NCBI RefSeq assembly: GCF_036785885.1
Contig: NC_092317.1
Coordinates: 9,426,501 to 9,490,500, forward strand
DNA: 64,000 nt
Origin: Coffea arabica
Taxonomy: Eukaryota > Streptophyta > Magnoliopsida > Gentianales > Rubiaceae
Reading direction: 5' to 3'
The notes under the pieces were generated by a model. That model worked only from the letters and a program-made list of their open reading frames with translations, had not been told where the DNA came from and searched no databases. Made by a program: the position numbers and the translations under genes. How positions within the stretch are numbered: the stretch's first letter is position 1; each line of letters starts with the position of its first letter. Shown here piece by piece: positions 1-64,000 of the stretch.

Positions 1-796
1 CGTTCTAATATATCCTAGCAGTGATCATCTATTATCTTTTTGAACTAATGTCACTTGTAGATTGGAAATGCATTTGCTGTTGAACTCATCAAGTTTTTCA
101 GATTTATCATTTTTCTTGGTTCTTTTCCTAAGACATTGTCACATGTCTTTGGATAGTTGAACTTATCCTTGGCATCATTGTCACTTCTAAAATACTATTC
201 TGCAAAAGCAACAGATACCAGTCTTGGATGGGCATACATAGTTTTTCTCTGTTTGAAAGACCTTAAATTGTCTCACTTCCTGTTGTATTTTTCCATATAG
301 GTCTGATGGGTCAACTGTAGTAGATTAGCTCCCATTCTGTTGTTGTAGTGAGGTGGACTATAGGTTTAGCCTGATGGTAATAAATAGATATTTTAGAAAA
401 TTTTATGACTCTGAGTCTTAGTAAAGTAATAGGTCTGATAATGAGTTGGTTTGGACAAAATTTTGTAGTCTACTGATGTTAATCATTAGGTGAGCTAGCT
501 TGCAGCATTCTTAGCAGCACGTGACAAGCTTTTGTGATGGTTAAGGAAGTCATATGACCTAAATACTGCCAAATGGTTTCTTAAGTAGTCTTGCAGAAAT
601 GGCAAGGTTCCGAATTAATGAACGGAAAACTGATGTTGCAGACAAGTTTTTGCTGCTTATATGTTTCCTTTGCATAAGAACTAGGCAATCTCTTTCAGGC
701 ATTTGTAGGTTGTACTAGGCTCTCTTCTGTAACTTTTTCTCTTGCTGGATTAGGATTAACTTCTTGGTTCCATGTATTGGTCTTGCAATGTCATAG
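1..796 (+). other. Intron upstream of the last PIMT exon
   Basis: AT-rich sequence with no recognisable exon. It ends in an AG at 795-796 directly before the last PIMT exon, so it is read as that gene's intron. The preceding exon, which would carry the methyltransferase SAM-binding motifs, must lie before the window. Confidence 0.6.
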
Positions 797-1047
797 ATGG
801 ACGGCTTGGCTGGCCGGAGCATGCACCGTATGATGCTATTCATGTTGGTGCTGCAGCACCAGAAATTCCTCAAGCTCTGATCGATCAGTTGAAGCCCGGT
901 GGCAGGATGGTGATCCCTGTCGGAAATATCTTCCAGGATTTGAAGGTCGTGGACAAGGATATGGATGGTTCAATCAGTGTCCACAGTGAAACTTCTGTTC
1001 GTTATGTTCCACTAACGAGTCGAGAAGCTCAATTGCGTGGTTATTAA
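797..1047 (+). CDS. PIMT1: Protein-L-isoaspartate O-methyltransferase, last exon (partial gene)
   Basis: The enzyme uses S-adenosylmethionine to methylate isoaspartyl residues in damaged proteins, starting their repair; in plants it matters for seed longevity and stress. Only the 3' end lies in the window. The exon follows an acceptor AG at 795-796 in phase 1 and reads on from a Gly: [20 protein letters not shown], then [20 protein letters not shown], and ends in [16 protein letters not shown]. These are the family's conserved C-terminal motifs. The reading frame is open further upstream (from 772), but those codons lie in the intron. The 3' UTR probably runs to about 1260, where AATGGAATAATG resembles a poly(A) region. 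Orthology to the PIMT1 rather than the PIMT2 type is inferred from the C-terminus only. Confidence 0.9.
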
Positions 1048-1261
1048 AGGTGGTGCCATCATATGTAACTTCTTGTTTACTTGTTGAAGGGAGAGAAGAA
1101 AAGGAAAAGTCTGGAGGAAACTGAGACAGGGAGCATAGGGAAGAAGCCTTCTTTTTTCCAGATCTTCACTTCTAGTTCTGTATAGGTAGCCATGTATAGG
1201 TTGATGCCGTGGATATTGAATGTTTTTATTTTCCTTATTCAATGGAATAATGTTTACAAAA

Positions 1262-2417
1262 TGGACTCGTGCTTCGCTTTTCTTCTCATGTTGTTACTGT
1301 TGGCTTTTTGATGTTCATCGTTCTGTTTGAAGCTCGTTATTTGATTGATAGACGATGAACTGGGCCAGTTAGAAATTCGAAACCACATTTTTGTTGGTTT
1401 TCTCTGGGGCTGAATAATGTCTTCTGAGTCCTTACCCTTTTATGGTGTAGACTAAAACTACTTGTGTATGATCAAAACCTAACGCTTTTCCCCCAGAGAT
1501 TGCACTTGAATTCAATGTGTACTGATTCAAGATAAGAATGTAATCCTTCATCGGTTATGCGTAATTGCAACTGTAACATAATTGCAATGTTGATAACCTA
1601 TTACTTTAAGCCATTTCTGACAGAAAATGCAAATGTAACAACCTAAAGAGGTGCAGCAGAGTAGGTTTCATGATAAATTTTTGTGCACTTAATACGGAAT
1701 CGAGGGAGAAGAAAAATTAAGAGAACCGGTGATGCACTTATCTCCATTCATATAGCAGGGAATCAACACATACACTGTATGAGAACGCAGGCATTATGTT
1801 GTCTATCAATTTGAAGACACACAATATAATATACATTAGAAAAAATGTTGATTATGATGAGTCCAACGTGATCTTTTAGAAATTTGTGGTGTAAATCCTT
1901 CCTGCCCCAACTGTCAAATTTAGGATTCAAACCCTCAACGTGACAGCGAGGAGAAGGGTCTTTCTTCTCCTTTTCTTTATGCAAAGACTAATTCTCAATT
2001 AAAGAGACTAATTAAACAAGAAGACCAATAGGTATAACAAGAAAAGATGATGAAGAAAGCAGAGCTGCAGACTTTTGATCTCACAAATCCACATATACCT
2101 GTGGAAGTCCAGGACAGAGAAAAACACATTGCCTCTTTATAACATCTAAATAAATAGACTTGAGCAGTTTTCCACATCCTACCAAGATTGATACATAAAG
2201 CCAAAAAAAAAAAAAAAAAGTAATCACCTCCATGATACCAGGAAATGAAGTTTAATTACTCGACAATGCTAAGAGGCATAGTGTAAACTGCACTCGGTTC
2301 TCTCATCGGAAGCTGACAAAAAATGTAACTACCACTCGTTTCAACTAATGAAAGCATAAACTACAGAGACTTTAAATCTATCTAGTGCCTTGAGAATCTC
2401 ACAAACCAGCCAACAGA
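1262..2417. other. Intergenic region between two convergent genes
   Basis: This region holds the probable 3' ends of PIMT (+) and the CP31-like gene (-, 3' UTR about 2240-2417). A poly-A run lies at 2203-2219. Short open frames here have no recognisable content. Confidence 0.5.
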
Positions 2418-5400
2418 TTAGAAACGCCTTGGTCTTTCCTCAGCAACATTTACTCTGATAGCTCTCCCATCCAGACTCTGCAACAGGGATGAAAACAATA
2501 GTCATAATAAGTTTAATCACCTTACCCAGAGCAAAATAAAGTTGAGGATTTATTTACTACTGAATGCTCTGAAACTAGGTTGGTTGGTTAATATATCCAG
2601 TCACTGAGAAATAAATTCCTTGAATCAAACTCCAGCTTCTAATGGGCTGTAAGAAGGGCTATAGGATTCTCTGCCAGTATTTATGCACACAAATGCTTAA
2701 CCATGGTCACTCCAACTAAGAACAATAAATCAACTTTGATGCTGCATATTCATGTAAGGATTCCATCATTCTTTGTTTTGCCAAGCATGCAAGGTTTCTA
2801 TTTATCGAACAAAGTTTGCGACAGTTCCATGAATCTTGTACTAAAGAATGACATTATAGAATCCTGTTACCTGTCCATCAAGGTTAGCAATAGCATCATT
2901 CATTTCAGACTCGCTTGACATTGTAACAAAGCCAAAACCCCGTGATCGACCGCTATCCCTGTCATACACTACCCGTGCATTTACCACTTTCCCATGCTCA
3001 CTAAAAACTTGTTCAAGGTGCGCATCATCTACATCCCATGGCAAGTTACCCACATAGATTCTTGGAGCTGGTTCAAATACTCGTGGTGTGCGCTCTGGCC
3101 GTGATCCTCTTGGGGCAGCCTTGTTAACAGTCAAGAACCTGCCATTTAGATCCTGTAAAAAAAGGGCCTGTTAGAAACTTCAAGCTGGCACAGTGGGATA
3201 ACTGGCACTTGAAATTAGTTAATTGAACTCCCAAGCCAATAAAATTATTTTCCAAAAGAATACACCTCCCCTCCTTCCCACACTGATATTCAGGTATGTG
3301 TACTTAAATTTCCAGATGACTGGGAACCAATGAGCAAACAAACCACATTTGTCCACACACACTCTCATTATGTGTGCAGTCGTGGGCTATATACAATTTC
3401 TCCTGAATGAAACATGATAATCATGTCATAAACATAAAGTACAAAGGCTCCTTTCTGAGATTAAAAGATGGAAGAAAACCACAGGGAAGTGAGTTGTCAA
3501 TCACAAGCACAAACAAGAAAAGCTTTCTGATAATTAACCAGTTCCAGAACAACGTTATTAGACATCTTCTGATATGCATATATTTGACACCATAAGCATG
3601 CAAATTACACCTATCCATTTCATGTTATGCACATTATGCACACAAAACCCCAGTTATTCATGTATGTTATGCATCCAGTAACAGACAGCGAAGCAGATTC
3701 AGTTTTGGCTACTTTCTCAAGTGAAGAATAAGAAGGTTCTTCTTATATTTGCTATGAGGATTTCCCCTGAAATACAGCTACTGAGGAAGATATTCAGATG
3801 TTAAGGTTCAACTTACAATATATCTGCTTAGAGTGGTGTCTTTGAGATCAGGAGAATTCAATATCCATTAACATATGCAAAGATTATTCACAAATTTTTT
3901 ATTCACAAGTATAATTTCAAAAGTTACAAGATCAAAATATGCAACAACAGTTACAACACCAAAATCTCGTCATACAGTCGCAATTTTCAGGACTCCATAA
4001 CTGTTAATTAATATTACACAGGCTAGAATTCTAAGGCACCACCATGAGACCAGAAGCAAACATTTTCATCTTTTTTTTTTTAATTTAATAGACACCACAC
4101 AAGAAATTTCTGCTAAACGATATAAACAAATCAGCAATTACAATTCAAAACTGATCCACGAACAAAATATAGGTGAAACTACGATTTCCACAGCCAAGGC
4201 ACTTTAGGCTAGTGACACACTAAATACGCCTTCAACATCCTCTCTCAAATATTTCTCAGTTGCATTTTCTTGCTTGACCTTCTTGATTATGAATGCTATA
4301 AACAGTTTCTTCAAACTCAAAGTTAAACAAATAGATAATTTTAAACACTGCAACTGATAAAATAATATTTTGAGCATAAGAAAGCATGCCATGATAGCCA
4401 CAATGATTTGTCATTGCAGCTGAGAACCAACATGATCTTGTTACTTAAGCAAGCCACCATAGCCACAAGTCAATTATTTCCACACATGGATAAGAGCAAG
4501 CAAAACGAACAAAAGCCAACCCTTTCAAATCCAAAACAACTTGTTTTCATGCATCACTTAAAAATTATCAGCTTTAAAAGTTAAATTAATCCAAAAAAAA
4601 AAACCCTTAAAACATAGCATATGCAAGAACTGTACGTCTTCTGGATAAGCTTCCCGTCAAATTGACTCAAAATCTCAAACCCTTTCCTTTAAGTTCTCCA
4701 ACCAGAAAAACTGATCTACCGATAATGGCTATAATGCTCCCAAGCTTTTCATCGATCACAATATGTCATTGAAATGGACAAATAAGCAATTGTCAGGGCA
4801 TTCATTAACTCCTTGTTCTATCTTATATTCCAATCTAACCAAAAAAAAAAAAAACTTTGCTTCCGGTACAACTATTCTTCTGTTATTTCACCTTCATTTC
4901 AAACTTCTTATATGCGTTTTTTAAAAAATCAATGCCCAAAATGACAATATCCCAAAATTCTATCGAGAAGCATGTTCTACTTGCCCCGGGCAATCAACCA
5001 TATTTATGTGCCTAGCAAAGCCGAAACCTAAATGATTGACTACCCCATGCATTCGGGAAATGCAACATATCATGCAGTAAAATCTAAATCTCCCATTAAA
5101 CATATATTTGTAAGAAAACGAATATGACCAATTAGGGAAAAGGAAGTCTGAAATCTCACATAACGGTGAAACAATTCCACAGCCTTTTCAGCTTCCTCCA
5201 CAGTACTCATAGTCACGAATCCAAATCCACGGCTCTGGTCGGTCTCTCTATTGTAAATAACCTATCAAATACAAGAAAAACACAACATCAAAACCCCCTA
5301 AACCACCCCTAGAAGTCACGTCTTTTTCACATAATTCAACCAAGAAAATGGATCCCCTTTGACTTATTACCTCAGCAATTTCAACAACACCAGCCTGCTC

Positions 5401-5907
5401 AAAAAGTTGAGCTAATTTCTCACTATCAACATCATAAGGCAAGTTCCCAACAAACAACTTTGCATCCTCAGGAGGTTCTTGATACTCCTCTACCTCCTCA
5501 ACAGCCTCACCCCCTTCAAACCCCTCCATTTCTTCTTCTTCTTCTCCAACAGCAGCCTCAATAACATCCTCACCTTCACTATATCCCTCCTCAATTTCAA
5601 AATCCTTTGCAAGTTCTTCATCTGAAGCCCCAAGAACTATGGTATTATCCTCCTCTCGAGCAGCAGTCAAGGCTGAAACTGCAGAACCCAAGTTGCAAAA
5701 GTTCCTACTTTTTAAGGAAATTACAGAGTAAGACCAGGAACAAGAGAGGCTAAGCCTGATGGGCTTTGATGGGATGGTCAGATAAGCGTGTAAAGATGAA
5801 GTCTTCGTAGAATTTGAGGCGGAAAAAACTGAAGGAAGTGAAACTATGCAACCACTATTTGCTGCCATTGATAAAGAATTCAATATGGGCTTTGTTGCAC
5901 AGACCAT
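2418..5907 (-). CDS. CP31: Chloroplast 31-kDa-type ribonucleoprotein (CP31/CP29 family), two RRM domains, four exons
   Basis: Nucleus-encoded chloroplast RNA-binding protein; family members stabilise plastid mRNAs and support C-to-U editing. Exons on the minus strand: 5371-5907, 5160-5261, 2871-3152 and 2418-2477, all with GT-AG joins and consistent phase, giving 326 residues (tobacco and Arabidopsis relatives are about 315-330). Residues about 1-75 are a Ser-rich plastid transit peptide, followed by an acidic Glu-rich linker. RRM1 carries the RNP2 motif KLFVGNLPY and the RNP1 motif RGFGFVTM (exon 2). The linker [20 protein letters not shown] precedes RRM2 ([11 protein letters not shown] and RGFGFVTM), which ends in [15 protein letters not shown]. 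The start at 5905-5907 ([14 protein letters not shown]) is preferred. An upstream in-frame ATG at 6088-6090 lies inside a MITE and would add 61 residues. Intron 3 is about 2.0 kb and holds nothing recognisable. Confidence 0.93.
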
Positions 5908-6068
5908 TTCTTTCTTCTTTTTGGTGTCTGTGATGTGTGAAAAGATTGGGAAGGGTTTAAGGAGAGGAGAGTGAAGAGAGAGAGGATAAGGAGAGAAGGG
6001 GGGAAATGGTGATGATGGGTTTTGCTGGGCTACAAACAAAGCGGCGGATGGTCCAAGATTTTGAGACG

Positions 6069-6804
6069 AAAATATTTGGGAAAATGACATGTTTCATCCC
6101 TTACATTTCGCAAAAATATTCTTTTCGTCCCTCACTTTTAAAATGAAGCAAATTTGTCCCTGACATTTAAAAATTAAAACTATTACATCCCTGAACCTAA
6201 TTTTAAATCTGAATCAAACCATCCAATAACCCAGTAATAAATTTTGAAAATAGAATTGATAGATCATTCAGTCAACTTCATCATATTCATATGACATTTA
6301 TTAAACCAAAAAAAATAAAAATTATAACATAAAAGGCCATTCTTTGTTTTGGAATAGTAGAGTTTTTTTTTTGGATAAATCTTTTCATGCACCGTTAGTA
6401 TATCTGCTTGCGAATCTAGATGTGTATCATACATATAAAATTTGGTGTTTAAATTTAAATTAAAATGATATGGCGGTACATAAAACCATCAGTGTATATA
6501 ATGATAATGTAGAAAAGATTAATCTTTCTTTTTTATGTTATAATTTTTTATTTTTTCTTTTTAGGTTCATTAAATTTTACATGAATATCAAGTTGAGTTA
6601 ATCAAGTGATATACCAATTACACCCCCAAAATTTGTAATCAGGTTGATTGGTGGTTTGATTCAGATTGAAAATTAGGTTCATGGATGTAATAGTTTTAAT
6701 TTTTAAATGTCAGGGACGAATTTGCTTCATTTTAAAAGTGAGGGACGAAAAGAATATTTTTGTGAAATGTAAGGGATGAAACAGGTCATTTTTCCAAAAT
6801 ATTT
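6069..6804. mobile_element. Mutator-like MITE (718 bp) with perfect 9-bp TSD in the CP31 5' leader
   Basis: The element is 6078-6795. Its terminal inverted repeats are about 140 bp (6078-6220 and 6652-6795) and start GGGAAAATGAC and GGAAAAATGAC. They match through long blocks such as TTTCATCCCTTACATTT and AAAGTGAGGGACGAAAAGAA (the latter read on the right arm). It is flanked by the direct 9-bp repeat AAAATATTT at 6069-6077 and 6796-6804. A 9-bp TSD with long TIRs starting GGG is typical of non-autonomous MULEs. It has no coding capacity. The left end lies about 170 bp upstream of the CP31 start codon. Confidence 0.9.
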
Positions 6805-6961
6805 TCTTGGAAATTTTTCGTCTGTTTTTCAAACCTTTTTTGTTTCTTGATAATCGTCACGTTGTTCTCTACAAGTAAGGAGTAATATGTTTGCTTGCTT
6901 TTCAATATTTTGGACTATTTATGCCGTCCAAGACATGAGTGGACCCGATTTTCAAACACTC

Positions 6962-7252
6962 AAGGTGTGTTTCTGTTTGCTAAAATTGAATTTTGAAAAT
7001 TAAAATCTAAAATTTGAATAATTAAATTATTGAATTATTAAATATTAATTCAAATGCATTTGAATGTATATCATGTTTAGCGATAAGTGAATAACTCATC
7101 GCTTATTTTTTGGAGCAAATTTTACTTAAAAAATTCTGCGTCACTTAATTAATTCAAATGTTCAATTTTTTATTATCAAACGCGTCTAAATATATTAATA
7201 TATAAATCCATTAAATTTAAATGATAAATTAAGTTCATCAAACAGATCAATG
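6962..7252. mobile_element. MITE-like repeat, copy 1 of 3
   Basis: This AT-rich block of about 290 bp shares an ordered set of phrases with 12655-12922 and 14150-14425: AAATTGAA(A/T)T repeats, GAATGTATATCA, GATAA(A/G)TGAATA, GGAGCAA(A/G)TTT, TTAATTAATTCA(A/G)ATGTTC and a closing TCAAAC. It has the size and composition of a widespread asterid MITE family. Clean TIRs and a TSD were not resolved. Confidence 0.6.
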
Positions 7253-7254
7253 AA

Positions 7255-9129
7255 TTATTATTAGTGTGGCACAACCATTGGATTTTTGAAAATACATCTA
7301 TTCAAGTATGAGCATTTTTTAGATAATTACACTAAAGTACCTGAGTAATTGCACTTTGCCTCTTAAAACCCAATTTATTGTCAGTATGCCGGTTTGCCCC
7401 ATAAATTGAAGGCTCTATTTACTCAAGAGCTGGACTTCAACATGAAATGATTAATTAGCTGTCCAATACTCAAACACTAATTGCATCTTATCCTCTTTAT
7501 GTCTTATAGTATTAGAATTTTTAGGTGCTACTAGTTTGACTTGTATATATGTTCTACTTTTTCTTTGGTTTGAAGCACACTATTATGTAATTGTTGTGGC
7601 AATTTCTTGTTTTGATTCATTTTTCTCTTTTTTTTTTTTTGCTTTAGATTTTGTACACTAAAATAAAATTGAGATATTATACTTAGGGGTCTTGCAGAAA
7701 AGAACATAAGAGCAGGCAAAGAGTGCATTTAATTTGCTAATGTTTGGATTTTTTTTTTGTCCATTATTTTCTAAACAAATCCTTTCCACCACCTCATTCA
7801 CACTACAAAAGTACTATGGTAAATAATGCAGAAAATTTTCCAAAGAATCTTCAATCCATATGCTCCAAAATGATATCAGAAGTAATCTCAAGAGTGCTAC
7901 ATAATGCCAGAGTTAAATGGTCCAAAATTGATAAAATGGAAAAACTTTAGAAGGTAAAAAAATTTTCCATTAAATATACCAGTGCAATATTGTTTTATGG
8001 AGTTAAATGTGATCAAAGTATTTTTAGTTACTATAATGGCCTTTGGTTGATCAATTCAATGCTCTTATGAAGCTAGCTAATAAGGAAGGGATTGAAATCC
8101 CCCTCAACACATTCTACCTAAATAATTGTGCTGATCCATGGTAAAAGATGAATATTCATATTGAAAGGGGTATGAACAACTTCAACGATTGTGAATGCAA
8201 GAACTATTTCAAAATATTTGACTTATATAAAATTTTTATTGCATTAGTATTATTTAAATTATTATCACATACACAATAAAAAAAAGTTGAATCAAGTATA
8301 AGCCTTATAAGACTTGGATCCATGCTTCAAAAATATGGACCAAGTATAGGCCTTATAGGACTTGGATCCATGCTTTAAAAATAAAAGTTGTAAAGTTTGA
8401 CTACAAGGCCGTATTCTAATCAACGGCCCTTCTACTCACTACCCCAAAATGTTTTTCTTTTTGGGTTCCCAGCCCAAAATGTTTAGATAATCCATAATTC
8501 CATGTCATGGATACTAATATAATCTACATGATGACACCAAAAAAAAAAAAAAAAAAGAAACTGTGTCACTTGAAATTATGTATGTTATAAGGAAGTGAGA
8601 GTTAACAATACTATTTATCAAGAGTAGTTTTGTGCTACGAAGTGGTAAGTTTGTTTAGACATGCCCTAATGAATTAATTTACACTTACACTTGGGGGGTA
8701 GACAATTATTCTACTTTAGAATATTCATGACATTTGCAAGATAATTAAACAGGTTAGAATTCATTATGTGCTTAATTTTGTGTGTGCATGATAGATATCA
8801 ATGTGCTTATGTCTTAAGTAATTTTAAATGTGCAAGACAAACAACTGTGTTGAGTGTCAGGAATTCTTACTTAGACCCCGTTTGGATTGCTATTTTAAGA
8901 ATTATTTGTAGAAAAATGTATCGTAACTATTTAATGTATGTGAGATTAAAAAAAATGATTAGGAAATGTGTTCACAGAAAACATAAAAAATTTTCTGCAA
9001 AAAATCACAATTCAAATGAAAATCACAATCCAAACAAGGCCTAAGTTTGTTAATTGTGTTTGAATTTGTTTGTCATTAACCAATCAGTACGTCTCCTATG
9101 TTTCCAAGATTTGGAACTTAATTACAGGG
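7255..9129. repeat. Tandem duplication, copy A (about 1.87 kb)
   Basis: Copy A aligns with 9290-12285 from ATTGGATTTTTGAAAATA to TTGGAACTTAATTACAGGG at very high identity. It includes a 68-codon open frame (7744-7950) that recurs almost unchanged at 9708-9914. No known gene is recognised; the frame resembles no family and may be chance. Within copy A, a 46-48-bp phrase (CAAGTATAAGCCTTATAAGA) is itself doubled at 8289-8390. A MITE with TTTGGATTG ends lies at 8874-9041. Confidence 0.85.
8874..9041. mobile_element. Small TIR MITE (GACCCCGTTTGGATTG ends), in copy A
   Basis: The left end GACCCCGTTTGGATTG and right end CAATCCAAACAAGGCC form inverted termini around about 170 AT-rich bp. The same element occurs in duplicate copy B (12031-12200), and a diverged copy lies at 17640-17787. 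The TSD is not clear, so the superfamily (hAT or Harbinger) is left open. Confidence 0.7.
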
Positions 9130-9279
9130 GGCACCCGCGGGGGAAGCGGGGAGGAGCGGGGGCGGGGTCGGGGGAGCGGGGGACGGGGGATGGGGCGGGG
9201 GCGAGAGGAGTTTGTAGGCAGCGGGGCGGGGGATGGGGGAGGGGTCCCCCGCCCCAACCCCGCCCCGTTGCCATCCCTA
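9126..9279. mobile_element. Truncated right end of a G-rich hAT element at the duplication junction
   Basis: This segment of about 154 bp matches the right end of the complete element at 10083-10953 (10800-10953). It runs from GGGGCACCCGCGG through GAGTTTGTAGGCAGCGGGGC to GTTGCCATCCCTA. It lies exactly between the two copies of the tandem duplication. It consists almost entirely of runs of three or more G on this strand, giving G-quadruplex potential. Confidence 0.8.
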
Positions 9280-10074
9280 ACAATACCTACTAAAGTGTCG
9301 TACAATTTGAACTATTGGATTTTTGAAAATAGATCTATTCAAGTATGAGCATTTTTTAGATAATTACACTAAAGTACCTGAGTAATTGCACTTTGCCTCT
9401 TAAAACCCAATTTATTGTCCGTATGCCCGTTTGCCCCATAAATTGAAGGCTCTAATGCATCTTTATGTCTTATAGTATTAGAATTTTTAAGTACTACTAG
9501 TTTGACTTGTATATATGTTCTACTTTTTCTTTGGTTAAAAGCACACTATTATGTAATTGTTGTGGCAATTTCTTGTTTTGATTCATTTTTCTCTTTTTTT
9601 TTTTGCTTTAGATTTTGTACACTAAAATAAAATTGAGATATTATACTTAGGTGTCTTGCAGAAAAGAACATAAGAGCAGGCAAAGAGTGCATTTAATTTG
9701 CTAATGTTTGGATTTTTTTTTTGTCCATTATTTTCTAAACAAATCCTTTCAACCACCTCATTCACACTACAAAAGTACTATGGTAAATAATGCAGAAAAT
9801 TTTCCAAAGAATCTTCAATCCATATGCTCCAAAATGATATCAGAAGTAATCTCAAGAGTACTACATAATGCCAGAGTTAAATGGTCCAAAATTGATAAAA
9901 TGGAAAAACTTTAGAAGGTAAAAATTTTTTCCATTAAATATACCAGTGCAATATTGTTTTATGGAGTTAAATGTGATCAAAGTATTTTTAGTTACTATAA
10001 TGGCCTTTGGTTGATCAATTCAATGCTCTTATCAAGCTAGCTAATAAGGAAGGGATTGAAATCCCCCTCAACAC

Positions 10075-10961
10075 ATTCTAACTAGGGATGGCAATGGGGG
10101 CGGGTGACCGCGGGAGGCTAATGGGGAGGGGGTTGGGGCGGGGCCCGGGGGAATTTTTCCCCCCGCTTAGAAACGGGGCAGGGGGCGGGGGAGTGTACCC
10201 CCGCCCCATCCCCCGTCCCGCCACCCGCTTTAAAAAAATAAATATATAAAATATATATGTATATAATTATATATATAATATATAATTTAATTAGTTACAA
10301 ACTTATGATAATGATATTATTAGTTATATGTATCATATAATGTCTATTGGTATATATAATATAATTGATATTATTAATTATACTAATAATTATATATGTG
10401 TACTAATACAAATTATTAATTGGTTATACTAAATTTACTAATACATTTATACTAAATCCCTAATTACACTTAATACAATAACATTTTTTTCTTAAAAAAA
10501 GCACAAGCACAATAATGAATTAGTGATTGTATTTGTGCCAAAAGTGAAAATTTGACTACTTTAGTTATATTTATTTTATCATGTTGGATTGTATTTAAAT
10601 AATTTTTATTTGATTGTTTTTATAAGTTTTAATTGTAAAATTACAATGAATAATAATTTGATGATGTGTTGATATTTTAATACTTGATTAGTTGCTAAAA
10701 TTTAACCATAATAAAATTATATAACAAATTTTTATTAGCCCGATTATTTGCTAAAATTTAACCTTAATAAAATTATATAACAAATTTTTATTAACCCCGC
10801 GGGGGCACCCGCAGGAGAAGTAGGGCGGGGCGGGGACGGGGAGGGGGGAGTGGGGGACGGGGGATGGGGCGGAGGCGGGGGGAGTTTGTAGGCAGCGGGG
10901 CGGGGGATGGGGGAGGGGTTCCTCGCCCCAACCCCGCCCCGTTGCCATCCCTAATTCTAAC
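10075..10961. mobile_element. Non-autonomous hAT-type element with G-rich ends and perfect 8-bp TSD
   Basis: The element is 10083-10953. Its termini are TAGGGATGGCAA and TTGCCATCCCTA (exact inverse apart from the inner base). It is flanked by ATTCTAAC at 10075-10082 and 10954-10961. The empty site is visible in duplicate copy A as ACATTCTACCTAAATAATTG. Both ends carry about 110-150 bp of G-rich (left) or mixed G/C-rich (right) simple repeat; the middle is AT-rich. There is no open frame of note. An 8-bp TSD with YAGGGATGGCAA ends is characteristic of hAT derivatives. Confidence 0.9.
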
Positions 10962-12030
10962 TAAATAATTGTGCCGATCCATGGTAAAAGATGAATATTC
11001 ATATTGAAAGGAGTATGAACAACTTCAACGATTGTGAATGCAAGAACTATTTCAAAATATTTGACTTATATAAAATTTTTATTGCATTAGTATTATTTAA
11101 ATTATTTTCACATACACAATAAAAAAAAAAATTGAATCAAGTATAAGCCTTACAAGACTTATAAGACTTGGATCCATGATTCAAAAATATGGACCAAGTA
11201 TAAGCCTTATAAGGCTTGGATCCACGCTTTAACAATAAAAGTTGTAAAGATTGACTACAAGGCCGTATTCTAATTAACATACAAGGCCGTATTCTAATTA
11301 ACAGTCCCTCTACTCACTACCCCAAAATGTTTTTCTTTTTGGGTTCCCAGCCCAAAATGTTTAATCTCAACAACATCTTTTGAATTGGGAGCCCAATTCA
11401 CTAAATCTGCACTCTTTATCTTAATTTCAAATTATCACTTTAATAACACAATTACTGCCACTAGGACATTGAACGTTACAAAGAATCTACATTCTCAGAT
11501 ACAGTCAACTGTGGAGAAACTATTAAGACAAATAAAACAAGAAGGCTTAACACACCTAATAATGTTCACCGCAAATCGTGCTTGTGGCATTCATATTGAA
11601 CTCAAACAACCATATTAATTATTTGCAGATTAGATAATCCATAATTCCATGTCATGGATACTTATATAATCTGAATGATGACACCAAAAAAAAAAAAAAA
11701 GAAAGAAAAAAGAAACTGTGTCACTTGAAATTATGTATGTTATAAGGAAGTGAGAGTAATTAACAATACTATTTATCAAGAGTAGTTTTGTGCTACGAAG
11801 TGGTAAGTTTGTTTAGACATGCCCTAATGAATTAATTTACACTTACACTTGGGGGTAGACAATTATTCTACTTTAGAATATTCATGACATTTGCAAGATA
11901 ATTAAACAGGTTAGAATTCATTATGTGCTTAATTTTGTGTGTGCATGATAGATATCAATGTGCTTATGTCTTAAGTAATTTTAAATGTGCAAGACAAACA
12001 ACTGTGTTGAGTGTCAGGAATTCTTACTTA

Positions 12031-12200
12031 GACCCCGTTTGGATTGCTATTTTAAGAACTTTTTGTAGAAAAATGTATCGTAACTATTTAATGTATGTGA
12101 GATTAAAAAAAAATGATTAAGAAATGTGTTCACAGAAAACATAAAAATTTTTCTGCAAAAAATCACAATTCAAATGAAAATCACAATCCAAACAAGGCCT
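12031..12200. mobile_element. Small TIR MITE (GACCCCGTTTGGATTG ends), in copy B
   Basis: Paralogous to 8874-9041 and present because the host segment was duplicated. It shares the ends GACCCCGTTTGGATTG and CAATCCAAACAAGGCC. Confidence 0.7.
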
Positions 12201-12285
12201 AAGTTTGTTAATTGTGTTTGAATTTGTTTGTCATTAACCAATCGGTACGTCTCCTATGTTTCCAAGATTTGGAACTTAATTACAG

Positions 12286-13242
12286 GGTTTCTTGGCTTTG
12301 TTTCTTTTATTGTTTGTTTCCAACTTGTTTTTCATTTACTTTGTTTGCATCATTTTACTTGACTGGCACTGGCTTCTTTTTGCTTCCTCTTGAGAATGGA
12401 TCTTTGGGTCTTCTACATTTCCCTTTTCTAACCGTATTTGCTTTCGTTCAATGGGCATCTTGCCCATATGCGATTTCAGCTATGATTGAGTTTTTTTATT
12501 TCAATTTCCCCGGTGAAAAAAGAAGAAAGATTATAGGATATAAAGCTTTCATTTCTTTTAGCTCCTCAAATAGCAGAAGGAAGACTACATTATATTTGGA
12601 CTTACAGTTGGAGTCTTTGGAACGAAGTTCCACTGTTCAGAGTAAAACTTAGGATGTATTTGATAAAATTGAAATCTGAAATCTGAATACATTAGGTTAT
12701 TGATTTGTTATATTCTAAATATAATACATTTTGAATGTATATCATATTAAGTGATAAATGAATAGGTTATCACTTATTTTTAGGAGCAAGTTTTGTTTAG
12801 GAAATTCAGTACTACATAATTAATTCAGATGTTCAATTTTTTATTAGCAAACACATCTAAACATAATAAAATCTAAACCTATTAATTTTAAATGCTGAAT
12901 TGAATTATCAAACAAACCTTATCCATTTCATCATGTACAGATGCTTGAAACTCCTATTCACACAGTTCACCAGTTAATAAAGGGTTTAATTAGTTCACCT
13001 AATCACACTAAATGAATACGACTTGACACTAACGGTGATATAATACTCTACATTCTAAATATAGGTTACCTAACGATCAGTAAATGGTACTAGAGGTGTA
13101 GAATTATACGACTCGACAACAAAAGTGACAATACAACAGAGTGCATTCCAAATACTATCCTGTAAAAATGCTAAAAAAAAAGAAATTCTTCATCTCTTGG
13201 ATAACTTTCTTTCATTTCTTGAAAAACTTCATTTATGATTTG
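12286..13242. other. Non-coding stretch with MITE-like repeat copy 2
   Basis: 12286-12652 holds an open frame of about 120 codons with no recognised family. The MITE-like repeat (copy 2 of 3, see 6962-7252) lies at about 12655-12922. Nothing recognisable follows up to 13242. Confidence 0.5.
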
Positions 13243-13701
13243 GCTGGAAGTAGGGCTGCAAACGAGTCGAGCCGAGTCGAGTTTTGAGTTAATCGAGCCG
13301 AGTCTCGACTGAATTTTACCGAGCTCGAACTCGACGAGCCGGCAATTTTCAAGCTCGAGTTCGACTCGAATCAAGTCGAGCTGGAACTCGAAAAAAATAA
13401 AAAATAATTATTTTATTTTTTAAAAAATAAATAAAATAATATTTTTTTTCTTAATAAATAATAAAATATTAAGGATATATACGTAATTTTACTATGAAAA
13501 TAAAAAATAAAAAAATATATATAATATACGTATTTTTATTATTAAATAAAAATAAAAATAAAAATAATATATATATATACTCAATCTCGCGAGCCGACTC
13601 GCGAGCTAACGAGCTTAATATTCTGAGCTCGAATTTGAGTTCGAGCTCGACTCGAGCTTGACTCGCGAGCGGCTCGATTCGTTTGCAGCCCTAGCTGGAA
13701 G
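13243..13701. mobile_element. Small hAT-type element (443 bp) with perfect 8-bp TSD
   Basis: The element is 13251-13693, with ends TAGGGCTGCAAACGA and CGTTTGCAGCCCTA. It is flanked by GCTGGAAG at 13243-13250 and 13694-13701. Subterminal regions on both sides are rich in GAGCCGAG, GAGTCGAG and CTCGAG phrases, and the core is AT-rich. Chance open frames cross it. It is a non-autonomous hAT derivative. Confidence 0.9.
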
Positions 13702-14798
13702 GATGAAATCTCCTGGGTACCCATGTCTTCAAACGGTACGAAGAACATTGAATGCACAATGCGACATAATGTTAAACACATTAATGTTTACACAACTGTC
13801 CCCGTACATGCTGTGGAACTAATAGTTGTTGGGCCTTTGGGATGTAAAAAAGCGCACTGTAACAGAAGGTTTCGCCAGCCAACATTTCGCTTGGAAAATA
13901 GCAACATTCTTTATTGAAAACAGGTTGAAGTTGGATTGGATTAGATAGCCATTATCAGAGAAATAGATGGACATTCAAAGAGGAGTATAGATCATTGGGC
14001 AGCTCACACCGACTATCCAACTCCAAGATTCAGAATATTCGGTGCTTTAATAATGCCCCATAAAAATTTGAAAATGAAATGTTACATCCTTTTTAGTAGC
14101 TGTATTACTATAAACTTTCTTAGGAACGATCTTGTTAGTCCAACTAAGGTGCGTTTCATAAAATTGAAATTTGAAATTTGAAATCTGAATCCATTAATTT
14201 ACTGAATTGTTAAGTATTAAATCTAACACATTTGAATGCATATCACATTCAGTAATAAGTGAATACCTTATCATTTAATTTTGAAAACAAGTTTTGTCTA
14301 GAAAATTTAGTATTATTTAATTAATTCAGATGTTCAATTTTTTGTTATTAAACGATTGAATATGTTAAAATTTGAATCCATTAAATTAAAATACTGAGCT
14401 GGATTTGAATACTTCAGTATAATGATTATCCATTCTTTAGAAAACAAATTGCTAGGAGTGAAACCGAAAGATTGGGAGAGAATTAAATTATTCGAACTCT
14501 TCCAATCCACCTTTTGAATAGGAGAAATCAATTTAAGGCAAAGCACATTGCACTCTAGATGGATGCCCCGACAATCTAGGTGGGATTGTAACGTGCATAG
14601 TGTAGTAGGTGGGATTGTCACGTGAAATACAATAATCATCTGATACTACCTCCTCCTCCATGTAATCCAACATAGAGATTCACTTCTTTTTTGTCTTTCC
14701 TGAAAAGTTTAGATGATTTGGATTTCAAATTATTACAAGGGAACGTACTAATATGTTTCTTGAACCATAAATAGCTTATAAAATAATCTATTACTTAC
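13702..14798. other. Non-coding stretch with MITE-like repeat copy 3
   Basis: The MITE-like repeat (copy 3 of 3) lies at about 14150-14425. Nothing else is recognisable. Confidence 0.5.
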
Positions 14799-15305
14799 TG
14801 CAGAGGCCCCGTCCTGAGCCTATACACGTAGCAGTCTAGGGAAGCCTGAGCTGGGCTTAGACCCCGAGCTCATGGGAACCGTCCTGCGGGCCTCCGCTGC
14901 TAGGGCTCCGAGGAGCTCCAGGGAACGATCCCGTAGAGGGCGGGGAGAATCCCCTCAGTGCGGTATCGTGACTATTCTGGGCAGGTCCCGAAACGTACGG
15001 AGGTCGGACTCCCAAGCAGGTATAAATGGTAACACACACCAACTGCACAAGGTACGCTCACTATACGCCAATTACTTCCGACTGTGTTACTTCTCGTGAA
15101 TCCCACTCACCGGAAAACTAACTTGATCGTCGGAATGTCCTCGGGGACGACCTCGGGGCTCCCTTGTCAGATCACCCTCTTGTTCGTTTTGCAGGCTTGG
15201 GACACGCTCTCCTCGTCGGCACGCCGAGTTCATCAGGTCAGCTCGGTCCGGGGAAGCTCAGCGCTTCTTCACTTACAAAGTATTTGCACAGGATTCGAGC
15301 AATAG
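14799..15305. mobile_element. LTR-like fragment, probably a Gypsy-type retrotransposon fossil
   Basis: About 500 bp of sharply higher GC than its surroundings. It holds phrases typical of Gypsy LTR R/U5 regions in plants: a TATAAATGG box, then CCGGAAAACTAACTTGATCG, CGGAATGTCCTCGGGG and TTTTGCAGG. No internal domain and no second LTR are seen. Boundaries are approximate and no TSD was found, so it is a fossil fragment. Confidence 0.5.
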
Positions 15306-15656
15306 AATCACACTGGTTTGGATGAAAAGTGTCAAGCAGCTAGAGATGAAGAGTAGAACCAATTCTAACCATAGGCTGGTTTGCATTCAAGATGACGGTG
15401 GAATTGACAATTGATTCAATTTCTTCCCAGAAGGCCTCACTGAGAAAATTCATCCAGCTACACTCGACTCTTTACGACGTCTGTGCCCCATCACATCACA
15501 ACGTACGGCTACTTGCGTTAATTCAGATACATAAAAGCTTTTGGCAAAAGAAACAGATGGATCAACAGAAATGAGCCAGAATGGCCATATTCAATTCAAC
15601 TCAACCACCAACTACTCGCCATTGAATTGAGAATCACCTTTTCCTCCTCTTTTTCC

Positions 15657-15667
15657 CTCTATAAAAA
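15657..15667 (+). promoter_or_regulatory. TATA box of the + strand nsLTP gene
   Basis: CTCTATAAAAA lies about 120 bp before the start codon at 15781, with a pyrimidine-rich leader between. This position is normal for a plant TATA-dependent promoter. Confidence 0.65.
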
Positions 15668-15780
15668 CCCTCCATGATCCCTATCCAAAGCACGTAACTC
15701 CCAAGTTCTAATCGAGTTAAAAGAAATCTATCGAAGTAAATTTCTTTCTTTCTAGCCTCCTGCTAAAAACTTTTGTTGCA

Positions 15781-16513
15781 ATGGCAAGCTCAGCAATGGT
15801 GAAGGTTCTTTGCGTGGGGTTGATGGGATTGGCGTTGCTTGCCCCGCAAGGCGATGCGGCAATTCCATGCACCACGGTTTACAATACCCTGTATCCGTGT
15901 GTGAACTATGTAATGGGTACTGGTCCCTTGGGAGCTGATTGTTGCAATGGGATTAAAACCCTTTACGGTGAAGCTAACACTACACCTGATCGTCAGAGTG
16001 TTTGCACTTGCTTGAAATCTATTGCTTCCAATGCCGGAGGCAGTAGCACTACCTTGGGCAAAGCTCGAAGCCTCCCTCAACAATGTGGTGTTAACCTACC
16101 TTACGAGATCTCTCCCACCATTGACTGCTCTAAGTAAATCTCTCTCTCTCTCTCTCTCTTCCTTTTTTCTTGATCTGACCTGAACAGTGTTAAAACAGCC
16201 ATGATCCCCAGAAACCCAAGAAAATGGGAATCTGAGGGAGCAGCTGGTAGAATGAAACTGAAAAAAGAAAAAAAAAACTCTGGTCCTGTAACCAAAACAA
16301 ATGTCCCAGAAAAATTGAAGGAAAAAAGGGGCTGATAGATTTTCTAGAGTTCTGCTTTACAATTTCTAAAAACTTTCACCTTGTAGGTAGTATATTTGGA
16401 GAACTTATTATAAGGAAGCATTTTTTTTAAAGTTTAAAAAAGAAAAGAAAAAGATATTTGATATATTACATGGAAAATGACAATGCTGTTGTTTATATTG
16501 CAGGGTTGTTTGA
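15781..16513 (+). CDS. Non-specific lipid-transfer protein, type 1 (two exons)
   Basis: Small secreted apoplastic protein that binds and moves lipids; the family takes part in cuticle formation and defence. Exon 1 is 15781-16133. The intron opens at AA|GTAAAT and ends TTGCAG (16503), and exon 2 is 16504-16513. This changes the unspliced end SK-stop to SKVV-stop (120 residues instead of 118). The signal peptide is residues 1 to about 26 (MASSAMVKVLCVGLMGLALL, then APQGDA). The mature part has the eight-cysteine frame C-X9-C-X13-CC-X19-CXC-X24-C-X13-C. X24 is two longer than the usual type 1 spacing. TPDRQ and the C-terminal CGVNLPY are conserved. A CT microsatellite (16139-16160) starts the intron. 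AATAAA at about 16743 may end the 3' UTR. Confidence 0.92.
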
Positions 16514-16759
16514 GTTTGAAGGGTTGGAGGTCTGATCTTGAGTATGAAGGTTTTGGAGAATTTCAAGATCTATATTTCTAGCTTTCAAGGTTGCTTAGTG
16601 TCCTCGTTTTCCTCTTTCAGTTGTTGTTTTTGTAATCCGGCATTAAGGTCTTCTATCGGACCTTAATCCGAGTACTTTTAGGCTGATGTTCCAGTGTCTA
16701 TCGGACTTGTAGTGGTGGCAAAATGGTTTTATGTGGAGTATTTAATAAAATCTTAATGA

Positions 16760-18524
16760 ATATGTTTTCCTATATTAATTCTACCTGGGAATTATTCTCT
16801 TCATCTGAATCTACTCGTGATCTGAATTTATTCCAAGAACCTTTTTGAACGGTTGGGTTTCGTGGAATTAATTCCTCATTGAATAATTGCTGCGGGGTTG
16901 TGGGAATGCCAACCGTCCAAAATAGTGGGATGTTGACACATTCTTGAATTGTATATTTATTTTCATTTTACTATCAATGGGATTTTTGTGCATTGAAGAA
17001 TAAAAACAAGACATTTTCAGCTTTTTAAGAGAAAAACATATACTCCATGTCAAGATACGAAACCAAAAAAAAATGTTTATAGAAAAAAATTTTCTCTCAT
17101 GTTCTAGCTGCCCAACATTATTATCTCAGAACTTAAAATTTTCTTTTTCTTTTAATTGCTGAAGTAAAAGCTAACAATTTTCACTCCATAATTTGCACAA
17201 GTTCAAGATTTTCTTTGGGTCGAATAAGTGCAGAATACAAGCTATCCATGTGGATTGGGCATTCAAATGTATTTTAATTTACGTTTCATATAAAACACTG
17301 TTTTTAATTTACGTTTCATATAAAACACTGTTTAATGGATAGAAAATGCATACTCGTTAAAATATATTTTAAATATTAAATTTTTAAAAATTGTGTATAT
17401 TCCTTCATGTGATGTGGTAGGAGTTAGGAAAGAGGAGACAAGACTGACGAGTGAAGACGTTGCTTTTACTATATGGACCAATTTGTTCACCTTAAAAAAA
17501 AAAAAAGAACAAAAACAGTCTATCCCTGGGAACGTATGGCATGGTGGCACATTGTACTGCTTCGTGGGATGGTTACATTTAATGTACATATTCATTGTGC
17601 GGACCTAAGTCGACGGATGAAAAGTGAGAAAAATAATAAGGTTGTGTTTGGATTGCATTTTTCGTGATTTTTCATGGAAAAATTACTGTAGCGATTTGAT
17701 ATATGTGAGGGAAAAAGGTAATAGGAAAATGTGATCACGGAAAACGACATAATTTTTCGACAGAAACCGGCAATCCAAACAAGGCTTAAATATTCTGATT
17801 TGTTCAACTACTTTTTAAAGATTTCTGTGGGCACGAAATAAAAATATATATTCTTTTTAAGTGTCAAATTAAACAAATAAATATGAAGCTGGGCAGGACT
17901 AATAACATTTTCATGTCATATGACATTACATATTCCAAAACGTCAAGATGTTGAAAAAAACCTCATAAACGATGAAGTTGAGGTTCACCCCTTCACGGTG
18001 GATCGGAGTTTCAATAAATACAGAGTCGTTTACTTGAAAAGATTGCAAAGATGAAAACAAAAGAGTATGAGGTTTTCTTCAATCATGTCACAAAATCAGA
18101 TCTCAAGGATCAAGTTGAGGATATGAAATTCTTTTTTTTTTTTTTTTTTAAAAAAAGGGATATGAAATTCTCAGTTCCCAGAGAAGAAACAGTAAATGGA
18201 AGATTTTGTTTTGTTTTGGTTAATGGATCTTAGTTTATACATAATTACCCTTTCATTACAAAAAAAAAACAGAGAATTGGTGACAGAAAATCAGTATTTT
18301 AAATGAGATTTTGCAAGTTAAATGGAAAGGAAAACTAATCGCCTTATTTTGTAGAAGATATTGATTTGACTTAGGAGAATAAAAGGCTAGAATATTGAAT
18401 GTGAAAGCCATTCTTGTTTGGTTTTCCTGCGAGATATCCCCGTGCAAGGGTCAACTAGGCATTTCCATCTTCTTCAACGTTTTCAGGTTTCTATGCTCAT
18501 CTGCACGGTTTATCATTATTGTAT
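16760..18524. other. Intergenic region with one diverged MITE
   Basis: Nothing coding is recognisable. A diverged copy of the TTTGGATTG-ended MITE lies at 17640-17787 (GTGTTTGGATTGC to GCAATCCAAACAAGGC). A doubled 31-bp phrase (TTTAATTTACGTTTCATATA) lies at 17272-17332. A poly-T/poly-A patch is at 18131-18155. Confidence 0.55.
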
Positions 18525-19397
18525 GGGCTAATTTCAGAAACCTTCCCCGAGGTTTCTGACATTTACGCTCGGCACTCTCAAACTTTAAAAAATCTTACTT
18601 GCCTCTCTTACTTTAAGTTTTTTTGTCATTTAATAATCCATTTTAAAATATAATATTAAAAGATTCATTTTGGGAGAATAAATATATTCCCATTCCAAAT
18701 TTGTCCTTTTATTGTCTTACTTTTTGTACCAATTAATAACAAATGAAAAACAAAAAAAAGTATAACGGTTTATTCTGGAGGGACAACATATAGTGTATTT
18801 AAATTCCAATATTATATATTCAAAAGTTTATTTGAAGTTTTGCAAGTTACAAAGATAATATTTTCTTTATTTTAAAGTGTTTTGAGTTAATTTATAAATC
18901 ATTTAGATATTTTTGAATTTTTATTTTTTTGTCCAAATCGATGGCTTGATAGCTAAAAATGTACGACATATTAAATTTATATATAAACTTATTTTTATTG
19001 TTTTTAAGTTGGTGCAAAAAGGTATTCTCATGGTTGTGAATTATTGCAAGTTATTTTTTAGAGTATTATAAATCATTCATAATTTTAAGTAATTTAACCT
19101 TTCTTATCCAAACCAATGACATAAAAACTGTTAAAGAGTTTTTTGATCTTGTTATCAACTCTTAAATTTTCGTTAAAGAACAATCGATCAATATATAAAA
19201 GTTAGCAATTAAGAAATCACAAGAAAAGGACAAATTTTTGAATTGAATTGTATTCTCTCTTCTAAAATGAGTTTTAAATATTATATTTTGAAATGAGTTT
19301 CAAATGGTGCAAAAAGTTTAGAGCAGCGAAGTTAAGTGAGATTTTTCAAAGTTTGAGAGTGCTCAGAGGAGGTTTCTGAAATTATCCCTTGTTTTAT
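18516..19397. mobile_element. Mutator-like MITE (864 bp)
   Basis: The element is 18525-19388. Left arm: GGGCTAATTTCAGAAACCT, then CACTCTCAAACTTTAAAAAA. Right arm (reversed): GGGATAATTTCAGAAACCTC, then CACTCTCAAACTTTGAAAAA. Flanks TTATTGTAT (18516-18524) and TTGTTTTAT (19389-19397) agree at 7 of 9 positions, fitting a decayed 9-bp TSD of a MULE. There is no coding capacity. A related terminus without a clear partner lies near 63009. Confidence 0.8.
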
Positions 19398-20035
19398 AGG
19401 CCATTTGGTTGCCCCTTTTTGCTATATATAGGTTGAGACGAAGAAGTCAAAACTCCTAGCGAATCCTTTATCTCCAAAGGTCCGTGAAGAATAAAGCACT
19501 AATATCTGCAAGGTTTAATGGATCTATTTTTTTTTTTTTTTGTATAGATTTGGAAAATTTCTTCAATTCATTTGATTGATTAAGAAACTTATTTTCAGGA
19601 TGCAACTTACAACGTAAATGCAAAGACAAAGTGACCCCTGTTGGATAAACTCATATATATGTTCTAATTCGAAGTATTAGTGCCTGCTCTACTTCATTAT
19701 GGGTTCTCTAAAGTGGCATTGTCCAGAAACCAACCTTCTCAATCTTCAAATTTGGCTTGGCAACCAATCAAAGCACAATATGAATATCACTTAGTCCAAA
19801 ATCACAATTTGAGATTTATAATCACCCTATAACAGTACAACTTGAGATTTATACAGAGATAGTATGAATAAAATCACAATTTTTTTTATTTATTTTGGTG
19901 ATACAGACATCAAGCTAGCCCTCATTACAAAACAAGAGAAGAAACGATAGCATAACCAGATTGGTTAAAACTTAACACAAAGACGAAAGAGAATCCTGCC
20001 GGAAAAGGAAGCCCTTACAGCGACGGCCGTCGACC

Positions 20036-21776
20036 TTACTTCACGCTGCAACAGATTAAACAATGCGTGAAATCAGTATTGAGCAAACTTTCTTTCAACC
20101 ATTGAACAGTCTGGTGCCATTCTAAAATGGCCTTGAATCTTCTAAGTTAAACTCATTATACCCTTATAGTTTTTGTTTCCATCTTAATAACTTTTGTTGT
20201 TATAAACTCTTAAGGTAATAATGACCCTTAATTACGAAATGACAATATCATAGGTGTATGATCCACAATGGAGTCGTAAAACATCATTTCGTATCAGTAT
20301 GGTGATTTGGTTTCATATCATAATCATATCACAGATTCCAAAGGTGACCCAAAAAAATGATTAATGCATTATGCAAATCACATGACAGGACGTGGTACAT
20401 ATGAATCACGCTACATGATTAACAATTTGTGTTGTAAAACAAAGAAAATTCTTACATGTCGAAAAGTAAGTTTTATTTAGTGCTAAAAGTCAATGACAGG
20501 TGAGTAATTAATAACAAAAAGGACACTACTAATACTTTCTAATAGTGACAAACAGGGACGAAACCAAGGACGATGGGAAATTTTAAAAAAATTTAATTTT
20601 CATTCCTTACAAAATTAGAAATTTTCAGAACACTATTTATAAATTTAAAGTGTTATTCGCACAAAAATTTAAAAATATTGTGTGTTATACATATAAATTT
20701 ATGTATATTTAAATTTGCCCCCACAAGATGAATTTTCTGGTACCGTCCATGGCTAAAATTTTACATCACGAAATCCAGTTGGTGTTTAGAAATGCTGGTT
20801 TCAGTACTGTAGAATATAGTATTCACGAGCCAATATCTCACTAATCACCTTAAGAATTTGTTAGGAAAACCAAAAAATATTTACCTTGAGCAGTCCATAT
20901 CCCGTGAGATGGTATAGGCGATAAATGTACCACAATGTTGAGGAAGTGTGGCTGCATGTGCAATCTCAGCGTCGCTAAAGCCTGAACCGAGTCTTTCCAG
21001 ACAGTAGCAAACATTTTGGCGATCTGCTGTGGTCTGACGGCATTTTTGGGATGGTCAGTGGTTGTTTATCTTTCCTCAGTGAGTTATTGAAGGATTAGAA
21101 TGTGTTTTATTGGTGAATGGTAGATGGTTACCTGTTTTAATACTGTGTTAATTTTTACGAGAATTTTCAAATGAATTGGATAGTGATATTTGAACTAATT
21201 GGTTGAGAATTGTACATCTCTTATCAAATTTCAGTTTAATTAAGGCGTGATTGGATCTTGTTTAATATTGGTATACCATTTTTTCATGCTATATCCAACT
21301 TGGACAAAAATTGTTTTAGTATATGAAAATGTGTTTATGTGTGTGAAAAAAATGTTTTGCATGTAAAAATATATTTGAGAGAATTTATATATCGAAATCT
21401 ATTAATTAATATATTGGGTCATATTTGGATCATGAGTTTGAGATGATCCAATATGATCCAACCCAAAAATAACCCAATTTAAAGTTGGACGGGTTAAATA
21501 TAACCCATTTAAGTAAAAATCCAATATCAATCCGCCCAAAACCGCCCAACCCGTCCAATTACCAGGTATAGGTCTGAGTGTTGGCTGAGTTGATGAGGGA
21601 CACCGCATTGGAGCAGCAGAGAGGGCTCTCCCCTTGCCCCTCCTGTATATAAGGTAGGCATGGACACTTACCACAGTATCACACGAGATAACTGCTTCTC
21701 CATGTTGTGGCCAATTCCCCAACATGCACAAGAAAACACGGGCTACTAGTTTAAGAACAAAGCCAGGGTTGGCCAT
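20036..21776 (-). pseudogene. nsLTP pseudogene, frameshifted and split by an insertion
   Basis: A degraded type 1 nsLTP gene. The signal-peptide end is intact (from 21776: MANPGFVLKLVARVFLCMLG, then NWPQHGEAVISCDTV). The CC region is readable only in another frame (CCSNAVSLINSANTQT), so at least two frame changes have occurred. About 530 bp (near 21040-21570) then interrupt the gene. The phrase GGTCTGA occurs at both borders (21031 and 21571), as expected of a target duplication. The 3' part resumes as TADRQNVCYCLERLG, then LPQHCGTFIAYTISRDMDC. The donor is near 20884 and a short second exon lies at 20036-20045 (C, GTG, AAG, TAA) after TTGCAG. The 3' UTR probably ends at AATAAA (about 19890). 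Confidence 0.82.
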
Positions 21777-22984
21777 TGATAAGTAAATTAACCAGCTAGA
21801 ACAACTTAATAGAGATTAATAAGGAAGAAAGATGAAATAGTGAAGAAGCTTTTTTTTTTTTTAATAGGTAGAGCGAAAAGGGCTTTAAGAAGTGGTTGTT
21901 AAGGGACTTTGGTGGAATTGGAAAAGGAAAACTTAGGAGTGTGAAAGGGATTAATTGATATGATCAACTGGACAAGCATCTATTTAGGGTGTGATTTGAA
22001 AAAAAATTACTAGTAGCTATGGAATTTTCTAATCATTGGTAAGTAGACTATTATTGTGTTTAGTATGTATGATAATTTGAATTTCTAGGATCACAAATAC
22101 TCAAAATGTATAATAGGAAGATGCGAAAAACATGTATTTGTGTTTCGAATGTATGATAATTTCGACGATCAAAAATACTAAAAATGTTTGATAGGTAGAT
22201 GCAAAAAAAAAAAAAAAAAGGTAGAGATTTCTGTGGAAAATTTTTGGGTATTCATATCACATTGGGATTTATTCACACATAATCATTGGCATATGATTGG
22301 TTAATCATTGATTATACACTATTGATGGTGTAAACTCTACCTTTCGTTGGTAATGGAGTTTGAATTATGAGGATCAAGAAAAATTAAGAGTACTTTATGA
22401 GGTTGAAACAATTTCGCATTGATTTAACAACAACTCGGGTTTTGAGAAAGATGAAATTGGGCATTACATAACTATCCATGCATTGTCTTCATTGTACTGA
22501 TTACTGCCTCGATCTCCAGTTGGATAATCCAAACGGAGCGGTAGACAGTAGGAGATAACTAACACCCAATTGCTACAAGTAGAGAAACTTTTTGCCTACT
22601 TGAAAGCTGTCATTTCACTTGCTAAATCTACGGTAAATTAATTTTGGCATGAAAAGCATTAATAATTTCTCAAATAATTATTTGATGAGTTTCTCCATTG
22701 GCCAACCAATCGAAAAAAATAAAAGTGAATTAATCTTAATTAAGTCCTATATGAATTGTGCAAATGGGCAGACAATTGTTCATTAAAATTTGGTTCTCTA
22801 AAAGATAATTTATGTAGGTTGCCCTCAACTTTCATCTTTTCTGATCTCTACTTGAAATTCCAAAAAATTTGTTATGTCGTTTTCTCGATCGTTTACAAGA
22901 TTGTGCAAAAGGCATAATATTTACGCCTCCCTTTACACCTTTCAAATTGCTCTGGAAATGTTCACAATGCTATTTGAGTGGAAC
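21777..22984. other. Intergenic, nothing recognisable
   Basis: AT-rich. It holds a poly-A run at 22204-22220 and a loose repeat of a phrase containing GTATGATAATTT (22060-22210). No gene or TE terminus could be supported. Confidence 0.5.
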
Positions 22985-23625
22985 ATTAGCTAGGTAAAGA
23001 AGTTTCGACCACCAACCTTGGCAATGCTGAGCTAAAATGGAGTCATTAGTGTTGGTAATAGTTTGTAATAAGTATGTAGAAATCCATTGTCCCACATTGA
23101 AAGAGGATAAAGTGCATGTTGCCTATATATGAGTCATTGTCCTATTCCTTTACAAACTTGTTCCAAGATATTAGTTTGGAGGGAAAGTTTGGTGGGAAAC
23201 TTATTTCAAGATATATAAAATCTTGACAAGGGCACTTGGGGCACCTTGGGGCTTTCTAAAAGGGTGTCAATCAGAGGTAGTTGATGGCGGTTGGCGGTTA
23301 CATTTTGCAGACATATCTGTTAATTGACAGAATTAAATCACTTTACTTTTCATTTGATAGTTCTTAGACTTTGTTGTATCCTAGAGGTAATTTGTCTAAT
23401 AGAGGCAAATAACACCTTAAGGAAAGTGCTTTCACGCCTCAAAGTCTCTGTATTTGTCTAGTATAGTTTTATTATTTACTACAGTTTTCTAACAATTAGT
23501 TTTGCAGGTAATTTGCTTATTCTCTATGATGCTATTGAGCAATCTTTTGAAGTTATTAAAACTACAATGGCAGAGTTTGGAGCTTTGTCTGATTTGAAGC
23601 CCAATTCATAGAATACTAGCCTGAA
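22985..23625 (+). pseudogene. LINE reverse-transcriptase remnant, split by a solo LTR
   Basis: After the LTR the sequence reads FAGNLLILYDAIEQS, then FEVIKTTMAEFGALSDLKPN. This matches the plant LINE pattern FADDLLIFC...EFGxLSGLxPN. The catalytic FADD has decayed to FAGN, and a stop follows at the usual Asn-Lys position. Before the LTR, AELKWSH may be the preceding segment. Only about 60 residues survive. Confidence 0.5.
23045..23499. mobile_element. Solo LTR, Copia-like, with perfect 5-bp TSD
   Basis: The LTR is 23050-23494 (445 bp), starting TGTTGGTAATAG and ending TTTCTAACA. It is flanked by ATTAG at 23045-23049 and 23495-23499. It contains GTCCCACATTGAAAG followed by a CTATATATGAG promoter box, common in Copia LTRs of plants. 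No internal region remains, so it is a solo-LTR fossil. It sits within a LINE remnant. Confidence 0.85.
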
Positions 23626-24156
23626 TGTTTGGATAGCTAAATCATCACAAATAAAATAATTTTTATATTTTTATATTTTTAATCATTTTTTATTTCATAT
23701 ACATTGTATCATAAAAAATGCTATAGTAATTATTGCAGATAATATCTCAAATAATACTCTATTCAAACACAACACACTCACTGAGGGATTGGGACTATGT
23801 GAGAATATTGGCACGTCTCCTGTGAAATTACGTGCGACATATTTGGGATTATATCTGAGTTGTTCAATCTTTTTTGTTGATGAACAAAATTTCCAAGCAA
23901 ATACAGAATTAAAAAATTGACTTGTGGTGGGAGACTTAAATTGATAAAGTCTGTGTTTGAGTAGTGTTCAAACTGTTCTGGACTGAAATAGGTTCTAACA
24001 TTTTCAATTTTAAATTTCACGTTGTTTCCTATTTACAAGACTGGATAAATTTGTCCTTTCTATGTAACATTTTTCACCCCCCACCCTCCCTCCTTCAAAA
24101 CCAAATCTTGGTTCTTGGTTCTACTAGTGGCTAAACGCATATATACATATATATAT

Positions 24157-24200
<44 letters not shown>

Positions 24201-24469
24201 CTTCATTCAAAGCGAGGGCTCATGAAAAATAGGAAATAGAAAGAAAGTACGAATGTCGATTGATCTTAATCACTATAACGGGTATACTCTAATAATAGGT
24301 ATATTACTTAAACAACTTTATGTTCGATAGATAGAACATTAAAACATTACATTTAGCATATTCTTTTGTTGTACATCAGTAGGAACCTAGGAAGATTCTT
24401 AAAGTCCACGAAACCATTCAAGATTAGACAGTGATGTGATGCATCCTGGAGAAGCACCTCAAGTGCCCA
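23626..24469. repeat. Intergenic with a TA microsatellite
   Basis: A (CATATA/TATATA)n tract lies at about 24138-24198. The rest up to the nsLTP second exon is the likely 3' UTR and downstream flank of that gene. It shares phrases (CCATTCAAGATTAGACAGTG) with the flanks of the neighbouring nsLTP copies. Confidence 0.7.
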
Positions 24470-25342
24470 TCAAGCTAAGTTCACCCTGCAGTACAAATTT
24501 TACAAGTAGGCCATTAGGTACTTGGTTAGAGAACTTTGTAATACATGATATTCAAGTCAATTCTCCTGATGCGAACTTAAATGAATGTGTATGTATATAT
24601 ATTGGAAAAAGGCTTTCTCTACCAAAAGGTAAAAGCCATTTGCATGCAATTAATTTCTTGGAGTTCAATGCAATTGATTCCATGAGTTTTGTGGAAATCA
24701 ATTTAAAAGGGTATCTGCTGCACGTCCAGCAAAAAGGTTTTGGAGATATTAGTCTGTGCATCTAAAATCCATACAAATATTAACTAGGTTCAAGCCATTC
24801 CAACTATTAACCGAATAAAATCCTAGAAGAAGAAAATCCTCCTCCTCCTCCTCCTCCTCCTCTTTCCATTTTAAGGAATTTAAAGCTTGAAAGATTACGG
24901 ATTACTATAGAAAAGCAGAAGGCTGAAGTAACTAAAAATGAGAATATTGCCTAAAAATAGAAGATTGGAAGAGACGAGAACATTACTTTGAGCAGTCGAC
25001 ATCACGTGAGATTTTAAATGGCAGATTAACACCACATGAATGAGGAATTTGAGCAGCATTCTTGAGTTGATCATCAGTAGCACTTTCAACAACAGATTTC
25101 AAACAGGAACAAGCACTCTGGCGATCAGTTCTAGTCTTTGCTCGGCTGAGTAGAGTATTAAGCCCACTGCAGCAAGCAGGAGAAACTTTTCCTCCATTCA
25201 TGATAAAGCTAACGCATGGAGATAAGTCATTCTTGACGGTGTCACAAGAAATTTGTGCCTGCCCGCTCCGAAAGAAACTCATGATCAACATGGATACAAA
25301 AAGTACGAACACTAGCGGTTTGAGTGAGGTTGCTTTGGCCAT
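24470..25342 (-). CDS. Non-specific lipid-transfer protein, type 1 (two exons)
   Basis: Secreted lipid-binding protein. The start is placed at 25340-25342 (MAKATSLKPLVFVLF) by comparison with the paralogue at 28370. In-frame ATGs at 25357 and 25378 would add 5 and 12 residues. Exon 1 is 24987-25342; the donor AA|GTAATG splits the Lys codon. Exon 2 is 24470-24485 after CTGCAG, changing the end from SK-stop to SKVNLA-stop. The signal peptide ends around FFRSGQAQ. Cysteine frame: C-X9-C-X13-CC-X19-CXC-X22-C-X13-C, exactly type 1. TDRQSACSCLKS and CGVNLPFKISRDVDC are typical. TATA-like TATATAAATA (minus strand) lies at 25457-25466. A tandem paralogue follows at 28 kb. Confidence 0.92.
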
Positions 25343-25456
25343 AGTTGTGAATGCCATGGAACTGATAATTGCGAACAAAGAAATTGACCTTCTTTATAGT
25401 TCTGGGATTTGGGATTGCTGTGCTTGGCTTGCTATATTGCCTGCAGAAGTGCTTAC

Positions 25457-25466
25457 TATTTATATA
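25457..25466 (-). promoter_or_regulatory. TATA box of the 25-kb nsLTP gene
   Basis: TATATAAATA on the minus strand, 115-125 bp upstream of the chosen start codon. The paralogue at 28 kb keeps the equivalent box (28490-28498) in homologous flanking sequence. Confidence 0.65.
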
Positions 25467-25479
25467 GGCGATTAGACAA

Positions 25480-27573
25480 GTGGAATGTAATGAGATGGCC
25501 AGATGGGATAGAATTGTTTGCTTTCTGGGAAGTGATTTGCGACCAACATTATTTATTTGCTCGTGGATTCTAGTAATTCAAAGATATAGACACTTGACGT
25601 CTGAAAATGAAAACAGTTGAACAAACAGGTGCGTAATTATGGACTCATGGCAAAAGTTGCCTGGAAGAGGGACTAATTTGGTGACACACGCATCACGAAA
25701 TTGGGTTCAGAGCAAAGTTGTGACTAACATCCCACATGAACATTAGATTGTTGTTTTGGTTTTTCTAAGCTAGTTTACGTGTCCAACCATCTTAATTGTT
25801 GTTTTTCATAATAAGACAATTTAATCGAAGTTGGTTTCATTCATCAACCATAGCCCCATCAGTTACTCGGCTTCAGATTCAGCTGCAAATCATGCCTTTG
25901 AAATAAGTCCTAATAGTATAGAAGACGCTATGATTTCATCTAATTTCACCGTTAATTCTGTCAGATCTAACTATTAATAGTATGTTTCGTGAATCATACG
26001 AACCCTTATATCTAATAAAGTTAACAGTAGAATTAGACGGAATAGCCTAAAATTCACACTTTTGATAGTTCAAAAAAAAATATTATTAATAATTGAATGG
26101 TCAAATCTTGAGTATTGAAAACTTTTAGTAGCTACCCGAGTAACTTATTCATAGTATTATTAATCAATCAATTTCAGTTATCCATTTAGAATAACCTTTG
26201 GAGCCAGAAAAGTACGTTAGTTAGCATAACTGAACGAAAACGTTACAATGCATGACCTCTTAGCCCGCGGCGGAGCCACATACAGTTGAGGCCATAAGGT
26301 GGGAAATTGCACCCACCTCCCCCTCCTCAATTTTGGTATAATCACAAAATAGTCTTACGAATTTTGAGAAATTTTGTAATTACATTATATTTGCCTCCCC
26401 TAAATTTTGTGCAATTACCTTTTATAGTTGCATTGCCCCCTTAACTATTAAGATATCATAATGATTATCTTTTGTTAGGCTCTTGGACTTAATTCAAGTT
26501 ATATGACGATTGATCCATTTGGATTGAAAGTTATTTGAAAAATTTCTTTACTATAGCAATTTCTTTTTTATTTGATGTGAGATGAAAAAATATTAGAAAA
26601 CGTGTGTTTAAGACAAATAAGGAATATTATTAAAATTTTTTTCTAAACTTTTTTATGTTCCTAACTCAAATAAGTAGAATGATCTTTTTACTAAATTACA
26701 GTCACAAAATTAGATTTAACGGTACACGTAACAAATATGTCTAATAAATAATATTATTATCACATCGGACATGATAGTTGCACATTGCAACCCCTGATTT
26801 TGGGTCTTTGCTAGTTAAATTGCAACATTGCCTTCATCATATAAGTTATAAAGTTTGTTTCTACTATCAAATTGTTCTAAAACTGAAACTTGAAGCACCA
26901 AGTTCAAACGAATGTCCAATTTGGCATTTGTTGTTTATTTTTGCTTTTTACTATATTTCAATTATTGATTTACTACTTTTTCATTATTTAGCTGGTAAAA
27001 AAAAAAAAAAAGATAAAGAAAGCATCAAATGCCATTTGTGTAGTTTCACAATAGAAAAAACTTTTCTTCATCAAATACCATTTGTGTCGTTTCACAATAT
27101 AAAAACTTTTCTTGCAAAGTTCTCCAACATTTATTTCCATCATATCGAAATTCATATTTGACCCGGAAATTTGGAAAAATAGCACGTCATAAGTACTTGC
27201 AAATTGCACTTTAACATTATGCTCTTTAGCACCCCATGTGTGATGCCTCCTCAGCCTCACATTGTAAGATTAAAATATGTGGAATTAAGATATTAATAGA
27301 CCGGATATATTAGAGATGGGCAAAAAAAAAAAAAAAAAGAAGGGAAAAACTATGAATAAGAAAATAAGAGACAAAAATGTTGAATATATTACCCAGCCTA
27401 TGTCCTAGGAAACATAAATTGAAATATAGAACTAACATCTTCATGGAAGTACGTTATTAACAGATAAGCAAAAGACTTGTATGTAAGAATCGTAGAAACC
27501 ACAAAAACATTCAAGATTGAAAACTGATGCAAGACTTCCAAGAAAGTAGCCATTTAAGTACTGCTCAGTGAAT
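25480..27573. other. Intergenic DNA between tandem nsLTP units
   Basis: Largely duplicated sequence. Phrases such as TCAGTTATCCATTT and GAAAAGTACGTTAG recur near 29760 downstream of the next copy. A fragment starting GCCCGCGGCGGAGCCACATA (26263) looks like a transposon terminus, but no partner was found. Poly-A tracts are at 27000-27011 and 27324-27338. No gene was found. Confidence 0.5.
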
Positions 27574-28370
27574 TCAGTTCACCCTGCAATAAACAGTTGA
27601 AAAAGTAGAATTGTTAGTTACCCGATTAGCAAACTTTCTAATCCTAATTAGTGCTGATGCAGACTGCAAATTAAGCTTCATAATAAGTACCTACATGAAT
27701 AGGGATACTTTGTTTCTACCAAGAAGAATTTTTGAAATTGTTGATATCATCATCATGTCAAACGAATTATTGGGTTCCTCGAATTTTATGTAGATTGATG
27801 AGTGCATTATTTCCTACGAATCCAAGTGAAAAATATTGGAAAAAAGTTTGTTAGTGATATCACTTGTGAAGTCAAAAAATCACTCTTCCATCATTTTTCA
27901 GTCATTCAAATTATAGATGATGGCCCAAAATGACAGAGAATTTACAACTTTCCTAATTATATTCGAGCTAGAAATGTGTATAAAGCAAGTACGAGAGACA
28001 GAAATTACTTTGAACAGTCGATATCACGGCTGATGGTGTAGGGAAGATTAACACCACAGAGTCCAGGAATGCTACCAGCATTCTTGATCTCATCATCATT
28101 AGGGGCATTTGAAAGAAGGGATTTGAGGCAATAACATATACTCTGACGATCAACGTTGGTTTTTGCCAATGTAACAAGAGCCTTAAATCCACCGCAGCAA
28201 GCAGGGTCGAGTGTACCCCCATTAACAACAAAACTGAGGCATGGATAGAGGTTACTGGACACCGTATCACAAGAAATTTGTGCCTGTCCTCCTGGCCAAA
28301 ACCCCATAACCAGCATGACCATGAAAACCACTAGTGTTGTTTGCTTGATGAGTTTTGATGATTTGGCCAT
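27574..28370 (-). CDS. Non-specific lipid-transfer protein, type 1 (two exons)
   Basis: Tandem paralogue of the 25-kb gene. The start at 28368-28370 (MAKSSKLIKQTTLVVFMVML) is chosen over the longer frame from 28451 because that places the signal peptide (ending GFWPGGQAQ) normally. Exon 1 is 28009-28370; the donor AA|GTAATT and exon 2 27574-27583 (after ATTGCAG) give the end CSKVN-stop. Cysteine frame: C-X9-C-X13-CC-X19-CXC-X23-C-X13-C. VDRQSICYCLKS and CGVNLPYTISRDIDC are conserved. TATA-like sequence lies at 28490-28498 on the minus strand. Confidence 0.92.
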
Positions 28371-28489
28371 AATTTTTATGGGATTGATTGGTAATTTTTC
28401 AGAAAACAAACTGATTGATCGTTTTTTTTTTTGGGAGTTGGAGGTTTTCACTAGGGCTGTTACACAGCTTTATGGCAATTTGTGCTTGC

Positions 28490-28498
28490 TATTTATAT
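28490..28498 (-). promoter_or_regulatory. TATA box of the 28-kb nsLTP gene
   Basis: ATATAAATA on the minus strand, 120-130 bp upstream of the chosen start, with flanks homologous to the 25-kb promoter. Confidence 0.6.
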
Positions 28499-28659
28499 GT
28501 GGCGAATTTAGTTTCTTTGAGCTGTTGTGATTCAATGCTTTGACCAATTAATTGGCTAATTTATGATTTAATTTGTCTCTCTCCATGCGTTAGTTCTCTT
28601 ATCATAACTGTAATTACATGTCAATTAATATACGGGGCCAAGATTATATATGGAGTAAC

Positions 28660-29100
28660 ATGGCAAATCAATTCACAAACTGCGAAGAATGGGGGTGTCG
28701 AATGCCATGGTTAATTGCGAAGAAAGAAATTGAATTTTTTCCTTTTTGGGATTTCGTTATGTTTGTACTTGCCTTGCTATCTTGCCTGCAGAAACGCTTG
28801 CCAATTTATGGGGGTGATTAGACAACAAAATGGGATCAGATGGGCTAAAATTGCTTCCCTTCTGGATAATGATGTGTGGTTAATTTATTTTCTTGTGGAT
28901 TGTACTATTTCAAAGATTTGAACAAACTAGTCAGGCCTAACTAGCTAACTTACACCTGCAGGTACGTATTTCCAACTTCCACATCGTCATGAACTCGTAC
29001 CAAACGTTAAGCAAAAAGGTCGCAGTCTCCCTTACGTTGCCTGGGCATCCCGAATTTGGGTACAGAATATTCTAACTTCCCACACCTTAAAAAAAAAAAA
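28660..29100. repeat. Orphan copy of nsLTP upstream sequence
   Basis: This aligns with the upstream region of the 25-kb nsLTP gene (about 25365-25740): GCGAAGAAAGAAATTGA, TTGCTATCTTGCCTGCAGAA, GCGATTAGACAA-like and GATGGG(A/C)TA phrases occur in the same order. No coding exon adjoins it, because the 28-kb gene has its own proximal promoter. It is left over from unequal duplication within the cluster. Confidence 0.65.
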
Positions 29101-29956
29101 AGAAGAAAGAATGAATGAAAACTCCCACATGCAACATCAGTTTGTAGCTATAATTTTGGTTTCTTTTAGTTTGTTTAGGAGTCCAAATAAATATTTTAAT
29201 TGTTGTTTTTCGGAATAAGAAAATGGAATTTGGTTTAAGTAATCAACCATAACTCTCCAACGTTAACAAGGCGTCAGATGCAAATCATGGTCGACTGCAT
29301 AGCTTCACATACTGTTAGTTCGTTTGTGCTATACCTTCTTTATATTTTAGAAAAAAAAAAAGGGTCTGTAACTTCATTTGTCTCCCAACTTTAGCTCTTG
29401 ATCTTATATTGCCCCTTATTAAGGTCAGGGACATAATCAGGATTTTTATAAAGATAAGGGACAAAATAAGTACATGAGCTGAAGTTGAGGGACAGGCAAA
29501 GTCATTTATCAATATATATATATATATATATTGTAACACTTATTATTATGTAATATATATGAGATAAAAAGAAAATCAGAAAATCACGTATTTCACAAAA
29601 AGATTTTCAAAATTTTTTCCAAGTAATGGGAATCCAAACGGATTTTAAAATACACCTCCTATTTGATGCAAAAAAAAAAAAAAAAAAAACCTCTAAATTT
29701 GATTAAATTTTTCTTAAGAATCCAAGGAAATGATCACCCTTTGCCATAGAATAGTATTAATTAGATTTCAGTTATCCATTTGGAGCTAGAAAAGCATGTT
29801 AGCTTTCATAATCCAACAATAACGTTGTTTTAAATGACCTCTGGATTTTTATAAACAAAACGGCAACATTAACGTGCTGATCATGCGAACTTTCTTTTCG
29901 CTTTTGAAAACGTTCGAAAGCTGAAATTTGACGCAGCTTTTTGACTATAAGGTTGA
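29101..29956. other. Non-coding stretch with a small inverted-repeat element
   Basis: A short foldback lies at about 29375-29500: CTTCATTTGTCTCCCAACTTTAG pairs with GCTGAAGTTGAGGGACAGGCAAAG-like sequence in the right arm. A TA microsatellite lies at 29511-29530 and a poly-A run at 29671-29689. No gene was found. Confidence 0.5.
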
Positions 29957-30297
29957 AATGTTGAAGAGCAATTTATCTGGATGGCCACCACACTTTTAAA
30001 ATCGTTGAGTTTTAATTATTGAACTATTAAAAATTTGGTTTTGACTATTGAACTATTTAAAGTTTGGATTTCGGATCATTCCGTTAGATTTCACCGTTAA
30101 ACATAACGGATTTGACTGGTTGCACGATTCACGAGATAAAAATAAAGGGCATAATTATCGATTAAATCTGACGGAATGACCCAAAATCTAAACTTTAGAT
30201 AATTCAGTGGCTAAAATCTGACTTTAATAGTTCAGTGGACAAAACTCGACGATTTCAAAAGTTCAGTGGCCATTCGGATAATTTGCTCAATATTGGA
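29957..30297. mobile_element. Mutator-like MITE (323 bp)
   Basis: The element is 29966-30288, a near-complete foldback. Left arm GAGCAATTTATCTGGATGGCC; right arm reversed GAGCAAATTATCCGAATGGCC. The arms continue pairing through the ATCGTTGAGTTTT and TCATTCCGTTAGATTT phrases. Flanks AATGTTGAA and AATATTGGA agree at 7 of 9 positions, fitting a decayed 9-bp TSD. Confidence 0.78.
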
Positions 30298-30874
30298 TCT
30301 GTCATCCACTTTGGTAATTGTTGTTTTCTGTTGTTATTCACTAGATTTAAATTATTAACTTACTACTTTTCCATTATATAGCCTGAAAAAAAAGGCATAA
30401 AGCATCAAATTACCATTTGGATATATGAAAAAGACTATATCGCCTTATCGCTTCAATTTTGTGCTCATGGGAACATAAAGCTATAAAATGGCATAGATAT
30501 TCTTTATTGTAATTATTAGATTGGGCATTAGTGACTTTTTTTTAATGATGCAAAAGTGAATAGTATACGAAATTTGAACATATTAACCAGGTCTAGAATC
30601 AACTGGGTTCCTTGTGGGTTCCCCTTAAATTGCTTTTGGTCCGATTTATCCGTTAACTCCTGTGCTTGTTCTAATTAGGTGTGTGTGTGTTTATTTCTGT
30701 TTCAAAAAAAACCAGGTCTAGAATAAAAGATGTAGAATCAACATCTTTTGTACATAACCCACGGCTTCAAATTTGAAATCACTTGGAAGATTAATCTTAC
30801 AACCCCCAAAACCATGAAGATTCAATAGTGATGCAAGACTTCCCAAGCAGCAGCCATCAAGTGCTCAATCATAG
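30298..30874. other. Intergenic, nothing recognisable
   Basis: AT-rich. Its right end is the duplicated 3' flank of the next nsLTP unit (phrase GATTCAATAGTGATGCAAGA, compare 27515 and 24422). Confidence 0.5.
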
Positions 30875-31833
30875 AACTTGACCCTGAAATAGACAATTGA
30901 AAAAGTAGAACGAATAGTTATTTGATTAGCAAACTTAGAATACCGATAAGTGCCTAAATTAATACGTCACTATATACCAAGAAGAATTTGCAGCATCTTG
31001 ATTTCATGGTGTTAAATGAATTGTGTGCCACATATTTTATGCAAATCGAAGAATGTCTTGTTACGCATGAGTCAAAGTGAAAATTTTTCGAAAAAGTGTA
31101 TTAATTACGCAAAATACTAGAAAATATCAATTTATTTTAAGCCATTCAGAGAATTGAAGAATGAAATTGTTTTTTTTTTTTCACCAACCCTTCTCTCATT
31201 TTACGAATATAGCGTGAAAGGAAAATGGAAAACTGAATGTCAAAGCTGAAGAAATTATTGCTCTCTAAATTAAGAATTCGACATGATCCAAAAAACAATA
31301 AGTAAGCTCTTGTCTCTTTTCCTTTTTTTTTTTTGCCTTATTTTAACATAAAGTTGAGACAAGAAACGTAGAGAATGTGATATTAAGACTGAAAATGGGA
31401 AATAACATTCTTAGGAAAGTACTATCTATGCACTTCTTTCATATCTTTTGATTTTCAAAACGATTAACAAGCCCAAAGTGGTTTAAACCCAAAAAAAAAA
31501 AAAAAACCACCTTAGGATTCAAATTTTGAGAATTTGTTTGGGATTCAATCATTAAAAATGTCTTATCTTAGAATTCAAATTTATCACTTCCTAGTTATAT
31601 TTGAGCTAGTAACATTAAAACAGTATATCTATAAGAGAAAAAAAAAATCACTTTGAGCAGTCGATGTCACGAGTCACGTTAAAGGGGGGATTAACACCAC
31701 AAAGTCCAGGAGCCCTAGCAGCATTTTTGATCCGGTCATCAGTGGCTGTTGAAAGAAAGAATTTTAAGCATGAACAAACACTCTTACGATCAATTTTAGT
31801 CTTGGCCGTTTGGATTACAGTCTTGAGTAGGAC
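30875..31833 (-). pseudogene. nsLTP pseudogene, 5' part lost at a transposon border
   Basis: The 3' half of a type 1 nsLTP: KIDRKSVCSCLKFFLSTATD, then CGVNPPFNVTRDIDCSK. The donor AA|GTGATT is near 31651, and a second exon at 30875-30893 follows TTTCAG, giving SKVKFYD-stop. At about 31833 the coding sequence stops abruptly at TAGGACTGTCAATGGGGTTG, the kind of sequence that starts hAT-type elements. The CC region, signal peptide and start codon are missing, and no matching right end or resumed gene was found up to 33 kb. Confidence 0.82.
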
Positions 31834-33041
31834 TGTCAATGGGGTTGGGTCAGCCCGACCTTGGCTCGTTCGGCCCGACAAAAAGCCGTTGACCCCAACC
31901 TTTTAGTGAGCCGGTCTGAGTTTGAGCTTAAAAATTAGGCCTGAATTAAATATGAGCCGAGTTTGAGACTTATTAGGCTCAAATCCGATATAGATCCGGC
32001 CCTTTAATTACCTATATATGTATTATTTATATTTTGATATTATGTATAATTATATATCCAAATATATTATTACTAAATACTAAATCTATATAAATTACAA
32101 AACACAAAAAAAACATTTAAAGACTCTTCCATGAGCTTTCTTGAGAGTCAATATTAGTAATACATAACTAAATCTCTAACTTTTCTTTTTAGTTGAGTAA
32201 ATTTTTGTGTTGTCATAATATTGGTTGATTTCTTTTTGGTTTACAAACACAAATCATCAAGCATATTTGGATTTAAATCACAAGATTATAAAAAAAAGTT
32301 TCAACTTTTAAAGATGTATTGGCTTATGATCGCATGTTTTATTGCTATTTTTCATCCATTTTGAACGAATTAAATATAAATATTGTTGAAAAATTTTTGG
32401 TTTATATACTTTTTAAGAACTATTATTTGCTCACTTCTTCAGCCTGCAATACAATTTTGCAGTTAGGCACATTATGTATTTAATTAGAAAACATAATGTT
32501 TTCTAATTAAGAAGCCAAAAACTCAATATCCAAATCAATCCTCCTCAAGAAGGTCACAACACGAAAGGAGGTGCATGAGCATTCAACGAGATAACTAGGA
32601 AGGGCTCCAGTCGTCCCCCCAAGACTTTAGAAAGTTTTCAAGTAAGTACCACTTGAAAGTTCATCAGTTTCCCCCAACAAATTGTAAAGATGTTTTAATT
32701 GTATTGAATGATTTATACGTGATAATTTTTGCCCCTGATATTAGAAGCTCTGCATTCATTTATGAAGACTATGGCCATTTTCATTTTTTCTTTTTTGGCT
32801 TTTCTATTTTCATACACTCAAACCTGTAAACTCTGATGTCGAAATCTGTACAATATATAAAGCAAGAGGAGCTCTACATGGCATCAGCACAATTTAATCT
32901 GTCATCTTTTAAACATCCATTTATACCCTTAAACTTACTAAAAGAAAAGGTGGATTGCTTCCCATTTATCAAAAGAAAAACACACTTCCAAGAGGAAGAC
33001 GATTTATCCCTAGTACATATCCAATCGCAACGGATCTTTCA
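31833..33041. other. hAT-like terminus, AT-rich filler and possible nsLTP intron remnant
   Basis: The left portion (31833 to about 32010) is a hAT-like terminus with GGGTTGGGTCAGCCCGACC and GAGCC(G/C)AG phrases. At about 32435-32530, CTTCAGCCTGCAATACAATT followed by AGTTAGGCACATTA parallels the intron-exon 2 junctions of the intact nsLTP genes (24476-24540). It may be the second exon and intron of a sixth copy. Nothing else is recognised. Confidence 0.4.
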
Positions 33042-33625
33042 CTATGTCAAATATCTCTGCTGCAAAGCGTATTTGACAACTTCATAAAATGAAACAACAA
33101 TCCCCACTGAAGGGCCTGCCCGGGCCACTCGAGGACCAACTCCTGTAAAAAGTCCCTTTATCCCTCCATCCCTGTTACAAAGTCACGATGAGTTAGAATA
33201 GGCCAAAAAGGACAAGAACCAAGGATTATATTGATCAAAAATATTTTAAGCATATACACCAAAAAATTTAGATAAGATAGCAATGCTAGTTTCTCATTCT
33301 TAAATTCGGTTGCTGAGAACAAAAATAAAGCCTGTAGAAACAAATTCTTAGACATGAGATTTTACAAATTTAGGCCTGGAGACACTTAGTTGGCATTATG
33401 GACCAGTATAACTAAGAAAACAATCAAAAAACAGAACTCATTTCCTACAAAGCTCAATCCCAGTCTGAACCTTCTTTAATCATTTTACCAAATTTTTGTG
33501 TTTAACCATTTATACATATCATCCGAATATGCAAGCCTTAGAAGAAACAGAACCTGCAAGTTATACCTCCATATCTCAAGCAATGTTTGTCTTGTGGTCA
33601 TGAAATCCCACGAAAGGTAAATGTG
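33042..33625 (-). pseudogene. Mitochondrial carrier (MTM1-like), last two exons only
   Basis: On the minus strand, an exon ending at 33567 reads DFMTTRQTLLEIW. It joins through AG|GTATAAC and TAACAG|G to 33042-33171, which reads RDGGIKGLFTGVGPRVARAG, then PSVGIVVSFYEVVKYALQQR and YLT-stop. This is the last repeat of an SLC25-type inner-membrane carrier and best resembles the plant manganese/iron-trafficking carrier MTM1; that assignment is by remembered similarity and is tentative. The splice join keeps frame. Earlier exons are not found upstream; a PPR-like fragment lies there instead. It is most likely a truncated copy, although very long introns cannot be excluded. Confidence 0.65.
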
Positions 33626-33639
33626 CTGTTTTTACCTTA

Positions 33640-33745
33640 CAGTTTGATTCATCTTCCTCTTAGGCATTTGATCGAACAGGTGGTGAGCTTCGTCCAATTG
33701 CCCATTGAGAGCACATAATCTGATGACCTTTGACGCAAACAACAA
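33640..33745 (-). pseudogene. PPR protein fragment
   Basis: About 30 codons on the minus strand read KVIRLCALNGQLDEAHHLFD, then QMPKRKMNQT. The LFDQMPKR end of a pentatricopeptide repeat is recognisable. There are stops just outside on both sides. This family acts in organelle RNA processing. The piece is too short to be a gene and sits directly next to the carrier fragment. Confidence 0.45.
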
Positions 33746-34641
33746 AAGCTAAATTAACTTTGCATCCAAAAACAAAACTTTTTTCGGAAGCGGAAGTACC
33801 CATTACCCAGTACAAATTTACACTTAAACTAAATATATTTCTACCATAAGAAAGAGCTTCGAAGAAACCCACCAAGGTTTTTAAGAAATAAGTTATTTCT
33901 CACCTTTGGGAAGAGCTTCGACGCTTTATCTCATCCTCGTAAAAAAGTTGTTTCTCATGTGCAATGCCAATGCATCTTCGTGCAAACCCTTTTCGGCATC
34001 TCGGACCATATCCGTGAATATTTCGTCAAAGCTGAATGGTGAAGATGATGAAGCGGACAGAGGTTGTTTGGGTTTTAGGGTTTTCTCCGTTGATAAATGT
34101 GATTTTGGTTAAAGAATTTTTAATATTTTTGGTTTTGGTTGTATTGGTTAAAGAGATTAAGTTTCTTTGCCTGGTTAATCGATTAATTAACTTAATATGG
34201 TTCGAGTTGGGTTGTTTGAGGGTTTGGTTTATTAAGGAACACTTGGCGAGATTCTAAGGAGTGAGACAGGATGTGGTACAGAAGATCCGTTGCGATATCA
34301 CTTATCTTACTTATCTTACTAACTACGGTTAATTAGTATTAATAAATTGGTATTAAATTGGTATTAATTGGTACTAACTACGGTCAATAAATTGGTATTA
34401 ATTGGTACTAACTACGGTCAATAAATTGGTATTAATCTCACACTTATCTTACTAACTACGGTTAATTAGTCAAATTCTTCCTTTCTTCTCCGTTAGAATT
34501 TTGTTAGTTTTCAATTATAATGTTTTTGGTTTCGGTTTTGCTTTCAAAGTACATCAAAAATAACAAATAATCCTTCTACTAGTTTGATCTTTTTATGTTC
34601 AATTTTTTCTTCAATCCAAAAGTTGCTGATTGTTGCCTCTC
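33746..34641. other. Intergenic with a short tandem repeat
   Basis: 34313-34470 holds about three degenerate copies of a 34-bp unit (AATTGGTACTAACTACGGTC core). A + strand frame at 33906-34112 contains SVNISSKLNGEDDEADRG but matches nothing known to me. Confidence 0.5.
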
Positions 34642-35343
34642 GTCTTAGGCAATGTTTTTAAACTCGGACCGGCCAGCGAACCGGAGATAGGGGCGGTTCA
34701 CGGTCCGACCGGTCCGACCGGTCCGACCGGCCGGTTCAACGGTTCAACGTTTTTTTTTTTTTTTTTGCTTCATAGTTCTTTACTCTGAAACTTAACTGAA
34801 ACTTAACGGCTAATATACAATCTAATATGATTATTAATAACTTAAAACCCTAAAATACATTTACCAATATAACTTAAAATTAAATTTAAGTTGAGATAAT
34901 AATAAATTTTCTAAAAGTTATACATGAAACCTGGCATGATAAATATAACTAAAATATCATAATTCATCGCAGGTTTTCATAAATTCATTACAAACATAAA
35001 TAGATATAGTCCAAATGTTCATCAATTATCACAAACAAACACACCAAAATAAATAAAATAAATGTTGACATTCTTTCACAATTCTCAAAAAGTCCATAAC
35101 AGAGTTCAACTCATATTCAAAGCAAACAATTTGAATAACAAATTTCCATCATTGGCATGACAAGGCAACAGCACCTCCTTCACAATTTCATCAATTTAAC
35201 CTGAAAAATTAAAAAGTTTATTACAAAAAATATAAATCTAATTGGTGGAACTAAAAAAAAGTCAAAAAATTTCTAAAAACAAAGATACAACCAAACACAA
35301 AAAGAATCAATTGCTACTAAACATTACTAATTAATATGTTATA

Positions 35344-37892
35344 TTACCAATCATTATCTTCATCATCATCCAAAAGGCGCCTACGCTGAAATGCTTCCAA
35401 ATCAATATCATTATGTTCCCCAACTTCACTTTCATCATCTATATAAATAAATAAATAAACAATTAAGAATTTATCCATATTTATAATACAATTCAAATTA
35501 AAAAATGTACTTTTAGCACCTTATATTACAAGTTAAAAATATATTTATTTTAATATTAAAACCAACCTTCAACTAGTTGAGAATCATCTTTAGGAAGTTC
35601 TTCGAGTTCTTCCTCCAATTCATCACAATTAAGCTCGCCATCTTGTTCTTCTTCTATGACCCAAAATTCCGTTTTATCAATAGATTCATAATCAATGGGA
35701 TCATAAGATCTCTTTCGGTGATCAAACCTACAATAAAATACATTAGTTACAAATCTAATATTACTTTATAAAATAAAATGTAAAGAATAAAGTAAAAAAT
35801 CAATTATACCTATGTTGCAAACGCAAATTGTAGTGCACATATACAAGATCATTAAGTCTTTGGTGCTCCAACCTATTCCTTTTTTTAGTGTGAATGCGTT
35901 AAAAAACGCTCCAATTACGTTCACACCCAGAAGAAGAAGCAGTTTGACTCAAAATTCTAATTGCAAGCTTTTGCAAATTCGGAGCATCACAACCATATAA
36001 CTTCCACCAATTTTCTGTCACAATCATATTAAAATATTAGATCAAATAAAGAATAAAATCACAATTTTTATACATTAAAAAAAATATAAATAACCTGGCC
36101 GATCAGATTTGCTAGTAAGAATAGCAAGTTTGCGGCCAAAACTCCCTTGTCTTTCCCGATACATTCCAACCTCTTGCGATAATTTTTCAGGGTTGCACCA
36201 ATCCACTTTTGTTTCAATATAATCAAGCAAGCCATTTATAACCTCTGGATGTGTACAAAATGTGGCACTCTCATATTGAAAAGCAGGATTCAAATAATAA
36301 GCGGCAGCATGTAGATTTTTTCTCAACATTCTATCCCACCTATCACTGATGATGTCAATATAAGGCTTGTACAATCTCTCTTTATTTCTAAACAGCCTTT
36401 TGATGCCATTTATTGCTCTAAACATGCCTTCATAAACATAACCCAATGAAGGCCTTTCATCAGTGTCACAAATACGCAATAAACGAATGATAGGACCCAT
36501 TATTCTCACCATAATCAAACAGTTATTCCAAAACCTTTCATCCAAAACGATTTGCTTCACATCTTTTCCTTTTTCTATTCTCAGAAATTGTTTGTAATCC
36601 CCACTAGTAACCAAAGATTGCAAACTATCCTTATGATCATGCAAACTTTTTAATGCAATAAAGGTAGTTGCAAATCGAGTTTCACCTGGACGAATAATTT
36701 CTTTCCACCCTGTAGTCTTTCTTAACCAATTCAAAGTGAACTTATGATTGTAAATAAAAACAGTCACCGTTGAAGCAAGAGACACTATAGCTTTTACATC
36801 ATTCATTTCACCAATGTCTTTCAAAATCAAATTGATGCAGTGTGCAGCACACGGTGACCAACAAATGTTCGGATATCTTTCACTTAACAAAGACCCAGCA
36901 GCTTTATAATTGCTAGCATTATCAGTAACTAAGTGCACCACATTATTTGAACCAACCATCTCAACAATTTCAGCAAATAAATTGCACAAATTTGCTGCAC
37001 TTGTTACAATATCAGATGCATCCACAGATTTAATGAACGAAATACCCTTAGGACAATAAACCAAAAAATTAATCAGTGGTCTTTGCCTAGTGTCTTTCCA
37101 TCCATCACCCATTATAGTGCAACCAGTTTCTGTCCAAGTACTTCTAAAAGAATCAACAACCAATTTCACATCTCTCTTGGCATTTCGCAACAAATTAACC
37201 CTCAAAGAATGATAGGATGGACTTTTGTAACCATGACCCATTGATGCTATTTGATCAATAGCTTTTTGAAAAAATGGAGAATTAACAGCATTTATAGGAA
37301 TGCAAGCATCATAAAACCAAAGAGCAATAGCCATGTCCGTATTTTCCCATTTTTCCTTACTTTGCAAACAAGCTTTAATGGTTGGTTGAGAAGTATCACA
37401 TCCACCTTTAAAAAAAGCAGGAATACCTGTTGATGCAGTGACCTTTCTCTTTCCTTTACTAGATGAACCCATCTTATTTGCTAAAGAAGAAGGAATCTCC
37501 AAAACTTCATCGCCATCAAATGAATGAGTAGTGTGGCCGAATGGATTTTCCACCCCAAAATCACCTTTTTTTTCTTTAGATTTCTGCTCCTTCTCCTTCA
37601 TAGATGCTAAAATAGCATGTCTAACTGCCGGGTCAACCTTTGAACATGGAACAATGCTGCCTTGTTCTCCTGCCAAATGTTGTTTCATTCGATGAATGCC
37701 ACCACCAGCAATTACTTTAAAACAATACCCACATGTCAAAGTTCTTTTTCCTTGACTATTCACACCTACTGAACAATATTTCCATGCTATATCAGACTTT
37801 TGTCTATGATTTTGACTAGCTGATTGTTCACTATTGACAGCTCCAGCAGTCGAAGATTGTGAATTACTACCCGTACCAGTACCGGTATCCAT
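35344..37892 (-). CDS. hAT transposase (BED finger, DUF659, hAT C-terminal dimerisation), copy 1
   Basis: Cuts and moves hAT elements by binding terminal repeats. Exons on the minus strand: 36095-37892, 35810-36014, 35567-35727 and 35344-35438. All are GT-AG with matching phases; the total is 752 residues. A Ser/Gln-rich N-terminus is followed by a BED-type zinc finger (CGYCFKV...GIHRMKQHLAGEQG...C, residues about 55-85). The DUF659/RNase H-like catalytic region includes MGDGWKD, VHLVTDNASNYKAAG and CAAHCINLILKDIG. A C-terminal dimerisation region is in exon 2 (ENWWKLYG, then ASSSGCERNWSVFERIHTKK). Exons 3-4 code a Glu/Asp-rich tail (DDESEVGE to LLDDDEDNDW). Reading through exon 1 gives a 605-residue form. 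The long exon differs from copy 2 by one residue (Ala against Thr in MFR-x-INGIK). Confidence 0.95.
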
Positions 37893-38154
37893 TATCCTTC
37901 ACATAGTTAATTCAAACACATAATTAGTTCATTTGTAAAATATAGTGTACTAATAAGAAAATAAAATTAACAAATTTTCAGTAATATAAGAAGATCAATT
38001 AGTCACATGAATAGCTCAACTGTTAGCATTTAATTTTTTCATTTACAAAAAAAAAAAAAGATATAGTTATCACAGTAGAGGGATTTTAATGGTTCTTAGT
38101 AGCACAAAACTCATGGCTATTAATGGTTCTTAGTAGCACAAAACTAGTTAATTT

Positions 38155-40847
38155 AAACACAGGAATCTTACTTTTTGTTTTCCTAAGAAACAAAGAAATA
38201 ACAAGAAGGATATATACTAATAGTGAGACAATTATGTACCTAGTCAATTTATATACAGCGTGTGTTATATTGTTATTGTCTAGGTAATTTGAACAAACAA
38301 TAGATAAAGGAAACAGAAAAGTTAGCAAATACGTAAATTGCTCAAACAAGTTACCATAGGCAATTTTTCTTGGGTTTGACAATTAAAATGATTTCTACTA
38401 ATTCGTTAAAGAACACTGATTCGAAGAAAATGACTCCTAAAAGTAGTGAATTTTTCTATATTCAACCGAAGAAGGAAATCAATTGTAAAAAATGCTATCA
38501 TTTATAAGTCATAAACAAATGCAGCTCTTACAAAAACTGAAATGTTTCTTCTTGAATAACATGTCTCTGGATACGTGGCAATAGGTAAAAAATGTCATGA
38601 TTATTTCAAAGTCAGACATATCTCTGTATTTTCAAGAAAATTATTCGTTAATTAATATGAAATATTAATCCCAAATTATTAATAAATCTCTATTTTTATC
38701 CTCAAATTATAATAATTTTAATTTTAGAATCAACCCAATCAAGTAGGGGTAAGGGCTAAATTCTTGGTTGCTATCAACAATTTGTAGCAACAAAAAATTT
38801 ACACCCGCAAACTATGAATAATTTGATGAAACAATTGATCAAACACAGGAATCTTACTTTTTGTTTTCCTAAGAAACAAAGAAATAACAAGAAGGATATA
38901 TACTAATAGTGAGACAATTATGTACCTAGTCAATTTATATACAGCGTGTGTTATATTGTTATTGTCTAGGTAATTTGAACAAACAATAGATAAAGGAAAC
39001 AGAAAAGTTAGCAAATACGTAAATTGCTCAAACAAGTTACCATAGGCAATTTTTCTTGGGTTTGACAATTAAAATGATTTCTACTAATTCGTTAAAGAAC
39101 ACTGATTCGAAGAAAATGACTCCTAAAAGTAGTGAATTTTTCTATATTCAACCGAAGAAGGAAATCAATTGTAAAAAATGCTATCATTTATAAGTCATAA
39201 ACAAATGCAGCTCTTACAAAAACTGAAATGTTTCTTCTTGAATAACATGTCTCTGGATACGTGGCAATAGGTAAAAAATGTCATGATTATTTCAAAGTCA
39301 GACATATCTCTGTATTTTCAAGAAAATTATTCGTTAATTAATATGAAATATTAATCCCAAATTATTAATAAATCTCTATTTTTATCCTCAAATTATAATA
39401 ATTTTAATTTTAGAATCAACCCAATCAAGTAGGGGTAAGGGCTAAATTCTTGGTTGCTATCAACAATTTGTAGCAACAAAAAATTTACACCCGCAAACTA
39501 TGAATAAGAAACAAAGAAATAACAAGAAGGATATATACTAATAGTGAGACAATTATGTACCTAGTCAATTTATATACAGCGTGTGTTATATTGTTATTGT
39601 CTAGGTAATTTGAACAAACAATAGATAAAGGAAACAGAAAAGTTAGCAAATACGTAAATTGCTCAAACAAGTTACCATAGGCAATTTTTCTTGGGTTTGA
39701 CAATTAAAATGATTTCTACTAATTCGTTAAAGAACACTGATTCGAAGAAAATGACTCCTAAAAGTAGTGAATTTTTCTATATTCAACCGAAGAAGGAAAT
39801 CAATTGTAAAAAATGCTATCATTTATAAGTCATAAACAAATGCAGCTCTTACAAAAACTGAAATGTTTCTTCTTGAATAACATGTCTCTGGATACGTGGC
39901 AATAGGTAAAAAATGTCATGATTATTTCAAAGTCAGACATATCTCTGTATTTTCAAGAAAATTATTCGTTAATTAATATGAAATATTAATCCCAAATTAT
40001 TAATAAATCTCTATTTTTATCCTCAAATTATAATAATTTTAATTTTAGAATCAACCCAATCAAGTAGGGGTAAGGGCTAAATTCTTGGTTGCTATCAACA
40101 ATTTGTAGCAACAAAAAATTTACACCCGCAAACTATGAATAATTTGATGAAACAATTGATCAAACACAGGAATCTTACTTTTTGTTTTCCTAAGAAACAA
40201 AGAAATAACAAGAAGGATATATACTAATAGTGAGACAATTATGTACCTAGTCAATTTATATACAGCGTGTGTTATATTGTTATTGTCTAGGTAATTTGAA
40301 CAAACAATAGATAAAGGAAACAGAAAAGTTAGCAAATACGTAAATTGCTCAAACAAGTTACCATAGGCAATTTTTCTTGGGTTTGACAATTAAAATGATT
40401 TCTACTAATTCGTTAAAGAACACTGATTCGAAGAAAATGACTCCTAAAAGTAGTGAATTTTTCTATATTCAACCGAAGAAGGAAATCAATTGTAAAAAAT
40501 GCTATCATTTATAAGTCATAAACAAATGCAGCTCTTACAAAAACTGAAATGTTTCTTCTTGAATAACATGTCTCTGGATACGTGGCAATAGGTAAAAAAT
40601 GTCATGATTATTTCAAAGTCAGACATATCTCTGTATTTTCAAGAAAATTATTCGTTAATTAATATGAAATATTAATCCCAAATTATTAATAAATCTCTAT
40701 TTTTATCCTCAAATTATAATAATTTTAATTTTAGAATCAACCCAATCAAGTAGGGGTAAGGGCTAAATTCTTGGTTGCTATCAACAATTTGTAGCAACAA
40801 AAAATTTACACCCGCAAACTATGAATAATTTGATGAAACAATTGATC
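38155..40847. repeat. Four tandem copies of a 686-bp unit inside hAT copy 1
   Basis: Units: 40162-40847 (686 bp), about 39527-40161 (635 bp, with a 51-bp internal loss), 38841-39526 (686 bp) and 38155-38840 (686 bp). Units are essentially identical. They lie upstream of the transposase start, so they form its promoter or 5' leader. Each carries the inverted phrase TTGTTGATAGCAAC/GTTGCTACAA. Each also carries an open frame of 70-98 codons that begins with TTG, not ATG; I do not regard it as a gene. Confidence 0.95.
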
Positions 40848-41223
40848 AATATAAGAATAGTAAGAAGAAACAATCGGCATCACAGAAATAATCCAACATA
40901 CATGTTCTATGAAAAACAATAAAAGGCAAAAATTAAACTTACCAAGATGGAAAAGCTCTGGAGTTTGGTCCACAGAAAATAGCGTGATGATCTTGTCTTG
41001 AATATTTGGATGTGAAAGGATTATGAAGAAAAAATTTAAAAAAAAATCAAGATGAGAAGTTGAGAACTGGAGGAGCCGAAATCGGCGAAAGGGAGAAATG
41101 GAGGAATTGAAATTGAAATGAAATGTGCCTGTGCCGTCTGCACTTAATGCTAGGGTTTTTTTTATTTTATTTGATTTTAGTTTTTAGTTAAGTAAAATTT
41201 CACGCAACAATAGCTTGTCCTTC

Positions 41224-41290
41224 GGCTGTGGTTCAGTGGTTTGCGTGCCTTATTCTGGTCTGGGAGACCTGTGTTCGAATCTCTGCAGCC
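41224..41290 (+). other. tRNA-like block with pol III A and B boxes near the 5' end of hAT copy 1
   Basis: 67 bp start GGCTGTGG and end CTGCAGCC, so the ends can pair as an acceptor stem. TGTGGTTCAGTGG (41227-41239) resembles the A box and GTGTTCGAATC (41271-41281) the B box. D- and T-stem pairing is poor, so this is a decayed tRNA or tRNA-derived SINE head, not a working tRNA gene. It lies antisense to the transposase and points toward the element end. The same block is in copy 2 (47495-47561). Confidence 0.55.
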
Positions 41291-41510
41291 GCCTCCACTC
41301 TTCCTATTATTTTGAAATTGAGGGAAAATCTGAGAACCGCCGGTTCGCGGTTTATGCGGGTTTTAACGGTTCGTATGGTTCGACCGGTTCATAGCGGTTT
41401 TCCATTACCTTCCGGGTTTGATACTAGACCGGACCGGTGGCATGGCCGGTTCGCGGTCGGACCGGTCGAACCGGCCGGTCCGGTCCGGTTCTGAAAACAT
41501 TGGTCTTAGG

Positions 41511-42363
41511 TTACATGCAAATCATCTTCTCTTCTCTGTGTTTTTAGTATGTTCCTACTCCGTTTGGATTAGCTATTTTTGAGGTGTTTTTGAAAAATTT
41601 TGCTGTAGCAGAGTTTTTAGAGTATATTTTGGAATATTTTTAGAAAATATTTTGGGATATTTAAGAGTAGAAGAGTTTCTAAAATATATTTTGAGATTTT
41701 TTTAAAATTTCAAAAAAAATTTAAACTAATTTTAGATTGCTTTTTAAAATACTTTTTAAAAATTTTTATTATATTTAAAAAAACTAGTTTTTGAATAACA
41801 CTCCCATCCTAGAGATTATATTGAATCACTTTTGCAATCAGTATTGGTGATGGTGGCATGGTAATTAGTAATTAGCAACACAAATTCATTACTAGCGAAT
41901 CTATAACTACTAAAATGATTGTGAGATGTGCCACTGGCCTTAAATTCTTTTACGATCGTCATTGAGCAACTTGTATTTATCAATTGTATGATTACTTATG
42001 AATTAATCACATTGAACTCCATCAACTAATCTTGGTGGGGTAATTATTCAACAAGCAGAAGGAATGACCATGCAGTGAAATTAGGCCAGGTTGATACAGG
42101 ATTTTATTACGTTTATTGGATTAATCATCTCACATGTTTCTAAGGGTGTTTAGATTACAAATTACTCAGAAATCCGAAATCTCTTTCATGTTGTGAAGCA
42201 TCTGTGAAAATGTGAAAGGCACCTCATAAAATTTCAAATTCGCTGGCCAACTACTGAATTAGCAGTTAGCAATTTGTCATTCCTTCAAATTTTCAGTGCG
42301 ACGGCTGATCTTCTCCATCTGAGCATCTAGCTGTAAACAAATGCCAGTTTCTGTATTGTCATT
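41511..42363. other. Intergenic flank with a one-sided MITE-like end
   Basis: CCGTTTGGATTAGCTATTTT (41560) begins an AT-rich stretch like the TTTGGATTG-ended MITEs, but no right end was found. Nothing else is recognised. Confidence 0.45.
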
Positions 42364-43726
42364 GAGTTAATGGCAAAACTTCATCGGGCTTGTAAAGACT
42401 GGGGCTTCTTTCAGGTAACAAATCAAGAGAATCCATCAGATATAGAATCCAAATTGTACAACTTGTAATGATCAGATACACAGCTTAATTTTCGTAGTAA
42501 ATTAACGACTAACAGTCCGTGACTCAATCTTGAACAGTTAGTTAATCATGGGGCTGCCACAGTAATTGAGAAAATGAAGTTGGTGACGGAGGACTTCTTT
42601 AAGCTGCCGTTACAGCAGAAGATGGCCTGTCCACAACTACCAAATGATGTTGAAGGATATGGTCAAATATTTGTGGTATCAGAGGATCAAAAGTTTGACT
42701 GGGGGAACATGCTCTTCCTCTGCGCATTGCCAGTTTCTCAAAGAAATATGAGATTCTGGCCTACGACTCCAACATCTTTCAGGTAGACAATGAATATTAC
42801 AGAGTATCACAATCTTTTCCCACTTCTGCAGTAATATTATACTGCTCTTATCTTTTCTCAGAAGGCTAGCCTTTTTCGTCAAGCTCCTCTGCTTACGGAA
42901 TTTCCTATTCGTTATGGGAATTTATCCTCTATTTTTCGCGCAATTGCAAAACAAAGATTCTTTAAAAGGAAGCATCTTTTGCTTCCATTAGAAAGCTACA
43001 TGGATTACTTTACTTAGGCGGAAAAAAACCTGAAAATTGTGTACAAAAAATTCATCACAATGCTAATTCGCAAATTTCTGATGATGTCAGAGCAACCATG
43101 GATGAATACTCACTTCAAATGCACAAGGTTTGCATGACCCTGTTTAAACTTATGTGGGCGAATCTTGGTGTAGACCCAGAAAAATTATGCAGCATCAATC
43201 AAGATGGCATGCAAGGAATAAGAATGAATTACTATCCACCTTGCCAGCAAGCAGACAAAGTTATTGGCCAGAGTTCACACTCTGATGCAATAGGATTGAC
43301 CTTGTTAGTTCAAGTCAATGATGTTCAAGGCCTGCAAATCAAGAAAAGCAACACATGGGTGCCTATTAAACCCATTCCTGGAGAAATCATCATCAATATC
43401 GGTGATATCATGGAGGTAACTGACCAATTTTCCACTTACTGAGCATCTATAGATATCATTGAGTTGATGTGCTTTGATGATTTGTGCAAATAAAGAGCAA
43501 TGGGGAATATCGCAGCATTGAGCATTGAGCTGTCGTGGATTTCCACAAAGAAAGACTTCCAATTGCTGCATTTCACGGAACAAATTTCACAGCAAAAGTT
43601 GGCCCTGTAGCAGATCTTGTCAAAGAAATTGGAGAACAATACAAAACAACAGAAACCGAGAGCCTTCTCAGACTCTGCAAACTTGATGGCAAAAGCTTAT
43701 GGGATCACATGAGGATAAACAAGTGA
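42364..43726 (+). pseudogene. 2-oxoglutarate/Fe(II) dioxygenase pseudogene (SRG1-like), four exons recognisable
   Basis: This family oxidises specialised metabolites and hormones with 2-oxoglutarate, Fe(II) and O2. Pieces in order: end of exon 1 (42364-42414, LHRACKDWGFFQ), exon 2 (42538-42782, LVNHGAA to QRNMRFWPTTPTSF), exon 3 (43091-43415, TMDEYSLQMHKV to PGEIIINIGDIME) and exon 4 (43496-43726, SNGEYRSIEH to SLWDHMRINK). Splice phases still agree. The Fe ligands HSD (first His-x-Asp) and the second His in SIEH remain. The next codon, normally Arg in EHRA, is TGA (43526-43528). The usual RxS that binds 2-oxoglutarate reads RLP. The N-terminal about 60 residues are missing. It is therefore non-functional. 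Confidence 0.85.
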
Positions 43727-44084
43727 AAGAATCAGCACATTTTCACTTGCAGTATTACTGTTTTTTTTTTTAATCTTCATCATAAGCCAAGCTTAGTGAA
43801 TTACCAATATGCCTTCATGGAAGTTTCTAGTTGCATGTTATTGATCTGTTTGCTTTTTTATGTTATGGTCGGTTGTCCAACTCTGGTCCTTAGTTAATTT
43901 CCTTTCTTATACTTTAGTAGTGTAAGTACTAGCCCACTAGGCTAGTCCAAGTCAGATTCCCAAGGTTACATCGGCGGTGGTGATTAGTTGTCCAAATTCA
44001 AGTGTGTTTCCTGGATGAAGTATCAATATTAGGAAGTTTGTAACTACAGTGGTGCGCTAGATTTGCACTTGTCTGAACGATATC

Positions 44085-44369
44085 AAACCAACCTTGGATG
44101 AATGCTCACTTGAATTGCTTGAAGTCTGCATAACCCTTGTTAAAGTGACGGTCACGAATCTTGGGGTGGACGGACAAGAGATACTAAACAGCATGTATCC
44201 GGATGTCATGCAAGGGATGATAATGAATCAATGTCCACCATGCTCGCAAGGAGACAAGGTAATGTGTCTCATCGCTCCACATTCTGACGGAGGACTTACA
44301 CTATTGGTTCAAGTCAACAAAGTTGAAGGGCTGCAGATCAAGAAAAATAATAGATGCGTGCTTACATAA
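44085..44369 (+). pseudogene. Second 2-oxoglutarate dioxygenase fragment
   Basis: One exon equivalent to exon 3 of the neighbouring pseudogene: LDECSLELLEVCITLVK to NLGVDGQEIL, then PHSDGGLTLLVQVNKVEGLQ (with the HSD Fe ligands) and a stop in place of the rest. No other exons surround it. It is a remnant of a tandem copy. Confidence 0.8.
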
Positions 44370-44496
44370 CTTCCTAGTTCTAGTTTTTTGGTCATGCACT
44401 GGAGGAGGAGTATGATGATGTAGGAAGTCAGGGAAAACAAGAAAATTTGTCAAAGAGGAAGAAGTCAATTTCTAAGAATGGACATAAAGTCGATTT

Positions 44497-46735
44497 CTAA
44501 GATGTGAATTTCCTTATTTTGGGTAAACAATTTTCTAGGTTGCCTCGCAATACGTGAGAAGCAAGAACATCTATAGCATTCATCCTGTCCCTGGGAGAAT
44601 CTTCTGTGCAAGCTATAGCTATTCTCACAATAGACGTTATGCCCTCCAACTTTTCAGCAAAGTGTTGATAGCCTGGCTTGAGCAAGTTTGCATCTACTAC
44701 CTGAGATACTACAGTAGGCAGTTGGCACACAACTTTTTACCCAGTTCCTTAGACATGTATCTGAAAACATTTCATCAATGGGCTTTAATCTAGCAAAAAC
44801 TTCTATCAGCATGCTTCCGTAGCTATAAATGTCAGATCCTGTTGATACTAGTCCTTCGAATCCATACTCTAAAGTGGAAATTGTTCAATGGATCATGTTT
44901 TCACACAATTAGAACAGAAATTTTGAGTTTAAATCTCTAAGAAACAAAATGGAGGTATTTGGAAGTAATTGGAGCTTTACCTGGTGCAATATAGACAATA
45001 TTTTTGGAACACCAAAATTAGTCACACAGGCAACTATATCTTCATTTAGAAGGACATTATTTGGCTTCAAATCGCAATTGTTGTAAGAATACAACCACTT
45101 CTCAAGTCAAGGCTTCCATTGGGCAAGTAATCAAGTATTAATCCCTTGAAGTCATCATTGGAGCACACACCGATGACCTTGGTCAGATTTCTGTGCCTAA
45201 GACTGCGTAAGACTTCACGTTCTCTGGTCTCTTGAATGTATATTCCAACTGTAAATTGAACACCTTTATGGCCACACAAATTCCATTAGCGAGAATCCCT
45301 TTGTAAACAGATCCAAAACTTAGTAAGTTGCTTTCATCATAACCATTGGTTGCTTGTAGGAGTTCACAATACGAAATCCTTCCTTTTGCTGTCAAGGAGA
45401 ACAAATTAGTTCCATTAGGAACCTTCTCCTTCTGTACGTATCGAAGGAACAAAAATGCCAAGTCTACACCAGCAATTATTGCTGAAACTCCAAACACTAA
45501 CAATTTAGTTTGAAGCACTTTCTTTGTCCTTGATTTGTGAATTGAAGGAGTTTGGCTTGCTGGAACATAATGCATCATTGGAGATAAAAGATTCACTAGT
45601 GAAATTCTTGAAAGGGCCGTTAGATGGAATTTGCCCCTGTAAATAAATAATTGAAAGAGACATTGAAGTAGCTGAGAGATTGAAGTGTTTTGATAGGTCC
45701 AAATATTCCAAACTTACCATGTTACTGATTGACTCAGGAATGGTACCTTCAAAGTTGTTCTATGCCAAAGAAAGATGATTCAAGTTTTCTAAATCTCCAA
45801 TTCTGCTAGGAATGTTATTTGAGAACTGATTCATCCACAAATTTATCCATGTTGCAACCTTCAACAGTCCAATCTCTGAAGGTAGAGAGCCAGTCAAGAA
45901 ATTCGATGACAGAATAAATCCCAAGAGATCTTTGAGGCTCCACAAACTGTCAGGCACATAAGAAGTTATTCTGTCGGAAGCTAGATAAAGATATATGAGC
46001 GAAGTAAGATTACCTAAACATGCAGGAATTGATTTCCAATCAGATGTAATAAATTCAAGTACTGTAAGCTACACAAACTATCAGGCAAGGGATTCTCTCG
46101 TAGACCTAGCACTCTCAAATTGCTTAGATTGCCAACAGTTTTTGGAATTCTTCCCTTCATTTTACAGCCACCTGCATAAATCTCTTCTATAGAAGAAGAA
46201 AGTTTTCCTATAGAAACTGGAAGAACACCAGTTAACCGGTTATTAGCCACTGAAATTATTCTCAGGTATCTGCATTCTGTTAACGCAGTGACGAAGCTTA
46301 ACTCCACCAATGAAGATTCATTTGTTAAATTGTTATCAAACAGCACTAAGCATTCAAGAAATTGTAGATTCCCAAAGACTATATAAATTGGACGAGTGAA
46401 TCTGTTTCGAGCAAACTCTGCATGAGTGAGTTTAGAGGAGTTTGAGATTGAGTCAGGTACAATACAACAGTCTACTGAGGTTATTAGAGCTGAGGTAAAG
46501 GTCTTCTAAATTAGGCAGACCTAAACCCATATTGGACGGAAGATTGCCTGAAAGACTGTTGGAAACAAGTGAAAGCACTCTAAAAGTAGAGATGTTGAAG
46601 ATCCTGGTTGGTATGGAACCTTTAAACTGTTAAATCTTAGGTTCAACATCTCCAATGTTTGTAGGTTTCCAACCTCAGGGAATTACACCTGCCAAATTAA
46701 AACAGATAGAACTCCTGAAATGGAATGTTTTGCTA
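44497..46735 (-). pseudogene. LRR receptor-like kinase pseudogene (At3g47570/EFR-like class)
   Basis: A decayed gene on the minus strand, in pieces across several frames. From the 5' side (high coordinates): leucine-rich repeats (LRIISVANNRLTGVLPVSIG, VGNLSNLRVLGLRENPL and GDLENLNHLSL types), LRR end with QGQIPSNGPFKNFTSESFIS, a transmembrane segment (LLVFGVSAIIAGVDLAFLFL), juxtamembrane GRISYCELLQATNGYDESNL, a damaged kinase P-loop (FGSVYKGILANG), LRHRNLTKVIGVCSNDDF, catalytic-loop CDLKPNNVLLNED, the DFG position read as NFG, and a C-terminal lobe (VRIAIACTEDSPRDRMNAID). Such receptors sense microbial or damage signals at the plasma membrane. Multiple frame changes, lost Gly residues and a missing activation segment mean it cannot code a kinase. 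Confidence 0.85.
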
Positions 46736-46739
46736 TCCT

Positions 46740-47192
46740 GAAGAAACACATCATTTGCAAACGGAAGCATGTTTATTTTAATTTTAATTTCAATGTAAAA
46801 ATGTCTTCAAGAAACATGATACACATTGTAGGTTTATTGGTACAAGGTAATTATTATACTATTTAATGATGAATGATCTCACATCATATGCAATGTGAAT
46901 TGAAACATTGGCAAATTTGGGAAGAAAAGAACAAATTGTGAGATATCTAACATGCCCACCTCTTGATCGTTTGCTGAATCAAATATAGAAAAGATCAAGA
47001 AACAAAAAGATAAAGAGTTATAGTATACAATACATTAACAACCTCACACATTATACACGATACAAATAATAAATAAGAAGGCAAGACACAGAAGATGATG
47101 AACAAAAAAAAAAAAAAACAAAAAAAGAGGAACCAGTGTTGTCCACAAACTAGGGAAAGGGAAGCCACGGCGGCTGCTGCTGCTAGGAATGA
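46740..47192. other. Intergenic, nothing recognisable
   Basis: AT-rich. It probably holds the original 3' UTR of the NB-LRR gene whose last codons lie at 47193-47274. Confidence 0.45.
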
Positions 47193-47274
47193 TTATGTTT
47201 TCTTCTTCTTCTCCTCCCATAGCTGGCGCTCTCTCCATTCCCGGTCATCTGTATAGTAACCAATGAGAATTTCA
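47193..47274 (-). other. Detached native C-terminal codons of the NB-LRR gene
   Basis: Read on the minus strand across the TSD (the ATTCC inside CACATTCC), the sequence gives IP-EILIGYYTDDREWRERQLWE, then EKKKT and TAA at 47193-47195. This is the ending expected of RPM1-like NB-LRRs (a HIP..IG..TD.W. pattern). It is in frame with the gene body, which stops at the TSD at 52822. Removing one TSD and the transposon gives 2877 nt, exactly 959 codons. The exon is now separated from its gene by the 5.5-kb hAT. Confidence 0.85.
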
Positions 47275-47494
47275 GGAATGTGCAATGTTTTCAGAACCGG
47301 ACCGGACCGGCCGGTTCGACCGGTCCGACCGCGAACCGGCCATGCCACCGGTCCGGTCTAGTATCAAACCCGGAAGGTAATGGAAAACCGCTATGAACCG
47401 GTCGAACCATACGAACCGTTAAAACCCGCATAAACCGCGAACCGGCGGTTCTCAGATTTTCCCTCAATTTCAAAATAATAGGAAGAGTGGAGGC

Positions 47495-47561
47495 GGCTAC
47501 AGAGATTCGAACACAGGTCTCCCAGACCAGAATAAGGCACGCAAACCACTGAACCACAGCC
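47495..47561 (-). other. tRNA-like block near the 5' end of hAT copy 2
   Basis: Counterpart of 41224-41290, with one visible base change (CTGTAGCC for CTGCAGCC at the 3' side). A- and B-box-like motifs are kept. Confidence 0.5.
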
Positions 47562-47938
47562 GAAGGACAAGCTATTGTTGCGTGAAATTTTACTTAACTA
47601 AAAACTAAAATCAAATAAAATAAAAAAAACCCTAGCATTAAGTGCAGACGGCACAGGCACATTTCATTTCAATTTCAATTCCTCCATTTCTCCCTTTCGC
47701 CGATTTCGGCTCCTCCAGTTCTCAACTTCTCATCTTGATTTTTTTTTTAAATTTTTTCTTCATAATCCTTTCACATCCAAATATTCAAGACAAGATCATC
47801 ACGCTATTTTCTGTGGACCAAACTCCAGAGCTTTTCCATCTTGGTAAGTTTAATTTTTGCCTTTTATTGTTTTTCATAGAACATGTATGTTGGATTATTT
47901 CTGTGATGCCGATTGTTTCTTCTTACTATTCTTATATT

Positions 47939-49310
47939 GATCAATTGTTTCATCAAATTATTCATAGTTTGCGGGTGTAAATTTTTTGTTGCTACAAATT
48001 GTTGATAGCAACCAAGAATTTAGCCCTTACCCCTACTTGATTGGGTTGATTCTAAAATTAAAATTATTATAATTTGAGGATAAAAATAGAGATTTATTAA
48101 TAATTTGGGATTAATATTTCATATTAATTAACGAATAATTTTCTTGAAAATACAGAGATATGTCTGACTTTGAAATAATCATGACATTTTTTACCTATTG
48201 CCACGTATCCAGAGACATGTTATTCAAGAAGAAACATTTCAGTTTTTGTAAGAGCTGCATTTGTTTATGACTTATAAATGATAGCATTTTTTACAATTGA
48301 TTTCCTTCTTCGGTTGAATATAGAAAAATTCACTACTTTTAGGAGTCATTTTCTTCGAATCAGTGTTCTTTAACGAATTAGTAGAAATCATTTTAATTGT
48401 CAAACCCAAGAAAAATTGCCTATGGTAACTTGTTTGAGCAATTTACGTATTTGCTAACTTTTCTGTTTCCTTTATCTATTGTTTGTTCAAATTACCTAGA
48501 CAATAACAATATAACACACGCTGTATATAAATTGACTAGGTACATAATTGTCTCACTATTAGTATATATCCTTCTTGTTATTTCTTTGTTTCTTAGGAAA
48601 ACAAAAAGTAAGATTCCTGTGTTTGATCAATTGTTTCATCAAATTATTCATAGTTTGCGGGTGTAAATTTTTTGTTGCTACAAATTGTTGATAGCAACCA
48701 AGAATTTAGCCCTTACCCCTACTTGATTGGGTTGATTCTAAAATTAAAATTATTATAATTTGAGGATAAAAATAGAGATTTATTAATAATTTGGGATTAA
48801 TATTTCATATTAATTAACGAATAATTTTCTTGAAAATACAGAGATATGTCTGACTTTGAAATAATCATGACATTTTTTACCTATTGCCACGTATCCAGAG
48901 ACATGTTATTCAAGAAGAAACATTTCAGTTTTTGTAAGAGCTGCATTTGTTTATGACTTATAAATGATAGCATTTTTTACAATTGATTTCCTTCTTCGGT
49001 TGAATATAGAAAAATTCACTACTTTTAGGAGTCATTTTCTTCGAATCAGTGTTCTTTAACGAATTAGTAGAAATCATTTTAATTGTCAAACCCAAGAAAA
49101 ATTGCCTATGGTAACTTGTTTGAGCAATTTACGTATTTGCTAACTTTTCTGTTTCCTTTATCTATTGTTTGTTCAAATTACCTAGACAATAACAATATAA
49201 CACACGCTGTATATAAATTGACTAGGTACATAATTGTCTCACTATTAGTATATATCCTTCTTGTTATTTCTTTGTTTCTTAGGAAAACAAAAAGTAAGAT
49301 TCCTGTGTTT
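47939..49310. repeat. Two tandem copies of the 686-bp unit inside hAT copy 2
   Basis: Units 47939-48624 and 48625-49310, both exactly 686 bp, lie between the 5' end and the transposase start. They are homologous to the four-unit array of copy 1. Units begin GATCAATTGTTTCATCAAAT. Confidence 0.95.
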
Positions 49311-49573
49311 AAATTAACTAGTTTTGTGCTACTAAGAACCATTAATAGCCATGAGTTTTGTGCTACTAAGAACCATTAAAATCCCTCTACTGTGATAACT
49401 ATATCTTTTTTTTTTTTTTGTAAATGAAAAAATTAAATGCTAACAGTTGAGCTATTCATGTGACTAATTGATCTTCTTATATTACTGAAAATTTGTTAAT
49501 TTTATTTTCTTATTAGTACACTATATTTTACAAATGAACTAATTATGTGTTTGAATTAACTATGTGAAGGATA

Positions 49574-52122
49574 ATGGATACCGGTACTGGTACGGGTAGT
49601 AATTCACAATCTTCGACTGCTGGAGCTGTCAATAGTGAACAATCAGCTAGTCAAAATCATAGACAAAAGTCTGATATAGCATGGAAATATTGTTCAGTAG
49701 GTGTGAATAGTCAAGGAAAAAGAACTTTGACATGTGGGTATTGTTTTAAAGTAATTGCTGGTGGTGGCATTCATCGAATGAAACAACATTTGGCAGGAGA
49801 ACAAGGCAGCATTGTTCCATGTTCAAAGGTTGACCCGGCAGTTAGACATGCTATTTTAGCATCTATGAAGGAGAAGGAGCAGAAATCTAAAGAAAAAAAA
49901 GGTGATTTTGGGGTGGAAAATCCATTCGGCCACACTACTCATTCATTTGATGGCGATGAAGTTTTGGAGATTCCTTCTTCTTTAGCAAATAAGATGGGTT
50001 CATCTAGTAAAGGAAAGAGAAAGGTCACTGCATCAACAGGTATTCCTGCTTTTTTTAAAGGTGGATGTGATACTTCTCAACCAACCATTAAAGCTTGTTT
50101 GCAAAGTAAGGAAAAATGGGAAAATACGGACATGGCTATTGCTCTTTGGTTTTATGATGCTTGCATTCCTATAAATGCTGTTAATTCTCCATTTTTTCAA
50201 AAAGCTATTGATCAAATAGCATCAATGGGTCATGGTTACAAAAGTCCATCCTATCATTCTTTGAGGGTTAATTTGTTGCGAAATGCCAAGAGAGATGTGA
50301 AATTGGTTGTTGATTCTTTTAGAAGTACTTGGACAGAAACTGGTTGCACTATAATGGGTGATGGATGGAAAGACACTAGGCAAAGACCACTGATTAATTT
50401 TTTGGTTTATTGTCCTAAGGGTATTTCGTTCATTAAATCTGTGGATGCATCTGATATTGTAACAAGTGCAGCAAATTTGTGCAATTTATTTGCTGAAATT
50501 GTTGAGATGGTTGGTTCAAATAATGTGGTGCACTTAGTTACTGATAATGCTAGCAATTATAAAGCTGCTGGGTCTTTGTTAAGTGAAAGATATCCGAACA
50601 TTTGTTGGTCACCGTGTGCTGCACACTGCATCAATTTGATTTTGAAAGACATTGGTGAAATGAATGATGTAAAAGCTATAGTGTCTCTTGCTTCAACGGT
50701 GACTGTTTTTATTTACAATCATAAGTTCACTTTGAATTGGTTAAGAAAGACTACAGGGTGGAAAGAAATTATTCGTCCAGGTGAAACTCGATTTGCAACT
50801 ACCTTTATTGCATTAAAAAGTTTGCATGATCATAAGGATAGTTTGCAATCTTTGGTTACTAGTGGGGATTACAAACAATTTCTGAGAATAGAAAAAGGAA
50901 AAGATGTGAAGCAAATCGTTTTGGATGAAAGGTTTTGGAATAACTGTTTGATTATGGTGAGAATAATGGGTCCTATCATTCGTTTATTGCGTATTTGTGA
51001 CACTGATGAAAGGCCTTCATTGGGTTATGTTTATGAAGGCATGTTTAGAACAATAAATGGCATCAAAAGGCTGTTTAGAAATAAAGAGAGATTGTACAAG
51101 CCTTATATTGACATCATCAGTGATAGGTGGGATAGAATGTTGAGAAAAAATCTACATGCTGCCGCTTATTATTTGAATCCTGCTTTTCAATATGAGAGTG
51201 CCACATTTTGTACACATCCAGAGGTTATAAATGGCTTGCTTGATTATATTGAAACAAAAGTGGATTGGTGCAACCCTGAAAAATTATCGCAAGAGGTTGG
51301 AATGTATCGGGAAAGACAAGGGAGTTTTGGCCGCAAACTTGCTATTCTTACTAGCAAATCTGATCGGCCAGGTTATTTATATTTTTTTTAATGTATAAAA
51401 ATTGTGATTTTATTCTTTATTTGATCTAATATTTTAATATGATTGTGACAGAAAATTGGTGGAAGTTATATGGTTGTGATGCTCCGAATTTGCAAAAGCT
51501 TGCAATTAGAATTTTGAGTCAAACTGCTTCTTCTTCTGGGTGTGAACGTAATTGGAGCGTTTTTGAACGCATTCACACTAAAAAAAGGAATAGGTTGGAG
51601 CACCAAAGACTTAATGATCTTGTATATGTGCACTACAATTTGCGTTTGCAACATAGGTATAATTGATTTTTTACTTTATTCTTTACATTTTATTTTATAA
51701 AGTAATATTAGATTTGTAACTAATGTATTTTATTGTAGGTTTGATCACCGAAAGAGATCTTATGATCCCATTGATTATGAATCTATTGATAAAACGGAAT
51801 TTTGGGTCATAGAAGAAGAACAAGATGGCGAGCTTAATTGTGATGAATTGGAGGAAGAACTCGAAGAACTTCCTAAAGATGATTCTCAACTAGTTGAAGG
51901 TTGGTTTTAATATTAAAATAAATATATTTTTAACTTGTAATATAAGGTGCTAAAAGTACATTTTTTAATTTGAATTGTATTATAAATATGGATAAATTCT
52001 TAATTGTTTATTTATTTATTTATATAGATGATGAAAGTGAAGTTGGGGAACATAATGATATTGATTTGGAAGCATTTCAGCGTAGGCGCCTTTTGGATGA
52101 TGATGAAGATAATGATTGGTAA
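49574..52122 (+). CDS. hAT transposase, copy 2
   Basis: Exons 49574-51371, 51452-51656, 51739-51899 and 52028-52122; joins CCAG|GTTATT..GACAG|AA, CATAG|GTATAA..TGTAG|G, GAAG|GTTGG..TATAG|AT. Total 2259 nt, 752 residues. Domains are as in copy 1: BED finger, DUF659/RNase H-like core with VTDNASNYKAAG, and the dimerisation block (GCERNWSVFERIHTKKRNRL) in exon 2, then an acidic tail. The start MDTGTGTGSNSQSS is the first ATG of the open frame and lies about 260 bp after the repeat array. The frame is uninterrupted, so the protein could be functional and could act on both copies. Confidence 0.95.
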
Positions 52123-52679
52123 TATAACATATTAATTAGTAATGTTTAGTAGCAATTGATTCTTTTTGTGTTTGGTTGTATCTTTGTTTTTAGAAATTTT
52201 TTGACTTTTTTTTAGTTCCACCAATTAGATTTATATTTTTTGTAATAAACTTTTTAATTTTTCAGGTTAAATTGATGAAATTGTGAAGGAGGTGCTGTTG
52301 CCTTGTCATGCCAATGATGGAAATTTGTTATTCAAATTGTTTGCTTTGAATATGAGTTGAACTCTGTTATGGACTTTTTGAGAATTGTGAAAGAATGTCA
52401 ACATTTATTTTATTTATTTTGGTGTGTTTGTTTGTGATAATTGATGAACATTTGGACTATATCTATTTATGTTTGTAATGAATTTATGAAAACCTGCGAT
52501 GAATTATGATATTTTAGTTATATTTATCATGCCAGGTTTCATGTATAACTTTTAGAAAATTTATTATTATCTCAACTTAAATTTAATTTTAAGTTATATT
52601 GGTAAATGTATTTTAGGGTTTTAAGTTATTAATAATCATATTAGATTGTATATTAGCCGTTAAGTTTCAGAGTAAAGAA

Positions 52680-52687
52680 CTATGAAG

Positions 52688-52722
<35 letters not shown>

Positions 52723-55616
52723 GTTGAACCGTTGAACCGGCCGGTCGGACCGGTCGGACCGGTCGGACCGTGAACCGCCCCTATCTCCGGTTCGCTGGCC
52801 GGTCCGAGTTTAAAAACATTGGGAATGTGTGCGATTCTTGCGTAATCTTCACTTTCTTCCTTTCGATTATCTAACAGCTTCCCTCTCAAATGAGAACTCA
52901 TCTCATACAAAGACAGTCGTTGAAGCTGGCTCAAGTGCTGAATACCCAATGGTAATTCCTCCAGTAATGGAAGTTGTTCCAAATATAGTTTCTGGAGATG
53001 AGGCAATGCACCCTCCTCCACTCTCATCCATCTCAACCCTCCCATTCCCTTTAGGTGCATCCTCTTGAGATTTAGGAACCCTCCAGCCGTGAAACACAAC
53101 CCTTCTCCCTGGTAAGATCCACAGAAATTCATTTCACCCAATCTGGGCAAATGCTGGAGGGAATCAAGTGGATCCTCCTCACCCCTTAACCCACTCCAAT
53201 TCAAATCTATTCTTACCAAGCCATGAAGACGAGCTACCCATTGTGGCATCTTTTCTAACCGGCCACGCAAAATCAGCATACGAAGAGATTGAAGAAACGA
53301 AGAAGAAGAACAAAGAGAAGGATGATTTAAATCGATTATCTCATGATCATCATCTTTACCAATTGAATCAACGCTTAATTCCCGAAGACTGGTGAGATTG
53401 GCAAGGGAGGAGCAGAGCTCCTTTCCATCTTCTCTTCTTAACTTTGTAATACCTAATTCTCTTAATTGGGTTAGCTTTCCTATCTCCTTGATTATTGTGG
53501 GTCCACTACTTGCATCTATGTTGTCTAACACTTCTAGGGCAAGAAGCCCTCCCATATTAGTTGGAGCTTTAAATCCGTGAGATCCATAATCATCATCTGA
53601 AGGATCAACTAGTTGATATACTCTGAGAAACCGAAGCTTTTGCAACTTTAGGATTTCCATGGGTAATTCCCTAACTCTGGTGTTACCCAAATCCAGAAAC
53701 TCCAAATGTTGAAGCTTCCCAATGGCTTTCGGGACTCTCTCCACTCTTGTACAGGATAGGTCCAGATGCTTGAGATGAAACAAGTTGAAAATCTCATTTG
53801 GTATTTCCTCCTCTGCCTCGTGACCACCCAAATCCAAAACCTTTAACAACTTGCTACTCCCTAAAACTTCAGATAACAACATTTTGGATAGTAGCAGGTT
53901 CGTGTATCCAACTGTAACGAACGACCGAAGGTGGTCAAAGCAGTCATTGTGTCTTTGTTGGTGGTGCTGGGTGTTGTTACTGCTACTACTACGGAGTACT
54001 AGACGGCGTACCTTCTCAGGCGGCCACGTCGTTGGTTGTCCAGTAGTAACTGTCATCATATTTTGTTCCCTTGACTTGAGAAGAATAAATTCTCTCACTA
54101 AATCATGGATTTGACAAGTGTCGGGCGTTCCTTCATAAAACACCTTAGTCACTTGAATTAGGCTTCTATTAACGAGTTCACTGAGATAACCCCTGGCTAC
54201 ATCTTCAATACTCATTCCTTCTCTCCCTTCTACAAACCTTTCACCAATCCATAAGTTAACAAGTCTTAGGCATCCTATTTCATAATCCTCTGGATAAATG
54301 CTTAAATACAACAAGCATGTCTTTAGATGCCAGGGCAAATCATTATAACTAAGAAAAAGTATCTCTTTAATTCTGTCCAGCCGACCAGAGCCTTCTAATT
54401 CACCCCCAAGACTGCGTCGAACAACCTCCCATTCCTCTGTTCTGTCTACATCTTTCAAAGCCAAAAGGCCACTGATTGCAACGATTGCAAGGGGCAAACC
54501 CTCACATTTATCCAATATACCTTTGGCAACATCCATCAAATGGCCAGGGCAATTACCATCTTTAAAGATCTTGTTGCAAAACAGGGTCCACGAATCCTCA
54601 ATAGATAGTGGCTCCATTCTATAGACAAAACCCCGAGATTCAATGCAAGAGGCAGAGGCTACATCAGCAATTCGAGTTGTTAGCATGACACGGTTGCCCC
54701 CGTGGCTACTCTCTGGCAGTGCAAATTTGATGGTATTCCAAAATTCCACGTCCCATACATCATCAAAAACAATTGCATACCTTCCAGCTTGTTGAAGAAA
54801 ATCTTTGACAAATTCTTTCAGCTCGGTGGTAGTCATGGACTCGATCGATTGTGGGACTGGTTTCTTCCCTTCCTTGTGCAACTGCCGAATCAAGTCTTTC
54901 AGGACATCCTGAAAGTCATATGTTTGAGAGACAGTTACCCAAGCACGAACTGGGAAGTGCCTTCTAACGTCAAGATCGTCATGGACTTTTTTCACTAGGG
55001 TAGTTTTGCCAAGTCCTCCCATACCAACCACTGAAACAACTTTCAGTTGGTAATCATCCCCTTCGAGAAGCTGAGAAATAAGACGTTTCTTGGGCTGGTC
55101 AATACCAACTAATTTAGCTTCTTCCACAAGCAGTGCGTCATCTCTGATATAGCGCCATGTTGTGTTGTTCACAGCAGAAAGTGAGTGGGACGCTTGGGCA
55201 GAGAGACCATATTCGGATTGATATCTTTGATGACCTTCAGAAATACTTTTGATTCTTGACTTGATGCTTTGTATTTCACTAGCAACTCGATGATGAGCTC
55301 TCAAATTCTTGATGGAGCTGAAAATTCTCCGAACAGAGCCGTAGAATCCTGTTGCGGGATGCCGAGCAAAGCGAGCTACAAATTCATCAAGAATGTCTTC
55401 AGTGTCATAAGCAGCCTCTCGCACTTGCTTGATCCATTCTTGGAGCCTGGGATCATCTTCTTCTTTTGCTTCTGCCACTCTCAGGAAAGATGTCATGTGC
55501 CCCAACTCATCCCTGATGAATTGGAATTCTTGCCGAAGCCCTCCCAATAGTCGTCCCTCCTCGCGCAGAAAAGTTGAGAGTTGATCCAGCACAAAAGAGG
55601 GAACCGCTTCTGCCAT
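52680..55616 (-). CDS. CC-NB-LRR resistance protein (RPM1-like) with a transposon-derived C-terminus
   Basis: Intracellular immune receptor that detects pathogen effectors. Single exon. Rx-type coiled coil (residues 1 to about 130, with TEDILDEF in the EDVID position). The NB-ARC has P-loop VVGMGGLGKTT (196-206), RNBS-A RAWVTVSQ, kinase 2 YAIVFDDVW (280-288), RNBS-B NRVMLTTR, GLPLA (373-377), RNBS-D CLLYLSIYPEDYE and the MHD-type motif QIHDLV. About 12 LRRs follow. All nucleotide-binding motifs look sound. Native sequence ends at AHIP (about residue 931), where a hAT (47283-52821) is inserted. The frame continues 46 codons into the transposon end (NVFKLGPASEPEIG, then Gly-Pro-Thr repeats and a poly-Phe run from the poly-A tract) to TGA or TAA near 52680. 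Native length would be 958. Loss of the last 27 residues and the native 3' UTR may or may not abolish function. Confidence 0.93.
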
Positions 55617-57128
55617 TTTCAGTCCTTTTTTCTAACTTAAGAATGTTGGGGAAGGCGGCTTCTGGTTTATAGGACAGTCCAGTTGTAGTATCTTGAAAGG
55701 AAGAAAGAAGAGTAGGTTATAGATTCATAAGCTGATGTTCTTCGGTGCAGTATTTATCAAAAAGAAAAACCGCGTCAAACAGAAAAAGAAAGAACGAACC
55801 AATTAGAAGAAACTAAAGCAAGAAACATGATTGTGAAAGACGAAGCTGCCTTACCTGCCACAATATAAAATCATGGAAGCTATTAAGAAGACCGTGTGTG
55901 CACATGTCTTCAGGACCTTCTTTCAACTGTGGGTCCTTTGGTGGGATAAAGATAAAGGAGCATCTTTCAACTGTGGGTTCTTTACGAGGGGAAGGACATT
56001 ATTGATCTCATTGACCAAGAATTCAAGAAATAAAACCTTCCTCTATGGAACTAATTTCTGCTGACCAATTAGTATTTGTAATAGCAAAGAATCCTTTGGG
56101 GCAAACCAATCCAATACGCTGTCTGACCAAAATGTGAACTATATTATTGGTTTAAGAGGTCTATGAACAGCATGCCAATTTAACAAAAAAAAAAAAAAGA
56201 AAAAGAATTGCAGAAAATGGTATGGAGTACATTAAAAAGAATCAATTTTCTTTACAATTAAGGATTACAAATTTGTTGGCTTATTTCTCAATCATGACGT
56301 GGCTTATTTCTATGCCCTTCATTTTGGCAATTAATTCAATGGCTCATTTATATCATTTTTGCAGCTATCTTTTTTAACTGCATAGGGAGAATTTAAGTTT
56401 CTTTTTTAACTCAATCAACTACCAATTAATATCATAAAGACACATTCAAACTTAAGATTTACGCAAAAAAAAAAAGAGTTATTGGTGTCCCACTTCCTAA
56501 ATGTGATGAATACGTGGATTCCTTAAAATTGTCATCGATCAGAGTCTTATTAATTAATATTTGGGTACATAAAGGAATACTGTAAACAAAAAAAATTATT
56601 AACATGAATTAAATTGTGAAACCATTTTAGTCATTAAAAGAGACTTTGTGATTACGATAATCTATTGAAATATCCAAAATTGATCATGCATTTTCAAATA
56701 AATAATCTGTTTTGTTTCTTGATTTTACTAGATTTATGATTTTTTTTACTTTAAGTTCTGCTCCTTCTCTTATTTTAGATTTCCAGTCGCCGTATTTATA
56801 CTACTATCTACTTCCTTGAACGCAAGTTCATATGGTTAAATAGCAGGGGGTTAGTTTCCATTGTTGTTAAATGTTTTATTTGGATAAGTCATCCCTAAAT
56901 AAGAAACTCTCTTCCAAATCAAAACTTTTTTTTTCGAATGGAAAAATAGTTTTCATGAGCAATAACTTTTTGTTTAGGGTTAAAAAGTTCTTTGACAACA
57001 GTTTGCACGCATGAAAGATGAAATTTAGACTGGATGATTACTGATAAACCCATGTCTATTATTCAGGAAGACTATATGATTACAAAAAGATCTAAAGTCT
57101 GGCATTCACGTGTGTTGCACATTGCAAT
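55617..57128. other. NB-LRR upstream region and intergenic DNA
   Basis: The 5' flank of the NB-LRR gene (reads leftward). The phrase CATCTTTCAACTGTGGGT(C/T)CTTT occurs twice (55913-55938 and 55960-55985). Beyond that it is AT-rich with nothing recognisable. Confidence 0.5.
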
Positions 57129-57463
57129 TACTCCCTCCCTTTTTTTATAACTGACGTTTAAGGTTTTGCACACCAATTAAGAAAAGTTTTTCATTGTTTA
57201 AATCTATACACTACTTTCCTTTTGTACCCTCATTAATTGTCCAATTCACCCATGTTTTCTCTCACTAGAATACTAAATGGTTGTTACAAAAGAGAAGCAA
57301 TAATTACTAGGAGTAGTAATTAAGAACCCTGTATTGGAGAAGAGAGATAAAAGGGTAAAATTGTGAAAAAAATAATTAATGCTGCATGGGAATAGTAAAA
57401 TGACAGATAAAAGTACTTAAGAGCAAATTTCTTAAACGTCAGTTATAAAAAAGGGAGGGAGTA
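57129..57463. mobile_element. Stowaway-type MITE (331 bp) with TA target duplication
   Basis: The element is 57131-57461. The left arm CTCCCTCCCTTTTTTTATAA, then CTGACGTTTAAG, pairs with the right arm CTTAAACGTCAGTTATAAAA followed by AAGGGAGGGAG. It is flanked by TA on both sides (57129-57130 and 57462-57463). CTCCCTCC termini and a TA TSD define Tc1/mariner-class Stowaway MITEs. Confidence 0.9.
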
Positions 57464-57862
57464 TTTATTTTGGTGATATTCGTGCCAAACATATTCCTAA
57501 TGTATCGGATGTTGCTGCAGTATGTTTAGATGTCAAAACAGAGGTGTGGAAAGTTAAGGGAAAAGACATTGAAGCATTTGTGGCCACAAACGGCAGGGGA
57601 AGTGTGTTGGCTGGGCACGTGGAAAGGGCTTTTGTGACTTGTAACCGGAAGAGCTATTGGGCGTTGAAGGGGACTCCATGTGCGCACGTGAAATGTGGAG
57701 GGGGCGAAATTAAGCAACTGGCAAAGTGAGGGTTTGTACGCGAAAGTACGGGAGGGAAAGAAGGCGCGAAGCTTACTGGATAAGCTAACAAGAGCAGGCG
57801 TATTAGAAAGGAAGAAGCGCCAAAACCGGAGCAGGAGGAATAGCAGAAGATAGGGATTTGTT
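57464..57862 (+). other. Upstream region of the Ulp1-like gene
   Basis: Rather G-rich. Short open frames (57544-57729, from GTG; and 57731-57850, ending in an Arg/Lys-rich stretch) have no ATG or no known family. This is probably 5' leader or promoter sequence. Confidence 0.4.
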
Positions 57863-60800
57863 ATGGAGCTGGCGGCCGAAATAGATGCTTCGGATATGCA
57901 GTGGGATAGCGAAGGAGAAAGCGAAAATGTAGTATCGCTGATGCATGAGAGTGGAACACCTTCGAATTATAAAAGTTGCAGCAGTGAAAGGAAGGGCATT
58001 CGTCGGACGGCGGAAACAATGGTAAGCCACTCAACTCATTCCGTGAAGAATATGGTGGATTGGCTCTCGGATGAGCAGCGGCAGGCTGTCAGAGACTTTG
58101 GATTCGGTCCAATTTTGAATGTGAAGGGAGTAGAGGTTGACGAAGAGATGTTGAACTGGCTGGTGGATAACTTTGATGTAGATCGGAGGACACTGAACGT
58201 TCATGGGTACTGTCTACAGGTGACAGCCGAGGATGTGGAATGTGTACTTGGCTTGAGCAGCCGTGGGAAAGATATTGAAAGCGAAAAGCGAAGGCAAGAG
58301 ATGGATACAGAGTTGGAAAGAGAATTGAATATCAGAATAAATAGCGGTGAAATTGTAGTGGAGGAATTGAGGCACAGTATATGTAGTTTGCATAACGAAG
58401 GCTTAGAATTCAAAGTGAAGTTCGTACTGTTTGTTGTTGGTAGGTTGTTAGCACCAAGTTTGGATGACACAGTGAGCCGGGATCTGGTGGCTGTAGTGGC
58501 TACAGAGGAGAATATGGAAAATTTGAACTGGTCGAAATTCATATTAGACAATTTGGTGAAGAGCATCCGTGATAGAGACGGCAACGGAATAGCGGGATGT
58601 GCACTTTTCTTGATGGTATAAGAAATACGCACCATTTTGTATTAGAGAAAGGAATTGCTGGAATAATGAAATTATAGTTTGATATAAAGGACCTGTAAAT
58701 GATGGTAGGCGTGTTTGTCCATGCAGATTTACTATCTGGAACGATTCTATATCGAGGGTGAGGACGAGTTTCGCAAGTTCCAGCCGAGAGGGCCGAGGCT
58801 AAGGTTTTGGGGAAGGTACGAGATTAATGAAAGCGTGCGAATATTGAGGAGGAATCACATATTTGAGGGGGAACAGGTAATGTAAAATCCTTTCGTGTGA
58901 ATTGTTGTTGAAATTGCAAGCTGCATTTTGTGACGTTACTAGTAGTACAAAACTGAAGGCTTGTAGTGACAGGGCAATGTGCAGTTTTACAATAACATAA
59001 GCTGTAGAGAAGACATCGATAGAAGACTGATTGAAATTGAATGTGGTAATAAAGATGTGAAGGATAGTATTGGTAGAATGGAAGCAATGATTGAATGTCG
59101 TTTCGAAAGGCTGAGGAGCATGTATGAAAGTGGAAGGGTGTGCAAAACAAACCGGGCACTTGGTGTGGAGGGTGGGCAGAAGGACGATTGGCGTGGTAAT
59201 GTTAAAAGAGGGAGTGAGTTACATAAGATTAGTCCTACAACGCCAGATGTTAGGTCCAAAAGCAGGAGTGAAAATGATAGAGTAACTACGAATAGTACTG
59301 AAATGGGTGAAAAGAGTGCATCAAAAATTACAAAGTGGAGGAGTAGAAAGAGACTAAGGATGGACAATACGGAGAAGCCTGTGTGGGAAGACAAACAAAA
59401 CAGAAGGCAAGGTAAAAGAATAAAGGTATGCATCGGTTTGTGGCAAGGTATTTCGTAGCATTAGAAAAGTAAAGTATAAATTGTAGTTTTATGTACAGAT
59501 GGATAGCAGTGGGATGAACGAGCGTCAAACGAAGATGGTTGCTTTATTGGCAAAGGTGAGTATTCCAACGTTCCAGAATTAATAAAGTATGGGAAAATAT
59601 AGACAATGAAAGATGAAATATTTTTGTGGTAGCAGGAAACGAGGCTGGCATCTATCGGCGAAAAATTGAGTGAGGGACGAGCAAAAATACTGAAGTTCTT
59701 GTTTGACACTCAGCTGTCGCAAGGGTATGTACTGGATTTGTTAAATCAACAGTTCTATTTTGTTTTATCCTTTATTTGAAATTGCAATGGCAAAAGGGAC
59801 AGAAAAGTATTTGCAATTATAAGGTTGACTAAATATGTAGTATGATTATCCCCATAGGGGAGAGGGCATAGCAACGAAAATGTTGGAAGCAGTTAAAATT
59901 GGTTTACAAGTGAGCATAGAACTTACATTTTGTGTGCTGTCAATCATGCCTGCTTATATAAAAAGCAAGGGTAGGTAACTTAGGTGAACATATAGAAAAA
60001 AAGGTGAGTATTCAAGAAGTTTGAGAATGGAACTACAATGATAACTCAATGACCCTTATGGTGAGTACATAACCGCCTTAGGCTAACTCAATGACCCTAA
60101 GGACTGATTGAGTCATTGAAACCGTGATTGCTGGCTGTATTAGTGAGGAAGAGCGAACCAACTCTGGCCGTTTTAACTCTCATCATTGAAAATGATGATA
60201 TCAAGTTTGTAGATTATGAAACCGTAATACAAATAGGGAAAAGATTAATGTACCCTGTTGTAATGACAGGGAAGTACTGGTGTCAATTAAGGGGCAGACA
60301 GCAAGCCGGGATGCAATGGGGTCCTTGCTTCCTGAAAAACCCATGGCATGCGATGTGAGTAAATCGAGGGATTGAAATTGGGTGGTGTTATGTGGACTGT
60401 TTCATGGAGGACGAAGTGATGTGACTTGAGTTTGGTGCAGATAATAAATTGCTATTGTGCGATGAAAACAGCAAGGCAGCAAAGGCGTGCTGTAGATCAG
60501 TCTATTCGATGGTGGTTCATGCCAACTTGGTTTCAGGTACAAGTGTTCGGCCAAAGTTGGGGGGTGTGAGTACGTACATTCATATTAAAATGTCATATTT
60601 TACTGTCGTGTTGTAGCAAGAGATTTTGGAGTTCAACAAATCAGCAGACGAGCTCTACTGTACATATCTACAGGAATGTAAAGTAGGAGGTAATATAAAA
60701 AAGTGTGAGAAGGTACGAGAAGCTGCCCTGTTATGTAGCATAATGGAATAGATACAGATTCCCATGACGATGACCAACTAACCGCCGTTATGCTTCAGAT

Positions 60801-61543
60801 ATTCGTGCCAATGTGGCACAATGAGCATTGGTATATGTGTGTGGTGGACATGGCAAGCGAAGAAGTATTAATTTATGATTCAATGAGAGGACACGAGGAA
60901 ACGGAAATTAATAGGCGCAGCTCCGTGGAGACAATGGTAAACTAAGTTGGTTTGTCAAACATTTCATGAACACGACCATCACCTTTACAATTGGTGGCAG
61001 TATACTTAAAATCGCATATGTTTTTGTTGTATGGCCCTAAGATTGAAAGGTTGGAAGCAGCGCTGACTTATGGTTTGGAGGGGCAGTATTCGTCATGCCT
61101 TTGGCTGTACAAAATAAAAGCTGCAGCCACATGTCCACAGCAACGGAATGCGTAAGTTGCACGTGCATAGGTTTGGAAGTTTTTGACATGGTTCAGCAAC
61201 GGTTGTGTCTAAATTTGCGGTTATGGTTTGTAATGCAGGTGGGATTGTGGGTTATTCATGCTGAAGTACATGGATATGTTATCAAGTGGAATTGGAAGCT
61301 GGAAATGGAATGAGGTAAGCAAAAAGGAATGGCGCCCTGTGGTGTAACAGTTGTGTTTGCTTGCTTTGGTTGCGAACGATGGAGATAGTAACAAATTTAT
61401 CGGTGCAGTACAATTCGGAGCAGGAGCGGCGCAAAGTAGCACTGTCTTTGGTTCTGGATGATGCCAACGTTGTCCGTCATCAAATTATGCGGAAAGCGAA
61501 CATGCACACCCGGTTGGAGATGAATAAAGTTGAGGTTGGATGA
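57863..61543 (+). CDS. Ulp1-like (C48) cysteine protease with plant-mobile-domain-like N-terminus, about 13 exons
   Basis: C48 proteases cleave SUMO from proteins; plants also carry many Ulp1-like genes amplified in MULE elements. Exons read by phase: 57863-58615, 58727-58876, 58973-59425, 59499-59555, 59636-59724, 59858-59909, about 60128-60354, 60441-60536, 60617-60712, 60739-60936, about 61001-61151, 61239-61314 and 61409-61543. Exon 1 has WLSDEQRQAVRDFGFGPIL and WLVDNFDVDRRTLNVHGY, the PMD-like pattern. Exon 3 is charged and possibly coiled. The protease core has IFVPMWHNEHWYMCVVDM (catalytic His), LIYDSMRG (Asp), CPQQRNAWDCGLFMLKYMDM (Gln and Cys). Two joins are uncertain: 60354/60441 needs a non-GT-AG border or a one-base change to keep MIINC, and 60936/61001 is out of phase with canonical sites. 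It may be a young pseudogene or a MULE passenger. Confidence 0.75.
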
Positions 61544-62084
61544 AGGTGGCAAGATAGAGAGACAAAGTAGCGGCATTTTGTGGAAAGGGGCATGTAATAG
61601 GGGTTGTCATACTCGGATGCACGTCGTCGTAGCCCAAAATGTAGAAGACGGAGACAGTGCAAAAGCTGGCATAGTAAGGCAAGCGGTTGGTGTGTATGTA
61701 TGAGTTTCATTAGAGGAAGGGAAAGCAAAGTTCAACCGAGCAAACTCGCCGGCGGTGGTGTGGGGAGACCCTGCAATGGGGATAACGAGTACCACAATGT
61801 TCATGTGGTGGAGAGTTAAGAGAAGATTCGTGGTTGGTTATGACAACCGCACAGTGATCCATTGTATGCACTCATTAGAAAGAAATGGAAAAAGATTGAA
61901 ATATTTGATTTGTGGTAATTAATAATTAACGCGTTTAAATATATGTTTCGCGAGAGTTTATGAATTAGGTGTGTTGACGTATCCGAAACAATTTGTCTTA
62001 AAACGGAGTTTAAACCTGCAATAGGTTAGTTTCTTGCTTTGCATTCTATGCTAACGGGTAAACGGAAGTCAAGTATAATATCGA
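61544..62084. other. 3' flank of the Ulp1-like gene
   Basis: Probable 3' UTR, then AT-rich sequence. Several overlapping chance frames lie on both strands and none is recognised. Confidence 0.45.
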
Positions 62085-63320
62085 TCCGATTTATCGAACA
62101 AATAAATTAGGCCATACATAGCTGGTGTTTTATTGCAAACCGTGTTGAATTAAAGTTTATCCGATAAGTAAAATTGTAAGTATGGGATATTGGTACTCTG
62201 TTGTCATAGCGGAGGAAATTGTTTAAAGAGCTTATTGGAAAAGGGGTTTAATTTACATTTAGCCGATAAATGAATTTTTTTTTTACGGAAAATGGTAACC
62301 TAGTACGGAGAAAGCCATAAAGAGCTGCTCTTTTACAAAGAGCTGATCTTTATTCAACAACGGCTTTAACTATATTTCATCCGGTAAATACATTTGTGTT
62401 TAAGGCACCTGGATACTACTCTGTCAGTGTAACAGGGTCGCAAGCCATAAAGAGCTGATCGACAGTTTTCAACAACGGGTTTAACAGCAATTTCGTCCGA
62501 TAAATACATTTGTATTTGATGCACGTCGGGGACTGTGTCAGTTTAACGGAAGAAAGCCTTAAAGAGCTATTCTTTAATCAACAACGGGTCTATTTTTTTG
62601 CTTTTCGATAAATGAATTTGTAGCTGAGGAACTTGGGTAATTAGGTGACTGTATGAAGGAAGAAAGGCATAAAGAGGTTGACTTTTATAACACAACGCCT
62701 TTAATAAATTCGGAAATTTCCTAAATTTCCCACTATATCCTAAAATAAATTTCTAAATGCACTGCAAAGCTTTCTCGGTGGCGCTGTCACTGTGTCATGT
62801 ACTTTCTCAAATTCGAGCAAGTCGAGGAATCACAAAACTGGGCTTTGTTCCGTTCGTCACCCATAATTCACCAATAACTAAAATTTTAACGTTCTTCACC
62901 TATAATTCACCCGTAATTCTCTTGTTCCGTTCTGTCACCCATAACTAATATTTTATATAATTAAAATTATATAATTTATTAATATTATATACACATATAC
63001 ATTATACGGGATAATTTCACAAACCTCCCCTGAATTAGCGTATGGAAAAATGGGAAACTGGATAATTTATGAACGAAAGCCATAAAGAGCTGGTGTTTTA
63101 TCAGACAACTGATTTATTTTTATTCGATAAATAAATTCTTTTATGGAAAAGGGTACTCTGTTCTTATAATGGACAAAAGCCATAAAGAGCTGGGTTTTTA
63201 TTGGAAAACGAGTTTTAATATATTTTATCCGATAAATAAATCTATTAATGGAAAAAGGGGTGCTTTGTTCTTATAATGGAGGAAGGTCATAAAGAGCTGG
63301 TCTTTTATGGGAAAGTGATA
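62085..63320. repeat. Degenerate tandem array of about 105-bp units, interrupted
   Basis: The core GCCATAAAGAGCTG, or a one- or two-base variant, recurs near 62224, 62317, 62448, 62559, 62669, 63081, 63181 and 63289. Each is followed by TTTTAT.., AACGGGTTTAA, ATCCGATAAATA(A/C)AT and CTCTGTT phrases. Spacing is mostly 93-131 bp. The stretch about 62740-63060 is foreign: a short open frame with a repeated TTC(G/A)TCACC(C/T)ATAA phrase, then GGGATAATTTCACAAACCTC, a MULE-MITE type terminus. It looks like a small satellite or the subterminal array of a large MULE. Confidence 0.7.
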
Positions 63321-64000
63321 CATTACGAAAGTGACCGGGATTGTTGTGTTATGAAATTATCCCAAAATATTTAGAATTAGTTTATTTATTTATTTAAATA
63401 ATTATAATATTTATTTATATAATACATTATGTAATTGTACTAATATTTTTTATAATTATAGAGAATATTATATATTAAGTAGTATAATTTTTAGTATATT
63501 TATAATAACAAATATAAGTATAATTATATAATATATTATTACCACATACACATATATATTATAAATATATGCACATATAATATACATTTATAAGTATATA
63601 TGTGGAATGTCAATGAGCTGAAGGTTAACATTTTGAGTAAAATTGGGCAAATAGGTCAAGATGCAAGAAAAAAATAGCAACTTATTATTTGGAAACGCAA
63701 CTTATTATTATTCACCTTGTAGGAATGCATATGCAATCGTTTTAGAAATTTGTCTTGCTCAAATATTCTATTTATTGGAACAAGAAAACTAATCTTTGGA
63801 CTTTGATTTAAAAATTGAAAGGGCAAATATGTAAAGTTGCATTCTCATAAAATTCTGTCTTTCCACATCTCTCCAACTCATACAGACTTCGTGTTGGTTA
63901 ACAGATTCCATTGCTGGACTTTATTTTGGTACAGACGCAAAGCAAGGAGCCTAGCTCAATTAATGTGAACCATTGCTCCCTGACCAACTGTTAGTATTGC
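63321..64000. other. AT-rich intergenic, nothing recognisable
   Basis: 63370-63600 is extremely AT-rich (TATATA/AATAT mix). No gene or element end is supported up to the window edge. Confidence 0.5.

What the first reader, a model, noticed from the sequence alone, without database searches (positions are those of the whole stretch)
47193..55616. A hAT transposon sits in the last codons of an NB-LRR immune receptor and supplies a new C-terminus
The gene frame runs through the 8-bp TSD (52822-52829) into the transposon end, adding about 46 residues that include Gly-Pro-Thr repeats and poly-Phe. Across the 5.5-kb element, after the other TSD copy, the native ending (EILIGYYTDDREW, then EKKKT-stop) reads on in frame. 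Length arithmetic gives exactly 959 codons without the element. The receptor body looks intact, so this may be a recent null, a chimeric receptor, or an allele that reverts on excision.
Basis: partly seen in the sequence, partly recalled or inferred. Interest (0 to 1): 0.82.

Follow-up and report, generated by a model that had tools for sequence, protein, structure and literature searches.

The report
Jumping gene rewrites immune receptor's tail
In what is probably the Arabica coffee genome, a recently moved transposon landed in the last codons of a plant immune-receptor gene, so the gene as read now loses its own 26-residue ending and gains a low-complexity 46-residue one taken from the transposon; this is a clean example of a known kind of event, with no evidence yet that the new ending does anything.

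Summary
A 5,539-bp hAT element (47283-52821; 8-bp target-site duplication GGAATGTG) interrupts codon 932 of a CC-NB-LRR gene (minus strand, from 55616). The frame runs 46 codons into the element to a stop (52680-52682). Beyond the element the native 26-residue ending and stop remain (47193-47273): 958 codons plus stop without the element. The 16 informative paralogue ends of 20 fetched carry a native-type tail; 9 of 9 paralogues aligned as DNA are uninterrupted at the site.

The insertion is recent: a sister copy (B, 34650-41502, inverted, own TSD) lies 5.8 kb away and differs by 4 substitutions in a MAFFT alignment. Copy A's transposase reads open in a four-exon model. Of 150 scored genomic matches to the new tail, only this one continues a long frame. 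The receptor body shows ordinary constraint.

Best reading: a recent, unselected, probably hypomorphic allele. Arabidopsis RPP4-ATCOPIA4 is a close published precedent. Whether the chimeric RNA or protein exists is untested. The species, Coffea arabica, is inferred.

The parts
52821..55616 (-). CC-NB-LRR gene, residues 1-932 (Rx_N, NB-ARC, winged helix, LRR), open and uninterrupted; the last base of codon 932 comes from the element
52683..52820 (-). chimeric tail, 46 codons read from the 3' end of the hAT element (Gly-Pro-Thr repeats, then poly-Phe from a 34-base T run)
52680..52682 (-). new stop codon inside the element
52560..52568 (-). AATAATAAA, a poly(A)-signal-like stretch in the element about 110 nt after the new stop (a pattern match only)
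   Evidence: element offsets 254 and 257
52822..52829 (+). 8-bp target-site duplication GGAATGTG, gene-body side
47275..47282 (+). 8-bp target-site duplication GGAATGTG, gene-end side
47283..52821 (+). hAT element, copy A (5,539 bp), with two 686-bp tandem units from 47937
49574..52122 (+). transposase gene of copy A, four-exon model (49574-51371, 51452-51656, 51739-51899, 52028 to stop), 752 aa; DUF659 and hAT dimerisation domain
   Evidence: the model rests on GT/AG sites, not on RNA
47196..47273 (-). stranded native ending, residues 933-958 (EILIGYYTDDREWRERQLWEEKKKKT)
47193..47195 (-). native stop codon
34650..41502 (-). hAT element, copy B (6,853 bp), sister of copy A, inverted, four tandem units; transposase reading frame ends early in exon 2
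34642..34649 (+). TSD of copy B (GTCTTAGG); the other copy is at 41503-41510

Best explanation
A recently active hAT transposon inserted by ordinary cut-and-paste into codon 932 of a CC-NB-LRR gene. What the sequence shows: the gene's frame runs into the element's GC-rich 3' subterminal repeats, which have no stop in this frame, continues for 46 codons and stops before an AATAATAAA stretch. Inferred: the message ends in the element, the native 26-residue tail is not translated, and the protein carries a low-complexity, hydrophobic-ended tail. The new tail was not selected. The allele is most likely hypomorphic or null through lower RNA or protein stability; near-normal function is possible because the last 15 native residues are weakly conserved in the family. 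The sister element 5.8 kb away points to local transposition.
For: Perfect TSDs and paired ends; uninterrupted site in 9 of 9 paralogues and native-type tail in 16 of 16 informative ends; DUF659 and Dimer_Tnp_hAT in the transposase; A and B share 3 derived substitutions against C6, C4 and C17 and differ by 4 substitutions in a MAFFT alignment; 27 of 30 family loci show a recognisable 3' terminus at up to 2 edits; among 150 scored matches to the new tail (of 426 candidates) only this one continues a long frame (983 aa against 136 at most elsewhere), so this looks like a chance landing, not a recurrent fusion; dN/dS against 9 paralogues 0.33-0.45, all pairs 0.30-0.53; 25 private changes at 577 columns invariant in the other 8 close copies, against 9-58 for those copies; first 11 native tail residues as conserved as the whole protein (0.841 against 0.842), last 15 less so (0.643).
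Against: No RNA, protein or phenotype data. Splicing could remove the element (a donor at 52852 or in the new tail with an acceptor at 47248 would be in frame), so the chimeric reading may not be the main product. A hypomorphic effect is assumed from loss of a partly conserved tail, not measured: over the 26 tail codons mean dN 0.148 and dS 0.173 point to weak constraint, and in the RPP4 precedent an isoform lacking the C-terminal region still works (PMC10241880, passages). On 'no excess decay': the private-change rate of this gene (4.3%) is the second highest of the nine compared (1.6-9.5%). On recency: a BLAST alignment of A and B counts 16 mismatches over 4,864 columns, against 4 in all by MAFFT; in the 3.3 kb before the homopolymer there are 2, so the difference seems to lie in how the homopolymer end is aligned.
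Confidence: 0.72

Rival explanations
1. The element is treated as an intron-like insert: cryptic splice sites near its ends remove most of it, giving a receptor with an altered join but the native last residues, as known for maize Ds insertions (recalled) and for the RPP4-ATCOPIA4 isoforms.
For: An acceptor-like TATACAG before 47248 in the stranded tail and donors at 52852 and 52750-52768 give in-frame products ending in the native EKKKKT. RPP4 transcripts spanning ATCOPIA4 keep the 3' ORFs despite a ~4.7-kb insert (PMC10241880, passages).
Against: The splice scores come from a rough, hand-made consensus (recalled weights) without a shuffled control, and are modest. The 5.5-kb element has several AATAAA motifs in this orientation, which could end the transcript first.
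Confidence: 0.15
2. The chimeric tail is functional: it changes the stability, localisation or activation threshold of the receptor and is kept by selection.
For: The receptor body is intact and evolves like its relatives; TE sequence in NLR 3' regions can change immunity (RPP4, PMC10241880, passages).
Against: Insertion too recent for selection to show in sequence; the tail's end depends on a homopolymer that varies among copies (longest A run 17-34 in the 9 copies most like A, A included); no second case of this tail in a long frame among the 150 scored matches.
Confidence: 0.07
3. Assembly artefact at one of the two junctions.
For: Two near-identical elements lie within about 18 kb, a setting in which assemblers can err.
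Against: Each element has its own perfect 8-bp TSD, and each site is uninterrupted in homologous segments (A: 9 of 9; B: 3 of 3); A and B differ in tandem-unit number and in substitutions. If the genome is the Arabica HiFi assembly, as inferred, the source was a di-haploid sequenced with HiFi reads (PMC11018527, passages).
Confidence: 0.03
4. Old, fixed insertion that became the normal ending of this gene (domesticated tail).
For: Only one copy of this locus was found in the assembly, so no empty allele of the same locus was seen.
Against: A and B differ by 4 substitutions in about 5.5 kb, whereas the gene differs from 8 close paralogues at dS 0.19-0.25; the stranded native tail is still open in frame.
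Confidence: 0.03

Closest known systems
Arabidopsis RPP4-ATCOPIA4 (PMC10241880, passages seen)
   Same: A transposable element in a late coding exon of an NLR truncates the ancestral 3' part and creates gene-element transcripts
   Different: Copia retrotransposon in a TIR-NLR (class recalled), several RNA isoforms shown experimentally; here a hAT DNA transposon in the last 26 codons of a CC-NB-LRR, no RNA data
hAT superfamily DNA transposons (Ac/Ds, Tag1, Tam3; names recalled)
   Same: 8-bp TSD, short terminal inverted repeats, subterminal repeats, transposase with hAT dimerisation domain
   Different: No named family assigned here; carries variable 686-bp tandem units between the 5' end and the transposase
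BED-NLRs such as Yr7/Yr5/Xa1 (names recalled; PMC7761493 seen in search listings only)
   Same: hAT-related sequence joined to an NLR
   Different: There a BED domain is integrated and maintained; here only non-coding subterminal repeats are read, with no domain
Maize Ds insertions spliced as introns (recalled)
   Same: hAT ends that offer splice sites in host genes
   Different: Only a prediction here

Membership tests
hAT superfamily | 8-bp target-site duplication | tested here: met
   copies A, B, C6 and C4: 4 of 4 examined at both ends
hAT superfamily | short terminal inverted repeats | tested here: met
   CAATGTTTT at both ends, 9 bp identical
hAT superfamily | transposase with hAT C-terminal dimerisation region | tested here: met
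   Dimer_Tnp_hAT E 3.5e-16 in exon 2, DUF659 E 3.2e-55 in exon 1
hAT superfamily | BED zinc finger at the N-terminus | tested here: inconclusive
   zf-BED E 0.0025, 18.2 bits, under the 20.6-bit cut-off
hAT superfamily | catalytic DDE residues | not tested
   no aligned hAT reference; no PDB sequence match at E<=1 for the exon-1 frame
CC-NB-LRR immune receptor | Rx_N coiled coil, NB-ARC, winged helix and LRR in order | tested here: met
   Pfam Rx_N, NB-ARC, WH_DRP, LRR_14; a native-tailed paralogue matches Sr35, MLA13, NRC2/3 and RPP13-like protein 4 (ZAR1, name recalled) chains
CC-NB-LRR immune receptor | confers immunity | not testable with these tools
   needs plant assays
NLR with TE-derived 3' end (RPP4-ATCOPIA4 kind) | element inside a late coding exon, displacing the native ending | tested here: met
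NLR with TE-derived 3' end (RPP4-ATCOPIA4 kind) | chimeric transcript detected | not testable with these tools
   no RNA data on hand

The most novel reading that the evidence does not exclude
The hAT element acts as a reversible 3'-end switch for an immune receptor: with the element in place the receptor carries an element-encoded tail and poly(A) site (or a spliced variant); somatic or germline excision by its own apparently intact transposase yields, in part of the cases, in-frame native or altered endings. The locus would then produce a mixture of receptor C-termini.
Probability: 0.06. Interest if true: 0.75.

Novelty: new member of a known kind. Interest (0 to 1): 0.36.

Why it matters
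It is a recent, structurally clean natural gene-transposon fusion in an immune receptor of a probable crop genome, with the uninterrupted state known from nine paralogues and a sister element next door. That makes the role of the short NLR C-terminal tail, and the fate of a fresh element-encoded tail, directly testable by comparing accessions. If the species inference is right it may also be a presence/absence marker among Arabica lines. The event type itself is known.

Tried and rejected
AlphaFold2 on residues 520-978 (LRR part plus new tail) as a single sequence gave mean pLDDT 35.4 and is not used. The idea that this element family recurrently supplies this tail to genes was tested by searching the 46-residue tail in the genome: of 150 scored matches (426 candidates), only the gene itself has an open frame above 136 aa; this sees only this frame of this end, without introns. 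The idea that the tail is special was not borne out: one of three entry frames at this end gives 46 codons, the other two 3 and 12; the same frame gives 38-53 codons in the 9 copies most like A, A included (L009-L017), and 18-50 in 11 further copies, one more (L027) not being read. Accelerated decay of the receptor was looked for; its rate of private changes is within the range of its relatives, though second highest of nine. A homeologous empty site on C7 was looked for: C7 matches window 2000-6077 at 96% and 6797-8000 at 88%, the DNA match stops near window 33.0 kb, and the 50 kb of C7 fetched hold no match to the NLR at E<=1e-3, so no same-locus empty allele is available. Eight paper searches showed 98 rows out of 748 papers counted over the searches; among those rows I saw no title or abstract start on this locus or on a natural hAT insertion in the last codons of an NLR. 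Only open-licence PMC papers are held.

Full report
What was checked. The element and its joints are exactly as reported. The 8-bp sequence GGAATGTG stands at 47275-47282 and 52822-52829 and encloses 5,539 bp that begin CAATGTTTTC and, read from the other end, CAATGTTTTT. The gene on the minus strand starts at 55616 and reads 978 codons to a stop at 52680-52682. Residues 1-932 are the receptor's, 46 come from the element.

Is the stranded ending real? Of 20 paralogue regions fetched, 16 were informative and 4 were the wrong gene end. All 16 informative ends continue past the insertion point with a tail: 13 close relatives with IPEI... followed by a (D/N)D...W...LW stretch, and 3 distant ones as H(I/V)SEVVIELWTDE.... 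Nine full-length paralogues (of 46 other matches) align as DNA through the site without interruption and with one copy of the TSD-like octamer, not always letter for letter.

What the gene is. Pfam gives Rx_N, NB-ARC, a disease-resistance winged helix and an LRR region: a CC-NB-LRR. A native-tailed paralogue matches Sr35, MLA13, NRC proteins and RPP13-like protein 4 (ZAR1, name recalled) by sequence; the best stretches listed for these end at residue 880 or before, and of the three alignments shown only a weak second stretch in NRC3 comes near the tail. The closest relatives in this genome are 80-85% identical and sit mostly on contigs C15 and C16 (47 of 2,816 candidates scored). dN/dS against 9 paralogues is 0.33-0.45, within the 0.30-0.53 of all pairs. 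Private changes at otherwise invariant columns number 25 of 577, against 9-58 for the 8 other close copies; as a rate (4.3%) this is the second highest of the nine. The body thus looks to have been under ordinary constraint until recently.

What the element is. Copy A carries a transposase gene that reads open through a four-exon model of 752 residues (introns placed at GT/AG sites that keep the frame, no RNA). Exon 1 has DUF659, exon 2 the hAT dimerisation region, and a BED finger is sub-threshold. Copy B, at 34650-41502 in the opposite orientation, has its own TSD GTCTTAGG, four 686-bp units instead of two, and differs from A by 4 substitutions plus indels by MAFFT; BLAST, which aligns the homopolymer end differently, counts 16 mismatches in 4,864 columns. 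Its transposase frame ends early in exon 2. In 3.3 kb of shared 3' sequence A-B differ at 2 sites, A-C6 at 6, A-C4 at 10 and A-C17 at 20; A and B share three changes absent from C6, C4 and C17. They are sisters, so one probably hopped from the other's site (inference). Both insertion sites are uninterrupted in homologous segments elsewhere (A: 9 of 9; B: 3 of 3). By a plant rate of about 7e-9 per site per year (recalled) 4 substitutions put the A-B split at the order of 50,000 years; this is rough.

How it most likely works. Reading into this end of the element gives 46 codons in the gene's frame and 3 or 12 in the other two frames; the same frame gives 38-53 codons in the 9 copies most like A, A included, because the GC-rich subterminal repeats lack stops there. 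So the tail is a by-product of which frame the element landed in. The tail's Phe run is a translated T run of 34, and the longest such run is 17-34 in those 9 copies; other lengths from 28 to 40 move the end by a few residues. AATAATAAA lies about 110 nt after the new stop, so the message may well end in the element. Loss of the tail matters to an unknown degree: its first 11 residues are as conserved as the whole protein (0.841 against 0.842 pairwise identity), its last 15 less so (0.643); over the tail codons mean dN is 0.148 and dS 0.173, weaker constraint than in the whole gene; and native paralogues themselves end in different ways, such as KKKT or KKKTYNLS. I therefore commit to a recent, unselected, probably hypomorphic allele; a near-neutral one is the nearest alternative.

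Is this fusion special in the genome? The 46-residue tail was matched at 150 scored places (of 426 candidates). Only the NLR itself has a long frame (983 aa, stop to stop); the next longest is 136 aa. Within that capped search, which ignores introns and other frames, this is a single event.

Where the genome comes from (inference). G000 has 1,197,963,845 bases in 131 contigs. The left part of the window matches C7 at 96% and 88%, and several older copies of the element sit at matching flanks on C9/C10, C7/C8, C15/C16 and C21/C22, as expected of a polyploid with paired chromosomes. The published Coffea arabica HiFi assembly is 1,198 Mb in 132 scaffolds, from a di-haploid line of a species with 22 pseudochromosomes (PMC11018527, passages). 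I take the species as probable, not proven. The 50 kb of C7 examined, which begin inside the matching stretch, hold no match to the NLR, so the receptor block was not found on the other homeologue.

Comparison with the known. In Arabidopsis RPP4 an ATCOPIA4 insertion in the sixth exon truncates the 3' part, transcripts end in or cross the element, isoforms preserving the original 3' ORFs persist, and an isoform without the C-terminal region suffices for the response (PMC10241880, passages). The present case is like that at the DNA level, with a different element class and a shorter displaced ending. It is a new member of a known kind.

Noticed in passing
window 34650-41502 and 47283-52821: Two sister hAT copies in opposite orientation 5.8 kb apart, with 4 and 2 tandem 686-bp units; by spacing the C6 copy has 2 and the C4 copy 1. 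A long near-identical inverted pair could give double-stranded RNA or rearrangements (inference).
   Followed up: partly
window about 34400-55700: Parts of the block around the NLR match segments near the NLR clusters on C15/C16 and on C11/C12, but no NLR match was found in 50 kb of the homeologous C7 region, suggesting a moved block or a loss on C7.
   Followed up: partly
window 42500-46500: Broken open frames that look by eye like a 2-oxoglutarate dioxygenase (plus strand) and an LRR receptor kinase (minus strand) lie between the two elements (no family search made).
   Followed up: no
window 41557-41811: A stretch of about 250 bp missing from the homologous C12, C11 and C16 segments and repeated at about 90% on many contigs: probably a small mobile element.
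   Followed up: no
window 6077-6806: A repeat of about 730 bp whose copies match it on both strands (about 92-98% and about 70%), so internally palindromic, on many contigs.
   Followed up: no
window 57504-60000: A dispersed repeat at 92-100% identity in dozens of places, about 1.9 kb upstream of the NLR start.
   Followed up: no
G000:C19:40955668-41022540: Fourteen matches to a guessed start-codon pattern at a regular 5,142-5,143-bp spacing: a recent tandem array; whether these are NLR genes was not tested.
   Followed up: no
window 55599-55601: Residue 6 of this NLR is Pro where the 8 paralogues printed have Val or Leu, in the first part of the predicted coiled coil.
   Followed up: no
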